Assembly: GCA_028716845.1 (NCBI GenBank)
Contig: JAQUPF010000019.1
Coordinates: 1 to 36,307 of the forward strand
Direction of reading: 5' to 3'
DNA length: 36,307 nucleotides
Source: a bacterium
GTDB taxonomy: Bacteria; Auribacterota; Tritonobacteria; UBA1439
A program made the translations under genes and the position numbers. Positions 1 through 36,307 of this stretch are shown here, in pieces (within the stretch, counting starts at the first letter, position 1; each line of letters opens with the position of its first letter). The notes under the pieces were generated by a model. The model did no database searches, was not told the DNA's origin, and saw only the letters and a list, made by a program, of their open reading frames with translations.

Positions 1-66
1 AAAGACAACACTTGCGCAAAGCAGCTCGCCACCCGTATCATGATGACGCCTCCTTGATGTGGTGTT

Positions 67-84
67 GCGGTGCTCGTGCACCGC
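67..84. repeat. Small perfect hairpin in the left-edge intergenic region
   Basis: A 7-bp perfect stem (GCGGTGC / GCACCGC) with a TCGT loop. It is not followed by a T-run, so it is not a standard terminator. Bases 1-185 hold no gene I can support; their base composition is lower in GC than the genes to the right. They could be the end of an element or the 3' side of a gene outside the window. Confidence 0.35.
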
Positions 85-145
85 TCCGATGGTGTTCTGA
101 CCACTCCATCTTACCGCATCATGGAGGCTTTTTGTCTCAGGCTAT

Positions 146-177
146 TTGACTCCTATTTTGGACAAGACTGATATAAT
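146..177 (+). promoter_or_regulatory. Sigma-70 promoter with extended -10 for the transglycosylase gene
   Basis: The -10 box TATAAT (172-177) is preceded by TG at 169-170, an extended -10. A TTGACT -35 (146-151) lies 20 bp upstream, longer than ideal. Only 8 bases separate the -10 from the ATG at 186, so transcription should start at or within about two bases of the start codon. Confidence 0.55.
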
Positions 178-185
178 TTTACCAC

Positions 186-755
186 ATGGACATGCGCGCC
201 GGACACCGCTTTTCCCCGCCCGTCATCGTCGTCATCATGGTGGCGGCCATCTGCGCCGTCATGCTCTGGTACGCGCACTGGCGCGAGAACCGCTTCAACC
301 CGATCATCGCCGCCGCGGCGGAGCGGCACGGCCTCGACCCGCTCCTCGTGAAGGCGGTCATCCGGCGCGAGAGCAACTTCGACCCCCGCGCCCTCGGCGG
401 CAAGGGCGAGATCGGCCTCATGCAGGTCACCCCGACGGTGGGACGCGAGTACGCGGCGTCGAGGAAGCGGCCGTATTTCAAGGCCGAGCGGCTCTTCGAC
501 CCGACGCTCAACATCGAGGTCGGCTGCTGGTACCTGGGCAAGGCGATGCGGCGCTACCGGCACTTCCCCGACCCCGCCCCCTTCGCCCTCGCCCACTACA
601 ACGCGGGGGCGACGAACGTCGACCGCTGGCTCAAGCGGACGAGGGACAGGGGCGACCCGGACCAGTTCATCGAGGCGATCAGCTACCCGATCACGCGGCG
701 CTACGTGACGTACGTCATCCGCCGGTGGCGCCGGTACAGGGACGGGATATTCTGA
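186..755 (+). CDS. Membrane-anchored lytic transglycosylase (SLT domain, GH23)
   Basis: A 189-residue protein with an N-terminal hydrophobic segment (about residues 12-29), which is either a signal anchor or an uncleaved signal, followed by an SLT goose-lysozyme-like domain. The catalytic glutamate is E62 in the RRESNFDP motif. The GLMQV motif and the later AHYNAG motif are both present, as expected for Slt/MltE-type enzymes that cleave peptidoglycan glycan strands to 1,6-anhydroMurNAc products. It should act on the periplasmic face of the inner membrane. The start at 186 gives a short basic N-terminus before the membrane segment and lies directly downstream of a strong extended -10 box. No Shine-Dalgarno sequence is visible, which fits a leaderless mRNA. 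The gene converges on thrC with only 15 bases between stop codons. Confidence 0.9.
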   Translation: MDMRAGHRFSPPVIVVIMVAAICAVMLWYAHWRENRFNPIIAAAAERHGLDPLLVKAVIRRESNFDPRALGGKGEIGLMQVTPTVGREYAASRKRPYFKAERLFDPTLNIEVGCWYLGKAMRRYRHFPDPAPFALAHYNAGATNVDRWLKRTRDRGDPDQFIEAISYPITRRYVTYVIRRWRRYRDGIF

Positions 756-770
756 GACCGCCGGCGCCGC

Positions 771-2114
771 TCAGGCGCCCCGGCCGCGTCTCCCGACGGC
801 CCCCAGGATGGCGTCCCGCACCGCGTCGTAGTCCGCCGGCAGCTCGACGGGGAGGTTCGCGTGGCGGGGCGAGACCCCCGGGAGCTTCCCCTCGTGGTAG
901 CGGATCTTGCTCTCCGAGAACTTGAGGCCGTGGGCGGTCGAGATCACGACCACGAGGTTCGAGGATCCGATGAGGCCGCCCGCGGCGAGCTTCATGAGGG
1001 CGGCGAGCGCCACCCCCGTGTGCGGGCAGACGTAGAGGCCGGTGCGGTCGGCGAGGGCGCAGGCGTTCGCGAGCTCGTCCTCGGTCGCCTCCTCGACGAC
1101 GCCGTCGAACGTCCGGAGGACCTTGATCGCCTTCCGGACGCTCACCGGGTTGCCGATCTGGATGGCGGTGGCGGCGGTCGACTCCGCCTTCACCGGCCGG
1201 AACTCGGCGAACCCGGTGCGGTAGCTGCGGTAGAGCGGGTTGGCGCGGGCGGCCTGGGCGCAGGCGATCCGCGGCAGCCGGTCGATGATGCCGAGCTCCC
1301 GCATCTCCAGGAACCCCTTCCCGAGGGCGCTCACGTTCCCGAGGTTGCCGCCGGGGATCACGATCCAGTCCGGGACCTGCCAGTCGAGCTGCTGGACGAT
1401 CTCGACCGCCACCGTCTTCTGCCCCTCGACGCGCAGGGAGTTCATCGAGTTGGCAAGGTAGACGTTCTCCCGCCGGCAGATCCGCCGGATGAGCTCCATG
1501 CAGCCGTCGAAGTCGGTGTCGAGCGAGAGGGTGAGCGCCCCGTGGGCGATCGGCTGGATGAGCTGGGCGGTCGAGACCCTGCCGCGCGGCAGGAAGACGA
1601 TCGCCTGGATCCCCGCGGCGGCGCAGTAGGCGGCGAGGGCGGCCGAGGTGTCGCCCGTCGAGGCGCACGCGACCCCGAGGATGTCGGCCCCGTCGGCGAT
1701 CATCTGGTTCACCATCGAGACGAGGACGGTCATCCCGAGGTCCTTGAACGAGCCGGTGTGCTCGTTCCCGCAGAGTTTGATCCAGAGGTTCTCGAGGCCC
1801 ACGATCCCGCCGAGCCGGGCGGCGCGGAAGAGGTTGGTGCCCCCCTCGTAGAGGGAGACGATGTTCCGGTCCGCCACGTTCGGGCAGACCATCTCCTTCT
1901 TCCCCCAGACGCCGCTGCCGTACGGCCACTCGGTCCGGCGGTACCTGCCGTCCCAGATGCGCCGCCACTCCTCCGGCGGGGTTTGCCGGAGGGCGTCCAT
2001 GTCGTGCCGGACCTCGAGGAGCTCGCCGCAGGCGCGGCACTCGTACACGATCTCGTCGAGCGGATAGCGCTCGCCGCAGCCGGCGAAGCATTCGAACCAG
2101 GCGCGGTAGGGCAT
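771..2114 (-). CDS. thrC: Threonine synthase
   Basis: A 447-residue PLP fold-type II enzyme that converts O-phosphohomoserine to threonine and phosphate. The PLP-binding lysine is K124 in the HTGSFKDLG motif. An N-terminal zinc-ribbon-like element (C9, C13, C26, C29) precedes the catalytic domain, as in the longer 'CxxC' subgroup of bacterial and archaeal threonine synthases. The later [14 protein letters not shown] segment fits the phosphate/PLP-binding loop of the family. It is the last gene of a minus-strand run; the upstream coiled-coil lipoprotein ends 13 bases before its start. A GGGGGA stretch precedes the ATG. Aspartate kinase, the first enzyme of the same pathway, is at 18474-19814; homoserine dehydrogenase and homoserine kinase are not in the window. 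Confidence 0.93.
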
Positions 2115-2127
2115 CGGCGTTCCCCCG

Positions 2128-2622
2128 TCAGTCCCCGGCGCCCGCGGCGGGGGGGGCGGCCGGGGCTCCCGCGGCCGCGCGCCGGAGCTCCTCGTACATC
2201 CGCATGAGCGCGCCGTACTTCTCCACGATGTCGGCCTTCTCCCGCTCGAGCCGGTCGTGCGCGCGCTCGAGCGAGGCCATCTCCGCCGAGATCCGCTCGA
2301 GCGACCGGCCGCATTCCGCCGCCCGGACGTCGAGCTCGGCGGCCCGCTCCTCCGCCCCGGCGAGGCGGGCGCGCATCTCCGCGTTCGCCCCGCGGAGCTC
2401 CCGCAACCGCCCCTCGGCCTCGGCGAGGTCGCTCGACGCCTTTCCGACGAGGGCCTCGAGCGAGGCCCGCTCGGCCGCCACCCGCTCCCCCTCCCGCTCG
2501 AGCACGGCGACCCGCTCCTCGAGGGCCAGCTTCCGGCGGGCGAGCGTCTCGAAGCTCCCCCTCGTCACCATGCACCCGCAGAGCAGGAGCGCGGGGAGCA
2601 CCACCGCCGAGATGCGCATCAT
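2128..2622 (-). CDS. Coiled-coil lipoprotein of unknown function
   Basis: A 164-residue protein with a short hydrophobic N-terminus ending in LLLCGC, a plausible lipobox with the final Cys lipidated. Most of the rest is a long charged heptad-like coiled coil rich in Glu, Arg, Ala and Leu, ending in an Ala-Pro-rich tail. I chose the ATG at 2622 because GGAGGAGGG lies about 4 bases upstream and the signal peptide then starts the protein; the next ATG (2619) is equally possible, while an upstream ATG would add 17 residues without a ribosome site and spoil the signal. Only its shape is recognisable; it could be an envelope tether or spacer. It lies between thrC and a lipoprotein hydrolase on the same strand. 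Confidence 0.72.
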
Positions 2623-2669
2623 TTGTCCCTCCTCCGGGACGCCCATCGTAGCACAGACGCCCGGCCGCG

Positions 2670-4418
2670 TCACGTCCCGGCGGGAGCGGCCGCCTCGAGC
2701 CGGATGAAGGTGTTCGTGCCGGGGTAGACGGGGCCGCGGAACGGGGCCCGCGCGCCGCCGGGGAGGAAAAACTCAAGGTCGATCGTCCCCTCGGGCCGCT
2801 CGGAGCCGACCAGGTCCATCTCGTCCCCGGGGAGGCGGAAATGCCCGGTCCAGACGATCGCCCCGCTCAGCTCGTTGTCGTAGCGGGCGTCGATCCTGAT
2901 GTTGGGAGAGCGGGCGGCCGCGCGGACCGCCGTCCTGACGGCCGCCCCCTCCGGCGGGCAGACCTCCAGCATGAACTGCCTGAGCGGGATCTCGTTCCCG
3001 GCAAGATCGCCGCAGATGCGGTCCCAGTCGTTCCGCATGAAGCCCATGACGTACGGGAGGGCGGGATGGTCGGGGACCATGTAGGCCGCGCCGTGCCGCC
3101 TCCCGCCAAGCCCCCAGAGGAGCTTCTCCGGGAAATGCCGGAGCCGGAGGGGGATCACCACGAGGTCCGGCAGGCGGACCCGCTCGAGCAGCTCGACGGC
3201 GCCGCCCCCCTCCGCCGACGGCGCGATCCTCGCCCGCAGGTAGAGATGGTCGCTCAGGTGGGCGCTCGACTGGTCCACGAGGCCGTCCCCGCGGTTGCCG
3301 TTCGCCCCGACGATGGAGAGGGTGTTCCTTTCGTGGACGGGGCACGCCCCGCCGGCGTCCCCGGCGATGAGGAAATCGACGTTCCTCAGCTGGTGCGGGC
3401 CGCCGAGCTTCGTCTGCCTGATCTGGTTCAGCTCGGAGCCGAAGAGGAGCCGCAGGGGCGGCAGCCACTTGAAGAGCAGGAACGACTCGTTCGCCCGCGG
3501 CGAGCCGAAGAAGGATGCGGCCATCGACAGAAAGTACGGATCGACGTCGAGCATCTCCTTGTACTCGGCATAGTCGATGAAGAACCGCCTGATCCGCTCC
3601 CGCTCCTCGAGGCTGCAGTGCCGCAGGTCGGAGGCGCAGAGCCGGAGCCGCTCGTAGCGCTTCGGGTAGAACGGCGTCGACGGCCCCTCGAAGCGGTCGA
3701 TATCGGGGTAGCGGCTCGCGGGGTCGATCAGGTACTCCATGAACGCGCCGAACCGCCGCTCCGCCCGCGACGCCGCGCGCTCGTAGAACCGGCCGAGATC
3801 GGGGTCCCCCTCGAACTCGCGCGGCCGCTGCACCCTGATGTTCTTGATGATCAGGTAATCGTCGAGCGCGTCGATGAACATCCTGAACTCCGGGTCGTTC
3901 AGGAGGGCGCGCCACTCCTCGCCGAAGGCGCGCTCGAGGCGCCGGTACTCGTTCCGGAAGGTGAAAAAGATCCGCCGGGCGATCTGCGCCATGATCACCC
4001 CGCCCTGGCTGTAGCCGATGAAGACCACCCGGCGGACGGGCGGGAGGCCGAGCGCCGCGCGCCGCTCGTTCTCGTAGTCGATCTCGCGCACCGCCGCCGG
4101 GCCGACCCGCGTCCAGGCGATGGCGATCTCGTCCGAGAAGATCTCCGCGGCGGCGGGGAGCGGATACTCGCGCGTGTCGTAGGTGAGGATGCGGCACGGG
4201 ATCCCCTCCCCGGCGAGGAGACGGACGAGGCCGCCGAAGTGCTGCTCCTGGGTGATGTTGACCGTGGGGATCCGCATCCCCGGGATGGCGAGGACGAGCG
4301 GGGCCTCCGGATCGAGGCGCGTCTCTCGGGCCGGCCCCGGCGGCGGGAAGCGCTCGAGGTCGATCGTCGCGCACCCCGCCGCGGCGAGCAGGAGGAGGCA
4401 TGCGGCCCGTGCTCTCAT
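2670..4418 (-). CDS. Lipoprotein with an alpha/beta-hydrolase nucleophile motif
   Basis: A 582-residue protein. The N-terminus (MRARAACLLLLAAAGC) is a lipoprotein signal with Cys16 as the likely lipidated residue. A region beginning PLVLAIPGM leads to a GYSQGG nucleophile elbow with Ser137, the classic serine-hydrolase motif of lipases and esterases. The middle is a long helical Arg/Glu-rich insertion, and a later GDAGG segment is followed by an NGNRGDGLVDQSSAH stretch that probably carries the acid and histidine side of the active site, as in cutinase/lipase-like or Lip1-type folds. The C-terminal part looks beta-rich. The substrate is unknown. The ATG at 4418 is the only start that opens with a signal peptide; a reading frame continues upstream into the flavodoxin gene but is not coding there. 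Confidence 0.75.
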   Translation of the reverse strand: MRARAACLLLLAAAGCATIDLERFPPPGPARETRLDPEAPLVLAIPGMRIPTVNITQEQHFGGLVRLLAGEGIPCRILTYDTREYPLPAAAEIFSDEIAIAWTRVGPAAVREIDYENERRAALGLPPVRRVVFIGYSQGGVIMAQIARRIFFTFRNEYRRLERAFGEEWRALLNDPEFRMFIDALDDYLIIKNIRVQRPREFEGDPDLGRFYERAASRAERRFGAFMEYLIDPASRYPDIDRFEGPSTPFYPKRYERLRLCASDLRHCSLEERERIRRFFIDYAEYKEMLDVDPYFLSMAASFFGSPRANESFLLFKWLPPLRLLFGSELNQIRQTKLGGPHQLRNVDFLIAGDAGGACPVHERNTLSIVGANGNRGDGLVDQSSAHLSDHLYLRARIAPSAEGGGAVELLERVRLPDLVVIPLRLRHFPEKLLWGLGGRRHGAAYMVPDHPALPYVMGFMRNDWDRICGDLAGNEIPLRQFMLEVCPPEGAAVRTAVRAAARSPNIRIDARYDNELSGAIVWTGHFRLPGDEMDLVGSERPEGTIDLEFFLPGGARAPFRGPVYPGTNTFIRLEAAAPAGT

Positions 4419-4444
4419 CCCGTTGACCGTGGCGGCCCCTCCCC

Positions 4445-4918
4445 TCACCCGAGGCGGGCGAGGAGGGCGGCGACCCGCTCGCCCATCCGCCTGCACTGCG
4501 CGTCCACCCGGCGGTCGGGGGCCTCTATGGAGACCCTGCCGTAGTGGTCCCCCTCCGGGTCCCCCTGCACCACCATCCCGTGGATGAGCATCGCCTCGAT
4601 GATGGCGAGGACGGTCGTCTCGTTGCCGCCGCCGATGTTCGCGGCCGAGGTGAACGCCGCCCCCGCCTTCCCGTCGAGGGCCCCGTGGTGGGCCACGCTC
4701 TCGTCGAGGAGCTTCTTGACCTCCCACGCCATGGTCCCGTAGTAGGTCGGGGAGCCGATGATGATGCCGTCGTAGCCGGGGAGGTCGCCGGCGGCGACGT
4801 CCTCGACGCGCCTGAGGTCCGCCTCGGCGCCGCCCGCCCGCACCCCCTCCGCGACGGACCGCGCCATCTTCTCCGTGTTGCCGGTGCGCGAATAGTACGC
4901 CACGAGAACCCTCGCCAT
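4445..4918 (-). CDS. Flavodoxin-fold protein (FMN-binding, WrbA/flavodoxin-like)
   Basis: A 157-residue protein with the N-terminal FMN-phosphate loop YYSRTGNTEKMA directly after the first beta strand, and the GSPTYYGTMAWEVKKLL segment typical of WrbA and multimeric flavodoxins. The length is typical of short flavodoxins. It should bind FMN non-covalently and act as a cytoplasmic electron carrier or NAD(P)H:quinone-type reductase; the sequence does not decide between these. It lies between the lipoprotein hydrolase (26 bases downstream) and the uracil-DNA glycosylase (28 bases upstream), all on the minus strand, so co-transcription is likely. Confidence 0.85.
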   Translation of the reverse strand: MARVLVAYYSRTGNTEKMARSVAEGVRAGGAEADLRRVEDVAAGDLPGYDGIIIGSPTYYGTMAWEVKKLLDESVAHHGALDGKAGAAFTSAANIGGGNETTVLAIIEAMLIHGMVVQGDPEGDHYGRVSIEAPDRRVDAQCRRMGERVAALLARLG

Positions 4919-4946
4919 GCCGCACCTCCGTTCCGGTCGCCGGGCC

Positions 4947-5621
4947 CTACGCGTCGCGGGGGGCGGCCCCCCCGATCCCCCGCTCGCGCAGGTGGTCCCG
5001 CAGCCGCTTGACGTGCTCCCACATCTCCTTCTTCTTCCGCGGATCGCGGAGGAGGAACGCCGGGTGGTAGAGCACCATGAACTGGACGCCGGGGTACTCC
5101 TCCATCGTGAAGAAGGCGCCGGCCTTCTCCTCCATCGTGAAATCGGACGGCACGCGGGCGATGTGCCTGAGGGCGACCGCCCCGAGGAGCAGGATGACCT
5201 TCGGCCGCATCAGGTCGATCTGCCTGTGGAGGAACGGCAGGCACGCCCTGACCTCCTCCGCCTGGGGGGCGCGGTCCTCCGCCGTGCCGTCCTCCCGGAC
5301 CGTCACCGGCATGCACTTGACGACGTTCGAGATGAGCATGTCCTGGTCGGAGTCGAGGCCGATCGAGGCGAAGATCCTGTCCAGCATCTCGCCCGCGCGA
5401 CCCACGAACGCCCGGCCGGTCCTGTCCTCGTTCTCGCCCGGCCGCTCGCTGATGACCATGATCCGGGAGGAGGGGTTGCCGCGGTCCACCACGATCCGGT
5501 TCCGGTGCCGGTGGAGGTCGCACGCCCGGCAGTCGTACCCCTCGAGAAGCCGCTTGAACTCGTCGTAGGAATCGGCCTCGAGGATCCGGTTCCTTTCGCT
5601 GTCGAAAAGGTCGAACTGCAT
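4947..5621 (-). CDS. Type-4 uracil-DNA glycosylase (iron-sulphur)
   Basis: A 224-residue enzyme that excises uracil from DNA. The four cysteines that bind the 4Fe-4S cluster of family 4/5 enzymes are at C31, C34, C103 and C127. Motif A is SERPGENEDRTGRAFVGRAG (residues 58-77), with Ser where most relatives have Gly at the first position, and the second active-site motif is YHPA with H186. The N-terminal MQFDLFDS extension is common in PVC-type and other anaerobic lineages. There is an internal 10-residue repeat (FTMEE at 161-165 and again at 171-175) caused by a duplicated 15-base word. It heads the minus-strand run down to thrC and has its own promoter. Confidence 0.92.
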   Translation of the reverse strand: MQFDLFDSERNRILEADSYDEFKRLLEGYDCRACDLHRHRNRIVVDRGNPSSRIMVISERPGENEDRTGRAFVGRAGEMLDRIFASIGLDSDQDMLISNVVKCMPVTVREDGTAEDRAPQAEEVRACLPFLHRQIDLMRPKVILLLGAVALRHIARVPSDFTMEEKAGAFFTMEEYPGVQFMVLYHPAFLLRDPRKKKEMWEHVKRLRDHLRERGIGGAAPRDA

Positions 5622-5657
5622 GGGCGCGATCGCCGCCTCCCCGTCCGACGCCCAACT

Positions 5658-5686
5658 ATTGTAGTATCGGCGCGGGCGCCCCGCAA
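5658..5686 (-). promoter_or_regulatory. Sigma-70 promoter for the uracil-DNA glycosylase run
   Basis: On the minus strand, TTGCGG (5686-5681) and TACAAT (5663-5658) are separated by 17 bp. The predicted start is about 30 bases upstream of the ATG at 5621, leaving room for the GGGGAGG ribosome site. Confidence 0.5.
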
Positions 5687-5710
5687 CGCAAATCCCCCCG
5701 CATGTCCCGC

Positions 5711-5755
5711 CAAATTAGAAATGTCCCCTTCTTAGCAAATTAGAAATGTCCCCTT
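5711..5755. repeat. Two direct copies of a 20-bp insertion-sequence end repeat
   Basis: CAAATTAGAAATGTCCCCTT occurs at 5711-5730 and again at 5736-5755, a 25-bp period. A/T-rich words of this type next to GTCCCC are, as I recall, found at the ends of ISNCY-type elements, and the C-terminal half of such a transposase lies about 160 bases away at 5915-6420. The pair probably marks the surviving terminus of that element. Confidence 0.6.
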
Positions 5756-5762
5756 GATGACT

Positions 5763-5793
5763 CCCTCTCCCCCCAGTGAATGGGGGGAGAGGG
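5763..5793. repeat. 12-bp perfect C/G-tract hairpin with purine-rich tail
   Basis: CCCTCTCCCCCC (5763-5774) pairs perfectly with GGGGGGAGAGGG (5782-5793) around a 7-base loop and is followed by a G/A-only tract to about 5819. This resembles the widespread intergenic 'ccctctccc...gggagaggg' REP/MITE-like repeats of many bacteria. The remaining part of this gap, 5820-5914, shows no gene. Confidence 0.55.
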
Positions 5794-5914
5794 GTGGGGT
5801 GAGGGGGGAGAGAAGAGATTGCCCCCCCTCCCCGAGACAGCCGCTGTGCGGAAAACGCGCGCGTCTTTATTGTTCATCGATTGCACCCACCGAGCATCCC
5901 TTCAATGGACGATC

Positions 5915-6420
5915 TCATCGTGGTGAGGCCACGAGCAAGGGCCTGACTTTGAACTGCCTGTAGGGATGATCGGGCGGCGGCTTGTAGGGTGTTCTCTGTG
6001 CTCTTCCCCGAGGGGGCTTCACGGTTTTCACCGGCATCCGCTGGAGTTCCGTATAGGCAACCTCCATCCTCCTGTAGACGATGTGCATGCTGCCATCGAG
6101 CCACTCCTGGACCGTCACCTTCTTCCGGGCGGGAGGCAGCACCCTGTTCTCTTTCCTGATCTGGAAGATCCGGTTGTTCCATCGCACCGTCCAGTCGTTA
6201 TCAACCACGCGCGTCTCCTCGAAACAGAAGATGCTTCGCAGATCCACCCCCTTCGGCACGGGGCGGTGCAGATCCACATCGTGGTGAGGGGCCACGGCAA
6301 ACCGCTCGTTGAGATCCTTCAGAAAGCCCCTCTCCAGAAACGCATTCCCCTCCTCCCTCGTCCGGATCCCCTCCAACCGCATCTCCTTCACCAGCCGGTC
6401 CTGATACACCCCGTGCTGCA
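5915..6420 (-). pseudogene. Truncated ISNCY-type transposase (C-terminal part only)
   Basis: About 165 codons remain, beginning in frame at LQHGVYQDRLVKEMRLEGI and ending in a Lys/Arg/Pro-rich tail. The segment HRPVPKGVDLRSIF followed by VDNDWTVRWNNRIFQI matches my memory of the C-terminal domain of ISNCY-family transposases. The whole N-terminal half, with the helix-turn-helix and the DDE catalytic residues, is missing: an in-frame TGA and then a genomic repeat copy lie immediately upstream, at about 6421-6425. It is therefore inactive. The element's presumed other terminus is the pair of 20-bp repeats at 5711-5755. The deletion or insertion junction falls exactly at the edge of the dispersed repeat at 6425, which suggests recombination at that repeat. 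Confidence 0.75.
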
Positions 6421-6424
6421 GTCA

Positions 6425-6490
6425 GATCCGCGAAAATCCGCGTGAATCCGCGGCGAAAACTCAATAGCTGGGTGAATCCGCGGTGGATTG
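6425..6490. repeat. Dispersed ATCCGCG repeat, copy A (right arm only)
   Basis: Three tandem ATCCGCG words between 6426 and 6452, then GAATCCGCGGTGGATTG ending at 6490. The last 16 bases (AATCCGCGGTGGATTG) are identical to the right end of copy B. The left, inverted arm present in copies B, C and D is absent here, where the transposase remnant begins. Confidence 0.6.
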
Positions 6491-6524
6491 ATTCTTTGTC
6501 GCTTGCCGGCGGGCGGCACGGATG

Positions 6525-6553
6525 TGGACGGGGCGCGCCGGGTTCCCTATAAT
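6525..6553 (+). promoter_or_regulatory. Sigma-70 promoter for the nuclease-fold gene
   Basis: TGGACG (6525-6530), 17-bp spacer, consensus TATAAT (6548-6553). The ATG at 6575 is 21 bases beyond the -10, giving a leader of about 15 bases without a clear Shine-Dalgarno sequence. Confidence 0.5.
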
Positions 6554-6574
6554 GAGCAGGGGCATTCGAGCACC

Positions 6575-7306
6575 ATGAACGCGAAGGGACGCGCAATCCT
6601 TGCAGCCATCCTCGCCGCCGCCTCGGCGCCCGCCGCGGCGGAGGTCATCATCCTCAGGAGCGGCGAGCGGCTGGAGGGCGGCCTCCTCGTCTTCCGGAAC
6701 CGGGGGATCGTTCTCAGGAAGGCGGAGGGGGAGCCGGGCCGCTACCTCGACTACGAGGAGATCAGCCGGATCACCACGAAGGACGGGCGGCTCTGGTACC
6801 TCATGCCGCGCGGCGCCCACCCGACGCCGCAGCCCGCCTCCCGCCACTTCCCCCTCGCGCGGGTGATCCTCCCGGCGCCGAAACGCGCCGCCCCCGTCCC
6901 GCAACTGCTCCTCCCCCCGGGCGAGGCGGTGGAGGTCTCCTGCGCCGGCGCGGCGGACTCGGTGACGATCGAGCTCGAGGGAGGCGGGCGGGTGCGCCTG
7001 CTCGGGGTCGCGCCCCCGGCGGCGGCGGACGGCCGGCGGGCGGCGCGGAAGGCGGCGGAGCATCTCGCCGGACTCGTCGCCGGGAGGACCGCCCGCCTCT
7101 ACCCCGGCCCCCAGGGCGCGGCCGCCGGCGACGCGGAGGCCTACGTCGTCGTCGACAACGCCCTCGTCAACGCCCGCCTGCTTGAGCACGGCCGGGCGCG
7201 CGTCGACGAGGAGGCGCCCGACCATCCGTACCGCGAGGCGTTCCTCTCCCTCGAAAAATTCGCCCGGACGCTCGGCCGCGGCGTCTGGGCGGACGCCCGC
7301 CCCTAG
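6575..7306 (+). CDS. Exported SNase-like (OB-fold) protein with an N-terminal small beta-barrel domain
   Basis: A 243-residue protein with a signal peptide likely cleaved after residue 22 (PAAA|EVII). Residues 23-75 follow the pattern IILRSGERLEGGLL...GIVLRK...DYEEISRI, a small beta-barrel motif often found in envelope proteins of PVC-like bacteria. Residues about 130-243 have the layout of a staphylococcal-nuclease domain: VRLLGVAPP, then AEAYVVVDNALVNARLLEHGRARV, then a helix and GRGVWA. The catalytic positions are degenerate: the usual DAPE motif reads VAPP, and the Arg of 'GRxLAYV' is lost (GDAEAYV). Binding rather than cleavage is therefore likely. The ATG at 6575 is chosen because it starts the signal peptide; an upstream in-frame start would overlap the promoter. 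Confidence 0.72.
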   Translation: MNAKGRAILAAILAAASAPAAAEVIILRSGERLEGGLLVFRNRGIVLRKAEGEPGRYLDYEEISRITTKDGRLWYLMPRGAHPTPQPASRHFPLARVILPAPKRAAPVPQLLLPPGEAVEVSCAGAADSVTIELEGGGRVRLLGVAPPAAADGRRAARKAAEHLAGLVAGRTARLYPGPQGAAAGDAEAYVVVDNALVNARLLEHGRARVDEEAPDHPYREAFLSLEKFARTLGRGVWADARP

Positions 7307-7338
7307 CCCCCCGCCCGAATCCGCAAGGAACACCTTTG

Positions 7339-7429
7339 CCGCGGATCTTCACGGATCGCTGACGGATATTCACGGATCATTCTCCAGCGGCATCAGTGGA
7401 GATCCGTACGGATCCGTGGAAATCCGCGG
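7339..7429. repeat. Dispersed GCGGAT/ATCCGC inverted repeat, copy B
   Basis: Left arm CCGCGGATCTTCACGGATC (7339-7357) and right arm GATCCGTGGAAATCCGCGG (7411-7429) are inverted with 17 of 19 positions complementary plus one G-U pair. Two further ACGGAT words lie between them. It fills most of the gap between the nuclease-fold gene and the kinase gene (7307-7550), just before the kinase promoter. Confidence 0.7.
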
Positions 7430-7474
7430 TGGATTGCGGCATTGATTATTCGACGTTTGCGGGCGAGTTCGCGG

Positions 7475-7502
7475 TTGACAGAAACCGGTCTACGGCTACA
7501 AT
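7475..7502 (+). promoter_or_regulatory. Strong sigma-70 promoter for the kinase gene
   Basis: Consensus TTGACA (7475-7480), 16-bp spacer, TACAAT (7497-7502). The start codon is at 7551. Confidence 0.65.
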
Positions 7503-7550
7503 GGGGGCGCACGATCCGCCGCGCGGAGGCGGTCCGGGAGACCGAAACCG

Positions 7551-8615
7551 ATGGAGAACATGCGCGCGAACGCCGAACGGGTTTACGAGCAGGAAGAGCG
7601 GAAGCACATCCCCAGGATGGTCATCCAGAACGTCCTCGACTGGAACATCGCCCACGGGGTCGACACGATCCTTGGGCTGAACAGGCGCGTCGGGGACGGC
7701 ACCTTCCCCGAGCTGGTGCGCGACGGCGACGAGGAGTACCACCGGAACGTCACCCGCGCCGCCGAGGAGGTCATCCGCCACCGCGGGCGGATCCGGATCG
7801 TCATCATCGCCGGCCCCTCCTCCTCGGGGAAGACGACGACGACGATCAAGCTCAACGAGCGCCTCAAGAAGGAGGGGATGAGCATCGTCCCCATCAACCT
7901 CGACAACTACTTCTTCGACCTCGAGAAGCACCCGAAGGACGAGTTCGGCGACTACGATTTCGAGGTCCCCGAGGCGCTCGACCTCGCCCTCATCAACCGG
8001 CACCTCCTCGACCTCATCGAGGGAAGGACCATCCAGGTCCCGCGCTACAACTTCAAGACGGGCCTCCGGGAGGAGGAGACCGACCCGCTCCGGCTCGAGC
8101 GAAACCAGATCCTCCTCATCGACAGCCTCCACGGTCTCTACGAGGCGATGACGGAGAGCGTCCCGCGGGAGATGAAGTTCCGCCTCTACATCGAGACGCT
8201 GAGCCAGATCCGGGACGGGGAGGGGAACTGGGTCCGCTGGACCGACATCCGCCTCCTGCGCCGCATGGTCAGGGACAGCTGGCACCGGAGCTACGACCCG
8301 GTCCGCACCATCGGCCACTGGCACTACGTCCGGAAGAGCGAGATGCGCCATATCGTCCCCTTCATCACGAACGTGGACTTCGTCCTGAACGGCGCGCTCC
8401 CGTACGAGCTGCCGGTCCACAAGAAGTACATGTTCCCGTTCTTCGCGAAGGCGATCGAGGAGTACGGGAACGACCCGCGGCGCGAGGACGCCTCCATCAG
8501 GGCGTCGCGCGTGCAGAAGCTCCTGAGCGAGGTCCGGGTCCTCGAGGACGATTCCTGCATCCCGGGGACCTCGCTCCTCAGGGAGTTCATCGGGGGGAGC
8601 ACGTACCGGTACTGA
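7551..8615 (+). CDS. Uridine kinase / phosphoribulokinase-family nucleoside kinase
   Basis: A 354-residue cytoplasmic P-loop kinase. The Walker A motif GPSSSGKTTTT is at residues 88-98 (K94), followed by LDNYF, the family's Asp-Asn-Tyr substrate-binding segment, and by LLIDSLHGLY, equivalent to the uridine kinase 'EGIF/LL' strand. An N-terminal helical domain of about 80 residues precedes the P-loop. This is the arrangement of the shorter part of the Udk-like kinases often annotated 'nucleoside kinase', in which an N-terminal TGS-like domain is sometimes present; here it is absent. It should phosphorylate a nucleoside, probably uridine or cytidine, with ATP or GTP, but the substrate is not proved. 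The ATG at 7551 is used; ATG 7560 is an alternative. It stands alone, with a promoter before it and another after it. Confidence 0.82.
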   Translation: MENMRANAERVYEQEERKHIPRMVIQNVLDWNIAHGVDTILGLNRRVGDGTFPELVRDGDEEYHRNVTRAAEEVIRHRGRIRIVIIAGPSSSGKTTTTIKLNERLKKEGMSIVPINLDNYFFDLEKHPKDEFGDYDFEVPEALDLALINRHLLDLIEGRTIQVPRYNFKTGLREEETDPLRLERNQILLIDSLHGLYEAMTESVPREMKFRLYIETLSQIRDGEGNWVRWTDIRLLRRMVRDSWHRSYDPVRTIGHWHYVRKSEMRHIVPFITNVDFVLNGALPYELPVHKKYMFPFFAKAIEEYGNDPRREDASIRASRVQKLLSEVRVLEDDSCIPGTSLLREFIGGSTYRY

Positions 8616-8636
8616 CGCCGGGACGAGCGATTGCGC

Positions 8637-8665
8637 TTGCCGGCGGCGGGGCGTTCGGCTATCAT
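8637..8665 (+). promoter_or_regulatory. Sigma-70 promoter for the Pal-like lipoprotein gene
   Basis: TTGCCG (8637-8642), 17-bp spacer, TATCAT (8660-8665). The downstream start at 8732 has an excellent GGAGGAGG ribosome site. Confidence 0.5.
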
Positions 8666-8731
8666 CGTTGTCGGCGGGATCGGAGGGCGCGCGCCTCCGC
8701 CGCCGACGGTCAAACCGGAGGAGGAAAGACG

Positions 8732-9274
8732 ATGGACAGGTTCAGGGTCGCCGCCGTGATGGCCGTGGCCGTGCTGGTCGCCGCAGCCGGCTGCGCGAAG
8801 CAGGCGAAGGTCACCATCCCGTCGCACGGGCGCGGCCTCCTCGGCGACGAGGGGCTCCTCGGCGACATCCCGCTCACCCAGATGCCCGAGGGCGCGTTCG
8901 TCGAGCCGGAGGATTACCCCGACCCGGTCGCCCGGGAGATCTTCAGGGACGTCCACTTCGACTACGACAAGTACGACATCAGGGCGAGCGAGCGCCCGAT
9001 CCTCGAGGGGATCGCGGTCTACCTGCGGGAGCACCCCCAGCTCATCATCAAGGTGGAGGGGCACTGCGACGAGCGCGGCTCGAACGAGTACAACCTCGCC
9101 CTCGGCGAGCGGCGGGCGCTCAGCATCCGGAGCTACCTCTCCAACCTCGGCGTCTCCGCGGAGAAGATCTACACGATCAGCTACGGCGAGGAGCGGCCGC
9201 TCTGCACGGAGAGCAACGAGGGCTGCTGGTCGCGGAACCGGCGGGGGCACTTCCTCCTCGGCGCGCCGCGCTGA
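8732..9274 (+). CDS. pal: Peptidoglycan-associated lipoprotein (Pal/OmpA C-terminal domain)
   Basis: A 180-residue lipoprotein with a signal peptide ending AVLVAAAGC (lipidated C21), a short linker and an OmpA-like peptidoglycan-binding domain from about residue 70. The HFDYDKYDIRASE start and the GHCDERGSNEYNLALGERRA motif contain the Asp and Arg residues that hold the diaminopimelate side chain of peptidoglycan in this family. Its length and layout match Pal of the Tol-Pal system, which links the outer membrane to the cell wall. The start has GGAGGAGGAAAG 5 bases upstream. TolA, TolB, TolQ and TolR are not in the window. A LysM lipoprotein follows 72 bases downstream and may play the part CpoB/YbgF plays elsewhere. 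Confidence 0.88.
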   Translation: MDRFRVAAVMAVAVLVAAAGCAKQAKVTIPSHGRGLLGDEGLLGDIPLTQMPEGAFVEPEDYPDPVAREIFRDVHFDYDKYDIRASERPILEGIAVYLREHPQLIIKVEGHCDERGSNEYNLALGERRALSIRSYLSNLGVSAEKIYTISYGEERPLCTESNEGCWSRNRRGHFLLGAPR

Positions 9275-9297
9275 CGGCCGCCGCACGCGAGCGACGC

Positions 9298-9330
9298 GCG
9301 AGGGCCCGGGCGGCATCCCCGGGCCTTCGC
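9298..9330 (+). terminator. GC-rich hairpin between the pal-like and LysM genes
   Basis: GCGAGGGCCCGGG pairs with CCCCGGGCCTTCGC around a short loop, with small bulges. No T-run follows, so it may be a weak terminator or an mRNA stabiliser rather than a full stop between the two genes. Confidence 0.4.
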
Positions 9331-9346
9331 ATGTCGGAAGGACCGC

Positions 9347-9892
9347 ATGAAATCACGCATCCTCCGGACGGTCGCCGCGGCGCTGCTCCTCCCCGCCTGC
9401 GCCTCCCCCGGCCGCCTCGCCGCCCAGACGGACGCCCTCCGCGCGCGGCAGGCGGCGATCATCGAGGAGATCTCCGCCCTCAAGGGGGAGGTCCGCGCCC
9501 TCCAGGCGGCCCGGGAGGCCCACGAGCGGAGATTTTCCGACGAGTCTGACGGCGCGGGCCGCGCCGTCTCCCGGATCGGGGATATCGAGCGGCGGCTCGC
9601 CGCCATCGAGCGGGACCTCGCCGGCCTGAGGACCGAGACGGAGCGGCGGATGCAGGCGGTCATCGAGGCGGTCAAGAGCGAGAACGCCCAGCTCCGCGCG
9701 GCGATCGAGAAGTCGCAGAAAACGGCGGTCGCCTCGGGGTGGGAGCACACGGTCGCCGCCGGCGAGACGCTCGCGGCGATCGCGAAGAAATACGAGGCCC
9801 GCCTCGGGGACATCGTCGAGGCGAACGACCTGAAGGACGCCGACCTGATCCGTCCCGGTCAGAAGCTCTTCATACCCCGCAGGGGGCGCTGA
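9347..9892 (+). CDS. Coiled-coil LysM lipoprotein
   Basis: A 181-residue protein. The N-terminal signal ends LLLPAC, with C18 as the likely lipidated Cys. Residues 25-120 form a heptad-rich coiled coil, including an ERRLAAIERDLAGLRTE segment. The C-terminal 45 residues are one LysM domain: HTVAAGETLAAIAKKY, then VEANDLKDADLIRPGQKLFIP. It should be anchored in a membrane by lipid and bind peptidoglycan GlcNAc through LysM, so it is a second wall tether beside the Pal-like protein. The ATG at 9347 follows GGAAGGA by a few bases. It ends 20 bases before the convergent HhH protein gene. Confidence 0.87.
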   Translation: MKSRILRTVAAALLLPACASPGRLAAQTDALRARQAAIIEEISALKGEVRALQAAREAHERRFSDESDGAGRAVSRIGDIERRLAAIERDLAGLRTETERRMQAVIEAVKSENAQLRAAIEKSQKTAVASGWEHTVAAGETLAAIAKKYEARLGDIVEANDLKDADLIRPGQKLFIPRRGR

Positions 9893-9894
9893 CC

Positions 9895-9912
9895 GCCCCG
9901 CCGGCACGGGGC
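9895..9912. terminator. Hairpin between convergent genes
   Basis: GCCCCG (9895-9900) and CGGGGC (9907-9912) form a perfect 6-bp stem exactly between the ends of the LysM gene and the opposing HhH gene. It has no T-run on either side. Confidence 0.35.
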
Positions 9913-10401
9913 CTACGAAATCTCCTCCTCGTCCTCCTCCGTCGCCGGCTCCCCTCCCGGCGCGGCGGCCGAATCGGCGGGCCCCCTGACCTCGATCAGG
10001 TGCTTGAAGATGCGGAACTTCTGCGGCCCCACCTCGGGCACCCTGGCGAGGTCCTCCGCCTCGGCGTACGGCCTGTGGGCGATGATCGCCCGGGCGGTCG
10101 GCTCGTCCACGAGGGGGAGGAGCATGAGCTCCTTCAGCTTCGCCGTGTTCGGATCGAGGCGGATTCCCTCGCCGACGCCGCTGTAGCTGTCCGTCCTCGT
10201 CGTCTTCTTCCGGCGGCGCCGCCTGGCGAGGAGGACCGGGGCCGCGCCCGCCTCCGTTCCGCTCGAAAGCGACTGCTCCATGAGGCCCCGCACCCCGAGC
10301 TCGGCCAGGCCCGGCGTCTGCCCGGCGGCCGAGTCCGCCGTGAGCGCAACGCACAGGGCCGCGACGAGCAGCGTCCCCGCGCACCCGGCAATCTTCTTCA
10401 T
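9913..10401 (-). CDS. Exported helix-hairpin-helix (ComEA-like) protein
   Basis: A 162-residue protein with a signal peptide (MKKIAGCAGTLLVAALC..., cleavage near ADSAAG), a low-complexity linker containing a basic patch (ARRRRRKK), and one helix-hairpin-helix domain of the ComEA type: LDPNTAKLKELMLLPLVDEPTARAII followed by DLARVPEVGPQKF. The tail is acidic (EEDEEEIS). ComEA proteins bind double-stranded DNA in the periplasm during uptake; here the first hairpin reads LPLVDEPTA rather than the usual LPGIGPKxA, so DNA binding by that hairpin is uncertain. ATG 10401 follows GGGAGG and begins the signal peptide; a longer reading would overlap the leader. No com pilus genes are in the window. Confidence 0.72.
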   Translation of the reverse strand: MKKIAGCAGTLLVAALCVALTADSAAGQTPGLAELGVRGLMEQSLSSGTEAGAAPVLLARRRRRKKTTRTDSYSGVGEGIRLDPNTAKLKELMLLPLVDEPTARAIIAHRPYAEAEDLARVPEVGPQKFRIFKHLIEVRGPADSAAAPGGEPATEEDEEEIS

Positions 10402-10445
10402 GTCGCACCTCCCCGCGCAACGCGTAGCGGAATCCATCATGGAAA

Positions 10446-10454
10446 ATTATATCA
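10446..10454 (-). promoter_or_regulatory. Extended -10 element for the exported HhH gene
   Basis: On the minus strand TGATATAATTTT, the same 12 bases as the -10 region of the transglycosylase gene at 169-180. The -35 is not clear. The predicted leader is about 38 bases, with GGGAGG before the ATG at 10401. Confidence 0.5.
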
Positions 10455-10507
10455 CATTCCCGGACGGAACAATACGACGGGCATCTCCGTTCCCGGAACG
10501 CACGGCC

Positions 10508-12922
10508 TCAACCCGCCCCCTTGTTCCGCACGGCGAAGGTCAGGCGTTCTCCCGGGGGAAGTTCGTACACCCTTCCGTCGTGGCCGATCTTCGCCGTCCG
10601 GATCTGGGATGTCCTCGAGGCGATGGTCATCGATTCCCCGTCCAGCATGAGATCAAACCAGTTCCCCCTGTATTTGATCTTCATGCCCAGCCTGGTCCGG
10701 TTCCCCGGCAGGCGCGGATTGAAACAGAGGACGTCATCCCTGAACTCCATGCCGGTAAAACATCTCTGCACGATGTCGACGGTCCCGGCCATGGCGCCGG
10801 TGTGGATGCCCTCGTGCGTGGTGCCGTCCTGGATGTCGGAGATGTCGCTCTCCAGCGCCCTGTTGAACAGTTCCCATGCCCCGGGCCGGTCCGACCTCGC
10901 GAGCACCCACGAATGCACCACATTGCCCAGCGTCGAGCCGTTGGAACACCGCTGCAGGTAATATTCGATGTTCTTCGGGATACTCAGGGGATGAAAATCG
11001 TATCCCATCCGCTCGAACAGCTCCCGCAGCTCCTCCGCGGAGAAAAGATAATACAGCATGAGGACGTCGGCCTGCTTTGAGACCTTGTAGCGGCTCACGC
11101 TGTCCCCCTCGGCCTCCAGGATCCGGTCGAGGCGGCGTATGTTTCCGTATTTCCGCCGATACCCCTCGAAGTCGAACTCGGCCAACCGGTCATACCCTTC
11201 AAACTGGCTTATGATCCCGTCGTCGTGGAAGACGACGCGCATCGTGCGGACGATATCCCGCCAGCGGTCGATTTCCGAATGATCGAGCCCGATCGTATCC
11301 AGCAGGTCGCTCCTTCTCCCTGCCTGTATGACATCGAGGGCCTTCATGGCCGTCCGCATCACCCACACGGCCATGACATTCGTGTAGGCATTGTTGTCGA
11401 CGCCCGGCCTGTCGGAGCCCGGATACCTGTCGTGATATTCATCAGGGCCCATGACGCCCAGTATTTCATGCCTGCCGAGTTCCTCGTTATACGTTGCGAT
11501 GCTTGAAAACAACCGCGCGATTTCAAGCATCATCTCGACGCCGTAGGTGGCCATGAATTCCTCATCGCCCGTCGCCTGGTAGTATTGCCATAGGTTATAC
11601 GCGATGGCCGCATTGACGTGACGCTGCAGATGGGTGTTGTCCGGCAGCCACCGTCCCGATTCGGGATTGAGATGGAGCTCTTGCGTCTCCTCCCTCCCGT
11701 TGCTTCCGCTCTGCCAGGGGAACATGGCCCCCCGGAAACCCGCTTCCCACGCGGCCGTTCGCGCCCTGTCAAGTCTTCGGTAACGGTAGAGCAGGAGCGA
11801 ACGGGTCAGGACGGGGATTCTCATGTTCAGATAGGGGAAGATGAACAACTCGTCCCAGAAGATATGGCCCCTGTATGCCTCGCCGTGCCAGCCGCGCGCG
11901 GGCACGCCCGTGTCGAGGTCGATGGAATTTCTCGATGCGGTTTGCAGGAGATGGAACACATGCAGGCGGAGTATCATCTGGGCGCGCTCATCGCCCCATA
12001 CCTGAATGTCGCACCGGTCCCACAGATGGCTCCACTGCTTCATGTGACCGGCCAGGAGTGCGTCGAAAGGGGCCGCCTGCCTGATGCCTTCCACGGCGTC
12101 GGTCACGGGCTCCGAGATGGCGAAATCCCTTGAGGTATGGATGGAGACAATCTTCTCGATTCTCACCGGCCGGCCCTTCACCGCCTCGACGAGGCAGTCC
12201 TGCGCAATGTATCCGGGCTCCTGCCGGATGTTCCTCGCCACATCCGCCTGTTCATCCCCGAAATACACACGGGTTCTCGCGGCCTCCGCCACGCGAATGC
12301 GGGATTGATTGGTCTCCACGAGCAGGTAGATTCCATCGTCGTTCGCCGGTCCGCTCCCCACGGGCGCGAGGTGCGCGCCGTTCAGCCGCCTGTAGCGCTC
12401 GACGCCGGCGTTGACGACCGTTCCATCCAGGGCGGAGTGTATCCGGATGCGCCCCGACCAATTCTCGGGCATGATCGTCATCTCGAGCGCCGCCAGGTGC
12501 ATCGCGGCCATGTGCACGAAACGCCGGAGCATGACGGTCGTCTCCCGGCTCCGCCCGTCCCTGAACCGAACGGTCCGAATGAGCACCCCCGCCTTCATGT
12601 CGAGCTCCTGGCGGTAGGAAAGGATCTCCACGGACATCAGATTGAGCCAGTCGCCGTCTTCGGGCCTGAACTTCAGGAGGAGCCAATTCGGCATGTTGAC
12701 GAGGTCCTCGTTCTCAACCACCCGCCCCGCCACTTCCGTCTTCAGGCGGTTGTATCCGCCGGCGAGGTAGGTGCCGGGATAATGTACGTCGTCCGCCTCC
12801 GACTCCGGCGCCGCGCCCCGTGTGCAGAAAAAGCCGTTGCCGAGCGTGCAGAGCGCCTCCCGCAGGCCCTCTCGTGACGGCTCAAAGGCGTCGTACGCGA
12901 GGGTCCAGCCGTCATTGCCCAT
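10508..12922 (-). CDS. Glycoside hydrolase family 65 protein (trehalose phosphorylase-like; OtsB1 C-terminal equivalent)
   Basis: An 804-residue protein with the GH65 layout: N-terminal beta-sandwich, (alpha/alpha)6 barrel and C-terminal beta sheet. The HGEAYRGHIFWDELFIFPYL segment is diagnostic, and the general acid is E495 in MGPDEYHDRYPG. In GH65 phosphorylases the phosphate site contains HGS(S/T); here the segment is SNGSTL with N661 in place of His, so phosphorolysis should not be assumed. The expected reaction is reversible phosphorolysis (or hydrolysis) of an alpha-glucobiose, most likely trehalose given the neighbour. Its start overlaps the end of the beta-PGM/trehalose-phosphatase gene by 11 bases and is preceded by AAAGGAGG. 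Codon use and GC are lower than in surrounding genes. Confidence 0.85.
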   Translation of the reverse strand: MGNDGWTLAYDAFEPSREGLREALCTLGNGFFCTRGAAPESEADDVHYPGTYLAGGYNRLKTEVAGRVVENEDLVNMPNWLLLKFRPEDGDWLNLMSVEILSYRQELDMKAGVLIRTVRFRDGRSRETTVMLRRFVHMAAMHLAALEMTIMPENWSGRIRIHSALDGTVVNAGVERYRRLNGAHLAPVGSGPANDDGIYLLVETNQSRIRVAEAARTRVYFGDEQADVARNIRQEPGYIAQDCLVEAVKGRPVRIEKIVSIHTSRDFAISEPVTDAVEGIRQAAPFDALLAGHMKQWSHLWDRCDIQVWGDERAQMILRLHVFHLLQTASRNSIDLDTGVPARGWHGEAYRGHIFWDELFIFPYLNMRIPVLTRSLLLYRYRRLDRARTAAWEAGFRGAMFPWQSGSNGREETQELHLNPESGRWLPDNTHLQRHVNAAIAYNLWQYYQATGDEEFMATYGVEMMLEIARLFSSIATYNEELGRHEILGVMGPDEYHDRYPGSDRPGVDNNAYTNVMAVWVMRTAMKALDVIQAGRRSDLLDTIGLDHSEIDRWRDIVRTMRVVFHDDGIISQFEGYDRLAEFDFEGYRRKYGNIRRLDRILEAEGDSVSRYKVSKQADVLMLYYLFSAEELRELFERMGYDFHPLSIPKNIEYYLQRCSNGSTLGNVVHSWVLARSDRPGAWELFNRALESDISDIQDGTTHEGIHTGAMAGTVDIVQRCFTGMEFRDDVLCFNPRLPGNRTRLGMKIKYRGNWFDLMLDGESMTIASRTSQIRTAKIGHDGRVYELPPGERLTFAVRNKGAG

Positions 12923-14486
12923 GGCGGCCTCCTTTGCGGAACGAGGCGACCTTCAGCAGGAACTCCCCGACCTCGTCAGGATCATGCAGGCTGTACGTCG
13001 CCGCCGTCTCGTATGGTTCATCCCACACCACGATGCCGATGCCCCTTCCCCGCAGGGCCCGGAATGCGTCTTCATCCGTCACGTCATCGCCCATGTAGAT
13101 CGGCAGGACATCCGTGCCGTCCATCCGCAGGGCGCCCAGGAGGGAAAGGACGGCCTTCCCCTTGTGCCAGTCGATGGCCGGCTGGAGCTCGAATATCTTT
13201 TTCCCGCGCGCCTTCCTGAGTTCCGGACGGCCCGCCGAGACCCTGTCCACCGCCTCCTCGATGGATTCGACCTTTTCCTGCGCGACGAGCCGGTAATGGA
13301 CGGCGATCGCGAACCGCTTTCTCTCGACGAGCACGCCGGGGATGGAGCCGAGTTCCCGCAGCAGTTCCCCCTCCGCCTCGTCCAGCACCGGCAGGAACTC
13401 CGTCCCCACCTGATGCGCCACGTGCAGTCCTTCCGGGCCGACGACGTCGAAGCCGTGGCTCCCGGCATAGACGATGGAGTCTATCTTCACCTTGTCCCGC
13501 ACGTCCTCCAGATCGCGGCCGCTGATGATCCCCACCGTGCAGCAGCGTGAAAGTTCCACCACGGCCGCCCGCATCTCCTCCGACATGATCGCCCTGTCGG
13601 GGGTTTCGACGATGGGGGTGAGCGTTCCGTCATAGTCGAGAAAGACCGCAATGCGTTTCCCCCTCGCCGCGCCGGCGATCTCCTCGAAACGCTCCAGGGC
13701 GGAGGGCAGGGCATGCATCGCCTCGCCCCCGTCGGTGATTTCGATCTGCGAGAGATCCTCGACCGCCGTATCGGCCCCGTTTCCGAGCAGCGATTCCGCG
13801 TCGCCTTTCCGCGCCACGCCGATCACCAGGCCGAATGCGCCGGCACGGCCCGCCTGAACGCCCGCGATCGCATCCTCAACCACGATCGCACGTGCCGGTT
13901 TCACCCGCAATTGTCGCGCCGCCTCGAGGAAGATGTCCGGCGCGGGCTTGCCCTTGATGCCGATCGCCTCGGAATCGGTGCCGTCCACACTGGCATCAAA
14001 CAGATGGCGGAGATTCGCCGAATTGAGGATCATGGCGCAATTCCTGCTCGAGGATATGATCGCCGTCTTCAGGCCATGCCTTTTCGCGGCATGAATGAAA
14101 TCCACCGTCGAGGCATATACAGCAACGCCGCGCTCCCGGATGGAATGCAGGAAATACTCGTTCTTGAGCGTGCCCAGCCCCTGCACCGTCTCGGTGCCGG
14201 CCGGATCATCCGGCCGGCCCTCCGGCAGATCGATGCCCCTCGATCGGAGGAAACTCCGCACGCCGTCCACGCGCGGCTTTCCGTCCACATGGAGACGGTA
14301 ATCCCCGTCGATGTCGAACGGCCGGAAGGGGACGTTCCGGCGGGCGGCGTCCCTCGATAAAAACTCATCGAACATCCTCTTCCACGCCTCCGCATGGACG
14401 CCGGCGGTATCGGTCACCACCCCATCGAGGTCGAAGATGGCCGCGTCATACTTCTTCGCGGTGATCCGATGTCTTTCTTCCCGCAT
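12912..14486 (-). CDS. Fused beta-phosphoglucomutase-like HAD / trehalose-6-phosphate phosphatase
   Basis: A 524-residue protein with two HAD domains. The first (about residues 12-250) starts with FDLDGVV (D19 nucleophile, D21) and continues through IISSSRN, KGKPAPDIF and VVEDAIAGVQAG, the beta-phosphoglucomutase pattern. The second (about 275-515) starts with FLDYDGTLTPIV (D284, D286), then IISGRDLEDVRD, YAGSHGFDV and YMGDDVTDEDAF, the OtsB pattern. Together with the GH65 protein this is the domain order of mycobacterial OtsB1 in two pieces. Predicted chemistry: trehalose-6-P to trehalose plus phosphate, and interconversion of beta-glucose-1-P with glucose-6-P. The ATG is preceded by GGAAAGG about 15 bases away; a CATAAT at 14542-14537 may be its -10. 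Confidence 0.88.
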   Translation of the reverse strand: MREERHRITAKKYDAAIFDLDGVVTDTAGVHAEAWKRMFDEFLSRDAARRNVPFRPFDIDGDYRLHVDGKPRVDGVRSFLRSRGIDLPEGRPDDPAGTETVQGLGTLKNEYFLHSIRERGVAVYASTVDFIHAAKRHGLKTAIISSSRNCAMILNSANLRHLFDASVDGTDSEAIGIKGKPAPDIFLEAARQLRVKPARAIVVEDAIAGVQAGRAGAFGLVIGVARKGDAESLLGNGADTAVEDLSQIEITDGGEAMHALPSALERFEEIAGAARGKRIAVFLDYDGTLTPIVETPDRAIMSEEMRAAVVELSRCCTVGIISGRDLEDVRDKVKIDSIVYAGSHGFDVVGPEGLHVAHQVGTEFLPVLDEAEGELLRELGSIPGVLVERKRFAIAVHYRLVAQEKVESIEEAVDRVSAGRPELRKARGKKIFELQPAIDWHKGKAVLSLLGALRMDGTDVLPIYMGDDVTDEDAFRALRGRGIGIVVWDEPYETAATYSLHDPDEVGEFLLKVASFRKGGRHGQ

Positions 14487-14550
14487 CAGGATTCGACCTT
14501 TCCCCGGTCCGCGTTCGCCGGCATGGCGCGGGGCACATTATGAGCGGGGT

Positions 14551-14569
14551 GGCGGGCATGACGCCCGCC
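14551..14569 (-). terminator. 7-bp hairpin after the thioredoxin reductase gene
   Basis: GGCGGGC and GCCCGCC pair perfectly around a 5-base loop, one base past the trxB stop codon on the minus strand. No T-run follows. It also sits upstream of the trehalose-phosphatase gene. Confidence 0.35.
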
Positions 14570-14570
14570 G

Positions 14571-15500
14571 TCACCCCTCAAGGCCCGCGAGATGGCACTC
14601 CGCCTCGAGGAGCGCCGTCACGCCGTCGCCGACGGAGGAGGCGACCTGCCGGACGGAGTCCGCGCGGACGTCCCCCGCGGCGAAGACGCCGGGGACGGAC
14701 GTCCGCATGCGGATGTCCGTGACGACGTATCCGCGGTCGTCGAGGGCGACCGCCCCCTCCAGGAAGCCGGTGTTCGGCATCGTGCCGACGAAGACGAAGA
14801 CGCCGTCGCAGGGTATCTCCCTGCGACGGTCGCTCGCGACGTCCTCGGCGATGACCCCCTGCACCTTCTCCCCGCCGAGGATCTCCCGGACGACGGTGTT
14901 CCAGGCGAAGGCGATCTTCGGCTCCGCCGACGCCCGCCGCCGGAGGTGGCGGCCCGCCCGCAGGCTGTCCCGGCGGTGGACGACGGTGACGGAGGAGGCG
15001 AAGCGCGCGATGAAGAGCGCCTCCTCCACGGCGGTGTCGCCGCCGCCGACGACGACCACCCGGCCGCCGGCGAAGAGCGGGCCGTCGCACGTGCCGCAGT
15101 ACGAGACGCCGCGGCCGGCGAGCCGCTCCTCGCCCGGCACGCCGATCCTCCGGTACGAGGCCCCCGTCGCGACGATGACCGCGCGGGCGCGGCGCTCGCC
15201 GGCCGCCGTCCGGAGGAGGATCGACCGCCCCTCGGGGACGAGGCCGGTGACGGCCTCCTCGGCGATCCGCAGGCCGAACGCCCGCGCCTGCTCCTCCATC
15301 CGCCGGGCGAGCTCCATCCCGGCAAGCGGCTCGGGGAAACCGGGGTAGTTCGCGACCTCCGCGGTGACGACGATCTGCCCGCCCGCCATCCCCTTCTCGA
15401 GGAGGAGGCAGTCGAGGCCGTCGCGGGCGGCGTAGATGCCCGCCGCGAGGCCGGCGGGCCCGCCACCGACGATGATGAGTTCGTGGATTTCGTCCGTCAT
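14571..15500 (-). CDS. trxB: Thioredoxin reductase (NADPH)
   Basis: A 309-residue flavoprotein of the low-molecular-weight type. The FAD-binding GGGPAGLAAGIYAARDG motif is at the N-terminus, the redox-active disulphide is C135-G-T-C138 followed by DG, the NADPH-binding VVVVGGGDTAVEEALF lies after it, and the C-terminal GVFAAGDVRADSVRQVASSVGDG closes the FAD site. It transfers electrons from NADPH to thioredoxin in the cytoplasm. The family usually has CATC; CGTC is a tolerated variant. No thioredoxin gene is adjacent. ATG 15500 lies 9 bases after a TATAAT box, so its mRNA should be leaderless or nearly so, and no Shine-Dalgarno sequence is seen. Confidence 0.93.
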   Translation of the reverse strand: MTDEIHELIIVGGGPAGLAAGIYAARDGLDCLLLEKGMAGGQIVVTAEVANYPGFPEPLAGMELARRMEEQARAFGLRIAEEAVTGLVPEGRSILLRTAAGERRARAVIVATGASYRRIGVPGEERLAGRGVSYCGTCDGPLFAGGRVVVVGGGDTAVEEALFIARFASSVTVVHRRDSLRAGRHLRRRASAEPKIAFAWNTVVREILGGEKVQGVIAEDVASDRRREIPCDGVFVFVGTMPNTGFLEGAVALDDRGYVVTDIRMRTSVPGVFAAGDVRADSVRQVASSVGDGVTALLEAECHLAGLEG

Positions 15501-15509
15501 GCGCCGGTG

Positions 15510-15539
15510 ATTATAGCCCGCGCGCGCGGCGGCGGGCAA
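15510..15539 (-). promoter_or_regulatory. Sigma-70 promoter for trxB, very close to the start codon
   Basis: TTGCCC (15539-15534), 18-bp spacer, consensus TATAAT (15515-15510). Only 9 bases separate the -10 from the ATG at 15500. Confidence 0.55.
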
Positions 15540-15589
15540 GCCGAACCGAGGCCGGAGGAATACCGGGGACGCTCACGCCATCCCCCGGA

Positions 15590-15618
15590 TTGACCGGCGC
15601 GCGGGCCGCTGGTATAGT
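15590..15618 (+). promoter_or_regulatory. Sigma-70 promoter for the phosphatidylcholine synthase gene
   Basis: TTGACC (15590-15595), 17-bp spacer, TATAGT (15613-15618). Eight bases separate the -10 from the ATG at 15627, so the transcript should start at or just before the start codon. Confidence 0.6.
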
Positions 15619-15626
15619 CCTGCCCG

Positions 15627-16331
15627 ATGGAACGTCGGAAGGCGATCGCCTGGGCGGTCCACGCCTACACGGCGCTCGGCGCCGCCGCGGGCCTCCTCGC
15701 CCTCCACGCCTTCCTGGACGGGAGCGCGCGGCGGGCGTTCGGCCTCCTCGCCGCGGCGCTCCTCATCGACTCGACGGACGGGGCGCTCGCCCGCCGGTTC
15801 CGCGTCGCCGAGGTCCTCCCCCGGTTCGACGGCAGGCGGCTCGACGACATCGTCGACTACTGCGCCTACGTCTTCGTCCCGGCGGTCATCCTCGCCGCCG
15901 GCGGCCTCCTGCCCGACGGCGCGTGGGGATGGGCCTGCGTCCCCGCCCTCGCGAGCGCGTACGGCTTCTGCCGGGAGGACGCCAAGACCGCCGACGGCTT
16001 CTTCACCGGCTTCCCGAGCTATTGGAACATCGTCGTCCTCCACCTCTGGCTCCTCCGCTGGCCGGCGGCCGTCAACCTCGCCGTGGTCCTCCTCCTCTCC
16101 GCCCTCGTTTTCTGGCCGGTTCGCTACATCGACCCGTTCAAGACGGTCCCGCTCCGCCGGCTCACCGTCCCGCTCACGATCGCATGGGCCGCCGCGGGGA
16201 TCGTCCTCATCGCCACGATGCGGCGGCCGAACCCGCTCCTCCTCCGCGCCTCGCTCCTCTACTGCGCGTACTACCTCATCGCGTCGTTCGGGATCCACTT
16301 CGGCGGGGCGGGTCGCGCCGGCGCGCGGTGA
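15627..16331 (+). CDS. pcs: Phosphatidylcholine synthase (CDP-alcohol phosphatidyltransferase, Pcs type)
   Basis: A 234-residue integral membrane protein. The CDP-alcohol phosphotransferase signature is complete: D51-G-x-x-A55-R56, then G69-x3-D73-x3-D77. The 12-residue gap between AR and G, and the segment RVAEVLPRFDGRRLDDIVDY, are characteristic of Pcs, which joins free choline to CDP-diacylglycerol and releases CMP. Further hydrophobic segments follow to the C-terminus, consistent with several membrane helices. A related phosphatidylserine or other head-group activity cannot be excluded from sequence alone. It converges on a CHT1-like choline symporter with 12 bases between stop codons, which strongly supports choline as substrate. 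The mRNA appears leaderless. Confidence 0.87.
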   Translation: MERRKAIAWAVHAYTALGAAAGLLALHAFLDGSARRAFGLLAAALLIDSTDGALARRFRVAEVLPRFDGRRLDDIVDYCAYVFVPAVILAAGGLLPDGAWGWACVPALASAYGFCREDAKTADGFFTGFPSYWNIVVLHLWLLRWPAAVNLAVVLLLSALVFWPVRYIDPFKTVPLRRLTVPLTIAWAAAGIVLIATMRRPNPLLLRASLLYCAYYLIASFGIHFGGAGRAGAR

Positions 16332-16343
16332 CGGGGCGGCGGT

Positions 16344-17870
16344 TCAGGCCGCCGCGCTCCCGAGGGGACGCGGGGGAAAGCGGCGGGCGGTGAGGCGGGA
16401 GACGACGACGATCGCCGCGAGGCCGCACAGCATCGCGAGCGTCTTGAACGGGAAGAGCGTCCCCGTCTCCGGCTCCCACCACGGGTACGGGATGAGCCGG
16501 GGGATGCCGAGGAGCGGGTCGCCGCCCCCGAAGCGGAGCGACGCAGAGACGGCGATGCCGGCGACGGCGCCGGGCGTGTTGGCGCGCCGCATGAAGAGCG
16601 CCGCCACGAGCTGCGGGAAGAGGATGACGTACACCGCGTCGCTGCAGAGGTACCAGAGGGCCTGCACGCTCCGCACCCGCAGGGCGATGACGGTCGCCGC
16701 GACCCCGACGGCGACCGTGCAGAGCCGGAGGCAGACGCGGAGCGAGCGGTCGCCGGCGCGCGGGCGGATGATCCCGCGGTACCAGTTCCAGGTGAACATC
16801 GACGAGGCCGAGAGGACCGACGAGTCCACGGACGACATGACCGCCGCGGCGACCGCGCCGAGGCCGAGCATGCCGACCCAGTACGGCGTGCAGTAGCGCA
16901 GGACGTAGGGGAGGATCATGGCCGGGTACTCCACGTCGAGGCCCAGCTCCCGCCACGGGACGACGCTGCCGATAACGCCGATGACGATCGGCGGCACGGC
17001 CATGAGCGCGCAGAGGAGGCCGGCCCAGATCGAGAAGCGGGCCGCGACGCGCTCGTTCCGCGCCGCGAGCACCCGCTGGAAGTAGACGTTCCAGGGGATG
17101 CCGCCGAGCATGAGGAGGAAGGTCCAGTCCCACCAGTTGAGGACGAGCGGCACCGTCCACGGCGGGTGCGCCGCGACGTCGCGGAGCGGCGGCAGGAACG
17201 AGGTGAGCGAGCCGCCCGCATCCCGGAACTGCGCCGCGACCGCGGCGAATCCCCCCGCCCGCGCCGCCGCGAACGGGATCGCCGCCAGGAGCCCCGCGAG
17301 GATGAAGGCGAGCTGGAGCACGTCCGTGTAGGCGACCGACCAGAGGCCGCCCACCGCCGTGTAGCCGACGGCCACGGCCGCGGAGATGACGATCGCGGTC
17401 GAGAGGTCGATGTTGAGGATGGTGCCGAACGTCGTCCCGAGGGCCGTGAGGATCGCCGCGCTCCAGAACACCTCCCCCGCGAGCGCCGGAAAGAAGAGCG
17501 CGCCCGCGACGCCTCTCCCGAACCGCCGCTCGAACGGGTCGATGAGCGTCGTGAACCCCATCCGCCGCATGGTGCGCGCGAAGAAGAGCCCGCCGAGGAT
17601 GAGGCTCGCGGCGTAGCAGAGGCCCGCCTGGGCCCCCCACGTCATCCCGTTGCGGTAGACGTTCTCCGCCGTGCCGTTCACGTAGCCGCCGCAGACCCAG
17701 GTGGCGGTCATCGTCAGGAGGGCGATCCAGAGCGGGATGTTCCTGCCGGCGAGGAGGAGGTCGGCGGGGGCGCCGGTGTCGCGCCGCTTCGGGAACCAGA
17801 TCCCGACGAAGAAGATGAGGGCGTAGAACGCCCCCATGCAGGCGAGGCCGCCCCAGTGGATTCCGGTCAT
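16344..17870 (-). CDS. CHT1-like sodium/choline symporter (SSF family)
   Basis: A 508-residue polytopic protein of the sodium:solute symporter family, most like the high-affinity choline transporter CHT1 (SLC5A7) of animals over its whole length. Shared blocks include TWVCGGYVNGTAE, SLILGGLFFA, GGIPWNVYFQRVL, GLGAVAAAVMSSVDSSVLSASSMF and LWYLCSD. The five aromatic residues that form the choline cage in human CHT1 (W62, Y91, W141, W254, W406) correspond here to W58, Y86, W136, W260 and W406. It should import choline with sodium across the inner membrane. Its gene faces the phosphatidylcholine synthase gene, and 55 bases separate it from yjjX upstream on the same strand, so it may end that long transcript or have its own promoter. 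Other quaternary-amine substrates are possible but less likely. Confidence 0.88.
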   Translation of the reverse strand: MTGIHWGGLACMGAFYALIFFVGIWFPKRRDTGAPADLLLAGRNIPLWIALLTMTATWVCGGYVNGTAENVYRNGMTWGAQAGLCYAASLILGGLFFARTMRRMGFTTLIDPFERRFGRGVAGALFFPALAGEVFWSAAILTALGTTFGTILNIDLSTAIVISAAVAVGYTAVGGLWSVAYTDVLQLAFILAGLLAAIPFAAARAGGFAAVAAQFRDAGGSLTSFLPPLRDVAAHPPWTVPLVLNWWDWTFLLMLGGIPWNVYFQRVLAARNERVAARFSIWAGLLCALMAVPPIVIGVIGSVVPWRELGLDVEYPAMILPYVLRYCTPYWVGMLGLGAVAAAVMSSVDSSVLSASSMFTWNWYRGIIRPRAGDRSLRVCLRLCTVAVGVAATVIALRVRSVQALWYLCSDAVYVILFPQLVAALFMRRANTPGAVAGIAVSASLRFGGGDPLLGIPRLIPYPWWEPETGTLFPFKTLAMLCGLAAIVVVSRLTARRFPPRPLGSAAA

Positions 17871-17925
17871 TCGGAAGAACGCCTCTCCGATCAGCCGCGG
17901 CCGCCGAGGGACGGCCCCCGGCGCG

Positions 17926-18477
17926 TCAGCGCGCCTCGCCGGCGTACAGCTTCCCGTTCACGACGGGGGCGAAGGCGCAGTAGAGCGCGAGCTTGAAGCT
18001 CTGGAGGCGCGTGATGCGGTTCCCCGTCAGGACGCCGAACGCCCCCTGCTTCGATCGCACGTCCTCGACCCCCGTCATCTCCTCCATCAAGTGGGCGAGC
18101 TCGCGCCCCCCCCGCACCTTCTCCATGACGGAGGCCGGGAGGGGGAGGCCCGGCGTCGCCCCGATGAAGGTCCTCGTCCCGTCGAAGACGGCGACCCATC
18201 CCTTCAGGATCGGTCCGTGGGGGGTCTGGGCCACGCCGCCCTCGAGGCCGACGCCGAAATCGGCCCCCCCCTCGCCGAACGCCCCGGCCGCCCGCCTCGC
18301 CGCCCCCTCGATGATCTCGTCGTCCGTCGCGGGGGTGTGGGAGACGCCGGAGTCCGTCCGGAACGGCCGGACCGTCGCGCCGCCGAAGAGCTCCCGGCAC
18401 GCCTCCTCGACCGCGCGGCGCTTGATCCTGTTGAGCGACCCCACGTTGACGACGACCCTCTCCACCGTTTCCCTCAC
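17926..18477 (-). CDS. yjjX: Inosine/xanthosine triphosphatase, YjjX family
   Basis: A 183-residue house-cleaning enzyme that hydrolyses non-canonical purine NTPs such as ITP and XTP to the diphosphates. The family's N-terminal pattern VVVNVGSLNRIKRRAVEEA is present, followed by SGVSHTPATDDEIIEGA, the DFGVGLEGGV motif and the C-terminal SKQGAFGVLTGNRITR. Length is typical. The start is GTG 18477, whose bases form GTGA with the stop of the aspartate kinase gene: a 4-nt overlap indicating translational coupling. A longer reading frame upstream lies entirely inside the kinase gene and is not coding. Confidence 0.88.
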   Translation of the reverse strand: MRETVERVVVNVGSLNRIKRRAVEEACRELFGGATVRPFRTDSGVSHTPATDDEIIEGAARRAAGAFGEGGADFGVGLEGGVAQTPHGPILKGWVAVFDGTRTFIGATPGLPLPASVMEKVRGGRELAHLMEEMTGVEDVRSKQGAFGVLTGNRITRLQSFKLALYCAFAPVVNGKLYAGEAR

Positions 18478-19814
18478 CGTCCCCTCTCGAGGAACGCCCG
18501 GTGCAGGAGGCGCACCACGGCGTCCGCGTCCTGGTTCCGCACGAGGAAGCTGATGTTCATCGCCGAGCTCGCCTGCGAGATCATCTCCACGTTGATGCCG
18601 CGCCGTCCCACGGCCCCGAACACCTTCGCGGCGATGTTCGGCGTGTCGCCGATCCCGTCGCCGACGACGCACACGATCGCGCGCCCGTCGATCGTCCCCG
18701 CCGTGCAGATCTTCCCGAGGTCGCCGATGATCCTCCCGAGGCGCGGCGCGGCGACGCCGTCCACCGTCACCGACACGCTCACCTCGGAGGTCGCGATGAG
18801 GTCCACGGGGACCGCGTGGTGCCTGAACACCTCGAAGATCCGCGCGAGGAAGCCGTGCGCGTCGAGCATCCGCGTCGAGCGGAGATTGATGAGGATGTTG
18901 TTCTTCTTGCAGGCGATGGCCCGCACGAGGCGGCGCGGCCGGGCCGCCCGCCGGACGACGAGGGTGCCCGCGGAGGCGGGCCGGAAGGTGTTGAGGATCC
19001 GCACCGGGATGTCGCGCTCCACCGCCGGCTCGATCGTGCGGGGGTGGAGGACCTTCGCGCCGAAGTAGGCGAGTTCCGCCGCCTCCGTGAAGCTCAGCCG
19101 CCGGATCGTCCGCGCCGCCGGGACGACGCGGGGGTCCGCGGTCATGATCCCGGTGACGTCGGTCCAGATCTGGATCTCGTCGGCCTCCATGCCCCGGCCG
19201 ATGATCGCCGCGGTGAAGTCGCTCCCCCCCCTGCCGAGCGTGGTGATGTCCCCGCGCGCGTTCTTCGCGATGAAGCCGGTGACGACCGGCACCGCCCTCG
19301 CCCGCCCGAGCCTCGCCCGGACCGCCCGGTAGGTCCGCGGCAGCGGGCTCGCGTTCCCGTGCTCGTCGCCGGTGACGATCCCCGCCTCCCAGCCGGTGAA
19401 CGGCCGGCTCGGAACGCCGCGCGCGGCGAGGCGGGCGCTCACGATCCTGGCGGAGGCGCGCTCGCCGAAGCTCGCCACGCAGTCGAGCGATCGCGGGGTA
19501 AGCTCGCCGAGGTAGTAGATGCCGTGGAGGACCTCCTTCAGCTGGACGCGCTCCCGCTCGATGAGCCGCTCCGGGAGGCCGAGATCCCGCAGGATGGCGG
19601 CGTGGACGGCGCAGAACCGCTCGTAGAGCCGTATCCCCTCCCGCGAGCGCTCCCTCGCCTTTTGGGCCGCCTCGAGGAGCAGGTTGGTGATCCCCCCGAC
19701 CGCCGAGACGACGACGACCGGATCGCGCCGCCGCCTGTCGGCGACGATCGCGCACACGCGCTCGATCGCGCGGGCGTCCCCCACGGACGTGCCGCCGAAC
19801 TTCATGACGATCAT
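18474..19814 (-). CDS. lysC: Aspartate kinase
   Basis: A 446-residue monofunctional enzyme that phosphorylates aspartate with ATP, the first step towards lysine, threonine and methionine. The N-terminal VMKFGGTSVGD nucleotide-binding motif, VVVVSAVGG, the SFGERASARI segment and GRGGSDFTA are all present in order. Two ACT regulatory domains follow from about residue 300 (NILINLRSTRMLDAHGFLARIF and later GRAIVCVVGDGIGDTPNIAAKVF), so feedback inhibition by lysine or threonine is expected. It is not fused to homoserine dehydrogenase. It sits 28 bases downstream of the muiA-like gene and overlaps yjjX by 4 bases. threonine synthase of the same pathway is in the window at 771-2114. Confidence 0.95.
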   Translation of the reverse strand: MIVMKFGGTSVGDARAIERVCAIVADRRRRDPVVVVSAVGGITNLLLEAAQKARERSREGIRLYERFCAVHAAILRDLGLPERLIERERVQLKEVLHGIYYLGELTPRSLDCVASFGERASARIVSARLAARGVPSRPFTGWEAGIVTGDEHGNASPLPRTYRAVRARLGRARAVPVVTGFIAKNARGDITTLGRGGSDFTAAIIGRGMEADEIQIWTDVTGIMTADPRVVPAARTIRRLSFTEAAELAYFGAKVLHPRTIEPAVERDIPVRILNTFRPASAGTLVVRRAARPRRLVRAIACKKNNILINLRSTRMLDAHGFLARIFEVFRHHAVPVDLIATSEVSVSVTVDGVAAPRLGRIIGDLGKICTAGTIDGRAIVCVVGDGIGDTPNIAAKVFGAVGRRGINVEMISQASSAMNISFLVRNQDADAVVRLLHRAFLERGR

Positions 19815-19842
19815 GACGATCCTCCCGTCAGCCGGGGCCCGG

Positions 19843-21471
19843 TCAGTCGAGCCCCTCGATCTCCCGGTCCTTCGGCCAGGAGACGCTGAAGCCGAACTCG
19901 ATCTTCGCCGCCTCCCTCGGGGCGAGGTCGAGCACCCAGGCGAGGACGCCGGGACGCTCCCGCTCCTCCAGCGTCACCGGGGCGGGCGAGGCCCCCTCGA
20001 GCCGCACCGCGATGTCCGGATGGCGCGAGACCGGGATCTGGTCGAGCACCGTGACCTTCGCCGCCCGGTCGGCGTGGTTCTCCACCTCGATCCGGTACCG
20101 GAAGCTCCGCCGGCCCGTCCGCCGCCGGACGAGGGACCGGTCCGCCTCCTCCTCGAGGAGCCGCCGCCGGACGGTCACCGCGTCGTCCACGCCGAGCGGG
20201 AGATCGAACGTCTCCCCCGGGGCCACGTGATCGATGGACGAGGAGCCGATGAAGTCGGGGCCGGCGAAGATATTGACCGCGCCCGCAAGGAGCGGATACG
20301 CCGCCCGGTTCTCCACCTTCGCCGTGCGGTAGGCGTGCGCCGCGAGCCTCGGAACGGCGAGGTCCTCGAAGGCGGCGGGCATGTCGAGGGAGGCGATCGT
20401 CGTCCGGCGGAGGGAGTTGTCTCCCGGCACGGTCTCCCGCCTCCCGATCCTGAAGACGACGGCGTCCCCCCGCCGCACGGCGTCCGCGACGGCGATCCCC
20501 GCCTCCTCCTCCGGCCCGCCGACGGCCTGATCGACCTCCATGAGGGGCGCCATCGCCGCCCGCCCGGCGGCGAGCGGACGGACGCGCGGGAAGTCCACGT
20601 ACCACGGCTCGATCTCCGGCGGCCGGCCGCCGATGGAGGGCCGGGCGGTGGAGAGCTCGAGCTCGACATCGTTCCAGTCCTCGCCCGTGCCCTGCCGCAC
20701 CTGGCCGCCGTAGACGAGCGCCACGGTCCCGGCCGCGCGGTCGGCGCGGGCGTCGTAGACCGGCCGCCAGGAGGCCCCGGGGACCACGTAGGAGAGGTCG
20801 AGCGAGAGCCGGCCGGGGGAGGCCGCCTCGAGGGCGACCCGCACGTTCTTCCGTTCCCGCGGGAGCCTCGAGACGATCTGCTGGAGCCGCTTCCTCGCCG
20901 CCTCGATCTCCTTCCGCACCGCCCGCAGCTCCTCCCCGGCCCCGCGGAGCCTCGGCCGGAGCGCGTCCCCCTCCTCGCCCAGGAAGGCGACCACCTTCCC
21001 CCACCCCGCGGGGTCCGGCTCGCGCATGAGCATCTCGCGCGAGATCCCCTCGCCCGCGGACGACCCGATCGAGTCGATGAATTTCACCTGCATGTCGATC
21101 GTCCGGGCGCGGTCCTCGAGGGCGGTCGCCTTCCGCTCGAGCGCCTCGATCTCGTCCGTGAGGGCCCGCACCCGCTCGTCCGCCGGCTCGGCGAGATACT
21201 CGCGCTCCGCCTCGAGGCCGAGGATCGTCACCCCCGCCGCGCCCCGCCCCGAGGCGCGGAGCGAGTCGTCCACGAGGCCCGCCGGGAGGCCGTCGAACCG
21301 CACCGTCCGCTCCCCGGCCTCGAGCTCGATCTCGAGGCGGCGCGTCACGAGCGCCCTGTCCTCGTAGACGACGACCGAGACGACGGAGGAGGCGGCCCCG
21401 ACGGCATCCGCCCCCCGCGCCGCCGCCGGCGCCCAGAGGAGCGCGAGAATCCAGACGCGACTGGGGTTCAT
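19843..21471 (-). CDS. MuiA-like / DUF4139 domain exported protein
   Basis: A 542-residue protein with a signal peptide (MNPSRVWILALLWAPAAARG). The N-terminal part (VVSVVVYEDRALVTRRLEIELEAGERTVRFDGLP) matches the DUF4140 pattern, a coiled coil follows (about 95-185), and the C-terminal DUF4139 domain begins at LSYVVPGASWRPVYDARAD and runs through GQVRQGTGEDWNDVELELSTARP to the end. Proteins of this kind are called 'mucoidy inhibitor A family', named for a mucoidy phenotype; their biochemical role is unknown. It probably acts in the periplasm. Its ATG overlaps the TGA of the upstream DUF2062 gene as ATGA, so the two are translationally coupled. Confidence 0.85.
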   Translation of the reverse strand: MNPSRVWILALLWAPAAARGADAVGAASSVVSVVVYEDRALVTRRLEIELEAGERTVRFDGLPAGLVDDSLRASGRGAAGVTILGLEAEREYLAEPADERVRALTDEIEALERKATALEDRARTIDMQVKFIDSIGSSAGEGISREMLMREPDPAGWGKVVAFLGEEGDALRPRLRGAGEELRAVRKEIEAARKRLQQIVSRLPRERKNVRVALEAASPGRLSLDLSYVVPGASWRPVYDARADRAAGTVALVYGGQVRQGTGEDWNDVELELSTARPSIGGRPPEIEPWYVDFPRVRPLAAGRAAMAPLMEVDQAVGGPEEEAGIAVADAVRRGDAVVFRIGRRETVPGDNSLRRTTIASLDMPAAFEDLAVPRLAAHAYRTAKVENRAAYPLLAGAVNIFAGPDFIGSSSIDHVAPGETFDLPLGVDDAVTVRRRLLEEEADRSLVRRRTGRRSFRYRIEVENHADRAAKVTVLDQIPVSRHPDIAVRLEGASPAPVTLEERERPGVLAWVLDLAPREAAKIEFGFSVSWPKDREIEGLD

Positions 21472-21968
21472 GTATTCCTCCCTTCCAGCCGGCCGCCGCC
21501 AGCGGCCGGCGACGGTTCCTCCACCGGATGCCGCTCCTTCCGCAGGAGGGCGAGGAGCGCCCGGGCGACGGCGTAGGTCGCGAGGGCGGCCGCCGCGCCC
21601 GCGACGACGCTCCCGAGGAGGAGCATGGGAAAGAGCTCGCGGACCAGCCGGGCGAGGTGCGGCAGCCCCCCCTCGCGGAGCTCCCCGAGGCCGAGGGCCG
21701 GGTAATCGCCCGGCAGCAGGAGGCGGCCGACGCGGTAGTCGATGTAGAGGACGAGCGGGTAGAGCCAGGAGAACTGGACGCCGAGGAAGACGGCGGCCCT
21801 GTTCAGGTTCCGGAACACGGCGACGATGGCGGCGCAGGCGAGCAGCTGGGGGCCGTAGACGGGGAAGAAGCTCACGCAGACGCCGACGGCGAGCCCCAGG
21901 GCGATCTCGTGGTTCGAGGAGCCGGCCTGGAGGAGGCGCCGCAGCCGCTGCCGGAGACCGGACGTCAT
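21468..21968 (-). CDS. DUF2062 membrane protein
   Basis: A 166-residue protein starting MTSGLRQRLRRLLQ, a basic amphipathic N-terminus, followed by the DUF2062 core SSNHEIALGLAVGVCVSFFPVYGPQLLACAAIVAVFRNLNRAAVFLGV, then a second hydrophobic region near FPMLLLGSVVAGAAAALATYAVARALLAL. Two to three membrane helices are likely. The family is small, widely distributed and of unknown function; in other bacteria members sit near lipid and envelope genes. ATG 21968 overlaps the pfk TGA (ATGA), and its own TGA overlaps the next gene's ATG, so it is locked into the operon. Confidence 0.83.
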   Translation of the reverse strand: MTSGLRQRLRRLLQAGSSNHEIALGLAVGVCVSFFPVYGPQLLACAAIVAVFRNLNRAAVFLGVQFSWLYPLVLYIDYRVGRLLLPGDYPALGLGELREGGLPHLARLVRELFPMLLLGSVVAGAAAALATYAVARALLALLRKERHPVEEPSPAAGGGRLEGRNT

Positions 21969-23062
21969 GCGCCGAACGATGTCCCGACCGACCGCGCCGC
22001 CCGGATGAGCGGCGAACGTCTCGGGACCTTCCTGATCCTGCCGAGGACGCGGTTGAAGGGGGAGGAGGTCACCGTCCCGTTCCGGTACGCCGCCATGCGG
22101 TTGAACCGCCCCGCCGCCGCGAGGCGCACCGCCTCCTCCCCGAGCCGCGTGGCGAGGAGGCGGTCGACGGGCGTCGGCGTCCCGCCCCGCTGGAGGTGGC
22201 CGAGGACGGTGACGCGCGCCTCGAGGCCGGTCCCCTCCTCGATGCCGGCGGCGACCGCCTTCCCGATCCCGCCGAGCCGGACCGGGTCCGGGCTGTCGGC
22301 GACCGTCCGGTCGACGACCATCCCGCCGCCCTTCGGGTGCGCCCCCTCGGCGACGACGACGATGCTGAACCGCCTCCCGCGGCGAAACCGCCGCCGGACG
22401 ACGTCGCAGACGACGTCCATCCGGTACGGGATCTCCGGCAGGAGGATGACGTCCCCGCCGCCGGCGACGCCGCCGCAGAGCGCGATCCAGCCGGCGTACC
22501 GCCCCATGACCTCGATGACCATCACCCGGTGGTGGGACTCCGCGGTGGTGTGGAGGCGGTCGATCGCCTCCGCCACGACGGTCACCGCCGAGTGGAAGCC
22601 GATCGACACCTCCGTCTCGGGGAGGTCGTTGTCGATGGTCTTCGGGACCCCCACGCACGGCAGCCCCTTCCCGCCGAGCCGCCCCGCGATGGCGAGCGTC
22701 CCGTCGCCGCCGATGCAGACGAGGGCGCAAATGCCGCGCCGACGGGCGTTCAGGAGCGCCCGCCCCGAGAGGTCCTCGAAGGCGCCGGCCGGGGCGCCCC
22801 GGCGGCGGTACCGGAACGGGTCCGCCCGGTTCGTCGTGCCGAGGATGGTCCCGCCGAGCGTGAGGATGCCGGAGACGTCGTTGAAGGAAAGCATCCGGGC
22901 CTCCCCCTCGACGAGCCCCTCGAAGCCGTTCCGGAAGCCGACGACCCGCATCCCGTAGTCGGTGATCGCCGTCTTCGTCACCGCCCGGATCGCCGCGTTG
23001 AGCCCCGGGCAGTCGCCGCCGCCGGTGAGCACGCCGATCGCCCCCGCCCCCGCGCGCATCAT
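21965..23062 (-). CDS. pfkA: 6-phosphofructokinase (mixed ATP/PPi-type active site)
   Basis: A 365-residue phosphofructokinase converting fructose-6-P to fructose-1,6-bisphosphate. The GVLTGGGDCPGLNAAIR start, GGDGT (G121, at the position of E. coli G104) and PKTIDNDLP (catalytic D144) are clear. G121 favours ATP, but K141 replaces the Gly124 of E. coli, a residue otherwise seen in PPi-dependent enzymes. The Gly/Lys pair occurs in group III ATP-dependent enzymes of actinobacteria and trypanosomes, so ATP is the likelier donor. GRYAGWIALCGG and LGHLQRGGTPTPVDR complete the fold. Two ATG codons occur in tandem; the first overlaps the lon TGA as ATGA. Confidence 0.92.
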   Translation of the reverse strand: MMRAGAGAIGVLTGGGDCPGLNAAIRAVTKTAITDYGMRVVGFRNGFEGLVEGEARMLSFNDVSGILTLGGTILGTTNRADPFRYRRRGAPAGAFEDLSGRALLNARRRGICALVCIGGDGTLAIAGRLGGKGLPCVGVPKTIDNDLPETEVSIGFHSAVTVVAEAIDRLHTTAESHHRVMVIEVMGRYAGWIALCGGVAGGGDVILLPEIPYRMDVVCDVVRRRFRRGRRFSIVVVAEGAHPKGGGMVVDRTVADSPDPVRLGGIGKAVAAGIEEGTGLEARVTVLGHLQRGGTPTPVDRLLATRLGEEAVRLAAAGRFNRMAAYRNGTVTSSPFNRVLGRIRKVPRRSPLIRAARSVGTSFGA

Positions 23063-25434
23063 GCCCTCCCCCGCCGCCCGCGGCGGATCCCGGGGAAGAG
23101 GTGCCTGAGGAGCTGCCCGACATCCCGCACGTAGGCGAAGGAGAGCTCCCGGCGGAGGACGGCGGGGATCTCGAGCAGGTCCTTCCGGTTCTTCTCCGGG
23201 ATGATCACCTTCCGCAGCCCGGCCCGGCGGGCGGCGAGCACCTTCTCCTTGACCCCGCCGACGGGGAGGATCTTCCCGGTGAGGGTGATCTCCCCCGTCA
23301 TCCCGACCCGCCAGTCGAGCGGCTGCCCCCTGAGGAGCGAGACGAGCGCCGCGGCGATCGCCGCGCCGGCCGACGGGCCGTCCTTCGGGATGGCGCCCGC
23401 GGGGACGTGGATGTGGACGTCGCTCTTGTCGAAGAAATCCTCCGCGACGCCGAGCCGGCGGGCGTTGCTCCGCACGAGGCTCATGGCGGCCATCGCCGAC
23501 TCCTTCATGACGTCGCCGAGCTGCCCCGTCAGGGTGAGGCCCTTCTTCCCCCGCATCCGCTTCGCCTCGATGAAGAGGATCTCCCCCCCCGTCGCCGTCC
23601 AGGCGAGGCCGATGGCGACGCCGGGCTCGCTCGTCCGCTCGGCGAGCTCCGGGAAGAAGCGGACGGGGCCGAGGAAGGACTTGAGGGAGGCGCGCGTGAC
23701 GGCGACCGGCCTCGTGCGGCCCTGGGCGACGGCCTTCGCGACCTTCCGGCAGACCGCGGCGATCTCGCGCTCGAGGTTCCGGAGCCCCGCCTCGCGGGTG
23801 TAGTCGCGGATGATCCCCTCGATCGCGTCCTTGCCGAACCGGACGCGCGCCGCCGTGAGGCCGTGCTCGCGGAGCTGCCGCGGGATGAGGTAGCCGCGGG
23901 CGATCCGGACCTTCTCCTCCTCCGTGTAGCCGGGGAGCTCGAGCACCTCCATCCGGTCGCGGAGGGCCGGCGGGACCGGCTCGAGGATGTTGGCGGTGGT
24001 GATGAACATGACGCGGGAGAGGTCGAACGGGACCTCGAGGTAGTGGTCGGAGAAGGAGTAGTTCTGCTCCGGGTCAAGCACCTCGAGGAGCGCGCTCGAC
24101 GGGTCGCCGCGGAAGTCGACGCCGATCTTGTCCACCTCGTCGATCATGAAGACCGGGTTCCTGGACCCGCACTTCTTGATGTTCTGGATGACGCGCCCCG
24201 GCAGCGCCCCGACGTAGGTCCGGCGGTGGCCCCTGATCTCCGCCTCGTCCCGTACGCCCCCGAGCGAGATCCGTATGAACCTCCGCCCCATCGCCGCCGC
24301 GATCGACTTGCCGAGGGACGTCTTTCCGACCCCGGGCGGCCCGACGAAGCAGAGGATCGGTCCCTTCGTGTCGCGCTTGATCTTCCGCACCGCGAGGTGC
24401 TCCAGGATGCGCTCCTTGACCTTCTCCAGGTCGTAGTGGTCCCGGTCGAGGATCCGCTTCGCCCGGCGGATGTCGAGGGAGTCCTCCGTCGCCGCGGCCC
24501 AGGGGAGGCTCACGAGCCACTCGAGGTAGGTCTTCGACACCGTGTACTCGGGCGCGGCCGGGTTGATGGTGGCGAAGCGGCCGAGCTCCCGGCGCGCCGT
24601 CTCCTCCACCTCCTTCGGCATCCGGGCCTTCGCGATGCGCCCCTCGAACTCGCGCACCTCCCGGGACTGCTCGTCCTCCTCCCCGAGCTCCTTCTGGATG
24701 GCCTTGAGCTGCTCCCGCAGGTAGTGCTCGCGCATCCCCTTGTTGATCGTGCTCTGCACGCTCGACTGGATCTTCGTGCCGAGCTCGAGGATCTCGAGCT
24801 CCCGGTTGATGGTGTGGAGGAGCTTCCGCAGCCGTTCCCGCACGTCGAGCTCCTCGAGGAGCTCCTGCTTCCCCGGGAGATCGACGTCCATGTTCGAGAC
24901 GATGAAATCGGCGAGCTTGCTCGGCTCCGAGATGTTGAGGACCGTCATCTGGAGCTCCCTCGCGGGCACCGGGGAGAGCGAGAGGATCTTCTGGAATCCG
25001 TTCGACACGCTGCGGGTGAGGGCCTGGAGCTCCTTGCCCCCCTCGACGATGTCGTCGAGGGGGGTGACGGCGGCCCTGAGGTACGGCTCCTCCTGGATGA
25101 CGCGCTCCAGGCGGAACCGCTGGAGGCCCTGGATGATGATGTTCACCCGCTGGTCGGGGAAGCGGATCATCTTGTGGATCCGACAGACCGTCCCGAACGA
25201 GAAGAGGTCGCCGGAACGGGGGTCCTCCGTGTCGGCCTTCCGCTGGGCGACGAGGCCGACGAGCTTGTCGCCCGAGAGGGCGTCGTTGATGAGGCGGATC
25301 GACTTCTCCCGGCCGACGAGGAGGGGCGCGATCATGAACGGGAAGATGACCGTGTCGCGGAGCGGGAGGACGCCCAGCTCGGCCGGGATGGAGGGCCTCG
25401 CGGCGTTGTCTGCCTGCGGCTGCTGTTCCTGCAT
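23059..25434 (-). CDS. lon: ATP-dependent protease Lon
   Basis: A 791-residue LonA protease. The N-terminal substrate-binding domain begins LGVLPLRDTVIFPFMIAPLLVGR, a long helical linker follows, then the AAA+ domain with Walker A GPPGVGKTSLGKS and Walker B FMIDEVDKIG, and finally the protease domain with catalytic S688 (PKDGPSAG) and K731 (GGVKEK). It degrades misfolded and regulatory proteins in the cytoplasm. I use ATG 25434, 2 bases after the hsp20 stop, with GGAGGGG about 6 bases before it; a GTG at 25440 that overlaps the hsp20 stop (GTGA) would add two residues. A longer upstream frame is only the shadow of hsp20. Confidence 0.96.
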   Translation of the reverse strand: MQEQQPQADNAARPSIPAELGVLPLRDTVIFPFMIAPLLVGREKSIRLINDALSGDKLVGLVAQRKADTEDPRSGDLFSFGTVCRIHKMIRFPDQRVNIIIQGLQRFRLERVIQEEPYLRAAVTPLDDIVEGGKELQALTRSVSNGFQKILSLSPVPARELQMTVLNISEPSKLADFIVSNMDVDLPGKQELLEELDVRERLRKLLHTINRELEILELGTKIQSSVQSTINKGMREHYLREQLKAIQKELGEEDEQSREVREFEGRIAKARMPKEVEETARRELGRFATINPAAPEYTVSKTYLEWLVSLPWAAATEDSLDIRRAKRILDRDHYDLEKVKERILEHLAVRKIKRDTKGPILCFVGPPGVGKTSLGKSIAAAMGRRFIRISLGGVRDEAEIRGHRRTYVGALPGRVIQNIKKCGSRNPVFMIDEVDKIGVDFRGDPSSALLEVLDPEQNYSFSDHYLEVPFDLSRVMFITTANILEPVPPALRDRMEVLELPGYTEEEKVRIARGYLIPRQLREHGLTAARVRFGKDAIEGIIRDYTREAGLRNLEREIAAVCRKVAKAVAQGRTRPVAVTRASLKSFLGPVRFFPELAERTSEPGVAIGLAWTATGGEILFIEAKRMRGKKGLTLTGQLGDVMKESAMAAMSLVRSNARRLGVAEDFFDKSDVHIHVPAGAIPKDGPSAGAAIAAALVSLLRGQPLDWRVGMTGEITLTGKILPVGGVKEKVLAARRAGLRKVIIPEKNRKDLLEIPAVLRRELSFAYVRDVGQLLRHLFPGIRRGRRGRA

Positions 25435-25436
25435 CC

Positions 25437-25841
25437 TCACCCCTCCCCCCCGCCCCGCCGCCTCGGCAGCCTGACCTCCAGGAGCCCCTCGCGGTAGACG
25501 GCGGAGACGGCGTCCTCCCGGACGGGGCTGGCGATCCGCACGCGGCGCTCGAAGGCGCCGTACTCGATCTCGAGGCGGTGGTAGGTCACCTTGCGGCCGG
25601 CCGGCCGCTCCCGGCGACGCCCCCTGATGACGAGGATGTCGGCGACGAGCTCGACGCTGATGTCCCGCCGCCGCATGCCGGCGATCTCCATCCTGACGAC
25701 CGTTCCCTCCTCGGTCTCGAAGACGTCGATCGCCGGGTCGAAACGGGCCTCCCGCGAGACCGCCCCGGCGGTCTCGCCGCCGTACGGATCCCGGCTCCCC
25801 TCCATCTCCCACGGTCCGTTGAAGATCAGCCGGGTTCTCAT
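25437..25841 (-). CDS. Small heat-shock protein (Hsp20/alpha-crystallin)
   Basis: A 134-residue holdase chaperone. The alpha-crystallin domain runs from FDPAIDVFETEEGTVVRMEI to the closing AVYREGLLEVRLPRR, which corresponds to the family's A-x-x-x-x-G-x-L-x-[VI]-x-[LI]-P motif. The C-terminal I-x-I/V tail motif that bridges oligomers is not present; the protein stops soon after RLPRRRGGGEG. It probably captures unfolded proteins, some of which the adjacent Lon could degrade. It is the first gene of a seven-gene minus-strand run. No CIRCE element is visible upstream; only a good extended -10 promoter. Confidence 0.9.
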   Translation of the reverse strand: MRTRLIFNGPWEMEGSRDPYGGETAGAVSREARFDPAIDVFETEEGTVVRMEIAGMRRRDISVELVADILVIRGRRRERPAGRKVTYHRLEIEYGAFERRVRIASPVREDAVSAVYREGLLEVRLPRRRGGGEG

Positions 25842-25873
25842 GGTCCCTCCGCGATCGCGCGCCGCCGTTCGGG

Positions 25874-25882
25874 ATTATACCA
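25874..25882 (-). promoter_or_regulatory. Extended -10 promoter for the hsp20-lon run
   Basis: On the minus strand TGGTATAAT (25882-25874), a consensus TATAAT with an upstream TG. The -35 is poor, as usual for extended -10 promoters. The start codon of hsp20 is 33 bases downstream. No CIRCE-type inverted repeat or sigma-32 consensus is seen. Confidence 0.55.
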
Positions 25883-25904
25883 CAGTCGGTGGGGACAGAG
25901 TTCA

Positions 25905-26096
25905 GCCGCAGATGGAAGCGGATATTCGCTGATTGAACGCCGGGGGAGGAGCTTCCCACCCTCGGCTTTCAACGCGGTACCGTGGTCACATCCGCGGGAA
26001 TCCGCGTTGATCAGCGGCACGTGCACTTTCTCTTTCGGTTTTCGGCTGTAATCGGAGCCGCGAAGATCCGTTAATGATTCGTGCGAATCCGTGGTG
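25905..26096. repeat. Dispersed GCGGAT/ATCCGC inverted repeat, copy C (long form)
   Basis: Left arm starting GCCGCAGATGGAAGCGGAT (25905) and right arm ATCCGCGGGAATCCGCG at 25990, which ends TTGATCAGCGGC at 26018, are imperfect inverted copies. A further set of ATCCGT/ATTCGTGCGAATCCGTGG words lies at 26069-26096. The GATCAACGCGGAT core (reverse strand) is identical to copy D. This fills the gap of about 337 bases between hsp20 and the small HhH gene; no gene is supported in it. Confidence 0.6.
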
Positions 26097-26131
26097 CAGG
26101 GTCCATTGTCGTCCGCGGCGGACGGCGGCGG

Positions 26132-26161
26132 TTGACGGGCGGGGGCGCGCCGCGCTATAGT
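26132..26161 (+). promoter_or_regulatory. Sigma-70 promoter for the small HhH gene
   Basis: TTGACG (26132-26137), 18-bp spacer, TATAGT (26156-26161). The ATG at 26179 has GGGGGAGGAGG in front of it. Confidence 0.6.
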
Positions 26162-26178
26162 TGCCGGGGGAGGAGGCG

Positions 26179-26376
26179 ATGAAGAGAAGGGTCAACATCA
26201 ACCGCGCCGCGGCGGTGGTGCTCGAGCAGTTGCCGCTCATCGGGCCGAAGCGGGCCGCCCGCATCGTCGCCGACCGGCGCGCGCGGGGGCCGTTCGGCTC
26301 CGTCGACGACCTTGACCGGGTGCCCGGCATCGGCCCCCGGATCGTGGCGCGGCTCAGGCCGCACGTCACGGTCTGA
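26179..26376 (+). CDS. 65-residue helix-hairpin-helix (ComEA-domain) protein
   Basis: A very small protein made of a single ComEA-type (HhH)2 domain: VNINRAAAVVLEQLPLIGPKRAARIVADRR, then GPFGSVDDLDRVPGIGPRIVARLRPHV. Both hairpins keep the G-I/P-G core (LIGPKRA and GIGPRIV), so double-stranded DNA binding is plausible, unlike the exported relative at 9913-10401 whose first hairpin is degenerate. It has no signal peptide, so it would stay in the cytoplasm unless carried by a partner. ATG 26179 is chosen because of the strong GGAGGAGG site 4 bases upstream; an earlier TTG would lie inside the -10 box. It has its own promoter. Known free-standing ComEA-domain proteins function in DNA uptake or repair; the job here is unknown. 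Confidence 0.8.
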   Translation: MKRRVNINRAAAVVLEQLPLIGPKRAARIVADRRARGPFGSVDDLDRVPGIGPRIVARLRPHVTV

Positions 26377-26524
26377 TTTCAGCCGCGGTTCGACGCGGCA
26401 ATCAACCGAGGCGGGAACTCCGCCGCCTGAGGCGTTCCACGTTCGGCGTTGAACTTTCAACAGTGGGTTGATACGTGGGGAATCGTTTCGTCGCGTTCCC
26501 CCCGGACACTGCGGATTTTTTCTG

Positions 26525-26553
26525 TCGACAGGGGGCCGGGAATGATCCATAAT
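26525..26553 (+). promoter_or_regulatory. Probable sigma-70 promoter for the Thr/Ala/Glu-repeat gene
   Basis: TCGACA (26525-26530), 17-bp spacer, CATAAT (26548-26553). The predicted leader is about 68 bases and ends in a strong AAGGAGG site. The rest of 26377-26627 shows a few short GC hairpins and no gene. Confidence 0.45.
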
Positions 26554-26627
26554 TCCCTCCACACTCGCGCTGTCATATCCGCGAGGGTGTCCCATCCCCA
26601 GGGAGCGCGAGAAAGGAGGGTGAGAGC

Positions 26628-26981
26628 GTGAGGAACTGCATGGTGTTCTCCGCGGTGCTCGTGCTTGCGGCATCCGGGATCGCGGTCGCCCAGGATCAGC
26701 CCGCGCAGAGCCCCGCCACAACGGCGGAGGTGATGACGACGGAGGACGTCACCGTCGAGACGGGCGCGGCCCCGGCCGAGGAGGCCGCGGCACCGGCGAC
26801 CACCGCCGACGTCGCCACGACCGAGGCGGCGCCCGAGGCCGAGGAGGCCGCGGCACCGGCGACCACCGCGGACGTCACCACCACCGAGACGGCGCCCGAG
26901 GCCGAGGAGCCGGCGGCCCCGGCGACCACGGCGGACGTCACCACGACCGAGACGGCCCCGGCGCCGCCGGACATGGAGTAG
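26628..26981 (+). CDS. Secreted Ala/Thr/Glu/Pro repeat protein
   Basis: A 117-residue protein with a signal peptide (VLVLAASGIAVAQ, cleaved near residue 22) and a mature part made almost only of Ala, Thr, Glu, Val, Pro and Asp. Three units of about 21 residues repeat, each containing AAAPATTADV or PAAPATTADV and then a TTE(A/T)AP segment; at the DNA level the period is 63 bases. Such a sequence should be disordered and acidic in the periplasm or outside the cell. No family is recognised. The GTG start at 26628 has AAAGGAGG about 8 bases upstream; the next ATG (26640) lacks a site. A strong terminator follows, so it is a well-defined single-gene transcript. Confidence 0.75.
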   Translation: MRNCMVFSAVLVLAASGIAVAQDQPAQSPATTAEVMTTEDVTVETGAAPAEEAAAPATTADVATTEAAPEAEEAAAPATTADVTTTETAPEAEEPAAPATTADVTTTETAPAPPDME

Positions 26982-27004
26982 GATCGAAGCCGGACGCCTG
27001 CGGC

Positions 27005-27045
27005 AAGGGGCGGCGGGCCGATCGCGGCCCGCCGCCCCTTTTTTT
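27005..27045 (+). terminator. Strong Rho-independent terminator
   Basis: A 16-bp perfect stem (27005-27020 with 27025-27040) around an ATCG loop, ending in a run of seven T (27039-27045). It terminates the repeat-protein transcript. Confidence 0.92.
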
Positions 27046-27054
27046 CCGGCGCGC

Positions 27055-27600
27055 CTACCGCAGCTCCCGCCCGTCGGGGACGGCGAATACGTTCCCCCCG
27101 AGATGGTGGAGGCTCCGCGCGCGGGGCGAGCGCATCATCCATCGTTTCGTGAAGAGCCCCCGCTCGGCGGCCGCCGCGACGACCCGTGCGATGAAGAGGT
27201 TGTGCCTCCGCGCGAGGCGCGCCCCGCCGGGGAGCACCCTGCACTCGAGGTGGCCGATGCATTCCGCCACCCGCGGCGCCCGCACCCTCCTCGCCCGCGT
27301 CGGCGTGAGGCCGAACCGCCTGAACTTGTCGCACTCTCTTCCCGAGACGCTCCCGCAGCCGACGACCTGCCGGAGGAGCGACCGGTTCGGCACGTTGAGG
27401 ACGAACTCCCCCGTCTCCATGACGCTCCGGAAGCTGTCGTTCTCCTCCGAGAGCACCACCGCGACGAGGTCGGCGTCCACCGGCGTCACCCACGAGACGG
27501 CGCAGACGTTCGCCCGCCCGCGGCGCCGGGTCGAGAGGAGGAGGACCGGCCCGTGGTTGATGAGCCGGTACGCGTTCGAGAGCGGGACGCCCGCCTTCAT
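27055..27600 (-). CDS. Flavin reductase-like / FMN-binding split-barrel protein
   Basis: A 181-residue protein of the flavin reductase-like domain family (flavoredoxin, HpaC-type split barrel). The pattern GPVLLLSTRRRGRANVCAVSWVTPV, then SFRSVMETGEFVLNVPN, and the H-x-F-I-A-R segment near RRHNLFIARV are typical. It should bind FMN and either reduce it with NAD(P)H or carry electrons; flavoredoxin-like members are common in anaerobes. The start at 27600 gives a normal N-terminus (MKAGVPLSNAYRLINHGPV). It is transcribed towards the terminator of the repeat-protein gene and is alone on its strand here. Confidence 0.84.
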   Translation of the reverse strand: MKAGVPLSNAYRLINHGPVLLLSTRRRGRANVCAVSWVTPVDADLVAVVLSEENDSFRSVMETGEFVLNVPNRSLLRQVVGCGSVSGRECDKFRRFGLTPTRARRVRAPRVAECIGHLECRVLPGGARLARRHNLFIARVVAAAAERGLFTKRWMMRSPRARSLHHLGGNVFAVPDGRELR

Positions 27601-27684
27601 CGCGTCGCCTCCCCCGCGGCGGCCGCCGGGCGGCCGTGCCGCGGTGAATGAGAATAGTTATCCATGGAAATCATGTCGCCTCCC

Positions 27685-27713
27685 TTGACACGCGGCCCGT
27701 ATCGGGCTACATT
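27685..27713 (+). promoter_or_regulatory. Strong sigma-70 promoter for the CxxC protein gene
   Basis: Consensus TTGACA (27685-27690), 17-bp spacer, TACATT (27708-27713). The start codon is at 27739. Confidence 0.65.
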
Positions 27714-27738
27714 GATTGCGGAAAGGATACCCCCACAC

Positions 27739-28059
27739 ATGAAGACACTGATACTTGTCGCCTGCGTCGCAGCCGTCGCGGCCGCCGTGCAGCCGGCGGC
27801 GGCCGAGAACCCCGTCGCCGCCTCGAGATGCGAGGCGTGCGGCAAGCTCATCGGGAGGGAGGTCAGGGGGACCGAGCTCTCCGAGGATCCCGACTTCAAG
27901 CAGAACGGCATGTTCCAGGTCTGCCAGGAGTGCCTCGACGGGAAGATGAACCGGGAGGCGCAGGCGTCCCTCACGCAGCTCGCGATGCGCTACAAGTGGA
28001 ACAGCATCGCCCACAACAAGGGACTCGCCTTCAAGCCGCTCCGCCGCCCCGGGCGGTAG
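27739..28059 (+). CDS. Exported small protein with two CxxC pairs
   Basis: A 106-residue protein: signal peptide (MKTLILVACVAAVAAAVQPAAA, cleavage near residue 22), then CEACGKLIG (Cys 31 and 34 by count from the start) and, about 36 residues later, CQECLDG. The two pairs are spaced like a treble-clef or zinc-ribbon site. A basic C-terminus follows (SIAHNKGLAFKPLRRPGR). A metal-binding or disulphide-bonded role in the periplasm is inferred. No family is recognised. ATG 27739 is taken because it begins the signal peptide and lies 25 bases after a strong -10. It converges on the Thr-Pro linker protein. Confidence 0.76.
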   Translation: MKTLILVACVAAVAAAVQPAAAENPVAASRCEACGKLIGREVRGTELSEDPDFKQNGMFQVCQECLDGKMNREAQASLTQLAMRYKWNSIAHNKGLAFKPLRRPGR

Positions 28060-28079
28060 CGCCGCGCGTCCCCCCGGCC

Positions 28080-28095
28080 GCTCCGCGCGCGGAGC
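28080..28095. terminator. 16-bp perfect palindrome between convergent genes
   Basis: GCTCCGCGCGCGGAGC is fully self-complementary and lies between the stops of the CxxC gene and the opposing Thr-Pro linker gene. It has no T-run, so a terminator role is uncertain. Confidence 0.35.
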
Positions 28096-28105
28096 GTGCC
28101 GCCCT

Positions 28106-29170
28106 TCAGTTGTAGAAGATCTCCCAGCCCTTCACCAGGTAATCGTCGTAGTGGCCGGTGTCCGGCCGTCGCGCGGACTTGAAGGTGATCTGGTTCCAAC
28201 CGGCCTTGAGGAACCACGGCGGGACGACCGCCCGGTCCCGGCGCCATGCGTTCGCGTTGCGGAGGCCCGGGATGCAGCCGAGGAAGCGGCCGTTGATGGA
28301 GACCGGGTTGTCCGCGTCGTAGGTCCCGAAGTACCAGCCGCGCAGCACCACCGGCCCCGACGGCGCCGCATCGAGGAAGAACTGTTCGGAAACCGTCGTC
28401 CCCTCGGGGCGGGGCACCTCCCACTTCGCCATGTACGGGTCGTAGGCGTCACCGACGTGGCGGGTCTTGTCGATGAGCGCCGCGCGGTGCAGGAAAGGCG
28501 TGAACGGATCCGAGATCGCCGCCGGCGTATCGTCGTCCCGCACGAACCGGCCGGTGTCCATGCGGACGAAGACCGCCGCGACGGCGTGCGTCCCGTCGTA
28601 GATTTCAGCGGCGACCGCGTCGATCGCGACCGATCCGCTCACGGGGAGGGGCGGGAAGGAGGCACCGGAGGAGGTCGGGGGCCCGAGGGCACCCCTGGAG
28701 AGGTACGTCCCCCGCATTCCCGGGCCGAAGATGCGGACGTCCCCTCCGGAGGAGAGATCCCGGATCCCGGCCGGCCCCCCGCCGACGGCGGGGTCACGGA
28801 CGGCCGCGAGGAAGACGGCGAGCGGAACGCCCTCGTAATCGTCCATCGTGAAATCGCACGCGTAATCCAGATACACGATCCCCTCCGATCCGGCAGCCGC
28901 ATTCAGCGTGAGGTAATTCGGGACCGGCGTGGGCGTCCGGGCGGGAATCCGCGTCGGCGTGGGCGTCGGGGTCCGGGTCGGGGTGGGCGTCCGGGTGGGT
29001 GTCCGCGTCGGCGTCTCCGTGGGGCTCGGCGTCTCCGTGGGGCTCGGCGTCTCCGTGGGGGTCTCGTCCGCGCCGGCCCGGCCGCCGAGGCAGATGGCGG
29101 CGGCAATGAGGGCGCACCCGACCCGCCGCATCAGACGGCCGCGCCCGCCCTTCGCCTCATCCGCCCGCAT
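28106..29170 (-). CDS. Secreted protein with Thr-Pro-rich linker, unknown function
   Basis: A 354-residue protein. The likely signal peptide is MRRVGCALIAAAICLGGRAGA, either from the chosen ATG 29170 (with a 14-residue polar extension) or from ATG 29128. The chosen start has GGGAAGGGGGGG just upstream. The signal is followed by about 50 residues of TPTETPSP and TPTRTPTP repeats, then a globular, probably beta-rich region to the C-terminus that includes the VYLDYACDFTMDDYEGVPLA strand, an extended loop region and a C-terminal GRFLGCIPGLRN...WNQITFKSA. No family is recognised. Linkers of this kind normally separate a surface domain from the cell wall or from an anchor. The DNA of the linker is a minisatellite at about 28920-29060. 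Confidence 0.68.
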   Translation of the reverse strand: MRADEAKGGRGRLMRRVGCALIAAAICLGGRAGADETPTETPSPTETPSPTETPTRTPTRTPTPTRTPTPTPTRIPARTPTPVPNYLTLNAAAGSEGIVYLDYACDFTMDDYEGVPLAVFLAAVRDPAVGGGPAGIRDLSSGGDVRIFGPGMRGTYLSRGALGPPTSSGASFPPLPVSGSVAIDAVAAEIYDGTHAVAAVFVRMDTGRFVRDDDTPAAISDPFTPFLHRAALIDKTRHVGDAYDPYMAKWEVPRPEGTTVSEQFFLDAAPSGPVVLRGWYFGTYDADNPVSINGRFLGCIPGLRNANAWRRDRAVVPPWFLKAGWNQITFKSARRPDTGHYDDYLVKGWEIFYN

Positions 29171-29263
29171 CTCCCCCCCCTTCCCGTCGCGCTTCCGACA
29201 TGATAGCGGTTCGGGGACCCCGCAGTGAACCATTTTCTCGCCGCGGATGACAATGGACCACAA

Positions 29264-29322
29264 GCCGCGGATCAACGCGGATCGAATTTGAACTGTAGTG
29301 AGGATCCGTGTCAATCCGTGGC
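29264..29322. repeat. Dispersed GCGGAT/ATCCGT inverted repeat, copy D
   Basis: Left arm GCCGCGGATCAACGCGGATC (29264-29283) and right arm GATCCGTGTCAATCCGTGGC (29303-29322) pair at 16 of 20 positions plus two G-U pairs. An additional CCGCGGATGA word is at 29240. It sits between divergent genes, just upstream of the glycosyltransferase promoter. The rest of 29171-29415 holds no gene. Confidence 0.7.
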
Positions 29323-29372
29323 GGATTCGTTCTTGTTTCCGGCGGCCGCGGCCCTCCGGCCCCGGGCCGCAG

Positions 29373-29401
29373 TTGATTGTGCCCTCCCGTTCCCCTATAC
29401 T
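29373..29401 (+). promoter_or_regulatory. Sigma-70 promoter for the glycosyltransferase run
   Basis: TTGATT (29373-29378), 17-bp spacer, TATACT (29396-29401). The start codon at 29416 is only 14 bases beyond the -10, so the leader is about 8 bases, with a minimal GAGG. Confidence 0.6.
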
Positions 29402-29415
29402 CACACGAGGCCCCC

Positions 29416-30378
29416 ATGGACGGCGGACGCATCTCGGTCATCATTCCGGTCAAGAACGCGGAGCGGTACCTGGACGGGCAGATCGCGGCGATCCTCTCGC
29501 AGGCCGGCGTCGCCCGGCCCGAGATCATCATCATCGACTCCGGCTCGACCGACGGCACGCTCCGGGCGGCCGCGCGCGCGCCGGCGCGCCTCATCCGGAT
29601 CCGGCCGGAGGAGTTCAACCACGGCCGGACGAGGAACCTGGGCGCGCGGGAGGCGGCGGGCGACCGCCTCGTCTTCCTCACGCAGGACGCGACGCCCGCG
29701 GACGACCGCTGGCTCGCGAACCTCGTCCGCCCGCTCGACGAGGACCCGGGCGTCGCCGGCTCGTTCTCCCGGCACATCCCGCGCCCCGGCTGCTCGATCT
29801 CCCTCGCCCGCCAGATCGAGGAGGAGTGGCGGCAGGCGGGGGGCCCGGAGCGGATCGTCAAGCGGGTGTCGTCCCGCGCCGAGCTCGAGGCGCGGAAGCC
29901 GTTCTACACCTATTTCGCCAACACGAGCTCCTGCCTCCGCCGCGCCGTCTGGGAGCGGATCCCCTTCAGCGAGGTCGAGTTCGGCGAGGACGTGGACTGG
30001 GCCGAGCGGGTCCTGCTCGCCGGCCACGCCATCGTGTACGAGCCCTCCTCAGCCGTCCTCCACAGCCACGACTACACGCTCCGCGAGCAGATGCGCCAGC
30101 ACTACGACTACGGCCGCATGGTCCGGAGCGCCCGCCTCGCGGCGGTCATCGGCGTGCGGCGGTCGGTGGAGACGGCGCTCGTCTCCCTGCGGGACGACGC
30201 CCGGTACATGCGCCGGAAGGGGATCCCCCCCTGGCGGCTCATCGGGTGCGTCCCGTTCCACGCCGCCTGCGCCTCGGGGCGCTGGCTCGGCGAGCACTCC
30301 GACCGGCTGCCGGGCGCCGTCCACCGGTTCCTCTCGAGACAGGCCCTGATCCGCGGGGGGGCGGGATGCGGCCGCTGA
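29416..30378 (+). CDS. Glycosyltransferase family 2 (rhamnosyltransferase-like)
   Basis: A 320-residue GT-A fold enzyme. The nucleotide-sugar-binding start ISVIIPVKNAERYLDGQI, IIIIDSGSTDGT and the FNHGRTRNLGA motif are typical of GT2 enzymes of the rhamnosyltransferase group; the acceptor side includes EFGEDVDWAERVLLAGH with the conserved ED. A C-terminal region of about 80 residues contains amphipathic or membrane-associated helices. It should add a sugar to a growing lipid-linked glycan in the cytoplasm. ATG 29416 is used because the GT2 core begins within 5 residues; upstream codons fall in the promoter. Its end overlaps the next gene by 13 bases. Confidence 0.88.
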   Translation: MDGGRISVIIPVKNAERYLDGQIAAILSQAGVARPEIIIIDSGSTDGTLRAAARAPARLIRIRPEEFNHGRTRNLGAREAAGDRLVFLTQDATPADDRWLANLVRPLDEDPGVAGSFSRHIPRPGCSISLARQIEEEWRQAGGPERIVKRVSSRAELEARKPFYTYFANTSSCLRRAVWERIPFSEVEFGEDVDWAERVLLAGHAIVYEPSSAVLHSHDYTLREQMRQHYDYGRMVRSARLAAVIGVRRSVETALVSLRDDARYMRRKGIPPWRLIGCVPFHAACASGRWLGEHSDRLPGAVHRFLSRQALIRGGAGCGR

Positions 30379-31805
30379 AGATCCTCTTCATCGTCCACGG
30401 CTACCCGCCCACCGCGATGGCCGGGACGGAGATCTGCGCCCGGCGGCTCTGCGCCGCCCTGAGGCGCGCGGGGCACGAGCCGTTCGTCATCCTCCGCGAG
30501 GAACGGCCGGGGCAGCCGGAATACAAGATCATCCGCGACGAGCTCGACGGCGTCCCCCTCCTCAGGGTTGTCAACAACTTCACCCGCCTCGAAGAGCGGC
30601 GCCTGTACGACTTCCACCCGAGGATCGAGGAGATCGTCGGCGAGGAGCTGGCGCGCCTCGGCCCCGATCTCGTCCACATCCAGCACCTCGCGGGGGCCTC
30701 GTGGGGGATCCCGCGGATGGTGAAGGGACGCGGGATCCCGCTCGTCGTCTCGCTCCACGACTACTGGTACGCCTGCGAGCGCGTCCAGCTCCTCAGGCCC
30801 GACATGACCATCTGCCCGGGGCCGGACGGCGGCCGCGCCTGCGCCCTCCACTGCGCGCGCCGGTCGCTCCCGGCCATGGCCGCGGCGGCGCTCGAACGGG
30901 TCGCCGGCGCGGGGGGACACACCGCGCCCCTCGCGGTGGCGAAACGGATCTCGGGGCCGCTCGCCGCCGTCCAGAAGGCCCTCTTCCGCCGCCGGACGGG
31001 GCGGCTCGCCCGCGCCTACGGCGACCGATGCCGCCGCCTCATGGGCGGCCTCGCGGAGGCCGACATCCTCATCGCCCCGTCGGAGAAGGCGCGCGCCGTC
31101 TACGCGGCCCTCGGCGTCAAGGCGGATTCGATCATCGTCATCCCGCACGGCGCACCCCCGCCCGCCGCGGAGGCGGCCGCGGGGGGCCGCGCGCCGTACG
31201 ACGGTCGAAGGCCCCTCGCCGTCGCCTACATCGGGACGATCATGCCGCACAAGGGGATCGTAACCCTCCTCCGGGCGGTGCGCGGCACCCCTCCCGGCGC
31301 GGTCACGCTCGCGATGCACGGCCGGCCCTACCCGGAACGGTTCGCCCGGTACGTCGGGAAGGTCGTGCGCCGCTTCCCGCCCGGCCGGGTTTCGCTGAGC
31401 GGGATGTACGCGCCGGGCGACCTCGGCCGGATCCTGGCGGAGGCGGACATCCTCGCGATCCCTTCCCTCTGGCACGAGACGTTCAATCTCGTCCTCTGGG
31501 AGGCGTGGGCGGCGGGCCTGCCGGTCATCGCCTCCAGGGTCGGCGCGCTGTCCGATTTCGTCCGGGACGGCGACGGCGGCCTCTCGTTCGAGCCGGGCGA
31601 CTGGCGGGGGCTCAGGGACCGCATCATGCGCGTCGCGCGCGACCCGTCGCTCCTCGCGCGGCTGCGGCGGCCGCTCCCCCGCTTTCCGATGGGGGTCGAC
31701 GAGAACGCGGCCCGGTACGGGGAGGTGTACGCCGCGCTCCTCGCGGGCGGAAGGGGCGGGGCGGCGCGGCGGGCGGCGGAGGGGGGCGGCGATGCGGCCG
31801 GATGA
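30366..31805 (+). CDS. Glycosyltransferase family 4, long form
   Basis: A 479-residue GT-B fold enzyme. The N-domain starts KILFIVHGYPPTAMAGTEICARRL with the GTE-type glycine loop, contains HIQHLAGASWGIP, and has an insertion with several Cys (CERVQLL...CPGPDGGRACALHCARR) of the kind seen in other long GT4 proteins. The C-domain has AYIGTIMPHKGI and the E-x7-E nucleotide-sugar motif ETFNLVLWEAWAAGLPVIAS. Sugar and acceptor are unknown. ATG 30366 overlaps the previous gene by 13 bases and its end overlaps the next by 14, so translation is coupled. Confidence 0.87.
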   Translation: MRPLKILFIVHGYPPTAMAGTEICARRLCAALRRAGHEPFVILREERPGQPEYKIIRDELDGVPLLRVVNNFTRLEERRLYDFHPRIEEIVGEELARLGPDLVHIQHLAGASWGIPRMVKGRGIPLVVSLHDYWYACERVQLLRPDMTICPGPDGGRACALHCARRSLPAMAAAALERVAGAGGHTAPLAVAKRISGPLAAVQKALFRRRTGRLARAYGDRCRRLMGGLAEADILIAPSEKARAVYAALGVKADSIIVIPHGAPPPAAEAAAGGRAPYDGRRPLAVAYIGTIMPHKGIVTLLRAVRGTPPGAVTLAMHGRPYPERFARYVGKVVRRFPPGRVSLSGMYAPGDLGRILAEADILAIPSLWHETFNLVLWEAWAAGLPVIASRVGALSDFVRDGDGGLSFEPGDWRGLRDRIMRVARDPSLLARLRRPLPRFPMGVDENAARYGEVYAALLAGGRGGAARRAAEGGGDAAG

Positions 31806-32730
31806 GCGGGGCGGCGCGAGGACGGCGGCGGTGGTGCTCAACTACCGCAGGGCCGACGACACCGCCGCGTGCGTGCGCTCGCTCCTCGCCTCCGAGGGCG
31901 CGGATCCCGAGATCATCATCGTGGACAACGGCTCGGGTGACGGCTCGGCGGAGCGGCTCGCCTCCCTCTTCCCCTCCCTCGTCCATCTCCGGAGCGGCGA
32001 GAACCTCGGCTACGCCGGCGGCAACAACCTGGGGATCAGGGAGGCGCTCCGGCGGGGCGCCGACTACGTCCTCGTCCTCAACAACGACTGCACCGTCGCG
32101 CCGGACGCCGTCGCCGCCATGGTCGAGGCCGCCCGCGCGCGCGGCGCCTCGATCGTGAGCCCGAAGGTGCACGACGCCCGCCGCCCCGGCGTCATCCAGT
32201 ACGCCGGCTACAGGAACATCCACCTCCTCGCGCAGGGCGTGCCGGTCGGCGAGGGCCGGACGGACCGCGGGCAGTACGACCGCCCGCGCGAGGTGCGCGC
32301 GGCGCCCGGGTGCGCCATGCTCCTCGACCGGGGGCTCTGCGAGTCCGTCGGCCTCTTCGACGAGCAGTTCTTCGCGTACTCGGAGGAGCTCGACCTCTGC
32401 CGGCGCGCGACGGCCGCGGGGCGGCGTATCGTCTACGCGCCCGCGGCGCTCGTGCGGCACCGGAAGGCCGCGACGCTCGACGCCGGCAGCCCCGCGTACG
32501 CCTACTACCTCACGAGGGGGCGGCTGATCTACGCGCGGAAGCACCTCGGGTGGGGCGGCTTCCTCCTCCTCTTCCTCCCCTACTTCGCCGTCGCGAAGGT
32601 GCTCAGGCCCGCCGCGGCGGCCGCCCTCGCCGGGCGATGGGACGTCGTCCGCGCCATCCTTCGGGCGATCGGGTGGAACCTGCGGCACCCCGTGGCGCGG
32701 GACGGCACGGGGTGCGCGGCGGCGCGATGA
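31792..32730 (+). CDS. Glycosyltransferase family 2 (WbbL-like rhamnosyltransferase)
   Basis: A 312-residue enzyme of the dTDP-rhamnose:glycan rhamnosyltransferase type. The core AAVVLNYRRADDTAACVRSLL, IIIVDNGSGDGS, the ENLGYAGGNNLGI motif, VLVLNNDCTVAPDAV and the FDEQFFAYSEELDLCRRA acceptor segment are all present. A hydrophobic C-terminal segment (GGFLLLFLPYFAVAKVL) probably holds it at the membrane. It starts 14 bases before the end of the previous gene and its TGA overlaps the next ATG (ATGA at 32727-32730). Confidence 0.9.
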   Translation: MRPDERGGARTAAVVLNYRRADDTAACVRSLLASEGADPEIIIVDNGSGDGSAERLASLFPSLVHLRSGENLGYAGGNNLGIREALRRGADYVLVLNNDCTVAPDAVAAMVEAARARGASIVSPKVHDARRPGVIQYAGYRNIHLLAQGVPVGEGRTDRGQYDRPREVRAAPGCAMLLDRGLCESVGLFDEQFFAYSEELDLCRRATAAGRRIVYAPAALVRHRKAATLDAGSPAYAYYLTRGRLIYARKHLGWGGFLLLFLPYFAVAKVLRPAAAAALAGRWDVVRAILRAIGWNLRHPVARDGTGCAAAR

Positions 32731-33818
32731 ACATTCTCGTCCTCACCAAGCGCTACACGTCGGCGAAGGACATCTCCCGCGAGGGGGTCGGGAGGCCGTT
32801 CCTGCTCTTCGACGCGCTCCGCCGGCTCGGTCACGGGGTGACCTTCCTCCTCGGCGACTACACCGAGCGCGAGCGCCGGGACGAGGAGCGGGACGGCGTC
32901 CGTTTCCTCATCCGGCCCCTCGACATCCCGCGCCTCATCCCGTTCAGGCGCGCCGTCGTCCGCGAACTCGCGCGAGGCGCCCACGACCTCCTCGTCGCCG
33001 AGGGGGACCCCGCCTTCGCCATCCTCGCCCTCGGCCCCTGCGCCCGGGCGGGGGTGCCGCTCGTCTACGACCTGATGGACAACTACGAGACGTACGACAT
33101 CTACCGCCTCCCCCTCGTCCGGCCCCTCGACCGGCGCTCGATCCGCGCCGCCGCCCTCGTCGTCTGCGTCACGCGGGCGCTCGCCGAGAAGGTGCGCCCC
33201 GCGAGGGGCGGCCCGGTCGCGGTCGTGGGGAACGGCGTGGACGCGGATCGGTTCCGCCCGATGGACCGCGAGGCGTGCCGCCGTTCCCTCTCGCTGCCGC
33301 CGCGCGCGCCGGTCGTCGGCTACTTCGGCAACATCACCGGCTACAAGGGGAGCGGCGTCCTGCGGGAGGCGCACCGCCTGCTGCGCCGCGAGGCCCCCGG
33401 CGCCGTGCTCCTCCTCGCGGGGCCGGCGGGGGAAGGCGCGCCGCGGGGGGAGGGCGTCGTCCACCTCGGCCTCGTGCCGCACGCCGACATCCCCGCCCTC
33501 ATCAACGCCTGCGACGCGGTCGCCGTCCCGAACCCGTCCAACGCCTACACCGACTACTCGTTCCCGCTCAAGGTCCTCGAGGGGCTCGCCTGCGGCGTGC
33601 CGGTCGTCGCGACGGCGCTCGGGCCCGTCCGGGAGATCCTCGGCGACGGCTACCCATGGCTCGCGCGGCCGTCCGATCCGGCGGACCTGGCGGCGAAACT
33701 CCTCGCCGCGTGCGCGGGCCGGCGGGAGGGGCTGCGCGAGATCGCCCTCGCGCACACGTGGCGGCACGCCGCCGGGGAGCTCGGGCGGGCGCTCGCGCCG
33801 CTCGCGGGGACGGGGTGA
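32727..33818 (+). CDS. Glycosyltransferase family 4
   Basis: A 363-residue GT-B enzyme. The N-domain opens MNILVLTKRYTSAKDISREGVGRP; the C-domain has PVVGYFGNITGYKGSGVL and the motif segment PSNAYTDYSFPLKVLEGLACGVPVVAT, where the first Glu of the usual E-x7-E is replaced by Asp or Asn and the second is present. VVGNGVDADRF is the standard linker between domains. Substrates are not predictable. It is coupled to the previous gene by ATGA. Together with the three genes before it, it makes a four-enzyme glycan assembly set. Confidence 0.88.
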   Translation: MNILVLTKRYTSAKDISREGVGRPFLLFDALRRLGHGVTFLLGDYTERERRDEERDGVRFLIRPLDIPRLIPFRRAVVRELARGAHDLLVAEGDPAFAILALGPCARAGVPLVYDLMDNYETYDIYRLPLVRPLDRRSIRAAALVVCVTRALAEKVRPARGGPVAVVGNGVDADRFRPMDREACRRSLSLPPRAPVVGYFGNITGYKGSGVLREAHRLLRREAPGAVLLLAGPAGEGAPRGEGVVHLGLVPHADIPALINACDAVAVPNPSNAYTDYSFPLKVLEGLACGVPVVATALGPVREILGDGYPWLARPSDPADLAAKLLAACAGRREGLREIALAHTWRHAAGELGRALAPLAGTG

Positions 33819-33822
33819 AGGC

Positions 33823-34269
33823 ATGCGAATCCTCGCCGCGATCATCCTGGCCGTCGCCGTCGCCCTCCTCTGCCGCGAGGGGGCGCGCCGGCTGCCCGGC
33901 GTCACGCTCGACCAGTGCCTCGAGCGGCCCGACGAGCACGACGGCACGGTCGTCTGCACGCCGATGGAGACGCGGATCGGCCGCATCGCCGACGGCGAGT
34001 TCACGATCCGCTGGAACGGCCGGGAGATGCCCGTCCGCGGGGGGAGCCCCCGCCTGAAGGAGGGGAGCTACGCCCAGGTGCGGGGCGTCTTCCGGAAGGA
34101 GGGGTACCTCGAGGCGCTCGACATCGCCGTCGGCCGGCTCCGGCCGCTCAAGATGGCGGTTTCGATCGTCGCCGGCGTCATCGTGATCGTCCTCCTCGTC
34201 CGGGGGTTCAGGTGGGACCCTGCATCGCGGGCCTTCGTGGAGCGGACGCACGAACGGACGGAGGTATGA
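33823..34269 (+). CDS. Small two-helix membrane protein with an OB-like middle
   Basis: A 148-residue protein with an N-terminal hydrophobic segment (ILAAIILAVAVALLC) and a second near residues 112-128 (MAVSIVAGVIVIVLLV). Between them is a small beta-rich region, LDQCLERPDEHDGTVVCTPM...GEFTIRWNGREMPVRGG...LKEGSYAQVRGVFRKEGYLEALDIA, whose strand pattern resembles the OB folds of NirD/CcmE-like or YgiW-like periplasmic proteins; this is inference. If both hydrophobic segments cross the membrane the middle would be periplasmic. It starts 4 bases after the last glycosyltransferase gene and is probably co-transcribed. Function unknown. Confidence 0.65.
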   Translation: MRILAAIILAVAVALLCREGARRLPGVTLDQCLERPDEHDGTVVCTPMETRIGRIADGEFTIRWNGREMPVRGGSPRLKEGSYAQVRGVFRKEGYLEALDIAVGRLRPLKMAVSIVAGVIVIVLLVRGFRWDPASRAFVERTHERTEV

Positions 34270-34340
34270 AGTTGCGGGCGTTTTCTTTTTTTGCTCCAAT
34301 CGTCAATGTCGGCATCGGCCATGCGTGACAATCGGCCATC

Positions 34341-35315
34341 ATGAACGAATCCGTCAGGGGCGCCATCGACACGGTTTTCTCGGGGGGGGATATCCACCGC
34401 GGGACGGCGCTCCGCCTCGCCGGAGCGCCGGCGGAGGATCTCATCGCCGGGGCGGGAGAGCTCCGGCGCGCCTTCTTCGGCGACACGGTTTCGCTCTGCG
34501 CCATCGTGAGCGCGCGCGCCGGTCTCTGCGGCGAGGACTGCGCCTTCTGCGCCCAGTCCGCCCGCCATGACACCGGCGCACCCGTCCATCCGATGCTCCC
34601 CGCCGCCGAGATCGCCGGGCGGGCCGCCGCGGCGACCCGGACGGGCGCATCCCGGTTCGGCATCGTCACGAGCGGCCGCGGGCCGGGCGAGGCGGAGATC
34701 GAGGCCGCCTGCGGGGCCGCGCGGCTGATCGTCCGGGCCGGCGCCCTCTCCCCCTGTGCCTCGCTCGGCGCGGTCTCCCTCCCCGCCGCCGCGCGGCTGA
34801 AGGCCGCGGGGATCGGCCACTACCACCACAACCTCGAGACCTCCGCCCGGTTCTTCCCGTCCGTCTGCACGACGCACCGCCGCGATGAGCGGGAAAGGAC
34901 CGTCCGGACGGCCGCCGCGGCCGGCCTGGGGATCTGCGCGGGAGGGATCTTCGGGATCGGCGAGGGATGGGAGGACAGGGTCGACCTGGCCCTCGACCTC
35001 CGGCGGCTCGGCGCCTGCTCCGTCCCCGTCAACTTCCTCATGCCGGTACGGGGCACGCCGCTCGCCGGAACTCCGGCGCTCCCCCCCGAGGAGGCGCTCC
35101 GGATCGTCGCCCTGTTCAGATTTCTCCTCCCCCGCGCGGAGATACGACTCGCCGGCGGCAGGCAGGCCGTCCTCGGGCGGATGCAGGAGCGGGCGTTCGC
35201 GGCCGGCGCGAGCGGCATGATGATCGGCGACTACCTCACCATGCGGGGCGGCGCGCCGGAGGACGACCTCCGGATGCTCGAGCGGCTCGGCCTCGAGGTC
35301 GAGGGGCGGGGGTGA
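34341..35315 (+). CDS. bioB: Biotin synthase, type II-like
   Basis: A 324-residue radical-SAM enzyme inserting sulphur into dethiobiotin. The SAM cluster motif is C63-x3-C67-x2-C70. Of the auxiliary-cluster ligands of E. coli BioB, C128 (here C139), C188 (C199) and the Arg of VRLSAGR (R269) are kept, but C97 is replaced by G107 (RFGIVTSGRGP). An extra Cys, C176, appears in FFPSVCTTH where E. coli has IITT. This combination fits the type II enzyme with a 4Fe-5S cluster reported from obligate anaerobes; the assignment by residue is my inference. The ATG at 34341 is used. The 71 bases upstream hold a T-rich tract but no clear promoter or BirA operator. fabG follows 5 bases after its stop. Confidence 0.92.
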   Translation: MNESVRGAIDTVFSGGDIHRGTALRLAGAPAEDLIAGAGELRRAFFGDTVSLCAIVSARAGLCGEDCAFCAQSARHDTGAPVHPMLPAAEIAGRAAAATRTGASRFGIVTSGRGPGEAEIEAACGAARLIVRAGALSPCASLGAVSLPAAARLKAAGIGHYHHNLETSARFFPSVCTTHRRDERERTVRTAAAAGLGICAGGIFGIGEGWEDRVDLALDLRRLGACSVPVNFLMPVRGTPLAGTPALPPEEALRIVALFRFLLPRAEIRLAGGRQAVLGRMQERAFAAGASGMMIGDYLTMRGGAPEDDLRMLERLGLEVEGRG

Positions 35316-35320
35316 GACGG

Positions 35321-36055
35321 ATGGAGCGGACGGCGCTCGTCACCGGGGCGTCGCGCGGCCTCGGGGCGGCGGTCGCGCGGGCGCTCGCGGCCGCGGGCGC
35401 GCGCGTCGCCGTGAACTACCGCGCCCGGCGGGACTCCGCCGAGCGCGTCGCCGACGACATCCGCCGGACGGGCGGCGAGGCGGTCTGCCTTGGGGCGGAC
35501 GTGGCGGGCGCCGGCGAGGCGGAGGCGATGGTCGCGGAGGTCGTCTCGCGCTGGGGCCGGCTCGACATCCTCGTGAACAACGCCGGGATCTTCCGCGAGG
35601 CGCTCCTCGCGCGGCTGTCCGAGGAGGACTGGGACGCCGTCATCGCGGTCAATCTCACCGGGGCGTTCAACTGCGCGCGCGCGGCCGCCCGATCGATGGT
35701 CCCGCGCCGCTCGGGGCACATCATCAACATCTCCTCGATCCTCGGCGTCCGCGGCGCGCGCGGCGGGGCCGCCTACGCGGCCGCGAAGGCGGGCCTCATC
35801 GGCCTCACGAAGAGCCTCGCGCGCGAGCTCGGGCCGTCGGGGATCATGGTGAACGCGGTCATCCCCGGGTTCCTCCCCACCGGGATGACCGGATCGGTCG
35901 GCGAGGCGGAGCGGGAGGAAATCAGGCGGGAGAGCGTCCTCGGCCGGCTCGGCGACGCGGAGGCGGCGGCGCGGTTCATCGCGCACCTCGCCGGCATGCG
36001 GACCGTCTCGGGGCAGCTCTTCAATCTCGACGGGAGGATCTTCCGGTGGGCGTGA
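35321..36055 (+). CDS. fabG: 3-oxoacyl-ACP reductase-like SDR
   Basis: A 244-residue short-chain dehydrogenase. The NADPH-binding TGASRGLG (residues 8-15), NNAG (86-89), catalytic Ser139, Tyr152 and Lys156 (S-x12-Y-x3-K) and the PGFLPTGMT segment are all as in FabG. It should reduce 3-oxoacyl-ACP to the 3-hydroxyacyl-ACP. ATG 35321 is used; a GTG at 35312 that overlaps the bioB stop would add three residues. Being between bioB and a ketoacyl synthase, it may serve a dedicated chain, for example the pimeloyl precursor of biotin, rather than general fatty-acid synthesis; this is inference. Confidence 0.88.
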   Translation: MERTALVTGASRGLGAAVARALAAAGARVAVNYRARRDSAERVADDIRRTGGEAVCLGADVAGAGEAEAMVAEVVSRWGRLDILVNNAGIFREALLARLSEEDWDAVIAVNLTGAFNCARAAARSMVPRRSGHIINISSILGVRGARGGAAYAAAKAGLIGLTKSLARELGPSGIMVNAVIPGFLPTGMTGSVGEAEREEIRRESVLGRLGDAEAAARFIAHLAGMRTVSGQLFNLDGRIFRWA

Positions 36056-36307
36056 GGCGGGAGGTCGCGGTGACGGGGCTCGGCCTCGTGACGCCGCTCG
36101 GCATCGGGGAGGAGGCGGTCTGGCGGCGACTCGTCCGGGGCGAGGACGGCGTCGCCGTCCCGGGCGGGCCGCTCGCCGCCGCGGGGCTGCGCCGCTTCTG
36201 CCCGGTGCGGGACGGGGGATTCCCCGCGGGGCGCGGCCGCCCCGCCGCGTTCGCCCTCCGGGCGGCCGCCGACGCCGCGGCGGGCGCGGGGCTCGACCCC
36301 GGCCGGG
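36052..36307 (+). CDS. Beta-ketoacyl-ACP synthase, N-terminal part (runs off the window)
   Basis: The first 85 codons read RREVAVTGLGLVTPLGIGEEAVWRRL and onwards, the N-terminus of FabF/KAS II-type condensing enzymes, which add malonyl-ACP-derived two-carbon units. The GTG start overlaps the fabG stop as GTGA, so the two are translationally coupled. The remaining part reads RGEDGVAVPGGPLAAAGLRRF, shorter than FabF in the loop after the first helix, so it could be a KS with a special role (for example a chain-length-factor or FabF2-type protein). The catalytic Cys-His-His lies beyond the window. Confidence 0.85.
   Translation, partial: MRREVAVTGLGLVTPLGIGEEAVWRRLVRGEDGVAVPGGPLAAAGLRRFCPVRDGGFPAGRGRPAAFALRAAADAAAGAGLDPGR

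Follow-up and report, generated by a model that had tools for sequence, protein, structure and literature searches.

Layout of the locus

The window, that is the whole stretch of DNA analysed here, is a contig of 36,307 nucleotides within a 2.68-Mb genome of Candidatus Auribacterota, an uncultured phylum of the PVC group. Among named genomes, the closest to it is a MAG of that phylum from Lac Pavin. Two open reading frames face each other in it, stop codon to stop codon, with 12 bases in between. Their limits and strands are those given by the first-pass annotation of this DNA. The features considered below are the following.

15590..15618, + strand: candidate sigma-70-like promoter, TTGACC-17-TATAGT with TG before the second hexamer (consensus match only)
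15627..16331, + strand: predicted Pcs-type phosphatidylcholine synthase (CDP-alcohol phosphotransferase), 234 aa (NCBIfam, motif, clade, AlphaFold fold)
15768..15857, + strand: CDP-alcohol phosphotransferase motif D48..DG..AR-x12-G...D...D77 in the synthase, DSTDGALARRFRVAEVLPRFDGRRLDDIVD
16332..16343, no strand: 12-base gap separating the convergent stop codons (coordinates of both reading frames)
16344..17870, - strand: predicted CHT1-type sodium:choline symporter of the SSF family, 508 aa (identity, cage and Na+-site residues, fold, clade)

The promoter candidate lies immediately upstream of the synthase gene; by consensus match only, two such sites occur in the region as compared to 0.1 expected. 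No terminator-like site was found in the 12-base gap.

Elsewhere in the window, an open reading frame at 12912-14486 (- strand) encodes a trehalose-phosphatase joined to a HAD domain of the beta-phosphoglucomutase type, and each part scores above its NCBIfam cut-off. It adjoins a GH65 family enzyme at 10508-12922, and the two together look like a trehalose or other disaccharide unit.

The symporter groups with CHT1

Pfam and NCBIfam assign the symporter to the sodium:solute symporter family and give no finer name. Over the aligned region, the protein is 52% identical to sfCHT and 46% identical to human CHT1. The first of these is a choline transporter of Salimicrobium flavidum that depends on Na+, is inhibited by HC-3 and has been solved with choline and with Na+ bound (9rws/9rwt; PMC13220886). 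A sequence search of the PDB returned sfCHT with E=1e-162 and human CHT1 with E=1e-113, as compared to E=7e-18 for the next SSF protein, vSGLT, showing that the likeness to CHT is not due to chance.

It had been proposed from the sequence that all five aromatic residues caging choline in animal CHT1 are kept in this protein. Alignment to human CHT1 and sfCHT confirmed this. Residues W58, Y86, W136, W260 and W406 align with W62, Y91, W141, W254 and W406 of human CHT1 and with W99, Y126, W176, W298 and W445 of sfCHT, whose choline-cage residues are as named in PMC13220886. Among 82 aligned CHTs, W58, W260 and W406 are invariant, Y86 is replaced by F in four and W136 by C in one (L082). In the same alignment, E. 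coli PutP and PanF carry none of the five aromatics. The Na+-site residues A56, T57, V59 and Q186 are also kept, corresponding to A97, T98, V100 and Q226 of sfCHT. On the cytosolic path, R43, Q265 and R266 are conserved.

The window symporter differs from sfCHT at two places. S307 of sfCHT is A269 here, as it is in several other CHTs, and one extra residue, G79, stands between W78 and A80, before the cage residue Y86. This insertion is found in the Auribacterota CHTs, which read WGAQA where sfCHT and human CHT1 read WAQA.

The best fold matches of the AlphaFold model of the symporter (pLDDT 86.4) are human CHT1 structures. In the tree of SSF proteins that the first-pass annotation had suggested as a check, the symporter falls in a CHT clade that includes human CHT1 and is well separated from PutP, PanF and the second SSF protein encoded by this genome. 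By analogy with sfCHT and human CHT1, for which Na+-coupled choline transport has been measured, this CHT1-type symporter probably couples transport of choline to Na+.

The synthase has the hallmarks of Pcs

All five NCBIfam models for Pcs match the synthase, with 131-162 bits. The scores are below the curated cut-offs of every one of them (161.6 bits vs 440 for the best, 153.4 vs 300), so that an automatic pipeline relying on these models would not call a Pcs. Because each of the five is named for a particular lineage (Leg, Ps, Borr, Brdy, Agro), the low scores limit the equivalog label and not the family membership. The same five models match each of 20 diverse CHT-linked homologues. The synthase is not a PssA either by score, which is 33 bits for a cut-off of 107 with the pssA model, or by motif spacing, which is x12 rather than x8.

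The motif published for Legionella Pcs, DGX2ARX8PX3GX3DX3D, places 12 residues between AR and G (PMC7867332). It is present exactly in the synthase (DGALARRFRVAEVLPRFDGRRLDDIVD), in agreement with the Pcs-type motif claimed at first reading. The AR-to-G spacing is 12 in 44 of 44 Pcs-type proteins examined, including the Legionella, Pseudomonas, Sinorhizobium and Halomonas references, and 8 in the nine other Auribacterota CDP-alcohol transferases where the full motif was found. D48, D51, D73 and D77 would be the metal-binding and catalytic aspartates. In a tree whose comparison CDP-alcohol transferases come from the same family of genomes as the window, the synthase groups with four reference Pcs (support 99/96) and is set apart from the PssA-type, PgsA-type and remaining enzymes. 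It was this placement, and not one with phosphatidylserine or inositol enzymes, that the Pcs assignment predicted. Within the Pcs clade, the references fall at two separate places.

The AlphaFold model of the synthase (pLDDT 94.6) has the CDP-alcohol phosphotransferase fold and is best matched by phosphatidylserine synthase 7pow (Z 18.5, rmsd 3.6 over 197 residues). No structure of a Pcs turned up among solved structures, and the PDB sequence search with the synthase gave no match.

The scores under the curated Pcs cut-offs and the phosphatidylserine synthase as nearest solved fold would also fit an enzyme that uses another alcohol (serine, ethanolamine, inositol or methylated ethanolamine) and whose product is not phosphatidylcholine. 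Moreover, some Pcs homologues may be without activity, as cautioned in PMC10434233. However, the x12 spacing is common to every Pcs and absent from the other family members examined, and the reference Pcs occupy two separate parts of the clade to which the synthase belongs. In addition, the genome has a PssA of its own (112 bits, above the curated cut-off), besides further members of the CDP-alcohol transferase family, and the partner transporter carries the choline cage. Use of another alcohol is, on this evidence, quite improbable.

The window synthase shares enzyme family and motif spacing with the Pcs of Sinorhizobium, Pseudomonas and Legionella, from which it differs in being ~30-38% identical to them over the matched part. 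By analogy with the Pcs of Sinorhizobium, Legionella and others, for which the reaction has been measured, this Pcs-type enzyme probably acts on choline and CDP-diacylglycerol.

CHT and Pcs genes are recurrent neighbours

The neighbourhood survey suggested by the first-pass annotation was carried out by scanning one genome per species (84,980 species) for CHT, blind to Pcs. The best 80 loci, which are those nearest to the window, were taken, and Pcs was detected in their flanks using a profile built from Auribacterota Pcs. The link proved recurrent: Pcs was found in the flanks of 32 of the best 80 CHT loci, within ~0.5 kb at 29 of them and at ~1.7-3.5 kb at three (for L028, the distance was measured from the match start of the CHT scan). 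A PssA-like match in Jeotgalibacillus (E=7e-9) was not counted as Pcs. Considering whole genomes, 27 of 46 CHT-bearing ones have a true Pcs anywhere (E below 1e-60), well clear of the PssA-like matches near 1e-12.

Among the best 80 CHT loci, linked pairs occur in Planctomycetota, Myxococcota, Pseudomonadota, Acidobacteriota, Bacteroidota, Balneolota and Auribacterota. Auribacterota and three Planctomycetaceae have the convergent order. The order is cht-to-pcs in Myxococcota, Pseudomonadota, Acidobacteriota and two further planctomycetes, whereas Bacteroidota, Balneolota and one planctomycete have divergent genes. The pcs-to-cht order also occurs, in an order-wide sample taken from the order of a Saprospiraceae MAG, making four relative orders overall. 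The convergent order had been called unusual. This holds in that other lineages are operon-like or divergent; it does not hold within the Auribacterota family, where convergence is the rule, or at Planctomycetaceae loci, three of four of which are convergent. On the CHT tree, gene order among the linked loci changes at least four times. That the genes stay adjacent while their orientation changes is an argument that the pair is under selection.

Co-occurrence of the two genes was also examined in genome samples chosen without regard to linkage, which agree with the survey. Six of 44 Auribacterota genomes have both genes; these six belong to a single family, and neither gene is found in the rest. 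Five of the six pairs are tail to tail; in the sixth (G021), the genes face each other ~11 kb apart. In G021 (L159, G021:C187, ~5600-16600), the cht-pcs interval holds two large proteins with beta-propellers, of 1413 and 850 aa, as well as an open reading frame with collagen repeats, and an aspartate kinase and a thioredoxin reductase lie outside the interval, as in the window.

Since both genes are limited to one Auribacterota family, their co-occurrence there could be a single event, as would be expected if a chance adjacency had been kept by descent in one lineage. Against this explanation, the pair recurs in seven phyla and in four relative orders, and the CHT tree requires at least three to four changes of partner label, Pcs or betaine (see below), in addition to the gene-order changes. 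We therefore regard chance adjacency as extremely unlikely.

In 198 genomes from the order of the Saprospiraceae MAG, 21 have both genes, six Pcs only, two CHT only and 169 neither (Fisher P=6e-21, not corrected for kinship). The genes are within ~1.8 kb of each other in 11 of the 21, 12 kb apart in one and on different contigs in nine. One of the six genomes with Pcs only, G479, has a broken CHT adjoining an intact pcs (L154, 9538-10080); this 181-codon remnant is apparently a decayed symporter gene. One of the two genomes with CHT only has a betB-betA-cht row. A CHT at L149 (G443, 1598-7791) has neither Pcs nor betaine genes beside it and lies downstream of molybdenum-hydroxylase-type genes. 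Finally, in 246 Planctomycetota genomes, CHT is present in two and Pcs in three, and two have both.

Other fates of imported choline

Genes for betaine synthesis form a second class of CHT neighbours. At 21 of the best 80 CHT loci, betA, betB or gbsB lies within 8 kb, with zero overlap with the 32 Pcs loci. NCBIfam identifies a choline dehydrogenase above cut-off in five of five BetA proteins scanned, and a GbsB choline dehydrogenase in L041. The remaining 27 loci are assigned to neither class, and in some of them the sequence stops close to the gene. That one CHT clade adjoins two unrelated choline-using pathways points to choline as the common substrate.

The idea that Pcs and betaine genes strictly exclude each other was weighed but given up, because G425, from the Saprospiraceae order, carries pcs, cht and a betA-like dehydrogenase gene in a row on one strand (L146, 2131-6041). 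With 600.9 bits, this dehydrogenase falls slightly short of the subfamily cut-off for choline dehydrogenase, 605 bits.

The betaine-linked loci and the row in G425 would be expected if the symporter imported choline mainly as an osmoprotectant or nutrient, with Pcs as one consumer among several or as a neighbour by accident. However, no match to betA or cutC was found in the six Auribacterota family genomes, the window's genome included, and no choline kinase was above cut-off in any of them. The earlier statement that choline kinase and a methylation route are missing was made for the window only; for choline kinase above cut-off, it extends to the whole genome. With none of these three in the family, phosphatidylcholine is the best predicted fate of the choline. 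Furthermore, betaine genes within 8 kb are found at none of the 32 Pcs-linked CHT loci, and the CHT-Pcs adjacency outlasts changes of gene order. A mainly osmoprotective or nutritional role is therefore improbable.

A predicted choline-scavenging module

The placement of the symporter, the placement of the synthase and their recurrent linkage support the reading, first made from this sequence alone, that the two genes make an uptake-and-use module. In such a module, the CHT1-type symporter would bring free choline into the cell on the Na+ gradient; the cage residues W58, Y86, W136, W260 and W406 would bind choline, and A56, T57, V59 and Q186 would bind Na+. The Pcs-type enzyme, acting at the membrane, would then convert choline and CDP-diacylglycerol into phosphatidylcholine and CMP in one step. 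Several points count against the module. Convergent genes cannot share a promoter; Pcs occurs without an intact CHT in six of the 198 genomes and CHT without Pcs in two; the Pcs scores are below cut-off and the nearest solved fold is that of phosphatidylserine synthase; ~11 kb separate the genes in G021; and phosphatidylcholine may also be formed by methylation through PmtA. As the pairing is found in at least seven phyla in differing arrangements, the two genes very probably form a genuine module for scavenging rather than lying together by chance. From these genomic comparisons, we infer with high confidence that the two genes serve to scavenge choline for phosphatidylcholine.

Import of choline feeding one-step synthesis of phosphatidylcholine is known from Brucella and Agrobacterium, with ChoXWV and Pcs (PMC8371380). 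Pcs, with supply by ChoXWV, is established (PMC8371380, PMC10434233), and even B. canis, whose ChoXWV does not work, supplies its Pcs (PMC8371380). In both systems an importer is coupled to Pcs, but ChoXWV is an ABC transporter whereas a single-gene Na+ symporter lies beside pcs here. The pairing is known uptake-plus-Pcs chemistry fed by a different importer class, each gene being from a known family.

The same transporter clade, the same cage and Na+-site residues and ~52% identity relate the window symporter to sfCHT. The genomic setting differs: by NCBIfam, the sfCHT gene adjoins betB, betA and a gene for a CudC-type choline regulator, whereas the window symporter gene adjoins pcs. Human CHT1 (SLC5A7) resembles the window symporter in its fold and in having every one of the five aromatics of the cage, but it supplies neuronal acetylcholine synthesis, whereas the predicted fate of choline here is a membrane lipid.

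A bacterial CHT was characterised in 2026. In the text of the sfCHT paper, phosphatidylcholine appears a single time, in the title of a reference, and the word "operon" is absent (PMC13220886). No CHT is annotated beside pcs of Sinorhizobium, Pseudomonas or Legionella in the plasmid records examined. We found no paper describing the CHT-Pcs pairing in a literature search that covered subscription journals thinly, which is weak evidence of novelty.

CHT1 relatives beyond this locus

Given the recurrent pair of importer and synthase, such groups as Auribacterota, Planctomycetota, Saprospiraceae and Myxococcota are predicted to make phosphatidylcholine from choline that they scavenge. The pair could serve as a genomic marker for choline-dependent membranes, and its loci could supply single-gene CHT1 homologues for study. 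The loci include some from cultured organisms, namely Phaeodactylibacter xiamenensis, Aureispira sp. and Rhodohalobacter sulfatireducens. A broader reading, which we favour with some reserve, is that CHT1 relatives are dedicated choline suppliers for one-step phosphatidylcholine synthesis in at least seven phyla, that they swap Pcs and betaine partners, and that animal CHT1 is nearest to a Pcs-linked planctomycete branch.

Human CHT1 clusters with transporters from planctomycetes (L054, L059 and L023), most of which are Pcs-linked, with 98/94 support and 54% identity to L054, in a tree limited to the window's 80 closest CHT loci plus a single, long-branched animal sequence. This grouping may bear on the origin of animal CHT1.
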